NCBI RefSeq assembly: GCF_008974285.1
Contig: NZ_BKZV01000001.1
Coordinates: 1,582,214-1,646,213 of the forward strand
Length of the DNA: 64,000 nucleotides
DNA from: Thermogemmatispora aurantia
Lineage (GTDB): Bacteria; Chloroflexota; Ktedonobacteria; Ktedonobacterales; Ktedonobacteraceae
Reading direction: 5' to 3'
Of the stretch, positions 1 through 64,000 are shown in pieces. Within the stretch, counting starts at the first letter, position 1; every line of letters starts with the position of its first letter. Both the position numbers and the translations under genes were made by a program. The notes beneath the pieces were generated by a model. The model had not been told where the DNA came from, did no database searches, and saw only the letters and a program-made list of their open reading frames with translations.

Positions 1-2425
1 TGAGTTAGCGGCCCTCTTTCAGGATACACGGGTGGGGCTGGTGGTGCTTAATAGCTGCAGCAGCGAGCGCCTGGGCGATGAGCTGGTCAGGCAGGGTGTG
101 CCAGCAGTAATGGCGACAACCCGCCAGCTGCATAGCGAAACTGCTAGCGTGCTGGCCAGCTCGCTTTATGCAGCGCTGGCCCGTGGCACCAGCCTGAAAG
201 AGGCGTTGGAGTTCATCCGGAGAACACTACAGCGGGAGCCTCGCTTGCCAGCGGCCCAGGATGAGGTAGTGACGCTGCTCGGCCCCGGCGCCGAGGAGCC
301 ATTACGCCCAGCCCTACCGGTGGGCGACCCTGAGTATTTCCCCTGTGAGCCACCTCATAACCTGCCCGCTGCGCGGGCGCGCAGCTTCTGCGACCGCGTC
401 CACGAACTGCAACGTCTGGCCGCGCTACAGAGCAGTGGCCCCTCCCCCTTCATCGGCCTGATCGGCCTGGCCGGCAGCGGTAAGTCAACCCTGGCGATTG
501 AACTGGCCCATCGCTATAGCTGGCGCTTCACACGCGGGATTGCCTACGCCTCGCTGCGCCGGATGCGCCCGTTCGACTTGGTCGGATTGCTGGCCCATCT
601 CGATTGGGGTTTAGAAGAAGCTAGCGGCAGCCGCCAGCGCGGCCTCGCCCTCTACGAAATGGGACGCGGTCCCCTCCTGCTTGTCCTGGATGACCTGGAA
701 GAGGCGACGCCGGCGGAGGTCGAGGACCTCTGCGACCTGCTGAGCGCCTGGGACACTTCGCTGGGAGGCCGGGCGCTCCTGCTCATGCGCCATCGCCGCC
801 CCGAATTCGATCAACTGCTGCAGACCAATTGGCTCACCGTGGGCCAGCTCCCCGCACAGGCAGCCTACGAGTTCGTCGAAGAGCGCCTGGGCGGCAAGGA
901 GATCGCTCGCGTGCAGCTGGGCCGCCGCTTGCAAGAGCTGCCACGCCTCTGCTACTACCACCCCAAGCTCATGACCCTGGCTACCTCGGCTCTCCAGCTG
1001 GGCATTCCCTGGCAGGAGCTGGCCACTCAGCTCCGACAGCTCTCCGGTAAACCTCTCCAGCAAATGGAGCAACTCTTACATTTGACAATTGCCCGCGTGA
1101 CCAGAGAGTCGCCGCTGGCTAGCCAGTTCCTCGAATGCTGGCCGGTCTTCTCTGAAGCCTCCTCAGAATCCGCCTGGCGCTTTATCCAGGCCGGCAGGCT
1201 CCCCCAACCAGGCGAGAGCCTCTGGCAACAGCAAAATGAGGCCCTGGAAGCGATCCAGCGCGCCGCTATCCTGGAACGGGCAGAAGGCCCTAGCGGCCTG
1301 CAGTGTCGCATGCATCCCCTCGTCAGCGATTACCTGCGTCTTCATTGCTGGCAGGCCCTTTCTCAGGCAAAACGCGCCGAATACCAGCGCCGTCATCTTC
1401 TCTTTTATATAGAAGTATATCAATCAAAAGAAGGGGTAGAGGCTGAGCTGCTCTTTGACTGGGACAACATTGCCCTGGCGGTTGAGAGGGCGCGCCATCT
1501 GGGTCTGTGGCAGGACCTGCTTACCCTGGCAGAAGCACTGGTAGGAGAGAGAGGGACACCACTGCTGAAGCGCTACCAGCTGAAACAGGCGTTGCAGATC
1601 CTGGAGGTAGCATTGGAGGCCGCACAGCAGCTCAAGCAGTCTCTGCAGGAAGCGCGCTTTCTGCTTCAGCGTGGTATCTGTCGTTATCGCCTGGCGGAGT
1701 ACCAGCCAGCTTACCTGGATGTGGTCGCCAGCCTGCAGCTAGCCCGGCAGTCCACTGACGCAGTGCTGATCAGTGCGGCGGAGCTGGAGCTTGGGCGCGT
1801 CTGCTATCGGCTGACGCGCTATGACGAGGCAGAAGAGCACTTTGAGGCCGTGCGTGCGCAGGCGGCGGCCAGAAGAGATCTCTGGCAGGAAGCAGCCGCA
1901 TGGCATGAGCTAGGGCGGTTGGCCTACCGCCGGCACCAGTTCGAGCGTGCTGTGCAGTTGCTCGCCGAGGCTCGACGACTGCGCGAACAGCTGGGCGATC
2001 AGGAGGGCCTGGCCCGCACGTTGCACGAGCAGGGGCGCCTTCAGCACGAGCTGGCTCTGCGCAGCCAGGAACCAGCCAAACTAGATGAAGCCGAATCCCT
2101 CTATCTACTCAGCCTGAGCCTGCGCCGGCAGATAGGTGACCGCGTAGGCGAACAGGCAACGCTCCATCAGTTGGGTCTGCTGGCCTTCGATCGCGGTAAT
2201 CTGTCGCAAGCCAACGCCTACTATGCAGAGTCGATGCAGCTCGCCCGTGAGCTAAACGACCGCTTCTGGATCGTTCACAATCAGTTTCGCTCGGCCCGCC
2301 TCCTCTGGTACCAGGGCCAGCGGCAGGAAGCCCTTTCTCAGGCTCAGGAAGCGCTGGCACTCTGCCGCTTGCTGGGCATTGGCCTGGAGAGGGAGATCGA
2401 AGAATGGCTTCGGGCCCCAGCATAA
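1..2425 (+). CDS. CHAT-NTPase-TPR STAND protein (5' end outside window)
   Basis: The reading frame is open from the first bases of the window, so the true start lies upstream and the visible GTG at 32 is internal. The first 65 or so residues match the C-terminal half of a CHAT (caspase-like) peptidase domain, including the LNSC motif whose Cys is the expected nucleophile; the matching His would lie upstream. A P-loop NTPase follows, with Walker A GLAGSGKST near residue 155 and Walker B LLLVLDDLEE. The last 300 residues are helical TPR-like repeats. The layout (effector, STAND switch, repeat sensor) is that of regulated conflict or cell-death proteins, in which ligand binding to the repeats frees the protease. 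That role is inferred from architecture only. The SWIM and DCD genes lie 150 nt downstream on the same strand. Confidence 0.85.
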   Translation, partial: ELAALFQDTRVGLVVLNSCSSERLGDELVRQGVPAVMATTRQLHSETASVLASSLYAALARGTSLKEALEFIRRTLQREPRLPAAQDEVVTLLGPGAEEPLRPALPVGDPEYFPCEPPHNLPAARARSFCDRVHELQRLAALQSSGPSPFIGLIGLAGSGKSTLAIELAHRYSWRFTRGIAYASLRRMRPFDLVGLLAHLDWGLEEASGSRQRGLALYEMGRGPLLLVLDDLEEATPAEVEDLCDLLSAWDTSLGGRALLLMRHRRPEFDQLLQTNWLTVGQLPAQAAYEFVEERLGGKEIARVQLGRRLQELPRLCYYHPKLMTLATSALQLGIPWQELATQLRQLSGKPLQQMEQLLHLTIARVTRESPLASQFLECWPVFSEASSESAWRFIQAGRLPQPGESLWQQQNEALEAIQRAAILERAEGPSGLQCRMHPLVSDYLRLHCWQALSQAKRAEYQRRHLLFYIEVYQSKEGVEAELLFDWDNIALAVERARHLGLWQDLLTLAEALVGERGTPLLKRYQLKQALQILEVALEAAQQLKQSLQEARFLLQRGICRYRLAEYQPAYLDVVASLQLARQSTDAVLISAAELELGRVCYRLTRYDEAEEHFEAVRAQAAARRDLWQEAAAWHELGRLAYRRHQFERAVQLLAEARRLREQLGDQEGLARTLHEQGRLQHELALRSQEPAKLDEAESLYLLSLSLRRQIGDRVGEQATLHQLGLLAFDRGNLSQANAYYAESMQLARELNDRFWIVHNQFRSARLLWYQGQRQEALSQAQEALALCRLLGIGLEREIEEWLRAPA

Positions 2426-2577
2426 CGGTGGGTAGTGCACTTGTCTAACAAACTACAGTTCAGGTATCATGAAGAGAGAGATGTCCATGTTACCCGGCCA
2501 ACCTGCTGCGGTCAACAGGCAGGAGCAGGAGCAGGAGAGCAGGCAGTCTCTGCCAGCCATGACAGGAGTCGTTTCTG

Positions 2578-2856
2578 ATGCAAGATGAGCAGCTACAGCG
2601 CAAGCAAATGAAGGCTGCGAACTACGCTCAGCAGCCGGAGCGTTTCACCTTGCTAGAGATCAAGCTGCAGATGCGCTCGACACATGGTGTGCGCCTGATC
2701 AGCTATGCGGAAGGAGACTGGCACTGCACCTGCGACTTTTATCGAGAGCGCGGGACCTGTAGCCATATTATGGCGGCGGAGCAGCTACTTGGTCCCCTGG
2801 TTCCTCTGCCGACCGACACCATGCCGCGGGAAGAGCACCATGATCCTGAGCGATAG
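2578..2856 (+). CDS. small SWIM-type zinc-finger protein
   Basis: This is a 92-residue protein whose middle holds CTCDFYRERGTCSH, a CxC...CxH pattern typical of SWIM zinc fingers, preceded by a Trp and followed by a hydrophobic helix as in that family. No other domain is visible, so it is little more than a free SWIM finger. SWIM domains bind DNA or proteins and are found with recombination and ATPase factors; what this one contacts is unknown. Its 3' end overlaps the next gene by 17 nt in a different frame, which suggests translational coupling. The ATG at 2578 follows an AGGAG-like stretch. Confidence 0.7.
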   Translation: MQDEQLQRKQMKAANYAQQPERFTLLEIKLQMRSTHGVRLISYAEGDWHCTCDFYRERGTCSHIMAAEQLLGPLVPLPTDTMPREEHHDPER

Positions 2857-3364
2857 AGATCTCAAAGCCCTGCTGGCCGCCGGTCTGCTGGTAGTCGAGC
2901 CGTGGGAGGAACGGCAGCTTGGGCCAACCAGCATTGATCTGCGCCTCGGCGCGCGTCTCGTCAAGTATCGCGGAGAGCGTCTTGAGCTGGGCAAGGCCCC
3001 ACCTGCCAGTGAGGAGATTATGATCGATCCTCATCACGGCTATGAGCTGCGCCCGGGCGAGTTCATCCTGGGTTGCACGCTGGAGCGGGTCCGCATTCCC
3101 AACGGTTACCAGGGCTTTATCGAAACCAAAGGGGACGTTGCGCGGGCTGGACTGCAGGTGCACAATGGCGATGGCCATGTTGATCCGGGGAGCGACCATG
3201 TGCTGACGCTCGAAATCACTAACCTCAATAGTATCCCGGTCGTCCTCTATCCCGGCCTCTTCATCTGCCAGCTCTTCATTCATCAGTTGAGCAGTCTCTG
3301 CCTGCGCGAATACCGCGGAAAATACTTCGGGCAGCAAGGGCCAACCGTTTATCAGCCGGCCTAG
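2840..3364 (+). CDS. divergent dCTP deaminase/dUTPase-fold protein
   Basis: This 174-residue protein starts with ILSDRDLK and contains LGPTSIDLRLG, VHNGDGHVDPG and LTLEITN, the ordered motifs of the Dcd family. The Glu of LTLEITN matches the catalytic Glu of E. coli Dcd. The Arg-Ser-Ser stretch before ALAR in classic enzymes is here TKGDVAR, so the second nucleotide-binding Ser is absent; the protein may belong to a divergent branch or have changed activity. A housekeeping role (dCTP to dUTP) is possible. An anti-phage nucleotide-depletion role is also possible, since stand-alone dCTP deaminases are known defence genes and this one lies among STAND proteins; that is inference. The start was chosen at 2840 because the N-terminal motif begins there. 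An in-frame upstream extension exists but carries no family sequence. Confidence 0.75.
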   Translation: MILSDRDLKALLAAGLLVVEPWEERQLGPTSIDLRLGARLVKYRGERLELGKAPPASEEIMIDPHHGYELRPGEFILGCTLERVRIPNGYQGFIETKGDVARAGLQVHNGDGHVDPGSDHVLTLEITNLNSIPVVLYPGLFICQLFIHQLSSLCLREYRGKYFGQQGPTVYQPA

Positions 3365-3406
3365 CAGGCTGCGGAGGCGGACCGTCTCGCGCCTACCTAC
3401 CCGCTG

Positions 3407-6400
3407 TCAGCTCCGGTCTTCCTGCCCTGCCAGCCTCGGTTGAAGCACTGGATTCTCCACAGCGCCCAGGGAGCGTAGTATAGAGCGCTGCGAGAGCGAG
3501 AGGCCAGTTGCTGCATAGATATTCATGCCCTCATAAGGTCGGTCGCTGCGCAGCACGCGGAGGCACTGAGCACGCTCCACATCCCAGACCTCAATCGTCC
3601 CTGTGTGGCTGCCGCTCACCAAGAGCACGGGCTGCACACCGCGACTGAAAGCGATCTCGCGGATGCGATAATCAAAGTGACTGACGATTTTCAGCAGCTC
3701 GCCGGTCTCCAGATCCCACAGGCAGACGAGTTGATCATCTCCAGCGCTGGCCAGCAGGCGGCTATCGGGACTGATGGAGAGCGTCCAGATCCGCTCTCGA
3801 TGCCCCTTCAGAATCGCCCGCGGAAGACCTTGCTCCAGATGGGTCAGATCCCAGAGACGCACCTGCTGATCAGCTCCTGCCGTGGCCAACCAGCGACCGT
3901 CAGGACTGATGGCCAGCGTATAGATCGCCCCGTTATGGCCAGAGAGCTTTCGCCAGCAGCTGTAATCGCGAGTATCCCAGAGGCAGATGGTTTGATCTTC
4001 AGCGCCACTCACCAGGAGCCGGCCATCGGGACTATAGGCGACAGCGTAGACACGCCCCCGATGTTCGCGAAGAATATGCAAGCACTGACCGGTTGCCACC
4101 TCCCAAATACGCAATGTACGATCGGCTCCGCCGCTGGCCAAGAGCGAACCATCGGGAGAAAAAGCCACCATGTAGACACGAGCCGCATGGCCCTTGAGAA
4201 TGCGGAAGTTCTGGCCCGTCTCCACCTGCCAGAGGCGCACCGTGCCATCCTCGCTGCTACTGGCAAGGAGGCGACCCTGTCCATCGAAGGTCACCGTCCA
4301 GACACTGGCCGTGTGCCCCTCCATCGTGCGCAAGCAGCGTAGCTCACCCAGGTCCCAGAGCCGCACCTGGCCATCATCGCCGCTACTGGCAAAGAGCTGA
4401 CCATCGGGGCTGGTCGCCACCGTGCGCACCTGGCTGCTATAGCCCTGCAACATACGGACACAGCGCCCACGCTCAAGATCCCAGAAACGCACCGTCTGAT
4501 CGTCGCTTCCACTCACCAATAAGCGATCATCAGCACTGACGGCCAGCGAATAGACACGCCGGCTATGCCCCTCCAGCGTCTTGATACAAGAGAGGTCGCG
4601 TATATTCCAGAGGCGCAAGAGGCGATCACCGCCAGCACTGGCGAGGAAGCGGCTATCGCTGCTGAAAGAGAGCGCATAGACCTGCTCACGATGGGCATCC
4701 CAGGAAGCCAGCAGTGCCAGGGAAGTCAAGTCCCAGAGCATGATGCGCTCCTCGCAGCCGCAGGCGAGCAAGCGACCATCGTAACTGAGCGCCAGCGACC
4801 AGATGCTGTCGTTGGCACCGGGGAGACGGGCCCGGCAGGCGCCGCTCTCTACATCCCAGAGGCGCAGAATTGCATCCTCTCCGCCGCTGATCAGCGTCTT
4901 GCCGTCGGGAGTGAGGGCCACAGCATAGACTCTGCCGCTCTGACCCTGGTCAGTCAGCTCGCGCTGGCACTCAGCGAGACCGGAAGCCATATCAAGGCGC
5001 CAGAGACGCACGGTCTGATCGCCGCTACCACTGGCGAGCAGGTGACCATCGGCGCTCACGGCCAGCGAATAGATGCGTTCTTGATGGCCTCGCAGGGTCT
5101 GCAGGCACTGGCCAGTCTCCACATCCCAGAGACGAATTGTTCCATCCTCACTACCGCTGATCACCATACGTCCATCAGGGCTGAAGAGGACCGAGCGCAC
5201 CCAATCGGCATGGCCCTGGCAGGTTACCAGCGGCGCATAGTCGCGGACGCGGAAGATACGCACCTCACAGGTAGTCGTACCGAGCGCTATGAGCGAGCCA
5301 TCGTGGTTAAGAGCCACCGAGAGAATGCTTCCGAAGATCTCGGTGAAGGCCGAGCCAGTCAGATCGGCCCAGGCGAAATTGACGTTCGGTAAGGCTTTGC
5401 CTCGCAAATTAGCCTGCCAGACCGCCAGACCCGAGAAATCCCAGCCACGGAGATCGCACTGCAAGTGGAGGAGCAGATTGAGAATATTACCAGCCGCATA
5501 GCCCGGCCTGCCGCGTTCCAGCCGGGCCAGCAATGAGCGCAGCAGTTGCTCGCAACCGTTTCCTCCCCTGGCAGTGCGCAAGATGTGAGCCAGTGGCTCA
5601 AGAATCGAGCGGACCTGGTCCTCGCGAATATAGTCCCGGGCCTGGGCCTTGAGAAGGGCATGACTTTGCAACAGAGAGAGAGGCTGCTCTTCGAGAATCT
5701 CAGCAGCCACTTGCTGCACCAGACGATCCGTCACATATTCGCAGATCACCGGCTGCAGCGTATAGCCCGCGGCCCCACGCACCTCGACGAGTGAGCGATG
5801 GCGCAGCGACTTTAGCACTTCAAGCAGCGCTCCTTTGGGAGTATGCGCCAGGCGATCTTCCAGCAACTCAGAGAGCGTCACTACCTCGCGCCCAATCGCT
5901 AACCAGTACAAGACATCCCGTTCATCAGGGGTTAAGCGCTCGAACTGCTTATCAAGCAAATCTTTAATACCCTGAAGAACCAGCACCTCCTGATCGAGGA
6001 AGCGAGCGATCTGACGATCAAAGACCTCGCGAATGGTAGGAGAGACCAGTTTCAGAGCCAGGGGATTGCCAGCATAGCGGCGAATGAACTCGGCCCAGTG
6101 CTCATCATCGCCCTCCAACCCCTCACCTGCCAGCAACAAACGCCCAGCCTCGGGCGAGACGCCTGACAGGGTCATGGTGCGCACCGGGGCATATTTTCCC
6201 TCCTGGAGAGGAATGCCATCGGGCTTCTCGCGGCTGGTTAGCAGGACGCAGCTTTGCAGGGCATGGCTCCCCAATAGATAGAGCAGCTCCTCATAGCCCT
6301 TGTAATCCCCCTGGTAGTGGCCCGCCAGAGCACCACTCTGCAGCAGCGAGTCGAAGTCATCAAGGACCAACAGAAACCGCTCGCGCTCCAGCCGCTGAAT

Positions 6401-7057
6401 CAGCAGCTTCAGGCGATCCTCCTCACTCTCGGGAAGGGGGGTCGGCTGGTGCTCCTCCTCCCCGTTGAGGAAGCGCAGGCAGCGATCGAGAAGACGCCCA
6501 CGGGACAAAGGGGTATGGAGCGAAAGCCAGAGCAAGCCTTGAAAATCGGAGGAGCTGCGCAGACGCTGAACCAGAGCCGCCGCCAGGGCGGTCTTACCCA
6601 CTCCGCCTATGCCCACAATGGCGATCAGGCGGCAACGATCCTGCGTCACCCAACGCCAGAGCAGCTCTTGCTCCTCATCACGGCCATAGAGACGAGAGAC
6701 GTGGGGCGCTTCCTCTAGATCAGAGCGTGGACGGGCAGCCAGGGAATCCAGGGCCACCGCAGTAGCAGGCAGCACCAGAGGGGAGGACATAGTACGCCGG
6801 CGCCCGCGCGGCAGCTGCTCCAATTGCCCACCCACTAATACCTCAACCAGTTCGCCGCTGCGTAGCTGCAGCGCACGCTCGTACTCTTGCACAAGCTGGA
6901 GCGATGGCAGAGTCAAATTGTTTTCAACGGCAGAAAGATAGCTCTTTGAATAGCCCACCGCGCGCGCTACCTCGCTCAGGCTCTTACCCATCTGCTGGCG
7001 CAGGTGACGCATACGGGTCCCAATAGCGGTTGCAGGAGCGTGTCTGTTTTCAGCCAT
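3407..7057 (-). CDS. HTH-NB-ARC-WD40 STAND protein, 14 WD40 blades
   Basis: The 1216-residue protein has three parts. Residues 12-65 form an XRE-type helix-turn-helix (SLSEVARAVGYSKSYLSAVE). Residues 125-500 form an NB-ARC-like NTPase with Walker A GIGGVGKTAL near 149 and Walker B LLVLDDFDSL. From about residue 585 there are 14 WD40 blades ending in variants of LWD, enough for two seven-bladed propellers. A tail with RPYEGMNI and LRSLGA follows. The arrangement recalls Apaf-1 with the effector replaced by a DNA-binding domain, so it may act as a signal-responsive transcription regulator; this is inference. The ATG at 7057 was chosen for its GGAG site 7 nt upstream. It is transcribed away from a sigma-like gene across a shared operator-rich gap. 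Confidence 0.85.
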   Translation of the reverse strand: MAENRHAPATAIGTRMRHLRQQMGKSLSEVARAVGYSKSYLSAVENNLTLPSLQLVQEYERALQLRSGELVEVLVGGQLEQLPRGRRRTMSSPLVLPATAVALDSLAARPRSDLEEAPHVSRLYGRDEEQELLWRWVTQDRCRLIAIVGIGGVGKTALAAALVQRLRSSSDFQGLLWLSLHTPLSRGRLLDRCLRFLNGEEEHQPTPLPESEEDRLKLLIQRLERERFLLVLDDFDSLLQSGALAGHYQGDYKGYEELLYLLGSHALQSCVLLTSREKPDGIPLQEGKYAPVRTMTLSGVSPEAGRLLLAGEGLEGDDEHWAEFIRRYAGNPLALKLVSPTIREVFDRQIARFLDQEVLVLQGIKDLLDKQFERLTPDERDVLYWLAIGREVVTLSELLEDRLAHTPKGALLEVLKSLRHRSLVEVRGAAGYTLQPVICEYVTDRLVQQVAAEILEEQPLSLLQSHALLKAQARDYIREDQVRSILEPLAHILRTARGGNGCEQLLRSLLARLERGRPGYAAGNILNLLLHLQCDLRGWDFSGLAVWQANLRGKALPNVNFAWADLTGSAFTEIFGSILSVALNHDGSLIALGTTTCEVRIFRVRDYAPLVTCQGHADWVRSVLFSPDGRMVISGSEDGTIRLWDVETGQCLQTLRGHQERIYSLAVSADGHLLASGSGDQTVRLWRLDMASGLAECQRELTDQGQSGRVYAVALTPDGKTLISGGEDAILRLWDVESGACRARLPGANDSIWSLALSYDGRLLACGCEERIMLWDLTSLALLASWDAHREQVYALSFSSDSRFLASAGGDRLLRLWNIRDLSCIKTLEGHSRRVYSLAVSADDRLLVSGSDDQTVRFWDLERGRCVRMLQGYSSQVRTVATSPDGQLFASSGDDGQVRLWDLGELRCLRTMEGHTASVWTVTFDGQGRLLASSSEDGTVRLWQVETGQNFRILKGHAARVYMVAFSPDGSLLASGGADRTLRIWEVATGQCLHILREHRGRVYAVAYSPDGRLLVSGAEDQTICLWDTRDYSCWRKLSGHNGAIYTLAISPDGRWLATAGADQQVRLWDLTHLEQGLPRAILKGHRERIWTLSISPDSRLLASAGDDQLVCLWDLETGELLKIVSHFDYRIREIAFSRGVQPVLLVSGSHTGTIEVWDVERAQCLRVLRSDRPYEGMNIYAATGLSLSQRSILRSLGAVENPVLQPRLAGQEDRS

Positions 7058-7097
7058 TACAGTCTCCTCGCTGCCCACCACGGCGGGTTACGTTGAT

Positions 7098-7139
7098 TGT
7101 TCTACTGGGTAGTATAGAACAGAAGTGCACGCCTGTAAA
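7098..7139 (-). promoter_or_regulatory. promoter and palindrome upstream of the HTH-NB-ARC-WD40 gene
   Basis: On the minus strand, TTTACA (7139-7134), a 17-nt spacer and TATACT (7116-7111) form a good sigma-70-type promoter, with transcription expected to start near 7104, 47 nt before the ATG. The perfect 7-bp arms TGTTCTA (7098-7104) and TAGAACA (7115-7121), 10 nt apart, overlap the -10 and the start point, as an operator for repression would. Confidence 0.65.
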
Positions 7140-7177
7140 GAGGAGTGCCGTTCTCTTTCTGCTCAATTGCACATTTA

Positions 7178-7191
7178 TGAACAATCGTTCA
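7178..7191. promoter_or_regulatory. TGAACAATCGTTCA palindrome
   Basis: Perfect 5-bp arms TGAAC and GTTCA flank AATC. It lies midway between the two divergent promoters and shares the GAAC/GTTC half-site with the palindromes on each side. It also fits the GAAC-N4-GTTC pattern of Bacillus-type LexA boxes, so SOS control is an alternative to control by the local HTH protein. Confidence 0.5.
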
Positions 7192-7213
7192 TCGTTTCAT
7201 CTTCTCAACCCTC

Positions 7214-7270
7214 TTGAAAAACACGAGTGAACACTGTATACTGTTCTATAGAGAACAACTGAATGTTCAC
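7214..7270 (+). promoter_or_regulatory. promoter and nested palindromes upstream of the sigma-like gene
   Basis: TTGAAA (7214-7219), a 17-nt spacer and TATACT (7237-7242) make a strong promoter reading right. Two nested dyads overlap it: TGTTCT (7242-7247) with AGAACA (7252-7257), and outer arms GTGAACA (7227-7233) with TGTTCAC (7264-7270). The half-sites match those at the facing promoter. About 280 nt of leader separate the expected start near 7249 from the GTG at 7531; no convincing gene lies in that leader. Confidence 0.65.
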
Positions 7271-7530
7271 TATCCTCTCAGGTTCTGCTACAGAACTGGC
7301 GAGCGATAAGCTCAACTCCTCCAGCTACCTTGCCACAGGCCGGCCTGAGCAGCGCTGGTTGTTCTCCTTCCGAACTCATTGCTCGCTGGTCATCGCGATG
7401 GCTGATAAAGCGAATAGACCGACACGACTTGACCCAGGTGAGGCAACGTCAGGCTTGCCGGCTCCAGAACTGGACAGAGTACGGCATCTTATAGGTTTGC
7501 TTCTTTGTTTCTTCGTGAAGGAGGAGTCTT

Positions 7531-8211
7531 GTGAACTCACTAACTTCGCTCGGAGTTTCCGTTGACGACAGCGACTCTGAAGATGAAGCCTTGCTACACG
7601 CCTGCGACGCTCGGGTTGTGACTCAGGTACGTCGCTACTTCTCACGCATCCGCTCTGGCAAGTGGGAAGATCTGGAAGCACTCTGTCAAGACGAATGCCA
7701 GGAGGTGCGCTTCGCCCTCTGGAAAGTGAGTCGGAAAGGGCCACTGCACAAACCTGCCTTGCTGATCCGCGTCATTGTCCAGAATCGCGCACGCGATACC
7801 TGTCGACGACTTCGCCGTCGTCCTCTGCTTCTTCCCCTAGAGACAGAGCAGCCCGAGGTTCTTGCTCTCAGCGAGCAGTGTGCCGCCACCAACGAAGGAG
7901 CGCGTGATCCAGCCTATGAGTGTGAGCTGCAGGATTTTCCAGAAGAGCGCCTTGCGCTCTACATCCAGGCCATTCGCAGCTTGTCTGCCCGTGAACAGGC
8001 AGCTGTGCTCTGGCGCATTCGTGAGTGCGGCCTCGAACTACGGCCCGTGATCGCGGCGCTGCGCAAGGCGGGCCTGGACCCCGAGCAGGTGCCGCCGCCG
8101 CAGAGTCAGGCTGAGCTGAAGCGCTATCGCTCTGCCTTGAGTACTGCCCGGCGACACCTGCGCAAGCCGCTCGGCGTCTCAGCCGCCGGCCAGTCTGCGC
8201 GCCTACACTAG
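7531..8211 (+). CDS. sigma-70-like RNA polymerase sigma factor (atypical)
   Basis: The 226-residue protein has a first half that resembles sigma-70 region 2: a helix around YFSRIRSGKWEDLEALCQDE, then a stretch ending IRVIVQNRARDTCRRLRRRP, with the expected basic DNA-contact end. The second half starts at RSLSAREQAAVLWRI and looks like region 4. Neither is a textbook ECF match and the linker is long, so this is a sigma-like call rather than a firm family. The GTG start follows a very strong AAGGAGGAG site. It is divergent from the HTH-NB-ARC-WD40 gene, and the shared TGTTC/GAACA palindromes suggest that the two are regulated together. No anti-sigma gene is adjacent; the STAND protein could play that part, which is speculation. 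Confidence 0.55.
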   Translation: MNSLTSLGVSVDDSDSEDEALLHACDARVVTQVRRYFSRIRSGKWEDLEALCQDECQEVRFALWKVSRKGPLHKPALLIRVIVQNRARDTCRRLRRRPLLLPLETEQPEVLALSEQCAATNEGARDPAYECELQDFPEERLALYIQAIRSLSAREQAAVLWRIRECGLELRPVIAALRKAGLDPEQVPPPQSQAELKRYRSALSTARRHLRKPLGVSAAGQSARLH

Positions 8212-8288
8212 CGAGTGCAGTGCCAGACTGGACTCTGCACCGGACTCTGCCTGGCCTTCCTTACTTCACTTCATGGCTGGCCCGCGTG

Positions 8289-8311
8289 GCGAAGGGACCA
8301 CCTCCCTTCGC
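8289..8311. terminator. stem-loop between convergent genes
   Basis: GCGAAGGGA and TCCCTTCGC form a perfect 9-bp stem around CCACC, between the stop codons of the sigma-like gene and the esterase gene. There is no clear T-run on either side, so it is a weak or structure-only terminator candidate. Confidence 0.4.
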
Positions 8312-8320
8312 TGGCGCTGG

Positions 8321-9346
8321 TCATGGGGAGAGCCGTTCGGCCAGGTATTTCAGGCTGAGCGGATAGCGATATTCGATTCCGCCGTGCCGTCCGTCGAACA
8401 GCTCAAAGAAGACATCAGTGACTCCAATCTCAGCCAGGGCGCGGCGGAAAGCCTCCGCTCCCAGGTCGAGATAGTACTCATCGCGCTTGCCAGCATCGAT
8501 ATAGATGGCTCGCAGTGAGCGCAGGGCCTCGGCGTGCAGAGGAACCATCCGCACCGGGTCCCAGGCCAGCCAGCGCTCCCAGACATCGGGAACCAGCTGA
8601 CCGGTGGCGATATCGAAAGGCAGATGCACCGTACCGTCCATATCCGCCGAGTAGCAGGCGGCCATACACCAGACGTTGAGCAGGTCAGCATCGCTCTCTT
8701 TGGAGAAGGCCGGACGGCTGCGGAAGTCCTGCCAGAAGCGTTCGTACGAACCGCCGTAGTGATCACGCAAGGCCCGGGCCACCCTGGCAAAGTCGCGCTG
8801 ATAACAGACTTCAAAGAGAGCATCGCCCGCGTGAGTTGCCAGGCCTCCCCACAGATCTGGTCGTAGCATGGGAGTGACCATCGCGCCGTAGCCACCGCTG
8901 GACTTGCCGGCGATTCCCCGATGTTCGCGCGCTGCCAGCGTCCGATAGTGGGCATCGACCCAAGGGACGATTTCATCGCAGAGATAGGTGTGGTAGTATC
9001 CGACAGCGGGTGAATCCAGGAACTGGCTTCCTCCCAGGGAGGTCCAGCAGTCGACCCAGACGAGGATGCACGGCGGAGCTTCCCCTTTGGCAAACAGCTC
9101 GTCGGCCAGCTCCGGGAAGTTGCGCCGGAAGGCCGAGCGATTGCGCCACATGTCAAGCTGGCCCGTCAGCCCCTGAATCAAATAGATGCTGGGATAGCGC
9201 CGCTCTGGCTGTTCGTCGTAGCCGGGCGGCAGATAGATCCAGAGCGGGCGCTGATAGGGGTCACCTAGAGGATTGTTCTTGAGCACCTGGCTCTCAAAGG
9301 TCACTTCGTCAAAGCGCCCTTTGAAGTCGTGCGACCAGGGATACAC
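8321..9346 (-). CDS. alpha/beta-hydrolase, putative esterase (PF00756-like)
   Basis: The 341-residue protein belongs to the esterase D / enterochelin esterase-like group. The nucleophile elbow is GKSSGGYG, with the second Ser of SSGG the likely nucleophile; the Asp of IDAGKRDEYY and the His of DGRHGG near the C-terminus complete a plausible triad. The N-terminal part RPLWIYLPPGYDE is typical of the family. No signal peptide or membrane segment is seen, so it is probably cytoplasmic. The substrate is unknown; short-chain or sugar esters are usual. The GTG start has AGGAGG 8 nt upstream. It converges on the sigma-like gene, and nothing ties it to the neighbouring conflict genes. Confidence 0.8.
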   Translation of the reverse strand: MYPWSHDFKGRFDEVTFESQVLKNNPLGDPYQRPLWIYLPPGYDEQPERRYPSIYLIQGLTGQLDMWRNRSAFRRNFPELADELFAKGEAPPCILVWVDCWTSLGGSQFLDSPAVGYYHTYLCDEIVPWVDAHYRTLAAREHRGIAGKSSGGYGAMVTPMLRPDLWGGLATHAGDALFEVCYQRDFARVARALRDHYGGSYERFWQDFRSRPAFSKESDADLLNVWCMAACYSADMDGTVHLPFDIATGQLVPDVWERWLAWDPVRMVPLHAEALRSLRAIYIDAGKRDEYYLDLGAEAFRRALAEIGVTDVFFELFDGRHGGIEYRYPLSLKYLAERLSP

Positions 9347-9594
9347 GCTTTGCGCCTCCTTCTTTCTTCTTCTCTTCTTATCCTGGTGCTTTGGGTCCTA
9401 GTCTAGCACGCTTTCCTCATGGGCGTCCATGTCTCTTCTGCTGACAGCCAGCAATCCTGCGGCCTGGCCTCCCCAGGGAGCACCTCAGCTTTCGTCCGAC
9501 AGCAACAAAAGCGACCTTTACGAAGAGCAGGATTCTGCTTTAGAATAGAAGCAGCTCGCCTGCCATTGGCTATAATCTGCGCTAAGAGGAACAA

Positions 9595-10755
9595 ATGGAC
9601 ATGATCGACGGCTTAGCGGCGCTCCTCCAGCGGGCCACTGTTCGCATCGACGCCGACCATAATCCCAGGGGTACAGGCTTCTTTGTGGGGCCGGGCCTGA
9701 TTCTGACCTGCGCCCACGTCATCCCATCTGTTCACAAGGCAACTTCCAGCCTCCAGATCTACTGGCAGGAGAGATATTACGAGGCGGCCATCACTACAGT
9801 GTCTACTGATGACTCGTCCCCAGATCGGGATCTGGATCTGGCGCTGTTAACGGTCCCTCTTGAGGATCATCCCTGTGTCTTACTTTGCGGTGAGGCTCAG
9901 CCCTACAGCCGTCTGTACACCTATGGTTACCCAGGCTCAGTGCCTGGAGGCACCTCTTTCATTTTCGACGCCGCCGGGCCAGCCGGCGAGCGGAACCAGT
10001 GGGTCACCTTCCAACGCGGCCCGGTCGACCCCGGCATGAGCGGCGCCCCGCTGCTCGACCGGGAAAGCGGCTGCGTCTGCGGCATGATCCAGTTCTCGCT
10101 GGGCCTCCATAGCGAGCGCGGGGGCCAGGGTCTGCAGGCGCGCGTCATCCTTGCTCAGCTTCCTGATCTTGTCAATCATCAACTGGCCGCACACCGGCAA
10201 AACCGCCGCTGGCTGGAGCTTCTCTCAGTCGAGCAACGTCAGCGCCTCGGGCAGTGCTGTCCCCAGTATCAGCCGCTGCTCCAGCAGAACACCAAAGCCC
10301 TCAAAGTCTTTATATCCTACTCCGGCAGCCAGCGGGATCGCAAACTGAGAGAGGAACTTGAGAAGCAGTTGGCTTCCTTTAGACGGAATCAACTGATCGA
10401 AAGCTACCACAGCGAGCAGCTAAGCGCGGGGCGTGAACGGAGCGAGAGCCAGCGCCTGCTAGAGCAGGCGGACATCATTCTATTACTTATCAGCCCTGAC
10501 TACATGAGCTCCGACCAATGCTACAACGAAGAAATGCAGCGGGCCATGCAGCGCCACGAGGCCGGCACGGCGCGCATCATCCCGATCAAGTTGCGGCCAA
10601 CTGTGGAGCTGGCCAGCTCTCCCTTCGGCAAGCTGCAGGCCCTGCCGCGCTCCGGGCAACCTATCACGGAAAGCAGGGACCGTGACGCAGCCATGAAGGA
10701 GATCGCCGATGAGCTGTATCGGGTCATCCAGGAGTTGAAAAGCAAGCAGACCTGA
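9595..10755 (+). CDS. trypsin-like serine protease fused to a TIR domain
   Basis: Residues 10-200 form a trypsin-like protease with all three catalytic stretches: His in TCAHV, Asp in DLDLALL and Ser in DPGMSGAPLL. Residues 235-386 form a TIR domain beginning KVFISYSGSQRDRKL, with Glu residues in CYNEEMQRAM where the NAD-cleaving Glu of TIR enzymes falls. There is no signal peptide, so it acts inside the cell. Both halves are known effector modules of bacterial immune systems. One protein carrying both could cleave a partner and consume NAD, or use TIR only for assembly; this is inference. The ATG at 9595 follows AGAGG; a second ATG at 9601 is possible. It stands alone, convergent with hflX. 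Confidence 0.8.
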   Translation: MDMIDGLAALLQRATVRIDADHNPRGTGFFVGPGLILTCAHVIPSVHKATSSLQIYWQERYYEAAITTVSTDDSSPDRDLDLALLTVPLEDHPCVLLCGEAQPYSRLYTYGYPGSVPGGTSFIFDAAGPAGERNQWVTFQRGPVDPGMSGAPLLDRESGCVCGMIQFSLGLHSERGGQGLQARVILAQLPDLVNHQLAAHRQNRRWLELLSVEQRQRLGQCCPQYQPLLQQNTKALKVFISYSGSQRDRKLREELEKQLASFRRNQLIESYHSEQLSAGRERSESQRLLEQADIILLLISPDYMSSDQCYNEEMQRAMQRHEAGTARIIPIKLRPTVELASSPFGKLQALPRSGQPITESRDRDAAMKEIADELYRVIQELKSKQT

Positions 10756-10877
10756 GCTGAGCGAGCGCAAGCCTATCTCCCCCGCCCAGCTCACCAGCTC
10801 AGGGCAGTGGCAGGCACGTTTCCAGGAACAGTCTCTTCTTGCTTTCCCATTCACCGCCCCGCCCATTAGGGCATCGG

Positions 10878-12260
10878 CTAGGGGCGGGCGCTAGGGGCCC
10901 TGAGCAAGCCTCTGCGTTGCTGAAGGCGATACGGCGCATAGTAACCAGCCAGGGGCGAGGGCAGGCGTCCAACCAGGAGTGTCCCCTCGGCGCGATGCTC
11001 TTCTAGCTCGACGCGCCCGCGACGATGGAAGAGTTCCACCAGGTCGCCGCGCGCGTAAGGCACAAGCACCTGCAAAGGCACCATCTGCTCAGCCACCACC
11101 TGAGCCAGCTTCTCGCGCAGTGCCTCCAGGCCCCAGCCACGCAGCGCCGAGACTACCACAGCATTGGGATAGAGCGAAGGATCAACACGGTCGGGATCAG
11201 GCAGCAGATCGATCTTATTGAGGGCCGTCACCCGCGGCTTCTCATGGGCCTCCAGCTCGCGCAAGACCTCGTTGACCGTCTCGCTCTGCTCGATGGCATT
11301 CTCATGGCTGACATCCACCACCTCCAGCAACACATCGGCATCAACCACCTCCTCCAGCGTTGCCCGGAAAGCAGCCACCAGGCGCGTCGGCAGGCGCTGA
11401 ATGAAACCCACCGTATCCGTCAGCAAGACCTCCTGGTTGCCCGGCAGTACCACGCGGCGCGTCGTCGGATCAAGCGTCGCAAACAGCTTGTTTTCGACCA
11501 GAACATCGGCCTGACTCAAAGCATTAAAGAGCGTCGACTTACCAGCGTTGGTGTAGCCCACCACAGCCACCACCGGCATTGTCAAAGCCGCCCGCTGACG
11601 ACGATGGAGCGTGCGCTGCTCACGCACCTCCTCCAACTCGCGACGCAACTCCGCCAGGCGATTGCGAATGCGGCGACGATCGATCTCCAGCCGCGTCTCA
11701 CCAGGGCCGCGGACTCCAATAGCACCGCCCACGCCAGCCGCTCCAAGCGAGCCACCAGCCTGCTGCGACAGCTCGATACCGCGCCCGCTCAGACGAGGCA
11801 GGCGATACTCCAGCTGCGCCAGCTCAACCTGCAGGCGCCCCTCGCGCGTCCGCGCGTGCTGGGCAAAGATATCGAGAATCAGTGTTGTCCGATCGATCAC
11901 ACGCGCATTGAGAGCCTTTTCAAGATTGCGCTGCTGAGAGGGTGACAGCTCGTCATCGAAAATCACCAGCTCAAAGCCCAGCTCCTGCTCCAGAGCAGCC
12001 AGCTCCTGGACCTTTCCCTTACCAAGATAGGTAGCAGGATCAGGATGACGCAGGTGCTGCAGCATCTTGCCGACCACCTCGGCCCCGGCAGTTCTGGCCA
12101 GGGCCTCCAGCTCGTTGAGCGAATCCTCAGCGCTCCAGAGCGTTTCCTGCCGCTCACTGGCCACCGCGACGAGAAAGGCCCGCTCCGGCCCCTCCGTGCT
12201 TCTCTGCTTGATCAGCACAGCATCGTTTCTTGCCGTAAAATGCCTCCTTTGTTCAAGCAA
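10878..12260 (-). CDS. hflX: ribosome-associated GTPase HflX
   Basis: HflX splits or rescues stalled 70S ribosomes. The protein has the HflX N-terminal domain (DPATYLGKGKVQEL, FDDELSPSQQRNLE), the glycine-rich linker (GGAIGVRGPGETRLE), and G motifs GYTNAGKST near residue 230, DTVGFIQRLP and NKIDL, followed by a short C-terminal domain. Length is normal. The start is uncertain. The TTG at 12260 has no good ribosome site before it, while an AGGAGG lies a few codons inside with no usual start codon at proper spacing; GTG at 12218 is another option. It lies 170 nt downstream of cvpA on the same strand. Confidence 0.9.
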   Translation of the reverse strand: MLEQRRHFTARNDAVLIKQRSTEGPERAFLVAVASERQETLWSAEDSLNELEALARTAGAEVVGKMLQHLRHPDPATYLGKGKVQELAALEQELGFELVIFDDELSPSQQRNLEKALNARVIDRTTLILDIFAQHARTREGRLQVELAQLEYRLPRLSGRGIELSQQAGGSLGAAGVGGAIGVRGPGETRLEIDRRRIRNRLAELRRELEEVREQRTLHRRQRAALTMPVVAVVGYTNAGKSTLFNALSQADVLVENKLFATLDPTTRRVVLPGNQEVLLTDTVGFIQRLPTRLVAAFRATLEEVVDADVLLEVVDVSHENAIEQSETVNEVLRELEAHEKPRVTALNKIDLLPDPDRVDPSLYPNAVVVSALRGWGLEALREKLAQVVAEQMVPLQVLVPYARGDLVELFHRRGRVELEEHRAEGTLLVGRLPSPLAGYYAPYRLQQRRGLLRAPSARP

Positions 12261-12428
12261 AATCTACTCAGCTCTAGAATACGTAGAATACCCCTTGACT
12301 ATACATTGTATGCGCCTTGACCGCAGAGCGCAAGCCCAGAGGCAGCGCCTCCTGCCCTGCCTGGTAGGAAGGCCAGCCCAGCCCAGGCCAGCAAGTAAAC
12401 GGACAGCCCGGCGCAACCATCACAGACC

Positions 12429-12947
12429 CTACTTTAAAGGCAGATGACCCAGCAGCCACTGATTGAGATGCACAAAGAGACTCTGGGCAATGGCTTCATT
12501 GTAAGCCCGCTGCCAGGCACTGAACTGACCTGGATCATGCACCGGAATGCTTTGGACGGCGCTGAGGACGTTATGTAGGGCCAGCAACAGAATCAGCCAC
12601 AGGAGCCAGGCTTCAACAAAACCCAGCACCATCCCAAGCAGCTCGTCGACGATCCCCAGCATCGGAATGCTATGGACAAAGGCCCGAATCAGCGTGGTGA
12701 CAATATGAACGATGAGGACGGTAGCGAAAAAGAGCAAGATATAGGCCAGCAGAGGCGCAGCCACGGCTCCATTCCCAGCGAGTAAGGTGGTGAACGAGGG
12801 ACCGAAGAGTAGGGCCACAGCCAACGCCAGCGGGAGTGCAACCAGATTAATCAAGCTAGCAATAAGGCCATTATGGAAACCATTGATGACCAGTACAATG
12901 GCTGTAGCCAGAAAGGCAAGATCGATCCAGTTAAACGAAAGAGACAT
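12429..12947 (-). CDS. CvpA family membrane protein
   Basis: The 172-residue protein has four to five hydrophobic helices and matches the CvpA (colicin V production) family: the N-terminal pattern NWIDLAFLATAIVLVINGF, then a helix with ALPLALAVALLF, and a later segment LGIVDELLGMVLGFVEAWLL, the typical gly-rich CvpA helix. It is an inner-membrane protein; the molecular function of the family is not well defined, with links to envelope stress. GGGAGGA sits about 9 nt before the ATG. hflX follows and may be co-transcribed. Confidence 0.8.
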   Translation of the reverse strand: MSLSFNWIDLAFLATAIVLVINGFHNGLIASLINLVALPLALAVALLFGPSFTTLLAGNGAVAAPLLAYILLFFATVLIVHIVTTLIRAFVHSIPMLGIVDELLGMVLGFVEAWLLWLILLLALHNVLSAVQSIPVHDPGQFSAWQRAYNEAIAQSLFVHLNQWLLGHLPLK

Positions 12948-13110
12948 TTACTTCTTCCTCCCAATATCATGAATGAGAAGTAATGAAATAGAAAGTCGAA
13001 CCTCCTGATATATAATCAAACGAGGCTCCAGGCTCACTGTCACAGTCAGCATGCCAGACGCTCCTGGGGTGAGAGGTTGAGGGTAAGAAAGGGGAGGCGA
13101 CGTCATCGGA

Positions 13111-13146
13111 TTGGCCCGCGGCGAACCGACATGCTATAATGAAGGC

Positions 13147-13149
<3 letters not shown>
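13111..13149 (+). promoter_or_regulatory. leaderless-type promoter of rlmN
   Basis: TTGGCC (13111-13116), an 18-nt spacer and TATAAT (13135-13140) lie directly before the gene. Only GAAGGC separates the -10 from the ATG at 13147, so transcription should start at or within a base or two of the A of the start codon, giving an mRNA without a 5' leader. Confidence 0.65.
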
Positions 13150-14337
<1,188 letters not shown>

Positions 14338-14480
14338 CCTCACAGTGCCCAAAAAAAAAGAAAAGAGGTAAGGAGGAAGCGCAGGAATAAGAGCCTGCTT
14401 GAACGCGCGGCAGGTAGCAGCCGGGCAGGCCGGGGCGGGAACGCCGCATGAGCGGCGCTCTTACCTGCCTCCGGCCAGCG

Positions 14481-14672
14481 CTATGCCTTGGGGACCTTGA
14501 GCATCGTGCGCAGGCAGCGCGTGCAGACATGCACCGTGCGCCGCACCCCATTAATCTCCAGATGGCGCCGCTGCACGTTCACCACGAAACGCCGCCGTGT
14601 ATGACGCTGTGAGTGCGACACCTTATTGCCATACATCGGTTTACGCTGACAGAGGTCACAACGACCAGCCAT
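14481..14672 (-). CDS. rpmB: 50S ribosomal protein L28, zinc-ribbon form
   Basis: The 63-residue protein has the L28 pattern CDLCQRKPMYGNKVSHSQ, RRRF and VCTRCLRTM. The paired CxxC motifs at each end make this the zinc-binding form of L28. The ATG at 14672 has GGGAG about 6 nt upstream and the protein begins with the usual MAGRCDLC. As in many Firmicutes and Chloroflexota, it lies head-to-head with the Asp23/FakA genes. A long upstream region with a good promoter near 15220-15248 may drive it. Confidence 0.93.
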   Translation of the reverse strand: MAGRCDLCQRKPMYGNKVSHSQRHTRRRFVVNVQRRHLEINGVRRTVHVCTRCLRTMLKVPKA

Positions 14673-15295
14673 AGCAATCTCCCTTCCTCTCTGTTCTTTC
14701 TTAGCCGTCTGGGTGCTCACCCTGGCACCTGGATAGGTCCCGCTCCTGCTTCGCGCGCGAGGCGGCAGAGAACCGCAGGTTCCACACTCACCCACCCGCC
14801 TTAGCAATGCAGGCACTGACCACGGCTTCCGCTGTTCTGCCGAGCCGAGCCAGGGGCTGCCCAGAGGCCGCTTGACCAGAATAAGAGATACCAGATGCCA
14901 TCACTCCCGCCAGGATCTCTCAACCAACCAGGCGACAGGTTTCAACACGAGCCACTCCCCTTGGTCTGACGGCTTCCCTTCCCGCCCGGCCACCAGACCA
15001 GACGTCGCTCTTCTCATGTAAAGAGAGAGCGCCTTGCTGGGGCTGAAGCCCACTCCCAACCAAGCAGACGAGACGGCGAAGCGAACCCACGAGAGCTACA
15101 GGGCAGATGTCTGCGCCCTTGATTCTGACGGGGGCCTTTGATATACTGCAACAGAACGCAGACCTTGCACTCCAGTAAGTAGAGAGCAAAGCGTTAGTAA
15201 GCGTTGAGTACGCTCTGCGAGTATAGCAGATTGCCCTCGCTTTGGCAAGTGCGTAGGCCAGAAGACCAGCAGAGCAAAGAAAGAATAGAGAAGAC
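14673..15295. other. 620-nt divergent gap between rpmB and the Asp23 gene
   Basis: No coding region is supported here. The minus-strand promoter near 15220-15248 would give rpmB a leader of about 540 nt, long enough to hold a regulatory RNA. I see short GC-rich inverted repeats near 14750-14790 but cannot match any known RNA family by eye. Confidence 0.4.
15220..15248 (-). promoter_or_regulatory. promoter reading toward rpmB
   Basis: On the minus strand TTGCCA (15248-15243), a 17-nt spacer and TATACT (15225-15220) make a near-consensus promoter. Start of transcription would be near 15213. Confidence 0.55.
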
Positions 15296-15697
15296 ATGGG
15301 TATGCCGAAGCCATCGACGATTCAACCGCAGCACGGAACGCGTCCTCTAGGCAGGATCGAGGTCCTTCCCCATGCGATACACACCATCGCGGCCCGCGCC
15401 GTTAGCGAAAGCTACGGCGTCGTAGGTATCGCCGCGCCTCGCCTGCGCAATGGCGAGGCCATCCTCCTTCCCCCCGAACGAAGCGGCGAGGGCATCCAGG
15501 TGCGCATCGCGAACGGGCGCCTAATCATTGAGGTCTACGTCGTGCTGGAATACGGGCTGCGCATGTCTGAGATCGCCCACAATATCATGAGCAGCGTCAA
15601 GTTCTCGGTTGAAAAGATGCTCGGGGTACCCGTGCAGCAGGTGAACGTCAATATCCAGGGGCTGGAACACAGCCCTACCACAAGGCGCGAGCACTAA
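15296..15697 (+). CDS. Asp23/Gls24 family protein
   Basis: The 133-residue protein shows the Asp23/Gls24 pattern: LPHAIHTIAARAVSESYGVVGIA, then RLIIEVYVVLEYGLRMSEIAHNI and the closing VNVNIQGL. In Firmicutes the YloU-type members stand just before the fatty acid kinase subunit gene, exactly as here. They are small cytoplasmic proteins tied to envelope homeostasis, with no known enzymatic activity. The ATG at 15296 or the one 6 nt later could be used; the upstream AGAGAAG is weak. Likely co-transcribed with the next gene, 54 nt downstream. Confidence 0.8.
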   Translation: MGMPKPSTIQPQHGTRPLGRIEVLPHAIHTIAARAVSESYGVVGIAAPRLRNGEAILLPPERSGEGIQVRIANGRLIIEVYVVLEYGLRMSEIAHNIMSSVKFSVEKMLGVPVQQVNVNIQGLEHSPTTRREH

Positions 15698-15751
15698 CGA
15701 CAAGGTGTGGGCACCACCTACCTCACCACCACCACATAAGGTAAGTGATCT

Positions 15752-17500
15752 ATGCAGGAACAGGCATCAGGTGCTCTACACGCGCAAGATGCGCAAAGCC
15801 AGCAACAGATGCAGCGGATTAGCCGCCCGCGGCGGATCAGTGTCCTGGATGGCCAGGACCTGAAGAAGGCAATGATTGCGGGGGCCGCCTGGCTGGAGGA
15901 GCGGCGGGAGAGCATTAACGCCCTTAATGTCTTCCCCGTCCCGGATGGAGATACTGGCTCGAACATGTCCGCCACCATGCAGGCCGCCATTCGGGGGATC
16001 ATCGATAGCCAGGAGAGAGCAGCGGGGGTGATTGCATCCCGCCTCGCCCACGATGCCCTCTTGGGCGCGCGGGGCAACTCGGGGGTGATTCTGTCGCAAG
16101 TGCTCCGTGGCCTGGCCCAGGGACTAGAGAAGAAGCAGACCTTCACCTCACTTGACCTGGCCAATGCTTTGATGGAAGCCTCGCGGCTGGCCTCACGAGC
16201 CGTCATCAAGCCGGTCGAGGGCACTATTCTGACCGTGGTACGTGACTGCGCCGAGGCGGCGCTGGCCAGTGCGCAGCGCGGCGACGACCTGGTGACCCTG
16301 ATGCACGAGGTAGTGACCGCTGCGCGGCAGTCGGTAGCCCGCACGCCCGAGCTGCTGCCCATCCTCAAGCAGGCGGGAGTAGTCGATGCCGGCGGCCAGG
16401 GGCTGTGTGTGATTCTCGAAGGAATCTGGCACGCTCTGCGTGGCGAGGGACGAGAGGCACGCCCCTTCTCATCAGCAACGACCGAAGCCACCCCGCGGCG
16501 AGGAAGAGTCAATGTCGAGGAGGAGCAATACGGCTATGAGGTGGTCTTCCTGCTACGCGGCGAGAACCTCGACGTAGAGCGCATCCGCCAGACGATCATC
16601 GACATGGGCGGCGTTTCCACGGTCGTGGCCGGAGATGAAAAGCTGCTCAAAGTGCATACGCATACTCAATGGCCTGGCAAAATCCTGGACTATGGCGTGA
16701 GCCTGGGTAGTCTCCTGGATATCAATATTGAGAATCTCCAGGAGCAGAGCCTGGCCTACGCGGCAGAGAGTCGCGCCGAGCATGAGCAGGTCGAAGGCTG
16801 GGGCCAGGATGCAGCCGCAGGCAGCAAGGTCGCGGCTCCCAGCGTTCCCATCGCCACAGTCGCCGTCGTCTCCGGCTCTGGCTTCGAGAAGGTCTATCGC
16901 GGCCTGGGCGTGAGCGCCATTGTACCCGGCGGACAGACCATGAATCCCAGCATCGAAGAACTGCTGGCGGCGGTCAACTCCGTTGAGGCCGAGCAGGTCA
17001 TTATCTTGCCCAACAACAGCAATGTGATCCTCAGCGCGCAGCAGATTCCACGCCTCACCAGCAAACAGGTGGAGGTCATCCCAACCGAGACCCTGCCCCA
17101 GGGAATCGCCGCCCTGATGAGTTTCAACTACAGCGCCGATCTGGCCACCAACGTTCAAAGCATGAGCGCCGCCGCCCGACGCATCCAGACTGCCGAGATC
17201 ACCACGGCAGTGCGCGCCGTGCAGATCGATGGCCTGCGTGTGCGAGAGGGGGATATCATCGGCCTGATCAACGGCAATCTGGCCGTGGCCGGCAGCAGTC
17301 TGGACGGCGTCATTAACGACCTGCTCCAGCGTATGCACGTCGAGCGCTACGAGCTGCTCACTATCTACTACGGCGAGGGAACCAGCGAGACCCACGCTCA
17401 GGAAACCGCGGCCCGCATCAAGCAGACCTATTCCCACCTGGAGGTAGAGGTAGTGGATGGCGGCCAACCCTACTACACCTATATTTTCTCGGTTGAATGA
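15752..17500 (+). CDS. fatty acid kinase catalytic subunit FakA-like (DAK2/DhaL domain, YloV family)
   Basis: This 582-residue protein has an N-terminal DhaL-type ATP-binding domain with NALNVFPVPDGDTGSNM near residues 55-70, the Mg-ATP site, plus GARGNSGVILSQ and DAGGQGLCVI. A long YloV-type C-terminal domain ends FSVE. In Firmicutes FakA transfers phosphate to a fatty acid held by a FakB (DegV) protein, feeding exogenous or recycled fatty acids into phospholipid. A FakB-like gene lies 240 nt downstream, which supports this call. Cytoplasmic; no signal peptide. Confidence 0.85.
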   Translation: MQEQASGALHAQDAQSQQQMQRISRPRRISVLDGQDLKKAMIAGAAWLEERRESINALNVFPVPDGDTGSNMSATMQAAIRGIIDSQERAAGVIASRLAHDALLGARGNSGVILSQVLRGLAQGLEKKQTFTSLDLANALMEASRLASRAVIKPVEGTILTVVRDCAEAALASAQRGDDLVTLMHEVVTAARQSVARTPELLPILKQAGVVDAGGQGLCVILEGIWHALRGEGREARPFSSATTEATPRRGRVNVEEEQYGYEVVFLLRGENLDVERIRQTIIDMGGVSTVVAGDEKLLKVHTHTQWPGKILDYGVSLGSLLDINIENLQEQSLAYAAESRAEHEQVEGWGQDAAAGSKVAAPSVPIATVAVVSGSGFEKVYRGLGVSAIVPGGQTMNPSIEELLAAVNSVEAEQVIILPNNSNVILSAQQIPRLTSKQVEVIPTETLPQGIAALMSFNYSADLATNVQSMSAAARRIQTAEITTAVRAVQIDGLRVREGDIIGLINGNLAVAGSSLDGVINDLLQRMHVERYELLTIYYGEGTSETHAQETAARIKQTYSHLEVEVVDGGQPYYTYIFSVE

Positions 17501-17740
17501 AGAGGCAATAGACAGCAGCAGCCGGTCAGAGCGCACGCCCGGTGCACAACAGCCGTAAGTCAGGCCAGACCGGCCCGCGCGGAAACCCGGAGACAATCAG
17601 GATTTAGATCGAGATGGCTGGTCGTCTCGTCCCAGCGCTCTTCCCGCTACTCTAGCGAAACGTACCCACGCTTCTCACAACCAGCCAGGTGCGCTGACGC
17701 ACATAGTGCAGACAATTCTCTCGCGTTCAGGAGGTGCCTC

Positions 17741-18586
17741 ATGGCCGTCCGCATCGTCACCGATAGTACAGCGGATCTCCCTAAAGAACGGGCCGCGGCC
17801 CTGGGAATCAGCGTTGTTCCCCTCAAGGTTATTTTTGGCAGTGAAGAATATCTGGACGGAGTCAATCTGGATACAGAGGGCTTTTTTAAAAAGCTGGCGG
17901 AGAGCAAGGATTTCCCCCGTACCTCGCAGCCAACACCCGCCGATTTTCTCGCCACCTACCAGCGCCTGATCGAAGAAGGTGCCGAGGCCATTCTCTCGGT
18001 CCATCTGTCAGCAAAATTCAGCGGAACCTACCAGTCGGCCTGCGCCGCTCGGGCAGCGCTGCCAGCGGAACTGCAACACATTCCCATCGAGATTGTGGAC
18101 TCGGAGAGCATCAGCCTCGGAATCGGTATGTCGGTTATGCACGCCGCCGAAGAAGCCCAGCGCGGCGACGACCTGGCCACCATCAAAGCACGGCTGGTCG
18201 ATCGTTTGCGCCGCACACGCATCCTGGGCGTGCTGGATAGTCTAGAGCATCTGCGCCGTGGAGGACGCATCGGACGCGCCAGCGCCTTCCTGGGCACGAT
18301 GTTGAGCTTCAAGCCGATTATCGGTATTCAGGCTGGCGAGGTGGTGCCGATTGAGCGCCCGCGCACACGCGCCAAAGCTTACGAGCGGGTGGCGCAGCTC
18401 TTCCAGGAGGCCAGCCCAGTGGAAGAGGTGGTCATTGTGGAGTCGAGCGACGAATTGGGGGAGCAGCTTGCCGCCGCGATGCAGGCGGTCCACCCTCAGC
18501 CGATTCCACGCTATAAGCTGGGCGCCGTGCTCGGTACCCATACGGGACCCGGTACGGTGGGTATTATCTTTATTACGGCACATTAG
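17741..18586 (+). CDS. DegV family fatty-acid-binding protein (FakB-like)
   Basis: This 281-residue DegV protein begins VRIVTDSTADLP and contains SAKFSGTYQSA and IGIQAGEV, with a C-terminal GAVLGTHTGPGTVG. These are the fatty-acid-binding motifs of FakB proteins, which hold the acyl chain and present the carboxylate to FakA. AGGAGGTG lies about 5 nt upstream of the ATG. The placement after the FakA-like gene supports a two-component fatty acid kinase; the acyl-chain preference cannot be read from sequence. Confidence 0.88.
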   Translation: MAVRIVTDSTADLPKERAAALGISVVPLKVIFGSEEYLDGVNLDTEGFFKKLAESKDFPRTSQPTPADFLATYQRLIEEGAEAILSVHLSAKFSGTYQSACAARAALPAELQHIPIEIVDSESISLGIGMSVMHAAEEAQRGDDLATIKARLVDRLRRTRILGVLDSLEHLRRGGRIGRASAFLGTMLSFKPIIGIQAGEVVPIERPRTRAKAYERVAQLFQEASPVEEVVIVESSDELGEQLAAAMQAVHPQPIPRYKLGAVLGTHTGPGTVGIIFITAH

Positions 18587-19007
18587 ACGAGTTGCCCTCT
18601 CGTCTGAGGCCCGCCGGGCAGGCAGGTCGATCGGCCCGCCCGGCGGCGCGGTTGGACGGCATGAGGTTATCTGATGCAATAAAGCTGATACATTATGAGA
18701 TAACCATTGACGACTTGCATCTTCGTCGGTACAATAGTAGGTAGTAGAGCGCTTACCCACGCCAGAAAGGGCTGTGCTGCAGGCACTGCAGGGCTTGCTC
18801 TATGTGCGTACCTCTGATCGCCCGTCGAGCCGCACAACGTACACGCTGGCAGGCTTGACAGCAATAGACAGGGCGAGGCCAACGCACACAGGGTAGGTGG
18901 GGAACCTGAGCGGGAGCTTGTAGCCAGAAGATCATGCGTTCACTCACTGGAAGGTTCGTTAGTCAGCCACCATCGCAGATGGTGCAAGCGACGAAGGAGG
19001 AACAACC
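18587..19007. other. 420-nt gap with promoter and leader of the coupled small genes
   Basis: No coding region is supported. The gap holds the promoter and dyad described separately, then a 265-nt leader before the GTG at 19008. The leader has short self-complementary stretches such as GCTGCAGGCACTGCAG, but I cannot identify an RNA family. Confidence 0.4.
18665..18735 (+). promoter_or_regulatory. promoter with an upstream 8-bp inverted repeat
   Basis: TTGACG (18707-18712), a 17-nt spacer and TACAAT (18730-18735) form a strong promoter. The perfect arms GGTTATCT (18665-18672) and AGATAACC (18698-18705) end one base before the -35, a position suited to an activator or repressor site. Confidence 0.65.
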
Positions 19008-19253
19008 GTGGGAATGCTACGGGTGATGTCACGGCGCGGTGATGATCGTGTCACCTGGGATGAGCAGAAGGTGTTAGCAGGTGACCCCGAAGCACTGGCC
19101 GCCGTGCGAGAAGCTGAGCGCATTTTCGCCCAGGAGCGCGCCAGGGGAGCCACTGCTTTTCGTGTCGAGCCCGGGAAGCCTGCTCAGCGCATTGACCAGT
19201 TTGACGCGACCGCCGAGCAGATCATTATGGTTCCGCGCGTTGTCGGTGGATGA
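19008..19253 (+). CDS. small conserved-type protein of unknown function
   Basis: An 81-residue, charged, soluble protein that I do not recognise. It has an N-terminal basic stretch (RVMSRRGDDRVTWD), a helical middle (AALAAVREAERIFAQERARG) and a C-terminal strand-rich end (DQFDATAEQIIMVPRVVGG). The GTG start has AAGGAGG 8 nt upstream, a strong site. Its stop overlaps the ATG of the next gene (ATGA), so the two are almost certainly made together. The long-leader promoter upstream suggests regulated expression. Residues near the end resemble the surface strands of small scaffold proteins, but I assign no function. Confidence 0.65.
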   Translation: MGMLRVMSRRGDDRVTWDEQKVLAGDPEALAAVREAERIFAQERARGATAFRVEPGKPAQRIDQFDATAEQIIMVPRVVGG

Positions 19254-19660
19254 GCTTGATCTCTGAAATCCTGACCATCCTGGACTGGGTGATCATCGCC
19301 ACTGCGATGGGAGCCGTTGTCTGGCTGATCACTCAGCCATATTTACGGGGCTGGTCGCGGGCCGAACGACGCGCCTCCGATCTGTTGCGCGATATTCTGA
19401 CGCCCGAGCAGTTCCGCCAGCTCCTCTGGCACGGCTATCTGGAGGTGCCTAGCCCTACTGCCCCCCAGCGCATCTATCGCGTGCCCCGCGGTAAAGGCTT
19501 CGTCCAGGTCATCGAAAATGGCCGCGCGACGATGCGCCTCTGCCTTCAGCCAGTGGAAAATCTGCCGGACGCCGACATTGTAGTGCTCCATAAACTGATG
19601 ATTGAGGGGAACGAGGAGCTATATTTGCAAAAAGCCAATAAGTATCTCTGTACCGATTGA
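19250..19660 (+). CDS. small membrane-anchored protein of unknown function
   Basis: The 136-residue protein has one hydrophobic segment at residues 8-30 (LDWVIIATAMGAVVWLI) and a soluble C-terminal part with LTPEQFRQLLWHGYLEV and YRVPRGKGFVQV. The N-terminal anchor and cytoplasmic tail are inferred from charge. The start codon lies in the ATGA overlap with the preceding 81-residue gene, so the pair probably acts as one unit, the small soluble protein perhaps binding this anchor. I do not recognise a named family. Confidence 0.7.
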   Translation: MSLISEILTILDWVIIATAMGAVVWLITQPYLRGWSRAERRASDLLRDILTPEQFRQLLWHGYLEVPSPTAPQRIYRVPRGKGFVQVIENGRATMRLCLQPVENLPDADIVVLHKLMIEGNEELYLQKANKYLCTD

Positions 19661-20095
19661 TCGATCGCTCGATGAACCGATGGCGCGGGCTGATTCGTCC
19701 GCCCACCAGCCCTTCGTAGCAGCCACAGCGTGATTGCTCGCATGCGGGCCTGGGCCCGGCGGAGCTTCTCCCTCCCTTAGCAGGGGTGAGGAACAGGGCT
19801 GACGGGTTCCTGGCCTGCTTTTGCTCTCTGCCCGCCGCATCCTGACCAGCAGGCCCTCCCCACACCACAGAGATCTGCCCTCCGCCAGCGAGCCAGGCCG
19901 CTTGTTCCATCGTCATACGGCCCGCTCCCCTGCTCCTCTCACCTGTTCGCTGTTCTCCTTCGCACCTTTCTGGGTCGCCAGCTACTACCGCAGGCCGACT
20001 TCCCAGGATGACCGCCTGCTCGCACACGCACCATCTTTGCGCCATGCCAGCGTGAGCCTCTCTCCCAGCCGCCAGCCCAGCCGAATCACCACCTG
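19661..20095. other. 435-nt convergent intergenic stretch, nothing identified
   Basis: It lies between the stop codons of the membrane-anchored protein and the DUF3090 gene. It is C-rich on the plus strand; several frames are open but have no start signals or protein-like composition. No terminator of note was seen. Confidence 0.4.
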
Positions 20096-20722
20096 CTAGT
20101 CGCCCTCTTCTTCCCTCTCGTCGTCGTCATCGTCGTCTTCTTCCAGCAGCTGGATAATCTGACGATGGCCATTCTGCTTCTCGCACATATGCGGCCCCTC
20201 TTCCAGCGGCATATGGCAGAAAGGACAGACAGGGCGCCCCGCGGCGACGACCCGTGTGATCATGCTGGTCAGAGCCTGAGCCTGGGCCTGTGTGAAGGAC
20301 AAAGTAACTGCTCGATCCTCACGGACACGTCCGCGCAGCTCCTGGCCCGTCTCCATGATAATCTCCAGGGGAACCGCCATGAGAATGATCAGCTCTCGCC
20401 GGAAGTCGTAGCTCAGCTTCAATTGGGCTACTTGAAACTCCTCGTCGGGGATCAGCGGGAAATCGGCAGGCATGCCCAGTGGTATCTCCTCTTCTTCCTC
20501 GCCTTCCTGCCGAGCCCGCGCCTCAACGCGCAGGATCTTGCCTTGCGTCACTTGGGTCAGCAGGCGATCAATAGCCAGCCCCAGCTCGTTGAGCTGCATC
20601 TTTTCCATCCACATAATGGCAGAGCCACTTTCGCTGCGAGCAAACAGGCGAAAGCGGCGCTGTCCCGGTGGGCCAACAGCATCCGCGCCCAGTAGTTCCA
20701 CCAGACCTAAATCTCTGCTCAT
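20096..20722 (-). CDS. DUF3090 family protein
   Basis: This 208-residue protein matches the DUF3090 family found in Actinobacteria and Chloroflexota: a beta-rich N-terminal part with RFRLFARSESGSAIMWMEKMQL, and a C-terminal zinc-ribbon-like CPFCHMPLEEGPHMC followed by QNGH. The tail is a run of Asp/Glu residues, unusually acidic. The function of the family is unknown; actinobacterial members often lie near mycothiol-pathway genes, which is not the case here. The ATG at 20722 follows GGAGG by about 3-6 nt. Confidence 0.8.
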   Translation of the reverse strand: MSRDLGLVELLGADAVGPPGQRRFRLFARSESGSAIMWMEKMQLNELGLAIDRLLTQVTQGKILRVEARARQEGEEEEEIPLGMPADFPLIPDEEFQVAQLKLSYDFRRELIILMAVPLEIIMETGQELRGRVREDRAVTLSFTQAQAQALTSMITRVVAAGRPVCPFCHMPLEEGPHMCEKQNGHRQIIQLLEEDDDDDDEREEEGD

Positions 20723-21185
20723 CGGACCTCCTCTTTGCCCCTACGTGAAGAGTGTCTTGGTTCCTTCTGATGATCGATACGCCTGTCTTTGCAGCCGCTT
20801 GCGCGCTGCGGCTGCTGCGTGCCTCCGTCTTCTCTCCCCTGGCCTGCGCCTGGCTACCCGAGCTACCCGACGTCAGACAGGCAACGGAGGGACAGGGTAA
20901 CCCTGCCCTCTTTCAGCAATTGTAAATGCTGCCTGCCAGAGAGAACAGGGCCGGAGAGAGAGCGATATCTCAGATCACGGACCTGGACGTCTGGTGAGAG
21001 CCAGAGCAGGCTTTCGCCAGCCATCAGCCACAAGACGCAGCTTGCTCCTGCGCTCGCTGACCTGCGCCCCTGCCGAGTGACTCCCGCTCTTCTATCTAGC
21101 TATCTACCAGCCTGCCATTGTTCGCTCACCGCCTCGCCTTTTCAACTTGGGCCGACGCCCTCCTGGCGTAGCCTAGTAGGCGGTG
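20723..21185. other. 460-nt gap upstream of the DUF3090 gene, nothing identified
   Basis: C/T-rich on the plus strand, with long open frames on both strands that lack ribosome sites and family sequence. It must hold the DUF3090 promoter, but I see no convincing -35/-10 pair. Confidence 0.35.
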
Positions 21186-22169
21186 TCAGTAGCCGCGCTG
21201 TGGATCATAGCGATTGCGCAGCGGCTCGCCACGGCGATAACGCTGGAGGTTCTCAGCAAAGAGGGAGGCCAGTCGGGCGCCATAGTGAACGCTTTCACCC
21301 GAAATATGGGGCGTCAGAATGACGTTGGGCAGCGAGTAGAGCGGACTGTCCTGAGGCAGCGGCTCCATCTCGGTCACATCGAGGCCCGCCCCGGCAATCC
21401 AGCCCTCGCGCAGGGCGCGAATCAGGGCCTGCTCATCAATGACGCGCCCGCGGGCCACATTGACCAGATAAGCGGTGCGGCGCATGGCACGTAGCTCCGG
21501 CTCGCCGATCAGGCGCTCTGTCTCAGGCGTCAGCGGCGTCGCGATCACAACGTAGTCGCATAGCGGCAGCATCTCCCGCAGCTGGCTGAAAGCATAATAG
21601 CGCTCGACCTCTTGATCCTGCTCGCCTCCCCTGGCCGAGCGCCTCACCCCGAGGACACGCATGCCGAAAGCCCGTCCCAAGCGCGCAACGTAGCGCCCAA
21701 TGTGGCCCACCCCAATGATCCCCAGCGTCTGCCCGCAGAGTTCCAGCGTGCGCAGATGATACCAGGCGGTATTGCCCCAGATATGGCGATCCTGCAGGCG
21801 CACTAGCTCGGGCCAGGAACGATTGAACATGATCATGCTGCCAAAGACATACTCCCCAATGGTTGAGGCATGGATGCCAGAAGCAGTGGTCACAATTACC
21901 CCGCTGGCAGGATCAAGCAGGCCCGTGTCGCGCAGGCCATCAACGCCCGCCCCAGCAAATTGTAGCCAGCGCAAACGCCGGGCGAGCTGGCGGATGTTCT
22001 TGGGTAGCCAGAAGCCGCAGATGACTTCAACATCCTCCGCGTGCGCCGCTAGCTCCTCGTCCCGTGTGGCAATCACGACTTCGCCCTGGGCTGCTTCGCG
22101 AATCTTCTTCAGCGCTTCTTCATCGAAGGGGAAGGTACAGAGCACTTTCAGACCCTGATGTTGACTCAC
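21186..22169 (-). CDS. D-2-hydroxyacid dehydrogenase (NAD-dependent)
   Basis: The 327-residue protein has the Rossmann motif GVGHIGRYVARLGRAFGM and the three catalytic stretches of the family: Arg in VNVARGRVIDE, Glu in the TEMEPLPQDSPLY stretch and His in LTPHISGE. It would reduce a 2-oxoacid or oxidise a D-2-hydroxyacid with NAD(P); the substrate cannot be told. The GTG start has GGAG 9 nt upstream. It is a single gene with gaps on both sides. Confidence 0.85.
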   Translation of the reverse strand: MSQHQGLKVLCTFPFDEEALKKIREAAQGEVVIATRDEELAAHAEDVEVICGFWLPKNIRQLARRLRWLQFAGAGVDGLRDTGLLDPASGVIVTTASGIHASTIGEYVFGSMIMFNRSWPELVRLQDRHIWGNTAWYHLRTLELCGQTLGIIGVGHIGRYVARLGRAFGMRVLGVRRSARGGEQDQEVERYYAFSQLREMLPLCDYVVIATPLTPETERLIGEPELRAMRRTAYLVNVARGRVIDEQALIRALREGWIAGAGLDVTEMEPLPQDSPLYSLPNVILTPHISGESVHYGARLASLFAENLQRYRRGEPLRNRYDPQRGY

Positions 22170-22625
22170 AGCCAGACTCTCCTTATCAGATCAGACGAGC
22201 ATTTGCTGAGACAGCACAATGCTACAGTGAAAACAGGCTCGCTGAGCGTCACCGCGTCTCTTTCCTCAGTCTATCCGAATTGGCAGCTTTCTGGCAAGCC
22301 GTCGTCTGGGCTGCTCTGCATTTGGCCAAGCCTTCAACGCCAGCGGTCCCACCCACCAGTGGGCACCAGAAGCGGATAGAGAAAAGCCTGCTTGATCAGC
22401 TCTAGCAGCGAGAAAGGGTTCGGACCATAAATAGCCTTCACTCATGGCCAGTGAGAAACACGGACACATTAGCTGTTCAGGCTCTAGAAATTGTTCTGGA
22501 GCAGTATAGAAAGCAAGAGCATGGAAAGTCAAGAGAAAGGGGACGGTCTCCCTTCTCAGCACCAGCTTCTGGCCCGATCAAGCCCAGGCGAACAGGGGCA
22601 GGAGGAGGAGGAAGGCGGCGCGGTC
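22170..22625. other. 455-nt gap, nothing identified
   Basis: This stretch lies between the hydroxyacid dehydrogenase start and the PAP2 gene stop, both on the minus strand. Open frames are present but lack start signals and protein-like features. It presumably holds the promoter of the dehydrogenase. Confidence 0.35.
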
Positions 22626-23327
22626 TTAGAGGCCGACCAGCAGCAGCACGCTCAGAGCCAGGCCCATGCTGAGGAGCGCTCCGCCGATAACCTGCGCAGG
22701 AGTATGACGTCCTAAAACTACCCGCGACCAGCAGACAAGTACCAGCAGAAGGAACGATGGCAGAAAAATCAGACCATAGAGGGCAGTCAACACCGTGGCC
22801 ACCCCGGCTAGCGCCGCCGCATGGATGCTGATCTTCCACCAGAGGGTAATCAGCAGGAGGAGCAGACCCACGAGCAAGGTCAGGCAGAGCGCCAGCTCCA
22901 GGCTCTGCGGAGCATGCAGTAGGAGTAACAAGAGCAGTCCCAGGCTATAGGAGAACAGGCTGACGAGGAAGGGGTGCCAGCGCTCATGGCGACGCGTGAG
23001 ATCCAGGTCGCTCACCAGCCCCAGACGCACGGCCAGGACTACATAGAGCAGAGGAGCCGCGCAGACGAAGCCGAGCGTCAGCAGGGCGAAGCCGAGCGAA
23101 GGCCAGAGCGATGAGGAGCGATAGAGGGACACAAGCAGAACAAAAGGCACCGAGATCGTAGCAGGTGAAAACACCAAAGAAATGCCACGAGCGAGGCGCC
23201 AAACGAGCGTCGAAGATCCACCAGTCAGCAGTTGAGGATGGGCGAAGGTCTGGGCATCTTCTTCTGTCGCCAGAGCCAGGCGCCCGTCAGCCCTATCGAG
23301 GGCAGTTTCAGGTAACAATTTGGACAT
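22626..23327 (-). CDS. PAP2-type membrane phosphatase
   Basis: The protein is 233 residues from the chosen ATG (242 from an upstream in-frame ATG at 23354) with about six hydrophobic helices. The His of KISIHA and the motif RVVLGRHTPAQVIGG near the C-terminus resemble the conserved His stretches of the PAP2 superfamily, whose members remove phosphate from lipid phosphates or undecaprenyl pyrophosphate. The first phosphatase motif is not clear, so activity is unsure. It lies directly downstream of a GT4 glycosyltransferase on the same strand (about 95 nt gap), suggesting a lipid or glycolipid pathway. Start chosen at 23327 on a weak AGAGG; both starts are plausible. Confidence 0.65.
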   Translation of the reverse strand: MSKLLPETALDRADGRLALATEEDAQTFAHPQLLTGGSSTLVWRLARGISLVFSPATISVPFVLLVSLYRSSSLWPSLGFALLTLGFVCAAPLLYVVLAVRLGLVSDLDLTRRHERWHPFLVSLFSYSLGLLLLLLLHAPQSLELALCLTLLVGLLLLLITLWWKISIHAAALAGVATVLTALYGLIFLPSFLLLVLVCWSRVVLGRHTPAQVIGGALLSMGLALSVLLLVGL

Positions 23328-23422
23328 CGGGCCTCTTTCTTCCGGTAACTTCATGGCCGCATCCTACGCAGGCCGGCAGCGGTCCAGGTTCAGGATGGCC
23401 CACCACCCGGTAGGTGGACCCA

Positions 23423-24592
23423 TCAAGCTGCCAGCAGCGCCTGCTCTCTCTGTCGAATCACTTCCTCATAGCCACGCAGCAGCGACTCCATCGCCTCATA
23501 CCAGCTATATCTGGCGGCCTGAGCGAGCGCTGCGGCGCGCATGCGTTCTCGCGTCGCCTGCTCACAGATCAGGCGCTCTAGTAAGTGCCGATAGGCAGCG
23601 ACCTGCGCCGTCGGGCTAAGGCCAGTGGGGTCCAGCAGCAGACCCTGTTCTTCCGGGGTCACCAGATCACAGACCCCTTCGGCCTGCAGAGCGACGATCG
23701 GCAAGCCGGAAGCCATTGCTTCAAGCACCACCTGTCCGAAGGTCTCGGTGGTCGACGGAAAGGCAAAGACATCGGCAGACGCGTAGGCCTCAGCCAGGGC
23801 CTCGCCGCTCAGATAGCCGGTAAACGTCACCGGCAGCCCGGCCAGAGCCTGGCGCAATTCAGCCAGAGCCGGCCCTCCACCAACCACAACCAGATGGCAA
23901 CGGCGATGATCCAGCTGGCGATAAGCATTGGCCAACAACAAGAGATTCTTCTCCCGCGAGATGCGCCCTACATAGAGCAGGACACAGCGTTCGTCCGTCT
24001 TCGCTTCAGTACCCAGCCAGGCAGCGCGCAACGCCGGGCGACGACGCTCTGGTCGAAAGAGAGCACTGTCCACTCCGCGGGGCCAGAGACGCACACGCTG
24101 GAAGCCTTGATAGCGCAAAGTTCTGGCTGTTGAAGGAGACGGACAGAAGGTCAGAGAGCAATGATTGTGCAGAAAGCGATTGTAGCGCCACATGGGGCTG
24201 GTCAGCCAGGGAAAGCCAAAATGACGGCAGTAGGCCGCGAGATTGGTATGGTAGGAAGAGACCAGGGGACGGCGCAGCAGCCTGGCCACGGCTACCCCTA
24301 CAGCCCCCAGCACAACGGGATCGACAACATGAATAATATCAGGCTGGAACTCCTGGAGCTTCTTCACAAAGAGGGGGCGGAAAAAGTTAAACTTGAGTTC
24401 TGGGTAGAAAGGAAGTGGGAGACCGGGCGTCGTCACGATCTCCGCCCCAGCATACTCGTGCATCCCACAGCGCGGGCCTAACAAGAGCGCCCGGTGGCCG
24501 GCAGCCTCTAGATGGGAGAGGAGCCGCGCCAGCGTACGCGTCACCCCATCCAGCTTGGGCAAGAAATTCTCCGTAATAATCGCGACCCGCAT
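23423..24592 (-). CDS. GT4-family glycosyltransferase
   Basis: This 389-residue protein has a GT-B fold. It begins MRVAIITENFLPKLDGVTRT, the usual N-terminus of GT4 enzymes that move sugars onto lipids, and has the C-terminal donor-binding pattern FAFPSTTETFGQVVLEAMASGLPIVAL with the E-x7-E motif. The closest themes are mannosyl- or glucosyltransferases acting on diacylglycerol or phosphatidylinositol. It is a cytoplasmic-face enzyme. The ATG at 24592 was chosen because AAGGAGG sits 6 nt upstream and the conserved start begins there; a longer open frame upstream has no family sequence. A PAP2 gene follows. Confidence 0.87.
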   Translation of the reverse strand: MRVAIITENFLPKLDGVTRTLARLLSHLEAAGHRALLLGPRCGMHEYAGAEIVTTPGLPLPFYPELKFNFFRPLFVKKLQEFQPDIIHVVDPVVLGAVGVAVARLLRRPLVSSYHTNLAAYCRHFGFPWLTSPMWRYNRFLHNHCSLTFCPSPSTARTLRYQGFQRVRLWPRGVDSALFRPERRRPALRAAWLGTEAKTDERCVLLYVGRISREKNLLLLANAYRQLDHRRCHLVVVGGGPALAELRQALAGLPVTFTGYLSGEALAEAYASADVFAFPSTTETFGQVVLEAMASGLPIVALQAEGVCDLVTPEEQGLLLDPTGLSPTAQVAAYRHLLERLICEQATRERMRAAALAQAARYSWYEAMESLLRGYEEVIRQREQALLAA

Positions 24593-24991
24593 CGCAATCC
24601 TCCTTTGTCGCCTGCTCTGCCCCGCACTGCATCTCACTGCTTTCACGCCTCACTCGCTGCCTGCTCACCAACAACCAACCTTTCGCCTGCCTTCAGATCC
24701 TCACAGCGGCACCCTTCAAGGAGAATCTTCAGTCAGCAGCGTTATAGCTGTGTAAAATTCCCTCAAAGATCCCGTTAAGCCTGGACAAAATTTGTGCGCG
24801 CAGCTGAGATATCACTGTTCACCTGTCAGCAGAGGAGATAGAATATCCATAGAGGGAGAAAGCCGTGGCAGAAGGAGGGAGGGAGAGAGAGGGCGAAAGG
24901 GCTGCGCGGCACCCAGCAGCGAGCTGTGCAACCACGAAGGCGTCCCGCTAACCAGCGAGGCTGGCAGCTATGAAGAGGAGGGAGGTCAGCA
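24593..24991. other. 400-nt divergent gap between the GT4 and response-regulator genes
   Basis: It must hold promoters for both genes. I see an AT-rich stretch near 24745-24795 that could carry them but no clear -35/-10 pair. The last 130 nt are purine-rich on the plus strand. Confidence 0.35.
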
Positions 24992-25675
24992 TTGTCATCA
25001 CCAGTTATCCGGCTTCTCCTCTGCGAGGACCAGACCCTGATGCGTCAGGGACTGCGCACCATTCTCGATCTAGAGCCTGGTATGGAGGTCGTCGGCGAGG
25101 CCGCTAATGGTGAGGAAGCGGTCAGGCGCTACGGCGAGCTGCGACAGGCCGGGCTGGGGCCAGACATTGTCTTGATGGATATCCAGATGCCCCTTATGAG
25201 TGGAGTTGAAGCGACTGCCGCTATTTTGAGCGCCTACCCGGATGCCAGGGTCATTATGCTGACCACCTTCGACTATGATGACTACGTCTTCGAGTCTATC
25301 AAAGCCGGAGCGGCGGGCTATGTGCTCAAGGACCTGCCCGCCGAAGAGCTAGCGGCCACCATTCGCCATGTCGCTCAGGGGGAACCGTTCATTCAGCCGA
25401 GCATCGCGAGCAAGCTGCTCATCGAGTTTGGCCGGCGCGCGAAAGGAGACCGGAACCAGCCACAGAGCGCCGAGAGCGGGGGGGAGGAGCTGAGCGCCCG
25501 CGAGCTAGATGTACTGCGATTGCTGGCCCAGGGAGCCAGCAATCGCGAGATCGCCCAGCAACTGTGCCTGGCCGAGGGTACTGTCAAAAATCATGTCTCC
25601 AACATCTTGAGCAAGTTGCAGGTGACTAACCGCACGCAGGCCGCGAGCAAGGCCCGCGAGCGCAAGCTGATTTGA
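24992..25675 (+). CDS. NarL/LuxR-type response regulator, complete receiver
   Basis: A 227-residue response regulator. The receiver keeps every key residue: acidic pair in LLLCEDQ, phospho-acceptor Asp in LMDIQMP, Thr in LTTF and Lys in GYVLKD. The C-terminal LuxR/GerE helix-turn-helix reads LSARELDVLRLLAQGASNREIAQQL with LAEGTVKNHVSNI. It should bind DNA as a phosphorylated dimer. No sensor kinase lies next to it, so it is an orphan here. The start is a TTG with GGAGG about 7 nt upstream. Confidence 0.9.
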   Translation: MSSPVIRLLLCEDQTLMRQGLRTILDLEPGMEVVGEAANGEEAVRRYGELRQAGLGPDIVLMDIQMPLMSGVEATAAILSAYPDARVIMLTTFDYDDYVFESIKAGAAGYVLKDLPAEELAATIRHVAQGEPFIQPSIASKLLIEFGRRAKGDRNQPQSAESGGEELSARELDVLRLLAQGASNREIAQQLCLAEGTVKNHVSNILSKLQVTNRTQAASKARERKLI

Positions 25676-26044
25676 GCGGATCTGGTTAGCAAGCAAGCAG
25701 GCTATGAGCGGGCGGGGGCAGACAAGGGAGTGCCTCACAGCCAGGGTGCACAAATAATAGATACGATCTCTGGGGAGAGGAATCAAGCAGGCAAGAGCGG
25801 CGTTGGCCTTCGGAAACCGGGCAGCTGGCACTTGAGTGAGGCTATCCGTAGAAATACGCAATCGGGAGAGGGCAACGCTCGCCGGGTGCCTGCACTCTGA
25901 AGGCGAGAAAGCGGCTTGGGACAGGAAGCGAGCCGGGAGCGAAGGCGCTTGAGGGATGCTGTGATTGCGTTGCACAGACAGTCAGCCTTATGCTATAATC
26001 CTCACGGTATGATATAATCGTGAGACAAGCGGGACAACATAAGG
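25676..26044. other. 370-nt gap holding the ATP synthase promoter
   Basis: The first 290 nt show nothing I can name. The last 75 nt hold the promoter and dyad of the atp operon, described separately. Confidence 0.5.
25970..26024 (+). promoter_or_regulatory. atp operon promoter region with dyad
   Basis: TTGCAC (25970-25975), an 18-nt spacer and TATAAT (25994-25999) form a clear promoter. A second TATAAT lies at 26013-26018 without a good -35. It is enclosed by perfect arms CTCACG (26001-26006) and CGTGAG (26019-26024), so an operator or a leader hairpin sits just at the start of the transcript. Confidence 0.6.
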
Positions 26045-26272
26045 ATGAGTAAGAAGCCTCCCCCCACCCTGTGGGAAATCGTGGGGCCAGTGGGAGGATT
26101 GGGGTTCACAATTGCAGTCCCCATTGCCGCAGGAGCCATTCTCGGTCACTACCTGGATGGCGTGTTGCGTACCGCACCGTTGTGTATACTTCTCGGGCTG
26201 CTGCTTGGCCTGATTACGGGAATATACGGCGCGTACCGTTTATTTAAAATCTTCTTCTCAAGCATAAGATAG
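26045..26272 (+). CDS. AtpZ/AtpI-type ATP synthase accessory membrane protein
   Basis: The 75-residue protein has two membrane helices, IAAGAILGHYLDG and a gly-rich second helix LLLGLLLGLITGIYGAYRLF. This is the AtpZ/AtpI family found at the head of many atp operons, thought to help c-ring assembly or Mg/Ca uptake. It is the first gene of the operon, with AAGG directly before the ATG, and is followed by atpB after 59 nt. Confidence 0.75.
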   Translation: MSKKPPPTLWEIVGPVGGLGFTIAVPIAAGAILGHYLDGVLRTAPLCILLGLLLGLITGIYGAYRLFKIFFSSIR

Positions 26273-26331
26273 ACGGCGTCGACGTTGACAGACCGGGCCA
26301 CGCAGAGCACGATTCAGATGGAGGATATTGA

Positions 26332-27270
26332 GTGCTCTGGAAATTTCCTGAGGTATCGCTGGCACCAGAGGTCATATGGAATCCAGGCGGTATCTTTCCA
26401 ATAACCAATACACTCTTATGCACCTGGATCACCATTCTTGCTCTGGTTGCTTTTTTCTACTTTGGCACACGCAACGCTTCGCTGATCCCCTCGGGTTTTC
26501 AAAATTTCGTTGAGTGGATCGTCGAGTTCCTGGTGAATCTGGTCAACGGTGTGGTTGGCTCGCGGAAGGACAAAGCGGCGCGCTTCTTCCCGTGGGTCGC
26601 TTCCTTCTTTATCTTCATTCTTTGCGCCAACCTGATGGACGTGTTGCCGGGCATCGACACCATTGGCAGCCTCAAAGGAGAGGAGATCGCCCATGTTGGA
26701 GGGAACTGTGCGCCGGTCTTGGGTTTCCTGCCTTCGTGTCAGCCGCTCTCGCTGGGACCGATTCACTTCCTCTTTGGCAACATTTCGAACCTGATCATCC
26801 CCTGGTTCCGCCCGCCGACCACTGATCTTAACCTGACGGTGGCGATGGCTCTGCTTTCAGTGGGGGCAACTCAGTTCTTCGGCTTCTACCATCTGGGTGC
26901 CAAAGAGCACCTGTCAAAGTACTTCAATTTCCGAGCACTACGCAAAGGCCCGATGGGCCTCATCGATGTTGTCGTCGGGCTGCTGGAGATTATCTCCGAA
27001 GCTGCGCGTATCATTTCCTTCTCCTTCCGTCTCTTTGGCAATATCTTCGCCGGTAGCCTTGTGCTGGCAGCGTTTGCCTTCATCCTGCCATTCGTCGCCG
27101 CGATCATCTTTATTCCCTTTGAGATCTTCGTCGCGGTGATGCAGGCCCTGATTTTCGCCTTGCTGACGCTAGTCTTCATGGAGATTGGCACCACCAGCCA
27201 CGAGGCTCATGAAGAGCATCTTGTCGAAGAGGAGCAGAAGGTACTACAAGGGGAGAAGGCCGCCGCGTAG
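26332..27270 (+). CDS. atpB: F-type ATP synthase subunit a
   Basis: Subunit a forms the proton half-channels of Fo next to the c-ring. The essential Arg is seen in ISFSFRLFGNIFAG near residue 232. The protein is 312 residues, longer than the E. coli form because of an inserted soluble loop near residues 105-150, and has about six membrane helices. The GTG start has GGAGG 7 nt upstream. The C-terminal tail is Glu/His-rich. Confidence 0.93.
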   Translation: MLWKFPEVSLAPEVIWNPGGIFPITNTLLCTWITILALVAFFYFGTRNASLIPSGFQNFVEWIVEFLVNLVNGVVGSRKDKAARFFPWVASFFIFILCANLMDVLPGIDTIGSLKGEEIAHVGGNCAPVLGFLPSCQPLSLGPIHFLFGNISNLIIPWFRPPTTDLNLTVAMALLSVGATQFFGFYHLGAKEHLSKYFNFRALRKGPMGLIDVVVGLLEIISEAARIISFSFRLFGNIFAGSLVLAAFAFILPFVAAIIFIPFEIFVAVMQALIFALLTLVFMEIGTTSHEAHEEHLVEEEQKVLQGEKAAA

Positions 27271-27778
<508 letters not shown>

Positions 27779-28132
27779 GGCAGCAGGGACAGGTGAGGAC
27801 GAGCCGAGCACGCACACCCCTGCTCAGCGCCGGGCCTGTGCTTCGGCCAGCCAGTGAGAAGCTGTCGTGACCAAGTCTCCTTGTACATCGCTGGCCCCGG
27901 CGCCGTTCGCGGTGCTAGGCGGGCCGCTCGTCCCGCCTGCCGGAGTGCACCCAGTGAGCCTGATGATGCGGGTATGTCCAATGCATCACACGCCTATCAA
28001 GGCCGTGGCCTCAGTTCTCTCCGAGCCGAGGGATGAGATCTTCGAGAGGATCTTGCTGATCAGTCCCTCCGCTGGCTTACCCGCATTGAGGGCGCGAACC
28101 AAACGCCTTGAAGAAAGAAGGAGGGGGTCGGC
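27779..28132. other. 355-nt gap inside the atp operon (atpE-atpF)
   Basis: No gene is seen. It holds GC-rich stretches able to fold (around 27880-27960) and ends with AAGGAGGGGG before atpF. Possible uses are processing or differential expression of atpE. Confidence 0.45.
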
Positions 28133-28660
28133 GTGACTTTGATTCTCGCAGCGAGTCCGCTGGAGGGCCTGGGTATCAATACCTTTGCTTTCCTCTCGCA
28201 GCTCGTTAGCTTCATTATCGTGCTGATTCTTCTGCGCAAGTGGGCTTTGCCCACTGTTCAGCGCATGCTTGATAGACGCGCCGCCATTATCCGCGAGGGC
28301 ATTGAGAACGCCGAGCGCGCGCGGGAGGAGCTGAAGAATGCCACTGCCCGCGCAGAGCAGCTGCTGGCCGAGGCACGTCGCGAGGCCCAGGAGGTCATCG
28401 CTAACGCGCAGCGCGCCGCTGAGCGCGAGGCCCGCCGCATCGAGGAGGAGGCCCTGGCGCGCGCCCGCCAGATCGAGCAGCAGCAAATCGAGCATATCCG
28501 CCAGGAGGCCGCCCGCGCGCGCGCCGACCTGGGCCGCCTGGTGGTAAATCTCTCTATTGCTGCTGCCAGTAAGGTGATCAGTAAGTCCGTCGATAGCAGT
28601 GATAACCGCCGCCTGGTTGAAGAGTTCGTCAACGCCAGCCAGGCTACGAAGGGACAGTAA
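28133..28660 (+). CDS. atpF: F-type ATP synthase subunit b
   Basis: Subunit b is the peripheral stalk. The 175-residue protein has one N-terminal membrane helix (FAFLSQLVSFIIVLILL) and then a long charged coiled coil rich in Ala, Arg and Glu (EELKNATARAEQLLAEARRE). The GTG start has AAGGAGGGGG about 8 nt upstream. Its stop codon shares a base with the atpH start (TAATG), so the two are coupled. Confidence 0.92.
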   Translation: MTLILAASPLEGLGINTFAFLSQLVSFIIVLILLRKWALPTVQRMLDRRAAIIREGIENAERAREELKNATARAEQLLAEARREAQEVIANAQRAAEREARRIEEEALARARQIEQQQIEHIRQEAARARADLGRLVVNLSIAAASKVISKSVDSSDNRRLVEEFVNASQATKGQ

Positions 28661-29304
28661 TGCTTAAGGGAGCGATCGCACGCCGCTACGCTGAAGCTAT
28701 CTTCAACATCGCGCGGCAGCAGCAGACGCTAGATCGCACCCTCGACGAGGTGCGCTCCATTGCCGAGCTGTTTGCCCAGCGCAAGATGGCCTATCTGCTG
28801 AGCGAGCCGAAAATTCCACTGGCGCGCAAAGAGCAGGCGTTGCGCCAGGCGCTTGCGTCGCGGGTTCTGCCGACGTCGCTCAATCTCGCATTGCTGGTGG
28901 TCCAGCGTAATCTGGTCGAGTTGATGCCGAATATCGCGCGCGAACTCGAACAGCTCGTGCTCCGCTACAAAAACCAGGCAATCGCCGAGGTGATCACGGC
29001 GGCGCCTCTCGATGAGGCCGCGCTTCAGCGTGTGAAGCAGGCGTTAGAGCGAAGAACAGGAAAACAGATTATCTTGCAGACAAAGGTCGAGCCGGAGATT
29101 CTGGGAGGGATCATCGCTCGCGTCGGCGACGAGGTCATCGATGCCAGCGTCCAGCATCGGCTGGCTACGCTTCAGCAGCGCTTGCTGCAGGAGACCGCCG
29201 CCCATAGCTCTGAACTGCTGGCATCGCTGGAACTGCCCGCCGCTTTGGCGACGGTCAATGATCCACCAGCCAGGGATCGCCCTGAGCCGACACGCACTCA
29301 GTAA
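28660..29304 (+). CDS. atpH: F-type ATP synthase subunit delta
   Basis: Subunit delta links the peripheral stalk to the top of the alpha/beta ring. The N-terminal helical domain (IARRYAEAIFNIA) and the C-terminal GGIIARVGDEVIDASVQHRL are typical. It is 214 residues, with about 30 more C-terminal residues (Pro/Arg-rich) than usual. Start overlaps the atpF stop by one base. Confidence 0.92.
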   Translation: MLKGAIARRYAEAIFNIARQQQTLDRTLDEVRSIAELFAQRKMAYLLSEPKIPLARKEQALRQALASRVLPTSLNLALLVVQRNLVELMPNIARELEQLVLRYKNQAIAEVITAAPLDEAALQRVKQALERRTGKQIILQTKVEPEILGGIIARVGDEVIDASVQHRLATLQQRLLQETAAHSSELLASLELPAALATVNDPPARDRPEPTRTQ

Positions 29305-29738
29305 GGGCCAGGACTACTTGCTTGCTTGTCTGTCTGCTCTTGCCCGGCTGACTGGACTGCAGGTCGCGAGGCCCGGTGGCTTACGTGCTGGCTCTCCAAC
29401 TCTCTGGTTGCTGGCCATTGCTCTTGTGTTTGCTTGCTCATTTGTTTGCTTCTCGTTCGCCAGTTAGTTAATCTGTACTTTAGCGTTTTGCCCATCGCTC
29501 GCTCTCGTCCGTAATGGGCCGGCTGCCCTGTCTACTGGTCTGCCTTGTGATTGCCTGCCGTCCGCCGGGTTTGAGGCCGGCACAGCAGGCTTGTGTCGGG
29601 CTGGTTTTGCACGCAGCTTCAATCTGCGGCTTGGTTTGGGTTTGGCCCCTGCGTGTGTGCTGTGGTGGTGGGGTGGAAGTGGCTTCTTGTTCCGGCTGGC
29701 CTCTATGGCGAGGAGAGACTACCTGAGGAGGAAAGACG
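29305..29738. other. 435-nt T/G-rich gap inside the atp operon (atpH-atpA)
   Basis: On the coding strand the stretch is strikingly rich in T and G with repeated CTTGCTTG, TGTCTG and GGTTTGGG elements, unlike the GC-rich genes around it. No gene is supported. It ends with GAGGAGG before atpA. It could hold a processing site or an internal promoter, but no clear -35/-10 pair is seen. Confidence 0.5.
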
Positions 29739-31298
<1,560 letters not shown>

Positions 31299-31317
31299 CT
31301 AGGAGGCGGAGAGAGCT

Positions 31318-32214
31318 ATGCCATCAACCCGCGAGATTCGGCGGCGCATCAGGACGGTGAAGAATATTGCGCAGATCACGCGCACCTTCCAGATGATCGC
31401 CAGCAGCCGCATGCGGCGCGCTCAGGAGCGGGTGCAGCGGGCGCGCCCTTATGCGGAGCAGATTCGGGAGCTGGTGTCACGCCTGGCAACGGTGGCCGGC
31501 GAGGATCTGGGCAATGAGGTGGCATTGCTGCGCAGCCGTCCGGTGAAGCGCGTCGGCCTCATTGTGATCTCGCCTAATCGCGGTTTCTGCGGCGCGCTGC
31601 CGAGCAATATTAACCGTAAGGCAGCTTCAACGGCGCTGGAGATCCAGGAAGAGGTGCAGCGAGCCGAGGGGCAGCGTCCCGCAGTCTCGTTTGTGGCCAT
31701 TGGTCGCAAGGGACGCGATTTCATTGTGCGGACGCAGCAGCACCTGCTGGCCGAGTTTACGCAGCTTAGCGACAATCCTTCGATGAACGACGCATCGGCA
31801 GTGGCTCAGGTGGCCATAGATGCTTTCCTGAGCGGCGAGGTGGATGTAGTCTATCTGGTCTACGCTCGCTTTGTGAGCACCACCTCCCAGCAGCCGGTGG
31901 CGATTCAGTTGCTGCCGGTGCAGCCGCCGCAGAGCGCAGGCAGCAGCGAGCGTCAGCGCATTGACTATATCTATGAACCGGACCCGCGGGCCATCTTCGA
32001 GGCTTTGCTGCCGCGCTATGTGGATGTCCAGGTCTACCTGGCGCTGCTTGAGGCCCGGGCCAGCGAGGAGTCGGCGCGTATGGTGGCGATGAAGAACGCT
32101 ACCGATAATGCGAACGAGCTGGTCGATGATCTGACGCTGGCCTATAACAAGGCCCGTCAGGCTAGCATTACGACTCAGATTCTTGAGGTGGTGGCCGGCG
32201 CCGGCGAGCTATAG
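31318..32214 (+). CDS. atpG: F-type ATP synthase subunit gamma
   Basis: Gamma is the central rotor shaft. N-terminal (STREIRRRIRTVKNIAQITRTFQMIA) and C-terminal (MKNATDNANELVDDLTLAYNKARQASITTQI) coiled-coil helices are both complete. At 298 residues it is of normal length; the internal region around 195-215 is a short insertion. It follows atpA by 19 nt with a GGAGG site. Confidence 0.95.
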   Translation: MPSTREIRRRIRTVKNIAQITRTFQMIASSRMRRAQERVQRARPYAEQIRELVSRLATVAGEDLGNEVALLRSRPVKRVGLIVISPNRGFCGALPSNINRKAASTALEIQEEVQRAEGQRPAVSFVAIGRKGRDFIVRTQQHLLAEFTQLSDNPSMNDASAVAQVAIDAFLSGEVDVVYLVYARFVSTTSQQPVAIQLLPVQPPQSAGSSERQRIDYIYEPDPRAIFEALLPRYVDVQVYLALLEARASEESARMVAMKNATDNANELVDDLTLAYNKARQASITTQILEVVAGAGEL

Positions 32215-32365
32215 CCGCCGCCGTCACCAGCCGGTGCGAGTTCATTGCCGTGGGCGACAGTTCATTACGCGTTCCTGTCAGTCCCACCTAACAGTCTGTA
32301 ACGAAACGAACGCTGAACGGAAGCGAGATGGATGCAGGCTGGCACGCTGGCCTTGCAGGCCGTGA

Positions 32366-33826
<1,461 letters not shown>

Positions 33827-33827
33827 G

Positions 33828-34277
33828 ATGGCTGGGAAACTGCATGTCGAGGTAGTGACCGCCGAGCGGGCGCTCTACAGCGGCGAGGCGGACCAGGTGA
33901 ACGCTCCGGGGACGGAGGGTCGCCTGGGCATTCTGCCGCGCCATGCGCCGCTGTTGGCCGTGCTAGCACCGGGCGAGCTGCTGATCCGCCTGGGAGACGC
34001 TGAGGAGCCGATCTTTGTCTCCGGTGGCTTCCTGGAGGTCTTCGAGGATCAGGTCACGGTCCTGGCCGATGCCGCTGAGCACGCCGAGGAGATCGATGAG
34101 GCCCGTGCTCAGGAGGCCCGCCGCCAGGCCCTGGAGCGTCTGGAGCAGGCGCAGACGGATGTGGAGCGCGCCGAGCTACAGGCGGCCTTGGAGCAGGCGG
34201 TGAGCCGCCTGCGCGTGGCAGAGCTAGCGCGTCGCCGCCATACTCGGCGTATTCGCCAGAGTACGGAGGAAGAGTAG
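33828..34277 (+). CDS. atpC: F-type ATP synthase subunit epsilon
   Basis: Epsilon is the central-stalk subunit that can inhibit ATP hydrolysis. The beta-sandwich part (LHVEVVTAERALYSGEADQVNAPGTEGRLGILPRHAPLL read across its length) and two C-terminal helices (ALERLEQAQTDVERAELQAAL) are both present. It starts one base after the atpD stop. It is the last gene of the operon. Confidence 0.93.
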   Translation: MAGKLHVEVVTAERALYSGEADQVNAPGTEGRLGILPRHAPLLAVLAPGELLIRLGDAEEPIFVSGGFLEVFEDQVTVLADAAEHAEEIDEARAQEARRQALERLEQAQTDVERAELQAALEQAVSRLRVAELARRRHTRRIRQSTEEE

Positions 34278-34360
34278 CCCTCTTCCGCTGAGAAACCCTG
34301 GCCTTCAAGGTATGGATGGGGCCAGCGGAAGTTGCTCATAGGCTCTTTAAGTAAGAAGTA

Positions 34361-34393
34361 AAAGGAGAACGCCATTAGCTGGCGTTCTCCTTT
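34361..34393. terminator. bidirectional intrinsic terminator of the atp operon
   Basis: AAAGGAGAACGCCA and TGGCGTTCTCCTTT pair as a perfect 14-bp stem around TTAGC. On the plus strand it is followed by TTTGTTCTGTTCTGTT and on the minus strand by TTTTACTTCTTAC, so it can end both the atp operon and the convergent TPM gene. Confidence 0.85.
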
Positions 34394-34472
34394 GTTCTGT
34401 TCTGTTAACCTTGGCTTGTTCGCTGATCGCTGATCAGTGCGACCTTATGCGATGGGGCCGCAATGAGAGGGT

Positions 34473-35519
34473 TTAGAAGCTGCCGCCATCGCCACCACCG
34501 AAGTCACCACCGCCACCAAAGTCACCACCAGCTCCTCCACCAAAGTCACCACCGCCGCCAAAGTCACCACCAGCTCCTCCGCCAAAGTCACCCCCTCCCC
34601 CCATGCCAGGATCACCGGCGAAGCCAGCCTCTTGATGATGGGCCTCTTCTTCACCAGCCATCTTGCCAAGCTCGTAACCAATCAGGCCGCCACCCAGGGC
34701 ACCAAGGCCGCCAGCAGCCCAGGGATTCATGCCTCCACCCTGATTGGGTGGATAATAGTTAGGAGGATAGCCTCCTTGATATGGACCTTGGTAGGGATAG
34801 CCACCCCCCGGCGGAGTTGGTTCATAGGGTACATTGCTACGACCCCAGCCCCAACCCCAGCCTTGGCCAGAGCGCCGACGCACAACTGCGAAGAGGATTC
34901 CACCAATGATCAGTACTAGCAGACCAATGCAGCAAAGTGTGCCAAGACCGCTTGACAGGAGGCCGCTAGTTCCAGAATTGGCCGGCGAGCTACCTTCGCC
35001 TCCTCTGGCAGCCGCCAGCGAATCCTCCAGCGAGCGAATGGCCGCCAGGGTGGCCCCGGTATAGTCTCCATTGTTGTAGTTGTCTTTGAAGGCATTGTAG
35101 GCGTCTTCAGCAGCACTACTGGAAAGCGGCACTTGCGATCCAGACTTGATGTACATCCAATGATGGACGGTATCGACAGCAATGACAATGAGACGCGAGT
35201 TGGTGACATGGCTTTGTGTGCGCGCCTCAAAGTCGGCCTGGCTGCCAGTGAAAGAGTTGGTCGTATAGATAGCAATGGGGTAAGGCAGTTTTGCCGCTTC
35301 GCTTTGGACGCGGCCTTTATCAAGGACACCGGCCCCGTCACTGATGGTCACGCTATCGGCCAGCGCAGCTACACTAGTCAGCATTAGCAGCAAACCACTA
35401 AGCAAAAGAGCTAGAGCTGGCTTCAATAGCTTTGATCTTATAATATGAGCATGCCGAGCAGAAGGTTCAGGACTCTCCTGAGTCTTCCGTCTGGCAGAAC
35501 GCGCTCGTATGAGACTCAT
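34473..35519 (-). CDS. TPM-domain membrane protein with glycine-rich repeat tail
   Basis: The 348-residue protein begins with a basic N-terminus and a Sec-type signal (LALLLSGLLLMLTSVAALA). A TPM domain follows (DGAGVLDKGRVQSEAAKL, LIVIAVDT). Next come a membrane helix near residues 185-210 (IGLLVLIIGGILFAVV), a Pro/Gly/Tyr-rich linker and a C-terminal array of GGGDFGGG units. TPM proteins are extracytoplasmic and are linked to membrane-protein quality control, with weak phosphatase activity in some. The start at 35519 has AGGAGGGG about 9 nt upstream; an ATG at 35552 is possible. It ends at the bidirectional terminator. Confidence 0.75.
   Translation of the reverse strand: MSLIRARSARRKTQESPEPSARHAHIIRSKLLKPALALLLSGLLLMLTSVAALADSVTISDGAGVLDKGRVQSEAAKLPYPIAIYTTNSFTGSQADFEARTQSHVTNSRLIVIAVDTVHHWMYIKSGSQVPLSSSAAEDAYNAFKDNYNNGDYTGATLAAIRSLEDSLAAARGGEGSSPANSGTSGLLSSGLGTLCCIGLLVLIIGGILFAVVRRRSGQGWGWGWGRSNVPYEPTPPGGGYPYQGPYQGGYPPNYYPPNQGGGMNPWAAGGLGALGGGLIGYELGKMAGEEEAHHQEAGFAGDPGMGGGGDFGGGAGGDFGGGGDFGGGAGGDFGGGGDFGGGDGGSF
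34500..34592. repeat. short tandem repeat in the TPM gene tail
   Basis: A composite 42-nt unit (a 24-nt element beginning AAAGTCACCACCAGCTCC plus an 18-nt element beginning AAAGTCACCACCGCC) is repeated twice and a half with few changes. It encodes the GGGDFGGGAGGDFGGG array. All units are multiples of 3, so copy-number changes keep the frame. Confidence 0.7.
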
Positions 35520-35552
35520 GAACGTGTTCCCCTCCTCTTTTTGCCCTATCAT

Positions 35553-36207
35553 GCCGCACTCTGTTGCTCCATGCCACGCTATTTATACGGATGGGCCGAT
35601 GGCTGGGTTGACAGAGAAAGCTGATAGCAGGGCCGGCCCCATACCATAGTGAAGCGCGGTAGCTAAAAGCCGCCATCCGCTTCCCACCGCTGTCACTGAA
35701 GCTCCCTCCATAGCTGCTTCCTCAAAAACCAGTGCTGGATTCACCTACCCGATAACCCCTACGCCGCTGAGCGGCATCCGCATTGGCAGCAGCCCCAACG
35801 GCCAAGAAGAAAATGACGACAACAGAGATCCCGAAACAGCCAAGCCAGGCCACCAGTGCCCAATCCAAGCCTTGATTGGCGCTACCTGACCATGCTTCAG
35901 ACGATGAGGCCCCGGTCAGGCTCTCCTCCAGCGAGCAGCTGCTGGGAAGTATTGGTCTGGCGCCTGCCAGGCAATAGAAACGATGATTCTAGCGCGTTGT
36001 TCTCTTGCAAGCATATTACGACAGCGAGCTTTTTGCGTAATATAAACGCTAGACCTCCTCCATTTATATTGGTCAATATCTGTGCCTTCTGATGATGTGG
36101 GAAACTGTTCACAGGTGGAGAAGGGCTTCCGGGAATGAGCATAGCGCTCACCTTCTAGCTTCAGGCGAGCGCTTGGAGTGTGCGAGGAGGGCAGACGGTG
36201 CAGAAAC
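35553..36207. other. 650-nt gap between the TPM gene and hypE
   Basis: It holds the TPM-like remnant at 35640-35945, described separately, and an AT-richer stretch (35960-36080) unlike the local GC-rich background. It must also carry the TPM gene promoter and the end of the hydrogenase operon; no clear terminator was seen. Confidence 0.4.
35640..35945 (-). pseudogene. probable remnant of a second TPM-like membrane protein
   Basis: Reading the minus strand from 35943, the frame gives SLEESLTGASSSEAWSGSAN, then a hydrophobic segment (WLGCFGISVVVIFFLAVGAA), a basic end and a stop at 35724-35722. Beyond that stop, the same frame gives GSSYGGSFSDSGG, a typical glycine/serine-rich TPM tail. The intact neighbour has SLEDSLAAARG, a linker and a membrane helix in the same order, so this looks like the 3' half of a paralogue that lost its 5' part and gained a stop. 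No start codon with a ribosome site precedes it in frame. It could instead be chance; a profile search would settle it. Confidence 0.4.
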
Positions 36208-37332
36208 CTAACAGATGCGAGGGAGCGGATCACCGACGAGCATATCGAGGACACGCATGCCTCCGATCTCGGTGCGCAGAAAGACCAGGCCCGGCGGGTC
36301 CGCCTGCACGCTGCCAATGATGGCCGCCTCCCGTCCCAGGGGATGCTCACGCATGAGGGCCAGGGCTTGCTCTGCCGCCTCGGGAGCCACCACGGCCAGC
36401 AGCTTGCCCTCGTTGGCAATGGTGAGCGGGTCAAGTCCCAGGATCTCACAGGCGCCGCGCACCCCGGCATGCACCGGGATCGCCTGCTCGTCGAGGCCGA
36501 TGGCCACCTCCGAGGCCAGGGCCATTTCGTTGAGGGCCGTGGCCACGCCGCCGCGCGTGGGATCTTTGAGACAATGCAGGCGCTCACCGATGGTCTCTAA
36601 CAAGGCCGCCACCAGCGTGTGCAGCGGCGCCGTATCGCTCTGGATCTCGGTCTCGATCTCCAGAGCCTCGCGCGCCAGCATGATGGCAATCCCGTGGTCG
36701 CCAGCACTACCGCTGAGGAGCACGACGTCCCCAGGCTGCAGGCAGGTCTGTCCGAGTGGCCAGTGCGCACGTCGTAGCCCGACGCCTGCCGTATTGATGA
36801 AGACGCCATCCCCTTTGCCACGTTGCACGACCTTCGTGTCGCCGGTGACGATGGCCACCCCGGCAGCGCTGGCCGCCTCCTGCATGGAGGCCACGATGCG
36901 TCGTAGTTCCGCAATGGGGAAACCCTCTTCCAGGATGAAGCTCGCCGACAGGTAGAGCGGTTGGGCCCCGGCCATCGCCAGATCGTTGATGGTACCGTGC
37001 ACGGCCAGCTTGCCAATGTCGCCGCCAGCGAAGAAGAGGGGACTGACCACATAGGTATCGGTCGTAAAGGCCAGCTGCAGCTCGCCCCCATCGAGCGAGA
37101 AGACCGCCGCATCGTCCATCGCATCGAGGAGAGGATTCGAGAAAGCCGGGGCAAACACGCCTTCAATCAGATTATGGGTGGCCTTGCCGCCGCTGCCGTG
37201 ACTGAGCGTGATGCGCTCATCGCGCAAATAGAACTTGTGTCGGCGCGCCTGCCGGACGCGCTCCATCTTTTGCAGGACCGCGTCGAGCCGCGCCGCTGTC
37301 GCCTCTTGCTCTGGGTTGGGCCTTCCTTCCAT
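36208..37332 (-). CDS. hypE: [NiFe] hydrogenase maturation protein HypE
   Basis: HypE dehydrates a carbamoyl group carried on its C-terminal Cys into the cyanide ligand of the NiFe site. The 374-residue protein ends in PRIC, as required. It has the ATP-binding AIR-synthase-like fold with HGSGGKATHNL near the N-terminus and LKDPTRGGVATALNEM. An N-terminal extension of about 30 charged residues precedes the usual start, so a start at a later codon is possible. It is the last gene of the cluster, 90 nt after hypD. Confidence 0.93.
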   Translation of the reverse strand: MEGRPNPEQEATAARLDAVLQKMERVRQARRHKFYLRDERITLSHGSGGKATHNLIEGVFAPAFSNPLLDAMDDAAVFSLDGGELQLAFTTDTYVVSPLFFAGGDIGKLAVHGTINDLAMAGAQPLYLSASFILEEGFPIAELRRIVASMQEAASAAGVAIVTGDTKVVQRGKGDGVFINTAGVGLRRAHWPLGQTCLQPGDVVLLSGSAGDHGIAIMLAREALEIETEIQSDTAPLHTLVAALLETIGERLHCLKDPTRGGVATALNEMALASEVAIGLDEQAIPVHAGVRGACEILGLDPLTIANEGKLLAVVAPEAAEQALALMREHPLGREAAIIGSVQADPPGLVFLRTEIGGMRVLDMLVGDPLPRIC

Positions 37333-37425
37333 TTCTCTCTCCCTTCCTTTCTTGTCTTGCTCGCCTGAGTTGCTTGTCCTCTCCGTTTCCCTTGTCCACC
37401 TGTCCTGTCTGGCCCTCGCCTCTAC

Positions 37426-38565
37426 TTATGGGGTCTGCGAGAGGCTGCGCAAGTGGTCGCGTTCGGCGGCCATCGAGAAGCGGCCATAATTGTAGTAGGC
37501 CGCACAGGCCCCTTCGGGCGAGACCATACAGGTCCCGATAGGCGTCTCAGGGGTGCAGGCCGTGCCAAAGACCTTGCACTCCCAGGGCTTGATGACCCCC
37601 TTGAGCACCTCGCCACACTGGCAGGCTTTGGGATCGGCCACGCGCAGGCCCGGCACTTCGTAGCGCAGCTCGGCATCCCAGTCGGCGAACTCGGGCCGCA
37701 GCTTGAGAGCACTGTGGGTGATAAAGCCGAGGCCGCGCCATTCAAAGAAGGGCCGCAGCTCCATTGTGCGGGCCATCGCCTCCAGAGCGCGTACGTTGCC
37801 CTCGGGCCGCACCACGCGCGTGTACTGGTTCTCGACCTCCGCTCGTCCCTCGCTGATCTGCTTGACCAGCAGGTAGACGGCCTGGATGATGTCCAGCGGC
37901 TCAAACCCCGCGATGACCACCGGCTTGTGATGGTCGCGGGCGATGAAGGTGTAAGGACGCATGCCGATGACCATGCTGACGTGCCCTGGACCAATGAAGC
38001 CATCCAGACGCAGATCAGGCGAGTCGAGAATGGCTTTGATGGCCGGGATAATCGTTACATGATTGCAGAAAACAGAGAAATTCTTGACTCGCTCGGCCCT
38101 GGCCCGCAGCAGGGTCACTGCCGTCGAGGGCGCGGTGGTCTCGAAGCCAATGGCGAAGAAGACCACCTGGCGATCGGGATGCTGGCGCGCCAGCTTGAGG
38201 GCGTCCAGCGGCGAGTAGACGAAGCGCACATCGGCCCCTTCGGCCTTGGCATCGAGCAGGCTACCTTTCGAGCCAGGGACGCGCATCATGTCGCCGAAAG
38301 TGGTGAAGATGACGCCCTCCGTGCGGGCAATGGCGATAGCATCATCGATGCGCCCCATCGGCAGCACACAGACCGGGCAGCCTGGGCCATGCACCAGGTC
38401 GATGCTGCGCGGCAGGACATCCTCGATGCCATGCTTGTAGATCGTATGGGTGTGGCCGCCACAGACCTCCATGAATTTGAGCGGGCGCCCGTCGCTGAGA
38501 CGGGCGATCTCGGCGGCGATCCGTTTGGCCAGCTCGGGATCACGATATTCATCGACGAACTTCAT
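37426..38565 (-). CDS. hypD: [NiFe] hydrogenase maturation protein HypD
   Basis: HypD is the Fe-S scaffold that, with HypC, builds the Fe(CN)2CO unit. Seen are CGGHTHTIYKHGIEDVLP, HGPGCPVCVLP (redox Cys pair) and the C-terminal Cys set that binds the [4Fe-4S] cluster (DPKACQCGEVLKG, CKVFGTACTPETPIGTCMVS). Length 379 is normal. Its start lies 17 nt inside the upstream SIS gene, indicating coupled translation. Confidence 0.95.
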   Translation of the reverse strand: MKFVDEYRDPELAKRIAAEIARLSDGRPLKFMEVCGGHTHTIYKHGIEDVLPRSIDLVHGPGCPVCVLPMGRIDDAIAIARTEGVIFTTFGDMMRVPGSKGSLLDAKAEGADVRFVYSPLDALKLARQHPDRQVVFFAIGFETTAPSTAVTLLRARAERVKNFSVFCNHVTIIPAIKAILDSPDLRLDGFIGPGHVSMVIGMRPYTFIARDHHKPVVIAGFEPLDIIQAVYLLVKQISEGRAEVENQYTRVVRPEGNVRALEAMARTMELRPFFEWRGLGFITHSALKLRPEFADWDAELRYEVPGLRVADPKACQCGEVLKGVIKPWECKVFGTACTPETPIGTCMVSPEGACAAYYNYGRFSMAAERDHLRSLSQTP

Positions 38566-39274
38566 CGCTGTCAGCCCTCCCTTTCTCTGCCGCTAAGCAG
38601 GTTTGCACGAGTTCAATGAGCGCATGGTAGACGGTGGCCTGCGCCTCCTGGATGCGCGGAATGTGATCGCCGGGGGAGACGATGCAGAAGTCGACCGCCG
38701 GCGAGCGCCGCGTTTTGCCGCCATCGTAACCAGCCAGGCCCACAGTGAGCAGGCCCTGCTTCTTGGCCTGCTCGAAGGCCTGCAGGACGTTGAGCGAGTT
38801 GCCGCTGGTGGAGATGCCCACGGCAATATCGCCGGGTCGCCCGAAGGCGATGATCTGGCGCGTAAAGATATTCTCAAACCCGACGTCGTTGCCCACCGCC
38901 GTGACGACAGCGATGTCGTTGGTGAGGGCAATGGCCGGCAAGGGACGCCAGTGAGCTACCGGCGGATGGAGCAGATCGGTCACCAGGTCCTGGGCGTCGG
39001 TCGTGCTGCCCCCATTGCCAAAGGCCAGCAGCGTTGCCCCCGCTGCGAAGGCCCGCGCCATGGCCTGGGCCGCCGCCAGCAGCGCCTCGCGCGCGGTGGC
39101 CAGAGTCGCGCGGCGCAGGGCGATGACGTCGCGGCACTTCTCCAGGGTGGAGTGCTGGACCTGACTGAGGACCTCCTCAAGGCTGACCTTTCCGCCCGCA
39201 AAGAGGTAAGGATAAAACAGGCGATCGTATTCCGATCCCTGGGCTTGATCGTTGGTCTCAAGGTCAGCGCTCAT
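38549..39274 (-). CDS. SIS-domain protein of the hydrogenase cluster (GmhA-like)
   Basis: The 241-residue protein has the sugar-isomerase (SIS) fold: LLAFGNGGSTTDAQDLVTDL is the phosphosugar-binding stretch of the GmhA phosphoheptose isomerase group, and DIAVGISTSGNSLNVLQAFE is the second SIS motif. Similar genes are reported within actinobacterial-type hydrogenase loci, but their role in maturation is not established. It is one of two SIS genes here. It overlaps hypD by 17 nt. ATG at 39274 was chosen for AGGGAG upstream and the family-like start; a longer frame exists. Confidence 0.8.
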   Translation of the reverse strand: MSADLETNDQAQGSEYDRLFYPYLFAGGKVSLEEVLSQVQHSTLEKCRDVIALRRATLATAREALLAAAQAMARAFAAGATLLAFGNGGSTTDAQDLVTDLLHPPVAHWRPLPAIALTNDIAVVTAVGNDVGFENIFTRQIIAFGRPGDIAVGISTSGNSLNVLQAFEQAKKQGLLTVGLAGYDGGKTRRSPAVDFCIVSPGDHIPRIQEAQATVYHALIELVQTCLAAEKGRADSDEVRR

Positions 39275-39338
39275 GGCTCGCTCCCTTTCCTCGTGCCCCC
39301 GACCTGGCCACATAGCTCAGGCAAAGGGACTTTTCTAC

Positions 39339-39626
39339 TCACTCCCTGGCAGACGTTACCGACTCGTCAAGCCGCTCCAAGGCGACGCCTCCGTGCACGA
39401 GCAGACGGTCGCCCGGCTGCACCTCGCCAAGCAGGGTGATGTCGATCAAAGCCTCGCCCAGTCCTAGACGGACGCAGGCCATGCCGGTGGCCTGGTCGAC
39501 ACTGAGCACCGTCGCCACCACGGCCTCGTCTGCGCAGGTGGGACAGTGTCCTTCGGGATCGGGCTGACAGAACGGTCGTAGTGACACGGATGGCGACAGA
39601 ACGATGCGCTCAGATTCCTGGTTCAT
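39339..39626 (-). CDS. HypC/HupF-family protein with internal Cys pair
   Basis: The 95-residue protein has the HypC fold pattern (VVATVLSVDQATGMACVRLG, EVQPGDRLLVHGGVALERLD) but lacks the MC start of classic HypC. Instead it has CPTCADEA about 25 residues in. This matches a HupF/HypC-like form seen in actinobacterial-type hydrogenase loci. A true hypC lies two genes upstream, so this one is a second chaperone or an adaptor, by inference. Its ATG overlaps the stop of the upstream SIS gene (ATGA). Confidence 0.75.
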   Translation of the reverse strand: MNQESERIVLSPSVSLRPFCQPDPEGHCPTCADEAVVATVLSVDQATGMACVRLGLGEALIDITLLGEVQPGDRLLVHGGVALERLDESVTSARE

Positions 39627-40234
39627 TGCAGTAACCCCTCGTGTTCGAAAAAGACGTGCACCAGCTCCCACAAGACGTGATAGAGCGTTTCATGGACCTC
39701 CTGCACAATGAAGGGGTCATCAGCGGGCACGACAAAGCGATAGTCGACCGCCTCCTGGCTGAGCAAGCCCCCATCGCCGCCCAGCATGGCCAGCGTGAGC
39801 AGTCCCATTTGCCGCGCCTCTCTGAGAGCGGCCAGGACGTTGGGGCAGCGCCCGTCTGGCGAGAAGCCCAGGGCAATATCCTGGGGCCGTGCCAGGACAC
39901 GCAGCTGTTCGCTAAAGGGCATCTCAGGTCGTCCGCCCGCCATCAGACCGCTGAGGGTGGCACTATCGTTGGTCAGGGCCAGAGCTGGTAAGGCGCGCTT
40001 GCCCACGATGACCGGATGGACGAATTCGACGGAGACGTGTTGCGCATCGGTGGCCCAGGCCCCATTGCCAAAGGCCAGCAGGCGCCCCCCCTGATGGAAG
40101 CGGCGGGCCATCGCCCAGCAGGCTTCGGCAATGCGCGGCGCCTCGTGCTCAAAGAAGGTCGCCGGCAGACTGGTGCTGAGCGCAAAGCGCCGCTCTAGCA
40201 CGGCCTCCAGCGCTTCGGGCATCGCTTGAGGCAT
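39623..40234 (-). CDS. second SIS-domain protein of the hydrogenase cluster
   Basis: The 203-residue protein has LLAFGNGAWATDAQHVSVEFVHP, the GmhA-like site with an altered middle (GAWATDA in place of GGSTTDA), and DIALGFSPDGRCPNVLAAL, where the usual STSG is changed to SPDG. The loss of the Ser/Thr residues that hold the phosphate suggests weak or no isomerase activity, so it may be a regulatory or structural partner of the other SIS protein. It is translationally coupled to the HypC-like gene by an ATGA overlap and follows hypC by 33 nt. Confidence 0.75.
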   Translation of the reverse strand: MPQAMPEALEAVLERRFALSTSLPATFFEHEAPRIAEACWAMARRFHQGGRLLAFGNGAWATDAQHVSVEFVHPVIVGKRALPALALTNDSATLSGLMAGGRPEMPFSEQLRVLARPQDIALGFSPDGRCPNVLAALREARQMGLLTLAMLGGDGGLLSQEAVDYRFVVPADDPFIVQEVHETLYHVLWELVHVFFEHEGLLQ

Positions 40235-40267
40235 GAGATAACCACCTCCTCCCCTTCCTTTCTCTCA

Positions 40268-40540
40268 CTACTCGATCTGGCTGGAGTGCAGCAGCTTCAG
40301 CTCATCGGTGTAGACATCGCCCATCTGCTGGAGCGCTTTGAGCGTCTCGTGCGCCTCCGCCTCATCGATTTTGCTCATGGCAAAGCCGACGTGGATGAGC
40401 ACCCAGTCGCCGGGGGCAATCCCTTCGGAGCGCACCAGGGCGACGCTGACGTTGCGCTTGACGCCCGAGACATCGACGCGCGCGATCGAGTTGGCATCAT
40501 CGACGATTTCAAGCACTTGACCGGGAATTCCCAGACACAT
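40268..40540 (-). CDS. hypC: [NiFe] hydrogenase maturation chaperone HypC
   Basis: The 90-residue HypC begins MCLGIPGQV; the Cys at position 2 is needed to bind the iron unit and the large-subunit precursor. The core VALVRSEGIAPGDWVLIHVGFAM is canonical. It hands the Fe(CN)2CO group from HypD to the large subunit. GAGAGG is upstream of the ATG. Confidence 0.93.
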   Translation of the reverse strand: MCLGIPGQVLEIVDDANSIARVDVSGVKRNVSVALVRSEGIAPGDWVLIHVGFAMSKIDEAEAHETLKALQQMGDVYTDELKLLHSSQIE

Positions 40541-40655
40541 CGCACTGGCTCCTCTCTTTTCTCTAGTCTCCTTCTGCTGCGAAGCACACTATGTCCGGCA
40601 AGATGCGCGGCAGCTCCTTTACTGAACAACCAGGGCCTGGTTCTGGTCCACATTC

Positions 40656-43070
40656 TCACGAGATAAGATCAGGCTCTCCCTTCCGGCCTGCTGCCGCCAG
40701 GCGGGCCGCGGCCACTGCCAGCTGTCCCAGACTGAGACCGCCGTCGTTCGGGGGCACACGGCGATTGAGATAGACCGCGAAGCCGCTGGCTTCTAGCTCA
40801 GCGACGAGGGTTTCCAGCAGCAGGCGGTTCTGAAAGACGCCGCCGCTGAGGGCAACCTGGGAGAGGCCGCAGACCTCCCTGATGCGCTGACAGAGGTCGA
40901 CGAATATGGCCACCAGCGAGCGGTGGAAGCGGCGCGCAAGACGTGCTCTTTCGTAGCCATGCTGGAGGTCCTCGACCAGGGCTGAGAGCAACGGGGAGAC
41001 ATCGATCTGGAGCGGCCCCTGACCCGAGCGGAGCAGGGCGTAGGGATAGGGCGGCTGCTCGTCGGGCGGCACACTGCTGGCCAGCATCTCCAGCTCGATG
41101 GCCGCCTGGCCTTCATAGAGCACCTCGTCGCGCAGGCCGAGGATGGCGGCGACGGCATCGAAGAGGCGCCCCAGGCTGGAGGTCAGTGGCGAGTTGAGGC
41201 CGCGCTCGATCATCTGCGTGAGAATGCGCCAGGTGCTGCGATCGAGACGCCGCGTGAGAGGAATGTCCAGGGTCAAGAAGCGCTCGCCGTACGCCCGCGC
41301 CAGATAGACCGCCGCCATGCGCCACGGCTGGCGAACGGCCTGCTCTCCCCCCGGAAGCGGCACATAGGCCAGATGGGCCAGACGCTCGAAGCCGCAGAGA
41401 TCGGCCAGCAGGATCTCACAGCCCCAAATGGCCCCGTCGGTACCGTAGCCCGTGCCGTCGGCGGCAATGCCAATGACTGGCCCGCTCAGGCCATGCTCAG
41501 CCAACACGCTGGCAATGTGGGCATGATGGTGTTGGACACCGATGCGTTGCTCGATGTCACTGTCCAGCGCGTACCTGGTCGCCAGATAGTCGGGATGCAG
41601 ATCATAGGCCACGACCTCGGGTACAATGTCAAAGAGGCGCTGGAAATGGCGGATGCCCTCGCGGAAGGAGGCCAGGGTCTCCAGGTTCTCTAGATCGCCG
41701 ATGTGGTGCCCGACAAACGCCTGGCGCCCTTTACCCAGACAGAAGGTGTTTTTGAGATGGCCCCCGCAGGCCAACAGCGGACGCGGCAGATCAAAGGCCA
41801 GCGTGATCGGCTCGGGCACATACCCCCGCGAGCGGCGGAAGAGCTGCTCGCCTCCAGCCACCAGGCGCGTGACCGAGTCGTCGCAGCGCATGTGGATGAC
41901 GCGGTTGTGGCTGAGCATGCCATCCGCGATGCCGGCCAGACGCTGACGGGCCTCGTCGTCGCGGTAGGCAATCGGCTCCTCGCTGTGGTTGCCGCTGGTC
42001 ATCACCAGCACCGGCGGGCGATCAGCGGGAATGAGCCGGGCAAAGGCGTGCAGCAGGAGATGATGGAGCGGCGTGTAGGGAAGCATCAGACCCAGGGTCC
42101 GGTAGCCTGGGGCCACTTCGGGCGCCACTGGGCAGGCGGGACGCTGCTCGAGCAGGACAATGGGCCGGCGCGGCGATTGCAGCAGGGCGGCCTCGCCCTC
42201 GCTGACGAAGCAGAGGCGCCGCGCTGTCTCCAGATCGGGCACCATGAGGGCGAACGGCTTGGCTTCGCGATGCTTGCGCCGCCGTAGCCGCTGGACAGCC
42301 ACGGCGTTGAGGGCGTCACAAGCCAGATGATAGCCGCCCAGACCCTTGATGGCCAGAATCGCCCCCCGGACCAGCTGCTGAGCCACCTGCTCGATAGGGG
42401 TCGCCTCCTCGACCTCCGCGCCGCTGGCCGAGAGCACCAGCTCCCCCTCAGCCCACAGCTCCAGACGAACCTGCGGCCCACACTGCGGGCAGGCATTAGG
42501 TTGAGCATGAAAGCGCCGATTGGCCGGGTTCTCATACTCAGCGCGGCAGGCAGGACACATGGCGAAGACGCGCATGGTCGTCTGCTCACGATCGTAGGGA
42601 ACATCCTGGATGATGGTGAAGCGCGGCCCGCAGTTGGTGCAATTAATGAAAGGATAGCGATAGCGACGATCAGCGGGATCAAATAACTCGCGCAGGCAAT
42701 CAGAGCAGGTGGCCATATCGGGGGAGATCAGCGCAGCACGCTCGCTGCTCTCCCGGCTCTCTGCGATCACAAAGGTCGTCTCCTGCCGCAGCGGAAGCGG
42801 TTCAACGGTCACGCTCTCGATACGCGCCAGCGGCGGTGCTTCCATTTGCAGTCGCTCGCGGAATTGGGCGAGTGCCTCCGCCGGCCCTTCGATCTCGATG
42901 GTGACACCGCGACTATCGTTGCGCACGAAGCCAGCCAGGTGGAGACGCTGGGCCAGTGCATAGACGAAGGGGCGAAAGCCCACCCCCTGCACAATGCCTT
43001 TCACGGTGAGACGCTGCCGCAGTCGTGCTGGCATGGTGGCAGGCGCTCCTCCTGACACACGCTCGCTCAT
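40656..43070 (-). CDS. hypF: carbamoyltransferase HypF
   Basis: HypF makes the thiocarbamate on HypE from carbamoyl phosphate. The 804-residue protein has all four parts in order: an acylphosphatase domain (KGIVQGVGFRPFVYAL), a double zinc finger (CSDCLRELFDP, CTNCGPRFTII, CPACRAEYENP, CPQCG), a YrdC domain and a Kae1-like C-terminal domain (HHHAHIASVLAEHGL). Length is near normal. It overlaps hypB by 4 nt (ATGA). Confidence 0.95.
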   Translation of the reverse strand: MSERVSGGAPATMPARLRQRLTVKGIVQGVGFRPFVYALAQRLHLAGFVRNDSRGVTIEIEGPAEALAQFRERLQMEAPPLARIESVTVEPLPLRQETTFVIAESRESSERAALISPDMATCSDCLRELFDPADRRYRYPFINCTNCGPRFTIIQDVPYDREQTTMRVFAMCPACRAEYENPANRRFHAQPNACPQCGPQVRLELWAEGELVLSASGAEVEEATPIEQVAQQLVRGAILAIKGLGGYHLACDALNAVAVQRLRRRKHREAKPFALMVPDLETARRLCFVSEGEAALLQSPRRPIVLLEQRPACPVAPEVAPGYRTLGLMLPYTPLHHLLLHAFARLIPADRPPVLVMTSGNHSEEPIAYRDDEARQRLAGIADGMLSHNRVIHMRCDDSVTRLVAGGEQLFRRSRGYVPEPITLAFDLPRPLLACGGHLKNTFCLGKGRQAFVGHHIGDLENLETLASFREGIRHFQRLFDIVPEVVAYDLHPDYLATRYALDSDIEQRIGVQHHHAHIASVLAEHGLSGPVIGIAADGTGYGTDGAIWGCEILLADLCGFERLAHLAYVPLPGGEQAVRQPWRMAAVYLARAYGERFLTLDIPLTRRLDRSTWRILTQMIERGLNSPLTSSLGRLFDAVAAILGLRDEVLYEGQAAIELEMLASSVPPDEQPPYPYALLRSGQGPLQIDVSPLLSALVEDLQHGYERARLARRFHRSLVAIFVDLCQRIREVCGLSQVALSGGVFQNRLLLETLVAELEASGFAVYLNRRVPPNDGGLSLGQLAVAAARLAAAGRKGEPDLIS

Positions 43071-43771
43071 GATACTGCGCCTCCCATGGCGTGGGGCGCT
43101 TCGCTGACGGCGGCCCCTGAGGACTTGCCAGCGAAGGCCAGCAGCCAGTCACACCAGGTGTCCAGTCCCTCGCCGCTGCGGCAGCTCAGCGCGAAGATTT
43201 GCAGCCCTGGGTTGACGGCCAGCGCCTGAGCACGCACGCGTTCGGGATCATAGTCCACGTAGGGCAAGAGATCCAGCTTGTTGAGCACCAGCACCTGGGC
43301 AGCGGCAAAGATCTGCGGATACTTGGCTGGCTTCTCATCCCCCTCGGTTGTGCAGACCACCACAACCCGCAGGTCCTCGCCCAGGTCCCAGGCCGCCGGA
43401 CAGACCAGGTTGCCGATGTTCTCGATGAAGAGCAGGTCGAGCCGCTGCAGATCAAGCGCCTCCAGCGCATCGCGCACCATCTGCGCCTCCAGATGGCAGG
43501 CCCCGCGCGTATTGATCTGTACCACCTGGGCCCCGGCGGCCTCCATGCGCTCAGCGTCCAGGCTGGTCTCGATATCTCCCTCGATCACCCCTATGGCCAG
43601 CCGCCCACGCAGCCGGGCCACGCTGCGTTCGAGCAGGGTGGTCTTCCCTGCCCCTGGACCGCTCATCAGGTTGATGCAGCGCACGCCAGCCGCCGCCAGC
43701 CGTTGGCGCACCTCTGCCGCAACCTCCTCATTGGCCGCCAGGATATGTCTGGCAATGGTCACTCTGGGCAT
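43067..43771 (-). CDS. hypB: nickel-incorporation GTPase HypB
   Basis: HypB is the GTPase that with HypA inserts nickel into the large subunit. Walker A is GPGAGKTTLLER near residue 38, followed by EGDIETSLDAERM and the switch region ENIGNLVCPAAWDLGE. The N-terminal CxxCxxC and His-rich nickel store of some HypB proteins are absent, so this is the short form. It follows hypA by 12 nt and overlaps hypF. Confidence 0.93.
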   Translation of the reverse strand: MPRVTIARHILAANEEVAAEVRQRLAAAGVRCINLMSGPGAGKTTLLERSVARLRGRLAIGVIEGDIETSLDAERMEAAGAQVVQINTRGACHLEAQMVRDALEALDLQRLDLLFIENIGNLVCPAAWDLGEDLRVVVVCTTEGDEKPAKYPQIFAAAQVLVLNKLDLLPYVDYDPERVRAQALAVNPGLQIFALSCRSGEGLDTWCDWLLAFAGKSSGAAVSEAPHAMGGAVS

Positions 43772-43783
43772 AGCTACCGCTCC

Positions 43784-44170
43784 TCATCCGTTATGCGCCT
43801 GCTCGTGGCCTCCCTGCTGGGTGTCAGCCCCAACCTCCATGTCGAGGATCTGCAACTCGGTGCCCGAGAGAATGCGCGTGGACCAGGTGCCACAGGCGGG
43901 ACAGCGCGCGATGAAGTCCTCGACGGCAAAAGAACTGGCACATGGCTCGCACCAGGCCCGATGCGGGCTGATCTCGATCGCCAGCCGCGCCTCGGCCAGG
44001 ACGGGCGAGAGCGAAGCCAGCATGGCAAAGGCCGCTTGCAGGGCCTCCACCAGGACCCCGCTGGCTTCGCCCACGCGCAGATGCACCGTCCGCACCCGCT
44101 GTACACCGCACTCCTCCGCCCTGGCCTCTACCACCTCGATAATGCTCTCAGCAAGCGCTAGCTCATGCAT
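43784..44170 (-). CDS. hypA: nickel chaperone HypA
   Basis: The 128-residue HypA begins MHELALAESI; His2 is part of the nickel site, which is why the ATG at 44170 rather than the upstream GTG was chosen. The zinc site is CEPC then CPACG. The C-terminal tail is His/Gln-rich (QQGGHEQAHNG). It forms a complex with HypB. AGGTGGG is upstream of the ATG. Confidence 0.92.
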   Translation of the reverse strand: MHELALAESIIEVVEARAEECGVQRVRTVHLRVGEASGVLVEALQAAFAMLASLSPVLAEARLAIEISPHRAWCEPCASSFAVEDFIARCPACGTWSTRILSGTELQILDMEVGADTQQGGHEQAHNG

Positions 44171-44275
44171 CGCTACCCCCACCTTTCGCCCTCGACCGAA
44201 CGGGGCCTATGCTGGCTCCGCCCTCTTCTCAGCGCCTGTTCACGCCCGGCGCCACGCACAGCCTCCTTCCTCTCT

Positions 44276-44380
44276 CTACATCGAGCGAATACGCAAATAA
44301 CGCTGAATATCAGGGAGTTGCTGTCTGAGCACCAAGAGCAACAGCACCGACACAATGGCGCCTGTGATCCACTTGACCAT
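44276..44380 (-). CDS. 34-residue single-helix protein (DUF6893-like)
   Basis: A very short gene. AAAGGAGG lies 9 nt before the ATG at 44380, and the protein is MVKWITGAIVSVLLLLVLRQ then QLPDIQRYLRIRSM. It is one membrane helix followed by a basic tail with PDIxRYxRIRSM. Tiny proteins of this pattern are known in actinobacterial-type hydrogenase clusters. It may anchor or help assemble the hydrogenase at the membrane; this is inferred from its place between the maturation protease and hypA. Confidence 0.7.
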   Translation of the reverse strand: MVKWITGAIVSVLLLLVLRQQLPDIQRYLRIRSM

Positions 44381-44434
44381 TAGTACACGCCTCCTTTCAG
44401 TCAGTGAGAGCCAAGCTCGTCCGCGAAACGAGGA

Positions 44435-45037
44435 CTATGCAGTCTCAGTCGAATCTGAGCCTTGATAGAGCTGCCTGACCACCGTATCGAGGATGTGCAG
44501 GGCGCGTTCGACCGCCGCCTGCACGGGGGGACTGAGCCCCATCTGCAGCTCCTCCTCGATGGTATCTGTTTCCCAAGGGGTTGGCTCGCAGCCGATGAGT
44601 AGGGTCGGCACAGCAGGCGCCCCGAGCGCACGGGCATAGGTCAGCACGCGCACCGGGTCGAGGCTGTGCGCCTCCAGGCCCAGCTTGCCAGCAGCCAGAT
44701 CGGCTGCCTGATCCTCCGGAGGAAGCAGCGGCTTGAGCAGATAGAGCGTTCCCGGGCTGCCACCACGCGGCACCGCATCGATGAGGATCAGCGCCTCGTA
44801 GCCGTCAAGAAGCGCATAGGCCAGCTCCAAACCACGAATGCCAAAGTCAATGACCTCAACTCCCGGTGGATAGCGCCCGCGTGCCCGCTGAGCCACCGCG
44901 CAGCCGAAACCGTCGTCGCCCAGAAAGATATTGCCAATGCCAGCTACCAGCAGGCGACGCAGCCCGCCGCGGGCTGCCTGCTCGAAAGCGGCTTCGAGAG
45001 CCTGCAGTAGTCCCTGCTGGTGCTCATCTCTCTCCAT
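44435..45037 (-). CDS. hydrogenase maturation protease (HyaD/HycI family)
   Basis: The 200-residue protein has GIGNIFLGDDGFGCAVAQR, the nickel-sensing start of [NiFe] hydrogenase endopeptidases, then DFGIRGLELAYALLDGYEALILIDA. It should remove the short C-terminal peptide after the conserved His of the large subunit once nickel is in place. ATG at 45037 was chosen because GAGGTGGGC precedes it and the motif starts soon after; an upstream frame extension overlaps the preceding gene and lacks family sequence. Confidence 0.88.
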   Translation of the reverse strand: MERDEHQQGLLQALEAAFEQAARGGLRRLLVAGIGNIFLGDDGFGCAVAQRARGRYPPGVEVIDFGIRGLELAYALLDGYEALILIDAVPRGGSPGTLYLLKPLLPPEDQAADLAAGKLGLEAHSLDPVRVLTYARALGAPAVPTLLIGCEPTPWETDTIEEELQMGLSPPVQAAVERALHILDTVVRQLYQGSDSTETA

Positions 45038-45044
45038 GCCCACC

Positions 45045-45386
45045 TCATTCCCCCTCCCCGAGCGGCTCCACTTCCTCCGGGAAGAAGAAGAAGCGATGAC
45101 CTGGTAAGACGCGCTCGTCCCATTGCTCTCTGCCGGGATCATCATCGAGGGTGACCACCAGATAGAGGCGGTTCTCGAAGTCTTGCTGGATGACTTCGAC
45201 GCGCCCGATCCGTCCCTCTAGCAGCAGATCAAAGGCATCGGCCAGGTGCCCCTGACGCGCTCGCCCCGGACAGAGACGCACACGCGTGCCCGCCCTCACC
45301 TGACGTCCCGCGATGATGATCATCTCCGGGGGAGGATAATCCTCACCGGGAAAGGTCCAGCCACGGCTGTCGTCTGTGAGGCTCAT
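45045..45386 (-). CDS. small protein of the hydrogenase cluster, unknown function
   Basis: The 113-residue protein has a soluble, beta-rich look (VRLCPGRARQGHLADAFDLL, GRIGRVEVIQQDFENRLYLVV) and the acidic end FFFPEEVEPLGEGE. I do not recognise a named family. Its start overlaps the stop of the upstream gene (ATGA) and its stop is 7 nt from the protease start, so it is firmly part of the operon. By pattern it could be a small SH3-like or cargo-binding domain. Confidence 0.7.
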   Translation of the reverse strand: MSLTDDSRGWTFPGEDYPPPEMIIIAGRQVRAGTRVRLCPGRARQGHLADAFDLLLEGRIGRVEVIQQDFENRLYLVVTLDDDPGREQWDERVLPGHRFFFFPEEVEPLGEGE

Positions 45387-46456
45387 GGCTCAGCCTCCCC
45401 CAGGGAGCGCAGCCCGCGAATGGTGCCGTGGAGCTGCAGCCACTGCTCCGGCGTCAGGTGCTCGATCTGCTCCAGCACCGCCCGTCCGCGGGCATCGCCA
45501 CGGCGAATCTGCTCTTTCTCCTCGTCGGTCAGGGTCAAGATACGCAGGGCCAGCAACTCATCGATCTCGGTGCCGTCGAAGAGCGGAGCTGGACTTTCCG
45601 GGGCGATCTGCGGATAGTCGTAGAGGATGATCGGCGAGGAGAGCAGGCTGTCACGCTCACCTGGCTCGCCAACCAGCACCGGCCAGGTGCCACGGTTCTG
45701 ACAGGAAGCAGCCACCTGGCGCAGCTCCTCTGGCGGCTCTATCAGGGAGACAAAGGCGCCTCCTTCTACCTGAAGGATGGTATGCGTCGAGACGCAGGCC
45801 GCGAGCAGGGCCTCCTGCGCCCGTAGCTCTGCCGGCTGCTCCACAGGGGTCGTATTCGTAATGGTGACGCGCAGCTTGAAGAGATCCGCGTGCTCGGGCA
45901 TGGCCTCAGCTGCGATGCTGACCCCCCCGCTTAGCGCGCGCCCCTCGCGCACCACCCTCCTTGATCCACTTGTTGCCTTACTGGCCGGCTCCTCCTCCAC
46001 CAGGCACCGTGCCGGAAAGGCGAAGGGCAGGCTCCGCTCAGCCTGAAGCAGCTCCCTCAGCGAGAGCGCTGCCGCCCCAACCGTGCGCTCGACGCCTTCC
46101 TCCCAGACGCCTTCAAAGGGAGCTTCTGCCCAGATGGGCGCTCCTTCCGGGGGTCGTTCGATCGTCTGCCCTCCTGGGCTTTGCTCATCCTCGCGCCTGC
46201 AGCGCATCAGCTGGAGAAAGCGCACCGAGACCGAGAGCTGCGCCTTGCCCCCCCGACCCGGCTCGGCCTCAAGCAGGCACTCCGTCTGCATGCGCCAGGG
46301 TTCCACCTCGCCACCCGCTTCGCTGTAAGCGCGCGGATAGAGCACCCCATAGGTCCAGCGCTGCCGGTTCTTGAGGGCGGAGTGACGGTATGGGTAGAGC
46401 AGATAGCCCTCATAGAGCACCGCCTCGGCAATGGCCTGGATCTCCTCCAGCTTCAT
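45383..46456 (-). CDS. hydrogenase-cluster protein of unknown function (357 residues)
   Basis: A soluble protein opening with IQAIAEAVLYEGYLLYPYRHSALKNRQRW, a start I associate with hydrogenase-linked proteins of actinobacterial-type loci, where it commonly follows a DUF6084 gene as here. The rest is mixed alpha/beta with no catalytic motif I can name; the middle part SVSVRFLQLMRC and the C-terminal EEKEQIRRGDARGRAVLEQIE are helical. ATGA overlap with the DUF6084 gene on one side and with the 113-residue gene on the other shows tight coupling. Confidence 0.7.
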   Translation of the reverse strand: MKLEEIQAIAEAVLYEGYLLYPYRHSALKNRQRWTYGVLYPRAYSEAGGEVEPWRMQTECLLEAEPGRGGKAQLSVSVRFLQLMRCRREDEQSPGGQTIERPPEGAPIWAEAPFEGVWEEGVERTVGAAALSLRELLQAERSLPFAFPARCLVEEEPASKATSGSRRVVREGRALSGGVSIAAEAMPEHADLFKLRVTITNTTPVEQPAELRAQEALLAACVSTHTILQVEGGAFVSLIEPPEELRQVAASCQNRGTWPVLVGEPGERDSLLSSPIILYDYPQIAPESPAPLFDGTEIDELLALRILTLTDEEKEQIRRGDARGRAVLEQIEHLTPEQWLQLHGTIRGLRSLGEAEP

Positions 46457-47115
46457 GACTCCCTTTCCTCCTGTTCTGCCGCCTCTAGCAGGCGCAGCAC
46501 GGTCTCCTCCCAGGTCGGCAGGCCCTGGGCCAGCTTGTAGGCAGAGAGCCGGTCGAAGACCTGGCGCTGCAGACGAAGCCAGGCGCTCCCGGGGTAGAAG
46601 CGGGCGATCAGCTCACGCCAGCACTGCAGCGGCAGCCCAAAGGCGGCCTCCTTCGACCAGGAGATCGGAGCGACCTGCAGGCGCCCCTCTTCGCTCTCGT
46701 AGAAGACTGTACCGCTGAAGAGGAAGCGCAGCGGGATCACTCCCTCCTCGCCTTCCAGGGCGGCAAAATACTTGGTGCTGACCACCTCGAAATCGTAGGT
46801 GCAGGGCACCGCCAGCTCGACCTCGGTACGCTCACCAAAGGCCGGCACCACTGTTCCGGCATGGGTCCAGAGGAGTGGGTGCACGGTTTCACCCCAGCGC
46901 TCCGGCTCGCCAAAGACCTCCAGCAAGCGCGCCTGAGCCGTCGGGCTGTAGCGGCGGCGCGTGGCCTCGATCTGGATCTGGACCCGTACGACCACGCTCT
47001 GCACCGGCTGCGTGGGCACCCGATTGCTCACCTGCAGCCGGAAGAGCAGCATGGGAGCGGCGGCATAGGCTGGCACCTCTGCGCCCAGAATGGCAAACTC
47101 AAGATCCGGTATCAT
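46453..47115 (-). CDS. DUF6084 family protein of the hydrogenase cluster
   Basis: The 220-residue protein shows the family pattern VRVQIQIEATRRRYSPTAQ, FGEPERWG, PLLWTH and VPCTYDFEVVSTKYFAAL, ending LPTWEETVLRLL. These proteins are found next to DUF5947 and NifU-like genes in actinobacterial-type hydrogenase loci; their role is unknown. The N-terminal half is beta-rich, suggesting a binding fold. The ATG at 47115 is 17 nt inside the DUF5947 gene. Confidence 0.75.
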   Translation of the reverse strand: MIPDLEFAILGAEVPAYAAAPMLLFRLQVSNRVPTQPVQSVVVRVQIQIEATRRRYSPTAQARLLEVFGEPERWGETVHPLLWTHAGTVVPAFGERTEVELAVPCTYDFEVVSTKYFAALEGEEGVIPLRFLFSGTVFYESEEGRLQVAPISWSKEAAFGLPLQCWRELIARFYPGSAWLRLQRQVFDRLSAYKLAQGLPTWEETVLRLLEAAEQEERES

Positions 47116-47896
47116 GTTCCCCTTCCCCCAGGTCCGGCGCCGCTCGTCCAGCCGCCGTCGTCACGATCTCGGCCTGCTCCTGCAGCTCGGCGAAAAAGGT
47201 CCGCAGCACCTGCTCCACCTCCAGGCCGCCGCTCAGACCGCGCCAGCAGGCGCGGATCAGGCCCGTCAAGCGATAGCAGACATCGATCGGTACCAGATAC
47301 GTCTCGCGCGCCCCGCGGACGCGATTGACCAGCAGAGCCTCGACATCGGGCAGCAGCTCCCCCAGCAGCGGGTAGCGGGCCACCAGCCCCTGCCAGCCAT
47401 CGAGATCCAGCAAGGACTCCGTTGCACCCGCCGGCCCGGGATAGAAGGCCAGCATCCGCCCGGCTGGGCTGCTGTAGAAGAGGTAGACCAGGTTCACCGG
47501 CAAGCCCAGCGCCTCCCACTCGGCGTCAGTCAGCTCCAGATCGCGCAGCCAGCGATAGCGCTCGGGGATCAGTCGATACTGCCCCTGGCCCGCCTGGCTC
47601 CCGGCACGGAAGAGCAGCGCACATGGATCACAGACACAGAGCACCTGACGCCGCTCGGGGGCCAACAGATGGCGATGGGTTGGCAACAGGAGGGCGCTGC
47701 ACAGCTCGCAGCGCTCCAGGGGGCGGCGCTGCGGCTGGCCTTCGCGCGACACGAAGCGCCGCAGCGCGCCCAACGGGAGCGCCACAGGGGCCTGACCTGG
47801 CTGCTGCTCGCCCGGGCGGCCCGCCTCCTCGCGCCAGCTGAGCAGCCCAGGTGCCGACTCGGGACGCCAGCTACCCACGCTCCTCCTGACCATCAC
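47099..47896 (-). CDS. DUF5947 family protein of the hydrogenase cluster
   Basis: The 265-residue protein has CELCSALL followed by VCDPCALLF, two CxxC pairs suited to zinc or an Fe-S cluster, then the family stretch LGLPVNLVYLFYSS, YPGPAGATESLLDL and VPIDVCYRLTGLIR. It belongs to the DUF5947 group typical of group 1h [NiFe] hydrogenase operons. A role in electron transfer or Fe-S handling is possible but unproven. The GTG at 47896 (or ATG 3 nt later) follows the NifU-like stop by a few bases and so is reached by reinitiation. Confidence 0.78.
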   Translation of the reverse strand: MMVRRSVGSWRPESAPGLLSWREEAGRPGEQQPGQAPVALPLGALRRFVSREGQPQRRPLERCELCSALLLPTHRHLLAPERRQVLCVCDPCALLFRAGSQAGQGQYRLIPERYRWLRDLELTDAEWEALGLPVNLVYLFYSSPAGRMLAFYPGPAGATESLLDLDGWQGLVARYPLLGELLPDVEALLVNRVRGARETYLVPIDVCYRLTGLIRACWRGLSGGLEVEQVLRTFFAELQEQAEIVTTAAGRAAPDLGEGEHDTGS

Positions 47897-47899
47897 CGC

Positions 47900-48559
47900 T
47901 CACTCTCCTCTCAGGCCGGTTCCGGTCTGGGGCGTCGCCACCGCTGCTAGAGATCCACCGCGCCGCCGCGGGACAAAGACCACCGGGAGCGGTGTTCCAG
48001 CCCGCGACGGCATCGGCTCCACCGTTCCACCCTCCGCCTCCCCGATCCCCTCAATCTCCAACCCGCATAGATCGGGAGCCGCACGATAGACCGCCTCTTC
48101 GATCCTCTGCCGCAGATACTGAAGCGAGGCGGGACAGCCGCCACAGCTCCCGCTCAGGCGCAGCGAGGCCACGCCATCGGCCACACGCAGGAGCGCCAGC
48201 TCACCCCCATGTCCGCGCACCACAGGCCGCAGCGCCTCCAGCGCCCGCTCCACCCGCTCCTTGAGCGGGACAGGATGCAGATCATGTAAGAGCAAAAGAC
48301 CAGCGACCAGCTCATCGCTCGCCAGCAGCTCGAGCAAGCGTGGCCCGGTAGCAGGGGACAACGTGCGCGTGCTCTCCGCCGCCGTTAGCAGCTCCACGAT
48401 TCGTCGTAGGCCCTCGCCATAGAGCGCCACCAGCGCCCGGACCAGCTCCTCCGCGAAGGCGCGCATCTGGGGATCGGGCAGCTGCTCGATCTCTGCCAGC
48501 AAGCGCTCGATCTCGTGAGGCGGTTGCAGCTCTTGACGCGCCTGCATGTCGCCGCTCAT
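47900..48559 (-). CDS. NifU-like C-terminal domain protein of the hydrogenase cluster
   Basis: The 219-residue protein has an N-terminal helical half and a C-terminal NifU-type domain with GSCGGCPASLQYLRQRIE, the CxxC motif that binds or transfers an Fe-S cluster. It is placed directly after the large subunit gene, where it probably supplies or carries an Fe-S cluster for the small subunit or an electron acceptor. ATG at 48559 has AGGAGG upstream; a longer frame exists. Confidence 0.83.
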   Translation of the reverse strand: MSGDMQARQELQPPHEIERLLAEIEQLPDPQMRAFAEELVRALVALYGEGLRRIVELLTAAESTRTLSPATGPRLLELLASDELVAGLLLLHDLHPVPLKERVERALEALRPVVRGHGGELALLRVADGVASLRLSGSCGGCPASLQYLRQRIEEAVYRAAPDLCGLEIEGIGEAEGGTVEPMPSRAGTPLPVVFVPRRRGGSLAAVATPQTGTGLRGE

Positions 48560-48628
48560 GGCCTTCTCCTCCTCCTGAATGAACGCCGCCCGCGTCGGCA
48601 CGGGCCTCTCAGCCCCTCTACGTTGACG

Positions 48629-50425
48629 TTACGGCACCCGTCCAAAGGTCGGCGAATGCACCACCTGCAGCTCCTTGCCGTCGCCGAGATACATATGTAC
48701 CCCACAGGGCAGACACGGGTCGAAGCTGCGCACCGCCCGCATGATATCGATGCCCTTAAACTTGTCGGGACCGTTCTCCTCGAAGATCGGCGTATTCTGC
48801 ACCGCATCCTCGTAGGGGCCTGGTGTTCCGTAGATATCGCGCACGCTGGCATTCCAGGGCGTCGGCGGATAGGGATGATAGTTGGCAATCTTGCCGTCCT
48901 CGATCACCAGATGATGCGAGAGCACCCCGCGCACCGCCTCATGGAAGCCGCAGCCGATCGCCTCCTTGGGCACCGTAAAATCGCTCCACGTCTTCGTGCG
49001 GCCCGCGCGGATCTCCGCCAGTGCCTTCTCCACACAATAGAGCGCCACCGCCGCCGCATACGCCTGGAAGTACGAGCGGGCCCGATCACGCTCCAGGGCA
49101 TTGCTCCACTTGGGGATCTTCCACTCAAACTCGACTTCGGGCTTGAGGGCCGTCTTCGGCAAGCGGATCTTCACACTGTGCCCAGTCGCCTTGATGTAGC
49201 CGCCCAGATCGACCAGGCCCGCCAGCGCCGTCACCCACAGGCGCGCCAGCGGCCCCCCACCGGTATCCAGCGCCAGGTACTGCCCCGTGCGCTTATCGTA
49301 CCAGCGCGGCGACATCACCCAGCTATATTTCCCCTTGAAGTCGCGCTTCTGCGGCTTCGGAATCGTCGTCTGGTTCCAGGGATGGCGCTGATCGACCGGG
49401 TTGCCCAGCGGATCACGATCCACAAAGGTCCGCTCGTTCTCCCAGTCCTCGTAGTAGGAGCTGCCCAGCAGAATGCGAATGCCCAGATTGATATCGACCA
49501 GGCTCGTCGTCACCAGCTCGCCATCGACTACCACGCCCGGCGTCACGAACATCGCCCGTCCCCACTTCTCCATCGTGCGATAGTCGTAGTCGCAGACCTC
49601 GGGGTCCTGGAACGATCCCCAACAGCCCAGCAACACGCGCCGCTGGCCCACCTTCTCGTAGCCCGGCAGGGCCTGATAGAAGAAATCGAAGAGGTCGTCA
49701 TGCAGCGGCACGACCTTCTTCATAAACTCCACATACTTCATCAGGCGCACCAGATAATCGGTGAAGAGCTGGACCGTCGCCACCGTCCCTACGCCGCCAG
49801 GATAGAGCGTCGACGGATGCACATGGCGCCCCTCCATCAAGCAGAACTTCTCGCGCGTCAGGCGACTCATCTGCAGCGCCTCGCGATAGAACTCGCCCGT
49901 GAAGGGATTGAGCGCCCGCATAATATCGGCGATCGTGCGATAGCCGTGGTCCTTGGCATGCGGGGCCTCGGTCTTCTGAGCCAGCTCCCAAACGCCCGGA
50001 TTGGTCTCCCGCACCATCTGCTCGCAGAAATCGACCCCGACCAGGTTCTCCTGGAAGATGTTGTGGTCAAACATGTACTCCGCCGCCTCACCCAGGTTGA
50101 GAATCCACTCCCCGAGGGCCGGCGGCTTCACGCCGTAGGCCATATTCTGGGCATACACCGAGCAGGTGGCGTGATTATCCCCGCAGATCCCACAGATGCG
50201 GCTGGTGATAAAATGGGCATCGCGCGGGTCCTTGCCCTTCAGGAAAATGCTATAGCCGCGGAAGATCGACGACGTGCTGTAGCACTCCACCACCTGCCGC
50301 TTCTTAAAATCGATCTTGGTATAGATCCCCAGGCTGCCGACAATACGCGTAATCGGGTCCCAGGCCATTTCAATGATCTGGCCAGGTTCAGCCGGGGCAG
50401 CCTGACGTCGCACCTCAGTGGTCAT
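48629..50425 (-). CDS. [NiFe] hydrogenase large subunit, group 1h-like
   Basis: The 598-residue catalytic subunit oxidises H2 at a NiFe(CN)2CO site. The L1 motif is RICGICGDNHATC (Cys78, Cys81) and the L2 motif is DPCLPCGVH (Cys571, Cys574, His577). About 20 residues follow that His, the peptide to be removed by the maturation protease. Length and the paired small subunit fit the actinobacterial-type (group 1h) class known for slow, very high-affinity, oxygen-insensitive H2 uptake. The start is the ATG with AAAGGAGAG 6 nt upstream; the frame extends further upstream without family sequence. Confidence 0.93.
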   Translation of the reverse strand: MTTEVRRQAAPAEPGQIIEMAWDPITRIVGSLGIYTKIDFKKRQVVECYSTSSIFRGYSIFLKGKDPRDAHFITSRICGICGDNHATCSVYAQNMAYGVKPPALGEWILNLGEAAEYMFDHNIFQENLVGVDFCEQMVRETNPGVWELAQKTEAPHAKDHGYRTIADIMRALNPFTGEFYREALQMSRLTREKFCLMEGRHVHPSTLYPGGVGTVATVQLFTDYLVRLMKYVEFMKKVVPLHDDLFDFFYQALPGYEKVGQRRVLLGCWGSFQDPEVCDYDYRTMEKWGRAMFVTPGVVVDGELVTTSLVDINLGIRILLGSSYYEDWENERTFVDRDPLGNPVDQRHPWNQTTIPKPQKRDFKGKYSWVMSPRWYDKRTGQYLALDTGGGPLARLWVTALAGLVDLGGYIKATGHSVKIRLPKTALKPEVEFEWKIPKWSNALERDRARSYFQAYAAAVALYCVEKALAEIRAGRTKTWSDFTVPKEAIGCGFHEAVRGVLSHHLVIEDGKIANYHPYPPTPWNASVRDIYGTPGPYEDAVQNTPIFEENGPDKFKGIDIMRAVRSFDPCLPCGVHMYLGDGKELQVVHSPTFGRVP

Positions 50426-50620
50426 CGTGCTCTCTCCTTTGCCGAACAGGCACCAGCCAGCAAGAGAGCGGGAACAGCTGCTGATCTCCTGCCGCCGTAA
50501 GCAATCGTCCAGACAAGCAAACAAGACGAAGGGAGCAGCACACACCTGCACACAGCAACCTGAGCGAAACAAAGCTCGGGCGCTGTCGCCCGTCAGAGGC
50601 GTTGGGCGCTCGTTCCCTCT

Positions 50621-51649
50621 CTACCAGCGCGGCTGATAGCCGGTCGCCAGCTCGCGGCCCTTACGGCGCCACGAAGGCTCTTTATTGAGTGTTGACTTCG
50701 TAATACTGCGCAGCGCCCGAATCGCACCACCATAGGCGCCGGCGATCCCCGTAGACAGCTTGGCGCCAGGTGGCTCATCCATGAAGGGCATAAACTTATC
50801 GGGGAAGCCGGGCATCGTACAACCGATACAGATCCCGCCCACATTGGGACAACCACCAATGCCGGCCATCCACCCCCGCTTCGGCACGTTACACTGCACT
50901 ACCGGACCCCAGCAGCCGAGCTTTACCAGGCATTGGGGAGCGCCATACTCCGTAGCAAAATCGCCTTGTTCATAGTAGCTACCGCGATCGCAGCCCTCAT
51001 GTACAGTTCTGCAGAAGAGCCAGGTGGGGCGTCCGAGGTCATCAAGGGGGATCATCGGTGCCAGGCCTGCCGCCTGATAGAGCAGATAGAGAAGCGTCTC
51101 CATGAAATTGTCCGGTTGCACAGGGCAGCCAGGGACATTGACAATGGGGATGCCAGCCCACGACTTCCAGCCCTGGCCCAGATAGTCGGCCAGGCCCATC
51201 GCCCCGGTGGGGTTGCCCTGCATCGCATGGATGCCGCCGTAGGTGGCGCAGGTCCCGATGGCCACCACCGCCCAGGCCTTCGGCGCCAGCCGATCGATCC
51301 ACTCGCAGGTCGTGATCGGCTGCCCGGTCGCCGGATCGGTACCGAGGGCAGCCCAGTAGCCCTCGCGCTTAATGCGCTCATTGGGGACCGAGCCTTCGAC
51401 CACCAGCACAAAAGGATCAAGCTCGCCGCGTTCAGCCTGGTACCACCAGGTCATAAAGCTGTCGCCGCCCAGCTCATAGGCGAGGACAGGATTGTGCAAA
51501 TAGACGCGGGGAAGTCCCGGAATCGCTCCCAGGATCACATCTTCCAGGCTTGGCTGGCTGGCCGCCGTAATCGAGACCGAGTCGCCATCACAGCCCAGGC
51601 CCGCGGTGATCCAGACGATGTGGACCGCCTCCACGCGCGTCCTGGTCAT
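50621..51649 (-). CDS. [NiFe] hydrogenase small subunit, group 1h-like
   Basis: The 342-residue electron-transfer subunit carries the Fe-S clusters. Near the N-terminus the proximal-cluster motif is GLGCDGDS: the usual second Cys is Asp (Cys20, Asp23), the 3-Cys/1-Asp ligation known from the actinobacterial hydrogenase of Ralstonia. Later Cys stretches are IGTCATYGG, VPGCPVQ, LGCWGP and GICIGCTMPGFPDKFMPF. There is no Tat signal, so the enzyme is not exported. AAGGAGG lies about 8 nt before the ATG. It is the first gene of the cluster, 200 nt upstream of the large subunit gene. Confidence 0.93.
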   Translation of the reverse strand: MTRTRVEAVHIVWITAGLGCDGDSVSITAASQPSLEDVILGAIPGLPRVYLHNPVLAYELGGDSFMTWWYQAERGELDPFVLVVEGSVPNERIKREGYWAALGTDPATGQPITTCEWIDRLAPKAWAVVAIGTCATYGGIHAMQGNPTGAMGLADYLGQGWKSWAGIPIVNVPGCPVQPDNFMETLLYLLYQAAGLAPMIPLDDLGRPTWLFCRTVHEGCDRGSYYEQGDFATEYGAPQCLVKLGCWGPVVQCNVPKRGWMAGIGGCPNVGGICIGCTMPGFPDKFMPFMDEPPGAKLSTGIAGAYGGAIRALRSITKSTLNKEPSWRRKGRELATGYQPRW

Positions 51650-51706
51650 AGCGGTGCCTCCTTCAACAAGAGCGCGCCAGTGCTTGCCCTCAGTCAGGAC
51701 AGTCAC

Positions 51707-52842
51707 TCACTGCCTGATGAACTAACCGGCACGCAGACAAACAACATAGACACACGCACACGATGCCTTCGCTGCCGCTAGATGCAGCGCATCCCGGGCT
51801 TCCGTGCTCAACCTAACAAACTAACTCTTTTAGTTACTCCTCTCCTCTCCTCCAGCACCCCTATATTGAGAATAGCGAGCTACCCCAAATCGCGAGCCTC
51901 CCCGTCTGGATACCAGGGCAAGCGCACGGCATCGCCAGGGAGAGAGAGGGAGAAAACTTGACGTACCATTCCTGGCAGGCACGGCAGACAAATATCCGTG
52001 CAGCGCACCCTCACGAGCATCGACCTGGCTTGAGCCTGGACCAGACCAGCGTCTGCTGCCCCTGTCCCATCTGAGCACTTTGAGCACAAAGCACAAGATA
52101 CAGCCCCTCTTTTTGCGCCACCACCAGAGTGCCAACAGCACAGAGGAGGAAACCTCTCTCCAGTCAGGCCAGGACTGACAGCGCACTCTCTTCCTACCTT
52201 CCCAGCAGGCTGCCAGGCAAGGAGAGCGAAGGGCAGCGCTGGTCACCAGGGCAACAAGACAAGCGGCAAGGCCTAGTAGGAGAAAGCTCAGCCCGAACTC
52301 ATTGGGCCCAGCTTACAGATAGCATGAAGGGCGCACACTACAGCGACGAAGTAGTTAAAGCACCAACAAAGGAGCGGATAAGGGGTTCCGATGTAAACAG
52401 CACAGCCGGAAAGCCCTCAGCCGGTCCGTCGTCCCACCTCATGAGCACAAGACGCGCTAACGATACGACGTGCAGGGACCAGCTCTTCCCTGAGAGCACT
52501 GAATGCTTCCTTGTTCTAATAAGGCTCGCGATAGACACTTCCGCTCAGGGATGGACTTTGGCTTCTTCAGAAGAATTGTTGAGGTTCACGTCTGGTAAGC
52601 AACCCGAGACACAATCAACTATAGCATAGACAAATCAAGAGAGTCAAGTCTGAATCCCTGCAAAGCAGACATTGGCGCTGCAACGCAGCTGCACCTGTCT
52701 CACATTGTTATACGTTGTTTCACGCCAGGCAACATCTAAGATTTTCCTACCGGGGGACTTGACAAACGAACGGTGATAGCCTTAGTATATAGAACATGCA
52801 TTCTAGGCCCATATGGGCCGGCGAAAAAGGGGAAAATACTCC
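51707..52842. other. 1.1-kb gap upstream of the hydrogenase operon
   Basis: No coding region is supported on either strand. It includes the hydrogenase promoter region on the minus strand, of which I can see only a small dyad (TAACT 51822-51826, AGTTA 51832-51836). Further on are TTCTTCAGAAGAA at 52563-52575 (palindrome about a central A) and the promoter of the next gene near 52759. Confidence 0.45.
52759..52819 (+). promoter_or_regulatory. promoter and GGCCCATATGGGCC palindrome before the FG-GAP-like gene
   Basis: TTGACA (52759-52764) and TAGTAT (52783-52788) are 18 nt apart. Just downstream, in the expected untranslated leader, lies the perfect 14-bp palindrome GGCCCATATGGGCC (52806-52819), a likely operator or short hairpin. 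Confidence 0.55.
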
Positions 52843-53598
52843 ATGACGATACAGCTTCGTCAGCCGCCCGGGGTGACCAGAAGGAGGCAGGTCATCACCG
52901 GGGAGGAGGAGGATGATGCCATCTACCTTACGCCGCGGCTGCCGAGCAGCACACGCCGCTATCAGCCCCTGCCACCCGCCAACGCGGACGTGGCTGGTCC
53001 GCTGAGTGGCATTACTGGTCCGCAGCCGGCGATTTTCATCCAGCGGAGGCGTGCCAGTAGCCAGATGAGGCCGGAATATGGCACGACCTCCAAGGCCGTG
53101 GTGCCCGAGGGGCTGCGCACAGTAGCCCCGACGCGCATCAAGGCCCGGCGCACGGGTCGCTCCTGGGTCCTGCGCAGCTTTCTTCTGGGCCTCCTGTTCA
53201 TCGCCCTGCTCGGCCTGGGCCTGGCTTATCTCGGCTCCTGGTGGCAGCTTCACCAGGAAGATGTCCAGTTTGGGCGCCCACGCACCTGGCAGATGGACGC
53301 TGTAGTTGGGCACAACGATAGCCCAAGTCATCCCACCCACTTTGTCTTTATCAATCTCAATCGACATGTTGAGATCATTGAATTTCCTGGTGGGGATGGC
53401 AACAACGCGCGCGTCTACAATGGCCCGGTGCTCTTCGGCCCCAATCAGGACCTGGTCCCGATTACCGCCGAGGTCCGCGATGTGAACGGAGACGGTCGGC
53501 CAGACCTGATCGTCCATATCGGCGAGCAGCGCCTTGTATTGCTAAACGATGGCAATACCTTCCGCCCGACTACCGCCGCCGATCACATCTCCTTCTGA
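52843..53598 (+). CDS. membrane protein with an FG-GAP-like repeat
   Basis: The 251-residue protein has a basic, Pro-rich cytoplasmic N-terminal part of about 105 residues, one membrane helix (LGLLFIALLGLGLAYLGSWW) and an outer domain. That domain carries DVNGDGRPDLIVHI, an FG-GAP/calcium-binding-like loop of integrin-type propellers, in a single copy, so it is not a full propeller. Function unknown. The start at 52843 follows AAAAAGGGGAAA with a longish spacing; an ATG at 52813 inside the palindrome is less likely. Confidence 0.65.
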   Translation: MTIQLRQPPGVTRRRQVITGEEEDDAIYLTPRLPSSTRRYQPLPPANADVAGPLSGITGPQPAIFIQRRRASSQMRPEYGTTSKAVVPEGLRTVAPTRIKARRTGRSWVLRSFLLGLLFIALLGLGLAYLGSWWQLHQEDVQFGRPRTWQMDAVVGHNDSPSHPTHFVFINLNRHVEIIEFPGGDGNNARVYNGPVLFGPNQDLVPITAEVRDVNGDGRPDLIVHIGEQRLVLLNDGNTFRPTTAADHISF

Positions 53599-53657
53599 GC
53601 CGGGCGTCGGCCACAAGCTGTGACGCCTGTGGCTTTCCGATTTCCAAGCCTTCAGTG

Positions 53658-53729
53658 GAGGACAGGAGCGGGATTCCGCACGCGTCTACCCTGCAGGGAG
53701 TCGCTTGTACGAACCTCGCTCCTGTCCTC
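53658..53729. terminator. long-loop inverted repeat between convergent genes
   Basis: GAGGACAGGAGCG (53658-53670) and CGCTCCTGTCCTC (53717-53729) are perfect 13-bp arms separated by 46 nt and followed by TTT. It lies between the FG-GAP-like gene and nfo, which converge. It may end both transcripts; the long loop makes it unusual for a simple terminator. Confidence 0.5.
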
Positions 53730-53730
53730 T

Positions 53731-54672
53731 TTACTCCGCTGACTGAGACGCTCCTACTCCTTCGCTCGCCCGCTCCCGCCCCAGCCGCGGAGAAGCCTGG
53801 CTGCTGCCAAGAGCACGCAGGCTCTTCACATACTGTAGATGCGCTCGATCATGTTCCCAGTCCTCGCGGTCCTGCTCATCGCGCTTGATGGGCGTTTCCA
53901 GCACCACCGTCAAGCCGGACAGGCGGGTATCGTTGAGCAGGGCCTGCAGTCCCTCCACAGGAATCTGCCCCTCGCCTACTCGCGCATGGACATCGCGATG
54001 ACTGCCCAATGGCTGCCGACTGTCGTTGAAATGCAGCACTTTGAGCCGCGAGAGACCGACCAGCTCGCTGAAGCGCTGCAGGACCGCCTCCACACCGGCG
54101 GGTGAGCCGATATCGTAGCCAGCGCCCCACAGATGGGCCGTATCCAGGCAGATTCCCAGCCGCTCCTGCTCCTCTGGTAGGAGCGCCAGCACGGTGGCCA
54201 GCTCCTCGAAGCGCTGCCCCAGTGTATGGCCGGCTCCGACGTCGTTTTCGAGCAAGAGGCGCACCTCCGAGGGAGCCTCGGCCAGGACCCGGCCCAAGGC
54301 TTCCTTCAGGCGGGCAATGCCCAGCTCGATGCCAGCTCCCCGGTGGCTGCCAATGTGCACTACTACATCGGAGGCTCCGAGCAGAGCCGCCCGCTGCAGC
54401 GTCCAGGAGAGGAGCCTGATCGAGGGCAGCCAGACCTCCTCACGCGGCGAGGCAAGATTAATCAGATAGGGTGCATGGATAACGAGCGGCGCCAGACCTC
54501 GCGCTCGCGCGGCCTGAGCAAACTCCAGTGCTGCCTCTTCTCCGCCAGTCGGCGGCTTCCAGCCCGTGGGGTTGCTGGCAAAGAGCTGAATGGTCTCACA
54601 GCCCAGGAAAGAGGCTATCTCCAGCGCCCGCAGCGGTCTACCGTTGAGCGGCATATGTCGCCCTATTCTCAT
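53731..54672 (-). CDS. nfo: endonuclease IV (AP endonuclease)
   Basis: Endonuclease IV cleaves abasic sites in DNA using three zinc ions. Seen are RIGRHMPL at the start, FASNPTGWKPP, VIHAPYLINLASP, LENDVGAGHT, CLDTAHLWGAGYDI and HFNDSRQPLGSHRDVHARVGEG, the usual order of metal-binding stretches. Length (313) is slightly longer, with a Ser/Gly-rich tail. ATG at 54672 was chosen as the family start; AGAG precedes it. Confidence 0.92.
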   Translation of the reverse strand: MRIGRHMPLNGRPLRALEIASFLGCETIQLFASNPTGWKPPTGGEEAALEFAQAARARGLAPLVIHAPYLINLASPREEVWLPSIRLLSWTLQRAALLGASDVVVHIGSHRGAGIELGIARLKEALGRVLAEAPSEVRLLLENDVGAGHTLGQRFEELATVLALLPEEQERLGICLDTAHLWGAGYDIGSPAGVEAVLQRFSELVGLSRLKVLHFNDSRQPLGSHRDVHARVGEGQIPVEGLQALLNDTRLSGLTVVLETPIKRDEQDREDWEHDRAHLQYVKSLRALGSSQASPRLGRERASEGVGASQSAE

Positions 54673-54759
54673 GGTGCTCTCTACTCCACGTCCGCATGAT
54701 TGCACGACCTGGGCCGGCTGGCACGTGGCTCCTCCTGCTCGTCAGGGCCAGGAGGAAGC

Positions 54760-55482
54760 TCAGGGAGTCGCTTCCGGTGCAGGATGGCCCTCTGCCGCCC
54801 CGGGCGTCTGCCCGCCCTGACCAGCCAGTGAGGCAGAGCCTTCGCTCAAGGGCAGCCGTTCTTGCAGAGCCTGAACGGCGCGTTGGACATCAGGTAGCCC
54901 ATCGATATGAGGCAACTCCTCCAGGCTCGTCAGCCCAAACTGCTGCAGAAATTCCGGCGTCGTCGCAAAAAGAGCCGGATGTCCTACCGTCGGGGCCCGG
55001 CCCACTTCAGCAACTAGCCCATGTTGGATCAGACTGGCCAAAGCTCGATCGCTATTCACTCCGCGAATGGCCTCGATCTGCGCGCGTGTAATCGGCTGGC
55101 GATAGCAGATCACTGCCAGTGTTTCCAGAGCTGCCGGCGTCAGTTTAGCAGTTAAGGGCAGGCCCAACAGTGCCGCCACATAGCGCGCATTCTCAGGTGC
55201 CGTTACCAGCTGCACCTGAGTGCCCAGACGCTGCAAGCGCAGCCCACGTCGTTGCTCTTCCAAGATATGTGCCAGCGCCCGCAAACCCGCCTGCAGCTCC
55301 TCCTCGCTGACAGCCAAGACCTTGCGCAGCTCGTTCTGCTCCAGCGGTCGCCCCGCTACAAAGAGCAGGCTTTCGATCGCCGAGGCAACGCGCGCCTCAT
55401 CTCCCTGCAACGCCTGTGGCAGTGCCGCCACTTCTGTCGTGCCGTTCGGCGCCTCCGCGCTCACCTCGTCCTGCCTCCGCAT
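54760..55482 (-). CDS. scpB: segregation and condensation protein ScpB
   Basis: ScpB is the winged-helix subunit of the SMC condensin. Two winged-helix domains are seen: VASAIESLLFVAGRPLEQNEL and TLAVICYRQPITRAQIEAIRGVNSD. The C-terminal part is Gly/Glu-rich. ATG at 55482 was chosen; it lacks a clear Shine-Dalgarno, and the upstream in-frame sequence reads through the promoter, so it is not coding. scpA is not in the neighbourhood shown. The extended -10 promoter at 55576-55584 lies upstream. Confidence 0.88.
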   Translation of the reverse strand: MRRQDEVSAEAPNGTTEVAALPQALQGDEARVASAIESLLFVAGRPLEQNELRKVLAVSEEELQAGLRALAHILEEQRRGLRLQRLGTQVQLVTAPENARYVAALLGLPLTAKLTPAALETLAVICYRQPITRAQIEAIRGVNSDRALASLIQHGLVAEVGRAPTVGHPALFATTPEFLQQFGLTSLEELPHIDGLPDVQRAVQALQERLPLSEGSASLAGQGGQTPGAAEGHPAPEATP

Positions 55483-55575
55483 AGTGGGTGAGTGATTGCT
55501 GACTAGTTGATTGACTTGACTGACCTGAGCGCCGCGCTCGCCTCCCCCCGCTGAGAAGAGAGAGACGGCGCGGCC

Positions 55576-55584
55576 ATTATACCA
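55576..55584 (-). promoter_or_regulatory. extended -10 promoter for scpB
   Basis: The minus strand reads TGGTATAAT, an extended -10 (TGn plus TATAAT). A good -35 is not seen 17 nt upstream, as expected of this class. Confidence 0.5.
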
Positions 55585-55643
55585 TAGCCCTTCCTCCCAG
55601 CATAGCCGGCAATTTCGGCCCTCCCGACCCAACTTTGATAATG

Positions 55644-55688
55644 ATCCACTCAAATCTTCTTGCAATGAGTCACTCAATGTGGTATAGT
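55644..55688 (+). promoter_or_regulatory. clpB promoter with ACTCAA/TGAGT half-sites
   Basis: TTGCAA (55660-55665), a 17-nt spacer and TATAGT (55683-55688) form the promoter. Within and before it lie ACTCAA, TGAGT and ACTCAA half-sites; two of them make the tight dyad CAATGAGTCACTCAATG inside the spacer. They recall HspR HAIR sequences (CTTGAGT and ACTCAAG) but the spacing differs, so the regulator is uncertain. No CIRCE element was found. Confidence 0.5.
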
Positions 55689-55735
55689 AACAAACAAGGT
55701 AAGACGTTTGCAAACAGGGGGAGACCACAAGAGCC

Positions 55736-58342
55736 ATGAAGTTAGAGCGCTTAACCGAGAAGGCCCGTGAGGCCATTACGGATGCCTCAGAATTAGCGCG
55801 GAGCTACAACCATAGCCAGATTGAGCCAGAGCATCTGCTCTATGCCCTGCTAGAGCAGCAAGGGGGCATTACGAGCGAGGTTATTCAGAAGGCCGGGGGT
55901 GACCTGGCAGCAGCGCGGCGGGTAGTACGCAACGAGCTGGAGCGTATGCCGCGCGTCTATGGTGGCAGCGAGCCAGGTATTTCGCCGCAGCTGCGGCGGG
56001 TCCTGGAAGAGGCCTGGCGCCAGATGAGCAGTTTCAAGGACGAGTATCTAAGTGTCGAGCATTTGCTGCTGGCGCTGTTTGAGGTCGGTGGTGAGACTAT
56101 TCAGCGCGCCTTCCGCGCTGCTGGGGTGACGCGCGATACGACGCTGCGCGCGTTGAGCGCGATTCGTGGTGCGCAGCGTGTAACGGATGAGAATCCCGAA
56201 GGGAAGTATCAGGCCCTGGAGAAATACGGGCGCAATCTGACGGCCCTGGCAGCTCAGGGTAAGCTTGATCCGGTGATTGGGCGCGATGAGGAGATCCGCC
56301 GCGTGATCCAGGTACTCAGCCGACGCACGAAGAATAATCCGGTGCTGATCGGCGATCCCGGCGTGGGTAAGACAGCCATTGTCGAGGGCCTGGCTCAGCG
56401 CATTGTGCGCGGCGATGTGCCCAAGACGCTCAAAGATAAACAGATTATCGCTCTCGATTTGGGCGCGCTGATCGCAGGCGCCAAGTACCGCGGCGAGTTC
56501 GAGGAGCGCCTGAAGGCGGTCCTGCGCGAGATCCAGAATTCCGAGGGACGCATCATTCTCTTTATCGACGAGCTACATACGCTGGTTGGGGCTGGCGCCG
56601 CTGAGGGGGCGATGGACGCCTCGAATATGCTCAAGCCTCTGCTGGCCCGCGGTGAGCTGCACTGCATCGGCGCAACGACGCTCGATGAGTATCGTAAATA
56701 TATTGAGAAAGACGCTGCCCTTGAGCGCCGCTTCCAGCCAATCATGGTCGAGGAGCCGTCGGTCGAGGATACGATCAGTATCCTGCGCGGCTTGAAGCAG
56801 CGCTATGAGGTCCATCACGGCGTCCGCATCCAGGATAGTGCTCTGGTGGCGGCGGCAGTGCTGTCGAAGCGCTATATCAGCGACCGCTTCTTGCCGGATA
56901 AGGCCATCGATCTGATCGATGAGGCAGCCAGCCGGCGCCGCGTGGAGCTGGATAGCACGCCGAGCGAGATCGACGCGCTAGAGCGCCGCATCCGTCAGCT
57001 CCAGGTGGAGCATGAGGCCCTGAAAAAGGAGACCGACCCGGCCAGCCGTGAGCGACGCGAGCGTGTGGAGCAGGAGATCGCCAATCTGAATGAGCAGCTA
57101 CATAGTCTGCGCCTCTCGCTGGAGCGCGAGCGGGAGCCGGTGGAGACGCTGCGCCGTCTGAAGACGGAGCTAGAAGAGGCTCAGGTGGCTCTGGAGCGGG
57201 CCGAGCGCGAGTATAACCTGGAGGAGCAGGCCCGCTTGCGCTATGGAGTCATTCCAGAGCTGGAGCGCCGCATCCACGAGATGGAGGGGAAGCTGAGTGA
57301 AATTCAGGGAGCGCGGATGCTGAAGGAGGAGGTCGACGCCGAAGATATCGCCGAGATTGTCTCGAAGTGGACACATATCCCGGTTGCCCGATTGATGGAG
57401 GGCGAGGTCCAGAAGCTGCTGAAGATGGAGGAGCGCCTGCGGGAGCGCGTGGTTGGCCAGGACCATGCGCTGCGCGCGGTCTCGGACGCCATTCGCCGGG
57501 CGCGTGCCGGCCTGCAGGACCCCAACCGTCCGCTGGCCAGCTTCCTCTTTCTGGGTCCGACTGGCGTCGGCAAGACGGAGCTGGCCCGCGCTCTGGCGGA
57601 GTTCCTCTTCGATAATGAGCAGGCGCTGGTGCGCATCGACATGTCGGAGTACATGGAGAAGCATAGTGTCTCGCGTCTGATCGGTGCTCCGCCGGGCTAT
57701 GTCGGCTATGAGGAGGGCGGCCAGTTGACGGAGGCCGTGCGCCGCCATCCTTACAGTGTGGTGCTCTTCGATGAGATCGAGAAGGCAGCGCCTGATGTTT
57801 TCAATGTCTTGCTACAGCTGCTCGACGATGGTCGTCTGACCGACGGCCAGGGCCGCACCGTGGACTTCAAGAACACGGTCATCATTATGACGAGCAACGT
57901 GGGCACCACCTGGCTGCCCGAGCTCGAGGGTCTCGATGAGGAGGAGGCCCAGCGGCAGGTCCGCCAGCGCCTGCGCGAGGAGGGCTTCCGCCCAGAGTTC
58001 ATCAACCGGATCGACGAGATTGTGATCTTCCATCCGCTGACGCCTGAGCGGATTAAGGAGATCGTGGATATCCAGATCAATCGCCTGCGTCCGCGCCTGG
58101 CCGAGCGCCATATCAGCTTGCAGCTGAGCGAGGCGGCCCGTGAGCTGCTGGCAAGCGAGGGATACGATCCTCATTTCGGTGCCCGCCCGCTCAAGCGGGT
58201 GATTCAGCGCGAGGTCGAAAATCGCCTGGCCCGTGCGCTGCTGGATGGGACGATTCGCGAGGGCGATACGGTACGGATCGACGCCCGCGATGGCCAGATT
58301 GTGATCGAGCCAGTGCGGGCGGCGGCCCAGGCCCAGGCCTGA
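55736..58342 (+). CDS. clpB: ATP-dependent disaggregase ClpB
   Basis: ClpB is the hexameric AAA+ unfoldase that, with DnaK, rescues aggregated proteins. The N-terminal domain starts [18 protein letters not shown]1 Walker [14 protein letters not shown] is near residue 206, a coiled-coil middle domain follows (residues 410-530), and NBD2 Walker [15 protein letters not shown] is near 605. It is 868 residues, a normal length. An IGL/F tripeptide for ClpP docking was not seen, so this is ClpB not ClpC. Regulation by heat is likely from the promoter half-sites. Confidence 0.95.
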
Positions 58343-58471
58343 GGCAATCCAGACCACTAGCAAGGCTTGCTTGTCCGCCTGTATTGCTTGCTTGAGGCCA
58401 GCCGGACCGACGTGCCAGCACCAGCCTCAGAGGCCGGCTGGCTTCCCTTATTTTCAGGAGAGTGCTGACCG

Positions 58472-59836
58472 ATGCTACCAGTAGATAGCACCCACGCCGT
58501 CGGGCGCAACGAAGGTTTGCTTGAGGCGCTCAGTACGATCGTTTTGCAGCTGCGAGCTTTGCGCACGCTGGTGACCGAGCCTCTTGCCCCTGAGCAGCTT
58601 TCCAGCCTGGCTCAGGGCCTGGCACTAGTAGAGGAAGAGGTTACAATCTTGCTGACCGAGCTGCGCCTCGCCAGCGAGACCCCGAGCGACGGGGAGCCGG
58701 CGCAACAGACGGAGAGGCTGGCGGAAGCGCTGGAGCGATTGGTGGAGGAGCGCGCCGAAGCCCTTGGGGCCGCCAGCCGGGTCCAGGTGACCGGCGAGAT
58801 GCGGCAGCTGGACCCCTCGGCAGCAGTCCTGCTTTACCGCCTGACGCGCGCGGCCCTCGCTATGGTGGCCTATCATCGCGCCGTCCGCCATCTGCGCTTG
58901 ACCTTGCACTATGGCCGCGAGAGGCTGGAGTTGACCCTGAGCGATGACGGCACCCTTGACGAGGCCGGCACGGTTGTGGCAGCACCTCCATTTGCGCCGG
59001 CTATCCCTGATCAGGAGGCCCTGAGCCAGCAGCTGCATGCTCTGGGCGGCAGCCTGACGATCAGCAACGAGCCAGGCCAGGATCACCGGATCAGTTTCAG
59101 TCTGCCCTACAGGCGTCCGCCTGGCTCTAGCCCTGGCCCGCTCTTGCCCGCCGGAGGAGCGGAAACATCCCCTCAGAGCCTGCGCCTGCTGGTGGTCGCT
59201 GCACAACCCGTGATGCGCGCCGGTCTACGTCGTCTGCTAGAGAGCTACCCCGATCTGCAGGTCATCGGCGAGGCCGCCAGTGGCATCCAGGCTAGCGGCG
59301 AAGCCCTGGAACTGGGTCCACAGGTGGTACTGCTCGATCTTCCTTTGCCCGACGAGCAAGAAGTAGAAATCTTGCGTCAAATGAAGCAGCTGAGTCCCGA
59401 TACCCATATTCTTGTGCTCTCTGCCTCCAGTCGCCCCGAGCACCTTTCAGCAGCGCTGCGGGCCGGAGCCGACGGCTATCTGCTCAGGGAAGTAGCCCCT
59501 GACGAGCTGGTCCAGGCCATCCGTACGGTGGCCCGGGGAGAGACCGTGGTTCAGCCTCAACTGGCGGCGCGCCTGCTGACGCGCCTCAGCCAGGGAGAGG
59601 TAAGCCCTATCTCCAGCTCACTGACAGCTCGCGAACGTCAGGTTCTGCTGCTGCTGGCTCGCGGCCTGCGCAACAAAGAAATCGCGCGTCGCCTGCAGGT
59701 CAGCGAGCGCACAGTGAGTTTCCATCTGGCCAATATCTATCAGAAGCTGCAGGTCTCGGGACGCACCGAGGCCCTCAGTCGAGCTATAGAGGAGGGCCTG
59801 CTCCCACTCGACGCCCTGGCATCCGCCGAATCTTGA
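58472..59836 (+). CDS. kinase-remnant / degenerate receiver / LuxR-HTH fusion
   Basis: The 454-residue protein has three parts. Residues 15-205 resemble the HisKA_3 and HATPase region of NarX-type kinases: a helical pair around EALSTIVLQLRAL, and LELTLSDDGTLDEAG then LGGSLTISNEPGQDHRISFSLP. The segment with the phospho-accepting His (LHD) is missing, so autophosphorylation should not occur. Residues 235-350 are a receiver: the Asp of VVLLDLPLP is kept, but the acidic pair is replaced (LLVVAAQ) and the conserved Lys is Arg (GYLLRE). The LuxR HTH (LTARERQVLLLLARGLRNKEIARRL) is intact. It is probably a phosphorylation-independent regulator. ATG at 58472; RBS CAGGAG is upstream. Confidence 0.75.
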   Translation: MLPVDSTHAVGRNEGLLEALSTIVLQLRALRTLVTEPLAPEQLSSLAQGLALVEEEVTILLTELRLASETPSDGEPAQQTERLAEALERLVEERAEALGAASRVQVTGEMRQLDPSAAVLLYRLTRAALAMVAYHRAVRHLRLTLHYGRERLELTLSDDGTLDEAGTVVAAPPFAPAIPDQEALSQQLHALGGSLTISNEPGQDHRISFSLPYRRPPGSSPGPLLPAGGAETSPQSLRLLVVAAQPVMRAGLRRLLESYPDLQVIGEAASGIQASGEALELGPQVVLLDLPLPDEQEVEILRQMKQLSPDTHILVLSASSRPEHLSAALRAGADGYLLREVAPDELVQAIRTVARGETVVQPQLAARLLTRLSQGEVSPISSSLTARERQVLLLLARGLRNKEIARRLQVSERTVSFHLANIYQKLQVSGRTEALSRAIEEGLLPLDALASAES

Positions 59837-60244
59837 GAGCAAGAGAAGAGCTGAGCAAGCGCCGCTCTGAGGTGGCCCGGTTGGCCGCCGGCAGGCCCGG
59901 ATTCCTCAAAACGAGATCTTCTTCAAACCATCTTCCCACCCACCTTGTACTCTTGCATGAGAATATGCTATCCTCACCCTAAGACTGGAGGCGACTTTTT
60001 AGCGCGGCATGGGAGTCCTTTTCGCCCACCGGAAGCACAGGAGGCAAGACCGGCTGCCTCGCTTTTTGCCGCCAGGCCAGACCGCGCGGGCCGCACTGGA
60101 AAGGAATACGATGCTGGCATGGCAGAGAGAAAACAGCAGAATTGGTTTATTCCCCTGCGTGTACGCCTGCGCAGCGGCAACGAGCCGACACGCCAGGAAC
60201 GGAGCGTTCATCACGAGACTAACCATGCACGGAGTAGGGCTGCT
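59837..60244. other. 400-nt gap and leader before the GAF/MCP-type gene
   Basis: TTGTAC (59945-59950), an 18-nt spacer and TATCCT (59969-59974) form a promoter with a start near 59981. The frame of the next gene is open back to 59945, so up to 40 more residues from an ATG at 60119 are possible; composition in that part is less protein-like than downstream. Confidence 0.45.
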
Positions 60245-61957
60245 ATGACTACCTTCCCCTCGCTCAATACCTCAGCGGAGCGCGAACGCTTCGCCTCACG
60301 ACCTCAGTCCGCCGTACCTGCAGCAGTGCCCGCCACCAGCCCCGCCAGCGCGACCGGTACGGCCAGTCCTGCGACAACCCAGGAGCAGGCGCTTTATACG
60401 CGCCAGGTCAAGGAGCTGATCCGCCTGGGCAACATGCTGCGCGCTGAGCTGGGCCTGGAGGAGGTGCTCCAGCAGATTGCCGCTTCGATCACCGCCTGCA
60501 CTGGCTTCCGCAGCGCCGTGATTAAGCTGCTGCAGGAGAATAGCGAGTACCTGAAAGCTGTAGCCTTCGCCGGCATCTCCGCCGAGGACCAGCGTCGCCT
60601 TATCGAGCATCCAATGCGGGTGGAGCAGATGCTGCGCCAGATGAGACCAGAGTTCCGCATCAGCCAGAGCTACTTTATTTCACATGAGCATATCCATGAG
60701 TTTGCTGATGTCACCCTGGTCGGCAATATGCCACTCAGCGACTATCAGCCCGGTGGCTGGCACCCGCTCGATATGCTGATTGTGCCGCTCTACAGTCCGC
60801 GCAAGAGGCAGCTGGTTGGCTTTATCTCTCTCGACGAGCCGGAGGATGGCCAGATCCCGACGCTGGAGCGCATCGAGATCCTCGAACTCTTTGCCAACCA
60901 GGCGGCCATTGCGATCGACAACGCTCAGGTCTTCGCTCAGCAAGAGGCCGAACATCGCTCCTTGCAGGAGGCTATTGCCGCTCTGCGCGCCGATCTGGAG
61001 CCGCTCAGTCGCGGCGATCTGCGGGTCCGACTACAAGCTCGCCATGCTTCCCTGGAGCCGGTGGTGGTGGTACTCAATACGTTGATCGAGCAGCTCCATG
61101 CTATTGTCTCCGACCTCCAGAAAAGCACACGCACACTCGATGACTACACTCACGGCCTGCAGCGAAGCGCCGAGCTGCTGGTGCGCGACGCCGATCAACA
61201 GGAGCGCCAGGTCTATCATCTCTCCCACGAGGTCGATCAGCTGACGACCCTGATCCGCCAGCTGGGTGAACACGCCGCCAGGCTAACGCAGATGACCTCG
61301 GAGGCCCTGGACGTGACGGCCAAAGGACAGGAGACGGTGGATCGTGCCGTGGAAGGTATCCGGCAGGTGCGCGAGGCGACCATGCAGTCTGCCCGCCTCA
61401 TGAAACGACTGAGCGAGAGCGGTCAGGAGATTAACGAAACGGTGACGGCCATTACTGATCTGACGGCCAGCATGAATCTGCTGGCGCTCAACGCGGCTAT
61501 CGAGGCCGTGCGTGCCAGCGAGTACGGTCAGGGCTTCGCGGTGATCGCCCAGGAGATTCGAACCCTGGCGGTGCGCAGTGCCGAAGCGGCGCGCAAGGTT
61601 GCTACCCACATCCGTACGGTGCAGCACGAGACAACGGCCATTTCCCAGAGCGTGGAGCGCAATACGCAGCAGGTGATCACTCAGACCGATCTGGTCACCC
61701 AGACCGGCATTGAACTGGATGCCATTCTGACAGTGGCTGAGCAGATCGCCGATCTGGCCGATGTGATCCATGTCGATACGGAACGCCAGAGCAAAAGCTC
61801 GCAGCTGGCTGTCGCTTCCATAGGGGAAATGTCGCGAATGAGCGCGGAACTCAACGAGCATCTGCAGCACAGCAAACAGGCCGTTGATGCCATGGTCAGT
61901 CTAACCGAGAGCCTGCGCCGACGCCTGGCACCGTTCAAGGTGCAAGAAGAGCTGTGA
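60245..61957 (+). CDS. soluble GAF / methyl-accepting-type signalling protein
   Basis: The protein is 570 residues from the chosen ATG. The N-terminal 65 residues are Ala/Pro/Thr-rich and disordered. Next is a GAF-type sensor domain (GLEEVLQQIAASITACTGFRSAVIKLL, ILELFANQAAIAIDNAQVF), then a HAMP-like helix and a C-terminal MCP signalling coiled coil with the hairpin tip ITDLTASMNLLALNAAIEAVRAS. No membrane helix is found, so it is a cytoplasmic receptor. No CheA/CheW gene is near. The ATG at 60245 has GGAG about 11 nt upstream; 60119 is an alternative. Confidence 0.8.
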   Translation: MTTFPSLNTSAERERFASRPQSAVPAAVPATSPASATGTASPATTQEQALYTRQVKELIRLGNMLRAELGLEEVLQQIAASITACTGFRSAVIKLLQENSEYLKAVAFAGISAEDQRRLIEHPMRVEQMLRQMRPEFRISQSYFISHEHIHEFADVTLVGNMPLSDYQPGGWHPLDMLIVPLYSPRKRQLVGFISLDEPEDGQIPTLERIEILELFANQAAIAIDNAQVFAQQEAEHRSLQEAIAALRADLEPLSRGDLRVRLQARHASLEPVVVVLNTLIEQLHAIVSDLQKSTRTLDDYTHGLQRSAELLVRDADQQERQVYHLSHEVDQLTTLIRQLGEHAARLTQMTSEALDVTAKGQETVDRAVEGIRQVREATMQSARLMKRLSESGQEINETVTAITDLTASMNLLALNAAIEAVRASEYGQGFAVIAQEIRTLAVRSAEAARKVATHIRTVQHETTAISQSVERNTQQVITQTDLVTQTGIELDAILTVAEQIADLADVIHVDTERQSKSSQLAVASIGEMSRMSAELNEHLQHSKQAVDAMVSLTESLRRRLAPFKVQEEL

Positions 61958-62242
61958 AGGCGTCAGACTGCCTGTTTCGGCGGCGGTCGCGTCACAGTGC
62001 GTCGCTCTCCAGATGGGGAAGAGGCTCGCCAGGCCAGGCTTGTAGAACGCAGGCTACGCGCTCTGCCAGCCTGTTGTACTCTGCGCGCATCCGGCTCGGA
62101 GGCCGAGGTGGATGGAGCCATGTGGCCTGGAGACAGGCAGAATCCCTATGCGACAGAGCCTGAGCTCCCACCCCAGGCTGCTCTGGGAGAGCCGGAGCGG
62201 GGCCGCTTCGAGCAAGTCGAACCGGACCGGCGCGCTCCTCAG

Positions 62243-63064
62243 TTAAGCGTGGTGATACCAAAACTGGTCCCAGGCCTGCCAGAAGGTTGCGGCTGTTGAA
62301 ACGACCGTCCGTGGCCCAACAATTTCCACTCCCTGGCGGCCCTTGAAGTCACCCGCCCGTCCCGGCTCGGCCAACTCGACCTTGAAAGTGACCGGCCTGC
62401 TGGTCGGTTTGTAGGGCTTGGGCCAGTTGCGCGTGCTCAGCGCTCGAGCCACGCCCATCTCGATCAGTGAACAGGCATCGCGTGGCGCCATATGAACGGC
62501 GGAGAAGCAGCTCAGTCCACGCTTGACCTCAGCAGTGACCACCTGTGGGCCGAGAAGGGCCGTCACCTCGCGACAGGTAGCCGCGTCACCGGAGACAAAG
62601 ACAGCAGGTACATCCCAGCAGCCAGCGATGGCAGCAAGGATGCCGCTCTCGCCAACGCGCACTTCATTGATCCAGGCATTGTACCAGGCCTCGGAAGAAA
62701 CGGTATGGCAGAGCACGCCATCGGGCGTGCCGGCCATCGCATGAGCGCCGACGAAGAGAACGGCGTCACAGCCGCGTTCGAAGGCTTCGACGTAGCGTGC
62801 CCAGGGGTGGCCCAGAACATATTGAGCACCAGACTCCAGACGCTCCGGGAGAAAACTTTTGAAGTTATAAGCTCCGCCGGCCCCGTGACAGTCTACCACT
62901 ATGATTTCTGTGGCTCCGGCAGCGCGCGCTCCGCGCACCGCCGCATTCATCTCGTCAGTATAGAGCTTGCGCGCCTCTTCATAGAGCGGGCGACCTGCCG
63001 TAACCTGCTCCCAGTTCTCAATGCAGGCTACCCCTTCCATATCGCAAAAGATAACGATCCGCAT
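62243..63064 (-). CDS. D-aminopeptidase DppA-like (peptidase family M55)
   Basis: The 273-residue zinc peptidase matches family M55 (DppA): it begins RIVIFCDMEGVACI with the metal-binding Asp/Glu, then DCHGAGG and FVGAHAMAGTP, each with a zinc-binding His. These enzymes form ring-shaped decamers and cut D-amino acid peptides such as D-Ala-D-Ala, in peptidoglycan recycling. GGGAGAG is upstream of the ATG. No dpp transport genes lie next to it, so its role here may be wall-peptide scavenging. Confidence 0.88.
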   Translation of the reverse strand: MRIVIFCDMEGVACIENWEQVTAGRPLYEEARKLYTDEMNAAVRGARAAGATEIIVVDCHGAGGAYNFKSFLPERLESGAQYVLGHPWARYVEAFERGCDAVLFVGAHAMAGTPDGVLCHTVSSEAWYNAWINEVRVGESGILAAIAGCWDVPAVFVSGDAATCREVTALLGPQVVTAEVKRGLSCFSAVHMAPRDACSLIEMGVARALSTRNWPKPYKPTSRPVTFKVELAEPGRAGDFKGRQGVEIVGPRTVVSTAATFWQAWDQFWYHHA

Positions 63065-63269
63065 AGGGGAAGCTCTCCCTCAAGCACTGTAGAATCGCTT
63101 ATAGATGTCTGTCAGTAGCATCTTGGCCCTCTCTATCTTATATGACGTATCAGGAGACCAAAAGGCAAAAAATCAAAGCCCCTATTTTCCTACAGTTTCG
63201 CGATCTTCGCTGCTCTGGAAACTGGAGAACGGATCAGATTCACCCAGCCTTGCCACTGCTGCCGCTCGC

Positions 63270-63740
63270 TCAGGGGTGTCGTCGCTGACGTTGCGCGTAT
63301 TTGCGCTCCAGCTCTTCCAGACGGCGCCGCTGGCGGGGACTCAGCTCATACTCGCGATAGAGGCGGCGCCCGATCTTCCAGCCAAAGTAGCCGCAGATGA
63401 TGGCAGCTACCACTGCGGCCAGAGCCATCATCACCCGCAGGAGAGCACCGTTGAAGAAATCGGAGAGCGGCGAGCCAGCGAGGCGCACGGCCACAGGCAG
63501 GCAGAGGCTCAGTAAGAGGCCGACAGTCACACCCAGACAGCAGCCCAGTGGACCACCGTTTGTTTCCCACTCTGGCATGGCTGCCTCTACTGGCGCGGGC
63601 TGGCTGGCCACTGTCTCCCCGGCACTGGCCTGGGGAGCCGCTTCAGAGACAGCGGCCTCCCCGTCTGTCTGGTCATGCCCGTCTGACTCCTGAGCTGCCT
63701 CCGAATGGAGCTGTTCCGGGTCATGGTTTACATCCGACAT
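63270..63740 (-). CDS. small membrane protein, unknown function
   Basis: The 156-residue protein has an acidic, Ala/Glu-rich N-terminal 60 residues (disordered), then two membrane helices (LGCCLGVTVGLLLSLCLPVAV and LRVMMALAAVVAAIICGYF) and a basic C-terminal tail (PRQRRRLEELERKYAQRQRR). I recognise no family. The ATG has AAGGG about 5 nt upstream. It lies 20 nt downstream of upp on the same strand and is probably co-transcribed. Confidence 0.65.
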   Translation of the reverse strand: MSDVNHDPEQLHSEAAQESDGHDQTDGEAAVSEAAPQASAGETVASQPAPVEAAMPEWETNGGPLGCCLGVTVGLLLSLCLPVAVRLAGSPLSDFFNGALLRVMMALAAVVAAIICGYFGWKIGRRLYREYELSPRQRRRLEELERKYAQRQRRHP

Positions 63741-63760
63741 CGCACCCTTCGTTGTCCTCC

Positions 63761-64000
63761 TCAGAAGGTTCCAAACTGCCGGTCGCCGGCATCGCCCAGG
63801 CCCGGCAGAATAAAGCCGTAATCGTTCAGGCTCTCATCAAGAGCAGCAATGTAGATGTCGATATCTGGATGCATCCGCGAGAGCCGCAGCAATCCATAGG
63901 GGGCGGCAATAATGCCCACATAGCAGATGCGTGGAATATGCCGCTGCTTCAGGATCGAAATGGCATCGATCGCGGAGCCTCCAGTCGCCAGCATTGGATC
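63761..64000 (-). CDS. upp: uracil phosphoribosyltransferase, 3' part only
   Basis: Upp makes UMP from uracil and PRPP. The window holds only the C-terminal 79 residues: [14 protein letters not shown] is the PRPP-binding loop and the end reads [14 protein letters not shown], the invariant Upp C-terminus. The 5' part lies beyond position 64000. The next gene on the strand is the small membrane protein. Confidence 0.93.

Follow-up and report, generated by a model that had tools for sequence, protein, structure and literature searches.

Binding of SinR to its site GTTCTYT has been described for inverted, tandem, and single arrangements of this word, the best site being the inverted pair TTTGTTCTCTAAAGAGAACTTA with six nucleotides between GTTCT and AGAAC (PMC3163267, PMC5733473). 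The locus described here, a gap between two divergent genes of Thermogemmatispora aurantia, resembles SinR of Bacillus subtilis and its operators at eps, tapA, and kinB in the helix-turn-helix (HTH) domain and its recognition helix, in the presence of the word GTTCTYT over promoters, and in the mixed arrangement of that word as inverted and single copies. In contrast to SinR, the HTH belongs to a protein that also contains NB-ARC and WD40 domains, the half-sites are separated by N4 and N12 instead of N6, and biofilm genes are not involved. A further described case is that of NB-ARC, WD40, or TRADD-N/EACC2 modules to which an ECF sigma factor is linked or fused (PMC11119718, PMC8195603). With those systems the locus has in common that an ECF sigma factor is tied to a sensor NTPase or propeller in multicellular bacteria; they are, however, fusions or have other gene neighbourhoods, while here a divergent pair is found.

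MalT-type STAND regulators are activators once signalled. As in MalT and its relatives, which are XRE- or LuxR-type STAND regulators, a DNA-binding domain is combined with a STAND NTPase and a repeat sensor; in the present case, the candidate operator lies on the -10 box and the start of the regulator's own gene and of a sigma factor gene, and the sensor is a WD40 domain. The arrangement is also reminiscent of 434 Cro/CI, where one HTH protein of the Cro/CI fold serves two divergent promoters, except that the partner gene is that of a sigma factor and the proposed repressor is a STAND protein of 1213 residues. Taken one by one, divergent operators with self-regulation, HTHs like that of SinR, STAND regulators, and ECF sigma factors are already known. 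No conserved divergent XRE-NB-ARC-WD40/ECF pair served by one operator turned up in the literature searched; as its coverage is incomplete, this absence is weak evidence.

NB-ARC/WD40 proteins are abundant in multicellular bacteria; to our knowledge, neither output nor target is known for most of them. The DNA analyzed here, a stretch of 64,000 nucleotides (the window), names likely targets of one such sensor, namely its own gene and an ECF-type sigma factor gene, together with a likely half-site, by which its function becomes testable with a short DNA probe. As judged from the sequence, the gap between the two genes is probably a shared operator-promoter region through which the STAND protein would repress its own gene and the ECF-type sigma factor gene.

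The divergent gene pair and its promoters

The gap extends from 7049 to 7530, between an ATG at 7048 on the minus strand and a GTG at 7531 on the plus strand. The genes and promoter elements are as follows.

3407-7048, minus strand: STAND regulator, XRE-NB-ARC-WD40, 1213 amino acids, with a SinR-like HTH at residues 12-66 (Pfam; SinR as best solved relative)
7531-8211, plus strand: predicted ECF-type sigma factor, 226 amino acids; GTG start preceded by AAGGAGGAG, a ribosome site kept in the genus
7134-7139, minus strand: -35 box TTTACA of the STAND-gene promoter, invariant in five species
7111-7116, minus strand: -10 box TATACT of the STAND-gene promoter, invariant in five species
7214-7219, plus strand: -35 box TTGAAA of the sigma-gene promoter, invariant in five species
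7237-7242, plus strand: -10 box TATACT of the sigma-gene promoter, invariant in five species

The STAND protein matches the Pfam families WD40, NB-ARC (3.3e-12), NACHT, HTH_31, and HTH_3 and has the layout of a STAND NTPase, with an NB-ARC-type ATPase, C-terminal repeats, and an N-terminal DNA-binding domain. In phmmer searches with the HTH, matches to 3qq6 (9.5e-9) and to 1b0n/3zkc (7e-8) were obtained, making SinR the best solved relative, and the recognition helix KSYLSAVENN is near-identical to KSYLSSIERN of SinR. According to Pfam, a SinI-type C-terminal dimerisation domain is absent, the C-terminal part being made up of NB-ARC and WD40.

The protein encoded to the right has no Pfam match by itself and a weak match to NF006550 (0.018). 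Among 17 members of its family, 14 match Sigma70_r2 (PF04542; best 2e-8), with TIGR02937 at best 3.2e-11, while for sigma-70 region 4 a single member gives a weak Sigma70_r4_2 match at 0.068. A PDB profile search with the family was led by protein A repeats, with ECF sigma factors at E ~0.01, and the fold search was therefore used. The first matches of the alignment-based predicted fold (mean pLDDT 78) are the ECF sigma factors SigE, SigH, and sigmaE; full-length ECF sigma factors are aligned with probabilities of 0.92-0.99 and E of 0.01-0.06, at low TM-scores. The gene, termed sigma-like in a first-pass annotation made from the letters alone, would accordingly belong to a divergent ECF-type sigma factor family with an atypical region 4, and sigma activity is predicted from region 2 and the fold.

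Both promoters named in that annotation were recovered by a sequence scan. The STAND-gene promoter reads TTTACA-N17-TATACT on the minus strand (7139-7111) and the sigma-gene promoter TTGAAA-N17-TATACT on the plus strand (7214-7242); their -10 boxes are identical in sequence, and each promoter matches the consensus at 10 of 12 positions. Their description as facing was wrong, since they run divergently, back to back. Within 3 kb, these two are the only sigma-A-type promoter-like sites, with 0.6 +/- 0.6 in shuffled sequence, and transcription would start, as counted from the -10 boxes, near 7249 on the plus strand for the sigma gene and near 7104 on the minus strand for the STAND gene. No Rfam match to an RNA element was obtained in 6900-7700 up to E = 1. 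An open reading frame at 7263-7565 was considered as a coding leader and rejected; in three congeners it runs for 26-63 codons before a stop, and a ribosome site is not apparent. The start and the codons next to it look conserved (MFTILSGSA.ELAS), and the congener frames end at differing places.

Half-sites over the promoters

The gap contains 14 occurrences of GTTC/GAAC, nine of which surround the two promoters as half-sites. The extended word GTTCT/AGAAC is the top-enriched 5-mer, with nine copies in the gap against 1.4 expected, a count reached in 0 of 300 shuffles. Genome-wide (5.6 Mb), GTTCT-N{2,14}-AGAAC occurs at 33 places, and three of them, 7099-7120, 7243-7256, and 7282-7296, lie inside the gap (Poisson P ~4e-9). 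The arrangement is the following.

7098-7121: candidate operator dyad TGTTCTACTGGGTAGTATAGAACA over the -10 box and start of the STAND gene; GTTCT at 7099-7103 and AGAAC at 7116-7120, N12
7150-7156, plus strand: lone half-site GTTCTCT, fitting the SinR consensus throughout; its first six bases, GTTCTC, are the same in five species
7178-7191: middle dyad TGAACAATCGTTCA of reversed, LexA-like polarity; right half broken in congener L023
7228-7232, minus strand: half-site TGAAC between the -35 and -10 boxes of the sigma-gene promoter, invariant in five species
7242-7257: candidate core operator TGTTCTATAGAGAACA where transcription of the sigma gene would start; both arms invariant, the four central positions variable
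7264-7269, plus strand: outer half-site TGTTCA downstream of the sigma-gene start, invariant in five species

That half-sites of the TGTTC/GAACA type overlap both promoters, as claimed from the first reading, is borne out beyond chance by the shuffles and the genome-wide dyad search. The dyads at the two promoters are related, as had also been stated; the middle dyad is likewise present, but its half-sites are oppositely oriented. AGAAC at 7116-7120 touches the -10 box of the STAND gene, and the half-sites around the start of the sigma gene are nested (TGAAC 7228-7232, GTTCT 7243-7247, AGAAC 7252-7256, GTTCA 7265-7269). GTTCTCT at 7150 and at 7256-7250 (minus strand) fits the SinR word GTTCTYT, and GTTCTAT at 7243 and at 7120-7114 (minus strand) departs from it at position 6. 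No copy of the SinR spacing GTTCT-N6-AGAAC is present in the gap. With spacings that are unlike between the promoters (N4, N12) and unlike that of SinR, a rigid dimer does not account for the sites; the unequal spacing might be accommodated by a flexible or higher-order mode of binding such as has been put forward for SinR. The third dyad, 7282-7296, is unconserved in congeners and was taken as a chance occurrence.

Conservation in the genus and in other genera

Within the genus, the window genome was compared with the four other Thermogemmatispora genomes that keep both genes and the gap. Between 7095 and 7270, 43 of the 45 half-site columns are invariant in the five species, in comparison to 62 of 108 other columns, from which the promoter hexamers were excluded (Fisher P 8e-7), and both promoter dyads are conserved in the four congeners. 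The conservation in relatives on which the first-pass annotation had made its proposal depend is thus found. Variation is free at the four central positions of the core dyad (ATAG, CTAT, or TTAT) and in the 8 bp preceding the outer GTTCA. GTTCT-N4-AGAAC occurs one to three times per genome, and all five module-bearing genomes have one copy at the sigma promoter; the core dyad is not shared with further conserved sites of the genus. In a sixth genome (G023, a fragmented assembly), both genes appear broken; what is left is residues 915-993 from the WD40 part and, from the C-terminal half of the sigma factor, residues 115-214, which suggests that STAND and sigma sequence were jointly lost through one deletion. 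These remnants sit at L026 1501-2830.

Beyond the genus, the HTH and the sigma protein each served as a query, and matches in neighbouring divergent genes were taken as a pair. The divergent STAND-sigma pair was found in six genera, represented by Thermogemmatispora, G010 (two loci), G011, G013, G014-G017, and G025, so that sensor and sigma factor, first proposed to form a module from this single locus, recur as such. Full STAND genes from six loci are of equal length and have a like WD40 end and C-terminal tail. Three further genera, at four loci (L029, L031, L035, L046), have a sigma relative placed divergently to a STAND gene whose XRE domain is of another kind.

When the word was taken over unchanged from the window, GTTCT again ranked first among the 5-mers in the gap of G011, a different genus (7 copies against 1.0 expected). 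At most other loci with a SinR-like HTH, the word takes both the form TTGTTT and the form TTGTTC, and the widened form TTGTTYT is enriched in each of the eight tested gaps of this kind (P <= 0.017 for every one), with zero to one copy in 4 of 4 gaps that have the same sigma family but a different XRE domain. Since C was widened to Y post hoc, once the relatives had been seen, the G011 result and the absence at the loci with exchanged HTH weigh most. One of the latter, L046, has a repeat of its own, CAGTATA/TATACTG (4 copies against 0.07 expected), with the sigma relative at L046 944-2005. Loss of TTGTTYT where the XRE domain differs but the sigma factor stays indicates that the word tracks the HTH, not the sigma factor. 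In five genera, the -10 box of the sigma gene is followed by GTTYT, at once or one base on. G010 C199, despite an identical recognition helix (YSKSYLSAVENN), is devoid of GTTCT and contains TTGTTT-type words only. Upstream of STAND genes lacking a sigma partner, TTGTTYT is enriched in L083 and not in L082, L084, L088, and L089; the L083 case concerns an XRE gene without sigma neighbour in another family, upstream of 1713 (3 copies against 0.3 expected). The apparent exchange of HTH and operator with the sigma partner staying amounts to a natural experiment on the co-evolution of operator and DNA-binding domain.

A candidate shared operator and competing explanations

The suggestion that one regulator, perhaps the HTH-NB-ARC-WD40 protein itself, controls both genes gains support from the SinR-like HTH, from the SinR word at the sites, and from the tracking of word and HTH. 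We infer that the STAND HTH binds the half-sites directly. Its N-terminal XRE domain would read a half-site like that of SinR, (T)TGTTYT, with GTTCT as its form in Thermogemmatispora, and half-sites on the -10 box and start of both promoters would, when the signal is absent, bring about a steric block and autoregulation. At both promoters, the -10 box and the start are covered, which fits repression, considered the probable mode of action rather than activation. Counting against this reading are the unequal spacings of the dyads, the lack of GTTCT in G010 C199, the post hoc widening to TTGTTYT, and the lack of that word upstream of most related STAND genes that have no sigma partner. By analogy with the protein families concerned, the WD40 propeller would sense a ligand or protein and set off a nucleotide switch and oligomerisation of the NB-ARC domain; DNA binding would be altered, expression of the sigma factor released, and RNA polymerase redirected by it. 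As a wider reading, for which the chances appear about even, the pair would represent a widespread Ktedonobacterial module in which an ECF-type sigma factor is under transcriptional control, with no anti-sigma factor, by a divergent, self-regulating, inflammasome-like XRE-NB-ARC-WD40 sensor, the DNA-binding domain being exchangeable between lineages and the operator changing along with it.

The main rival is that the STAND protein represses its own gene only and, once signalled, activates the sigma promoter in the manner of MalT. Signalled STAND regulators such as MalT are activators, and the half-sites extend past the core dyad, leaving room for higher oligomers; the sites lie, however, on the -10 box, spacer, and start of the two promoters and not upstream of -35, and both promoters are already close to consensus, so that activation is regarded as rather improbable. 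A regulator of a different kind, LexA of the SOS response, could bind the palindromes and control both genes. Gram-positive LexA boxes have the form GAAC-N4-GTTC, and so does the middle dyad, kept in four of five species. The promoter dyads are of the opposite polarity (GTTC...GAAC), though, and the lexA promoter of the genus is without GAAC-N4-GTTC and has a conserved CGAAAATACGTTCG instead; moreover, the middle dyad is broken in L023, and the gaps of the other genera show no GAAC-N4-GTTC. On polarity and genus box, LexA was rejected as the common regulator, which had been named as a competing explanation of all sites; it would account for the middle site at most, and its control of both genes is very unlikely.

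GAAC is also a typical -35 core of ECF sigma factors, the genes of which are frequently autoregulated, and the words might be -35 elements read by the ECF-type sigma factor itself in positive autoregulation. They occur in both orientations and as dyads, though, and the word is absent from four loci with the same sigma family and another XRE domain; with the unusual region 4, in addition, the -35 element of this sigma factor cannot be presumed. Because the word tracks the HTH, self-recognition via GAAC was rejected as highly improbable. The genome also encodes other XRE proteins (two weak matches), one of which might bind the half-sites from an unlinked gene; against this, a different HTH in the linked STAND gene goes along with a different word, and other conserved places in the genus do not share the core dyad, leaving an unlinked XRE regulator a barely credible candidate. 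Repression of both genes by the STAND protein remains the preferred reading.

Some minor observations concern the surroundings and the rest of the genomes. Beside the module are the gene of a CHAT-like/TPR protein (32-2425) and a dCTP-deaminase-like gene (2705-3364, so named from its sequence alone), the latter being preserved whole in G023 next to the apparently broken module. At a distance of two genes from the module, 9595-10755 encodes a trypsin-like peptidase joined to a TIR domain, which comes near ThsB-type TIR proteins of a defence library. Upstream of lexA, CTGTTCCGAAAATACGTT is conserved in six genomes (L090-L095) and is the probable LexA box of the genus. Elsewhere in the genome, at G000:C4:517524-517619, GTTCTATCCTCCCTGTCAGAAC is found twice, 74 bp apart.

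Follow-up and report, generated by a model that had tools for sequence, protein, structure and literature searches.

Our analysis showed that a 34-codon frame on the reverse strand of the window (the whole 64,000-nucleotide stretch of Thermogemmatispora aurantia DNA that was analysed) encodes a real protein of a group 1h [NiFe]-hydrogenase (Hhy) locus. The protein is a member of PF21833 (DUF6893), a family to which Pfam gives no function, and the gene, or a longer protein bearing its tail, was found in 67 of 70 named Hhy loci that are complete at its place (among the matches listed), in six phyla. We propose, with confidence evenly balanced for and against, that the protein may be a membrane anchor or docking subunit with a cytoplasmic C-terminus (C-in) for Hhy, which itself has no anchor. 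Much of the uptake of atmospheric hydrogen by soil has been attributed to group 1h hydrogenases, and with the Hhy enzyme bacteria can live on hydrogen taken from air. The features of the locus, all on the reverse strand, are as follows.

50621..51706, reverse strand: HhyS, hydrogenase small subunit (PF01058 and PF14720; best PDB match HofK 5aa5, 7e-182)
48629 to about 50425-50572, reverse strand: HhyL, group 1h [NiFe]-hydrogenase large subunit (PF00374)
47900..48601, reverse strand: NifU-domain protein, in HhyE's place (PF01106, 52.4 bits)
47099..47896, reverse strand: DUF5947 accessory protein (PF19372, 227 bits)
46453..47115, reverse strand: DUF6084 accessory protein, the marker of group 1h loci in this analysis (PF19562, 288 bits)
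45383..46456, reverse strand: 357-aa accessory protein (no Pfam or NCBIfam match; model pLDDT 83.7)
45045..45386, reverse strand: 113-aa accessory protein (no Pfam or NCBIfam family above cut-off; homologues in related loci)
44435..45037, reverse strand: maturation protease of the HycI/HupD type, start approximate (PF01750, 50.6 bits; TIGR00072)
44390..44394, reverse strand: GGAGG ribosome-binding site, 9 nt 5′ of the ATG of the 34-aa gene (from the sequence)
44276..44380, reverse strand: 34-aa DUF6893 gene, TAG stop included (open reading frame; PF21833, 2.1e-11, 44.1 bits)
44315..44371, reverse strand: hydrophobic helix, predicted membrane span, codons 4-22 (Kyte-Doolittle mean 2.35 over 17 residues, 1.96 over 19)
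44279..44314, reverse strand: conserved C-terminal tail, codons 23-34 (PDIQRYLRIRSM; no amino-acid change in the genus)
43784..44182, reverse strand: HypA (PF01155, 104 bits)
37426..43771, reverse strand: hypB, hypF, hypC, SIS-domain genes and hypD (open reading frames and homologous blocks in related loci; identities by resemblance)

The genes run in the order hhyS, hhyL, NifU-domain gene, DUF5947, DUF6084, 357-aa gene, 113-aa gene, protease gene, 34-aa gene and hypA, after which come hypB, hypF, hypC and more maturation genes. The initial annotation had placed the small gene in a hydrogenase operon, and this was borne out by its position between the protease gene and hypA of an Hhy locus. 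The HhyL translation carries both TSRICGICGDNH and SFDPCLPCGVH, which are the large-subunit motifs of group 1h (PMC5364354), and the solved structure closest to HhyS is HofK of Cupriavidus necator. The nearest named locus among the matches listed is that of T. tikiterensis T81, whose HhyL is 99% identical and for which atmospheric H2 oxidation has been reported (excerpt of PMC6776052). Hydropathy analysis identified no membrane span in HhyS or HhyL (best 19-residue means 1.22 and 1.35), in agreement with the earlier claim that the hydrogenase has no membrane signal of its own, and inspection of the HhyS N-terminus by eye revealed no twin-arginine (Tat) signal. Promoter and terminator scans of 43700-52200 gave results at chance level (2 found vs. 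1.2 expected and 5 found vs. 3.8 expected, respectively). The DUF6084 protein was modelled well (pLDDT 93.4), with TM-scores against the PDB of up to about 0.36 by query length, and the model of the 357-aa protein had no PDB match at E ≤ 0.001; neither comparison pointed to a docking partner. Among the maturation genes, 38549-40234 of the window encodes two GmhA-like proteins with SIS domains as well as a second HypC-like protein, which are retained in other loci of the Ktedonobacterales. In many other loci, a single longer gene of about 425-490 aa stands in place of the 357-aa and 113-aa genes (45045-46456).

Translation from 44380 to 44276 on the reverse strand gives MVKWITGAIVSVLLLLVLRQQLPDIQRYLRIRSM, with an ATG start, 34 codons and then TAG. 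The gene starts 54 nt past the protease gene, and 93 nt separate it from the annotated GTG of hypA. The 34-residue protein and its strong ribosome site, both noted earlier from the letters alone, were confirmed, the latter as the GGAGG listed above. The PF21833 score exceeds the family cut-off of 24.6 bits and covers profile positions 5-32 of 32. The frame had also been called too short for routine gene finding, which stands only in part, since the family is already in Pfam. NCBIfam gave no match for the protein, and no solved structure with it was found in the PDB, where the lone match had an E of 7.8. We then screened the 427 ATG starts of 25-60 aa frames in the six frames of the window, counting nested starts apart, with thresholds that we set ourselves (5 or more of 6 Shine-Dalgarno positions matched, and a mean Kyte-Doolittle value over 17 residues that exceeds 2.0). 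Only one start, that of the 34-aa gene, passed both.

Seven Thermogemmatispora copies (21 pairs) gave a pN/pS of 0.20 for the gene, with 0.27 in the helix and 0.00 in the tail; the helix varies and the tail is constant. The last 14 codons showed 59 synonymous and no non-synonymous differences, summed over the 21 pairs, which are not independent of one another. A 27-base degenerate pattern covering the tail end and stop has a single occurrence in the host genome, which is this gene. To regard the frame as a chance ORF without a product would suit its shortness, but the real matches nearly all have E values from 1e-7 to 1e-15, while the best reversed-sequence control reached 0.92. This candidate was ruled out by the Pfam match, the purifying selection and the conservation in six phyla, and we give it next to no probability.

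The 19-residue hydropathy maximum of the 34-aa protein is the highest among the 17 locus proteins scanned, with HypD close at 1.81, although its unbroken hydrophobic stretch is short (W4-L18). The membrane helix and basic end of the initial annotation stand as one hydrophobic helix and a conserved basic tail, while insertion into the membrane is a prediction. Its motif RxxRM is better given, for the family, as RY[LI][RK][IML]RxM; the consensus of the tail is P-D-x-x-R-Y-L-R-I-R-x-M-COOH. Among 97 distinct proteins (from 103 sequences), P was found in 82, D/E at −11 in 95, R at −8 in 96 and Y at −7 in 95, followed by L/I-x-I/M/L and then R in 81, one free position and M at −1 in 95. These sequences were picked by profile search, so the conservation is partly due to selection of the counted set. 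The copy of G190 (L017), with TGA in frame, and the second match in L122 (E 0.3, opposite strand) were left out, and that of L081 (Methylocystis) was kept in spite of a score of 0.36 and no PF21833 match.

In 79 short members, the net charge on the C side of the helix compared with the N side was higher in 68, equal in 7 and lower in 4. This bias favours a predicted topology with the C-terminus in the cytoplasm. The hydrophobic segment joins the tail directly in 59 loci, whereas in nine loci, all Acidobacteriota, the tail follows a spacer on a longer protein (both counts among the matches listed); both forms occur in L104 and L126. The acidobacterial long forms match the PF21833 profile by their tail part alone, some of them below the cut-off. 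From these nine loci, the tail seems to be the working part. Cys and His are absent from the 34-aa copy, which therefore has no residues typical of cofactor binding.

For the survey of related loci, at least 80 named loci were fetched by a scan with an HhyL alignment and searched with a profile built from Chloroflexota and plasmid members. The profile matched at E < 0.01 in 64 of them and at 0.1 and 0.3 in L116 and L105, which were also counted because the place and ending fit. Ten named loci end before the place of the gene, which leaves the 70 complete ones (among the matches listed). The 67 positive loci are these 66 and L153, where the frame continues into the protease frame. The 66 loci belong to Actinomycetota (30), Acidobacteriota (13), Chloroflexota (8), Pseudomonadota (8), Verrucomicrobiota (5) and Planctomycetota (2), among the matches listed. 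No copy was found in L112, L137 or L141, which are complete named loci among the matches listed. The initial annotation had named the lack of a similar small gene in related loci as what would speak against it, and the reverse is clearly the case.

The most constant neighbour of the gene is the protease gene, not hhySL. Among the matches listed, the protease gene adjoins a copy in 63 of the 66 profile-found loci, the copy lying after it in 55 (3′ of it by 6-490 nt) and before it in 8; L116 has no protease match, and the copy lies elsewhere in L110 and L122. In Verrucomicrobiota, the block has moved upstream of hhyS with the gene still beside the protease. This constancy suits an alternative role in maturation, in which the protein would be a membrane-bound assembly factor, keep the protease or the still unprocessed large subunit at the membrane while Hhy is assembled, and be absent from the finished enzyme. 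We consider this rather unlikely. It would agree with the protease neighbourhood, with L153 (Mycobacterium palustre, about 15270-16000), where the frame of the small gene enters that of the protease in one assembly, and with G505 and G460, which retain the gene, protease and hyp genes with no HhyL detected. However, the join in L153 may be either natural or a sequencing error, G505 and G460 may be leftovers of recent losses, one copy in L122 adjoins an additional hhyS at a distance from the protease, and, within the block, DUF5947, DUF6084 and the 357-aa gene are no less constant as neighbours. To our knowledge, proteases of this type serve other [NiFe]-hydrogenases with no comparable membrane helper.

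The gene was further compared with the DUF6084 marker in sampled genomes. In Chloroflexota, PF21833 was found in 24 of 301 genomes (28 matches) and DUF6084 in 26, with both in 22, one in 6 and neither in 273. The corresponding numbers were 22 and 24 of 246 in Actinomycetota (both 19, one 8, neither 219) and 4 and 8 of 149 in Acidobacteriota (both 4, one 4, neither 141). One-sided Fisher tests, which ignore shared ancestry, gave 2.9e-27, 5.7e-21 and 3.5e-6, respectively. Hydrogenase or hyp genes lie beside 55 of the 60 PF21833 matches in the three phyla. All 28 chloroflexotal matches, that of the window included, are in stretches with Hhy structural, accessory or hyp genes; besides the match, the contig of G172 and the second contig of G053 carry hyp genes only, and that of G190 carries accessory and hyp genes with a DUF6893 copy interrupted by an in-frame stop. 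Such genes were found within 3 kb of 23 of the 27 actinobacterial and 4 of the 5 acidobacterial matches; L169, L190, L193, L195 and L198 have no hydrogenase or hyp genes within this distance.

Copies outside hydrogenase loci in L169, L193, L195 and L198 could mean that the gene has a separate membrane function and is merely carried in the operon, while another protein brings Hhy to the membrane; two other hypothetical membrane proteins are described in the operon of Methylacidiphilum fumariolicum SolV (excerpt of PMC7174314). We regard this as very improbable, as the Hhy marker is present in the genomes of L193, L198 and L195, the last of which also contains L169, and as 55 of the 60 matches have hydrogenase or hyp surroundings. 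The DUF6893-like ORFs of L193 and L195 (G402 and G499) end in PDFQRYKQLRDM and PDFQRYQQLRDM and adjoin a low-complexity protein with repeated R-R-M-P-S-V-L-G motifs, away from any hydrogenase genes.

DUF6084 was found without PF21833 in 13 genomes, of which 12 (all except G606) were followed up. Our own profile identified the gene or the long tail form in G036, G054, G564 and G305 (the last via locus L109), and in G231, G244, G352 and G413 the sequence ends before the place of the gene. In G410, G434, G492 and G618, the gene is really absent at its place, and G410 and G434 have a divergent HhyL (67-68% identity). Five genomes, G172, G190, G460, G505 and G524, have PF21833 without DUF6084; the G524 match is probably spurious, as it covers profile positions 3-25 only and lies inside a long frame. 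The Hhy locus of G460 (L231) has a shortened hhyS, and hhyL was not detected in it, while the small gene, protease and hyp genes are retained.

A clear copy was also found in seven of nine plasmid loci, with a weak one in L081 and none in L084. No gene is listed at the place in any of the five plasmid loci with gene tables, which are incomplete. C. necator pHG1 carries a DUF6893 copy (38.9 bits to PF21833) at 66753-66851, counted from the start codon that we chose, where no gene is listed. Because of this, C. necator, with its cytoplasmic enzyme, was rejected as a gene-less comparison strain. Its homologously expressed enzyme has been described as cytoplasmic, with a low affinity (excerpt of PMC7174314), which, with the gene present on pHG1, speaks against a simple anchor; at a guess, overproduction could outrun the anchor there. 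HhyS is annotated as 'hydrogenase expression protein HypE' in pHG1 (L080, 10905-11960), and the same label stands on HhyS in four more plasmids (L081, L082, L083 and L086).

Studies of group 1h enzymes have described a membrane association to which such a protein would be relevant. According to an excerpt of PMC7174314, the Methylacidiphilum enzyme has no helix or signal, its activity associated with the membrane exceeds that in the soluble fraction, its apparent H2 binding is tighter at the membrane, and the association, called unexplained there, is the same in Mycobacterium smegmatis and Pyrinomonas. Membrane association may set the high affinity of group 1h, and no partner is identified in the excerpts of PMC7174314 and PMC6883350. 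The small gene, whose 12-residue tail is nearly identical in distant Hhy loci, is a good candidate for encoding the factor that would keep the enzyme membrane-bound. The initial annotation had suggested that the protein may tether the hydrogenase, and this is supported in part. In the anchor or docking reading, the product of the gene would cross the membrane once, the N-terminus facing outwards and the tail facing the cytoplasm. The tail would dock there on the Hhy complex, either on HhyLS or on an accessory protein attached to these subunits, and would thereby keep Hhy at the membrane, near the quinones and respiratory chain. The predicted single-span C-in form, the invariant tail and the presence with the enzyme in six phyla fit an anchor.

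We counted in favour of an anchor the lack of a span in HhyS and HhyL, the charge bias, the tail on spaced acidobacterial forms, the co-occurrence with DUF6084, the 55 of 60 matches in hydrogenase or hyp surroundings and the published membrane association of a group 1h enzyme. Counted against it were the protease as constant neighbour, the cytoplasmic C. necator enzyme, G505 and G460 without HhyL, the short membrane run, and the Hhy loci where the gene is lacking (L112, L137, L141, G410, G434, G492 and G618) or was not found (L084). More tentatively, the 12-residue tail might be a docking code that, on different membrane segments, a single short helix in most phyla and the longer spaced form in Acidobacteriota, recruits group 1h hydrogenase to the membrane and so gives it affinity for H2 at air level; this extension we hold to be possible and somewhat doubtful.

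Small predicted transmembrane proteins have been reported in other high-affinity hydrogenase loci, namely HylTM1-5 of group 1l and two proteins of group 1m (excerpt of PMC9561532). They are alike in being short, predicted to span the membrane and encoded in such loci. However, the HylTM genes separate the genes of the large and small subunits, whereas hhyS and hhyL are adjacent here and the 34-aa gene lies 4 kb downstream, after the protease; the group 1m proteins have 82-92 aa compared with 34, and both sets were told apart from ours by description only. No such report for group 1h was met in the open-licence PMC literature, as far as its excerpts go. This company of small single-helix proteins, and the almost invariant terminal Met, as a specific contact might require, would also suit a role as a small accessory subunit of mature Hhy, affecting its stability, its access to quinones or its regulation, and dispensable for attachment. 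We judge this unlikely; the 34-aa copy has neither Cys nor His, and the evidence does not separate such a role from anchoring.

HucM of the group 2a hydrogenase Huc is alike in being a non-catalytic link of an anchorless hydrogenase to membrane and quinones, a role that is putative here. It differs in having 188 residues, a tetrameric stalk and amphipathic helices with a coiled coil, and in being membrane-peripheral, compared with 34 aa and one hydrophobic helix (excerpt of PMC10017518). In the architecture of group 1d, a cytochrome b and a C-terminal helix of the small subunit likewise anchor the hydrogenase to the membrane. That system, however, combines a large haem protein with a helix that is part of the small subunit, in an enzyme that is exported, and HhyS here is without such a helix. 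A search of the full text of the open-licence PMC literature found no paper naming DUF6893, and no description of this small gene of the Hhy operon was recognised in that literature. Our analysis adds the rule for the tail and ties PF21833 to the group 1h hydrogenase. The near-constant single-helix gene is a defined, testable candidate for the membrane partner of Hhy, and heterologous expression of Hhy without it may miss a component.

Two DUF6893-type copies, partly diverged, occur per Hhy locus in L048 and L049 (G071 and G111), L242 (G054), L045, L046 and L050. In Acidobacteriota, a second hhyS-like gene, about 70% identical and with its cysteines kept, lies upstream of hhySL in L122 (5261-8680) and also in L111, L113, L120, L126 and L128. 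In L122, a DUF6893 gene directly precedes it, and genes for a PAS-type histidine kinase and a LuxR-type response regulator, with homologues in the other loci, follow it. The second hhyS-like gene, kinase and regulator together look like an H2-sensing system.
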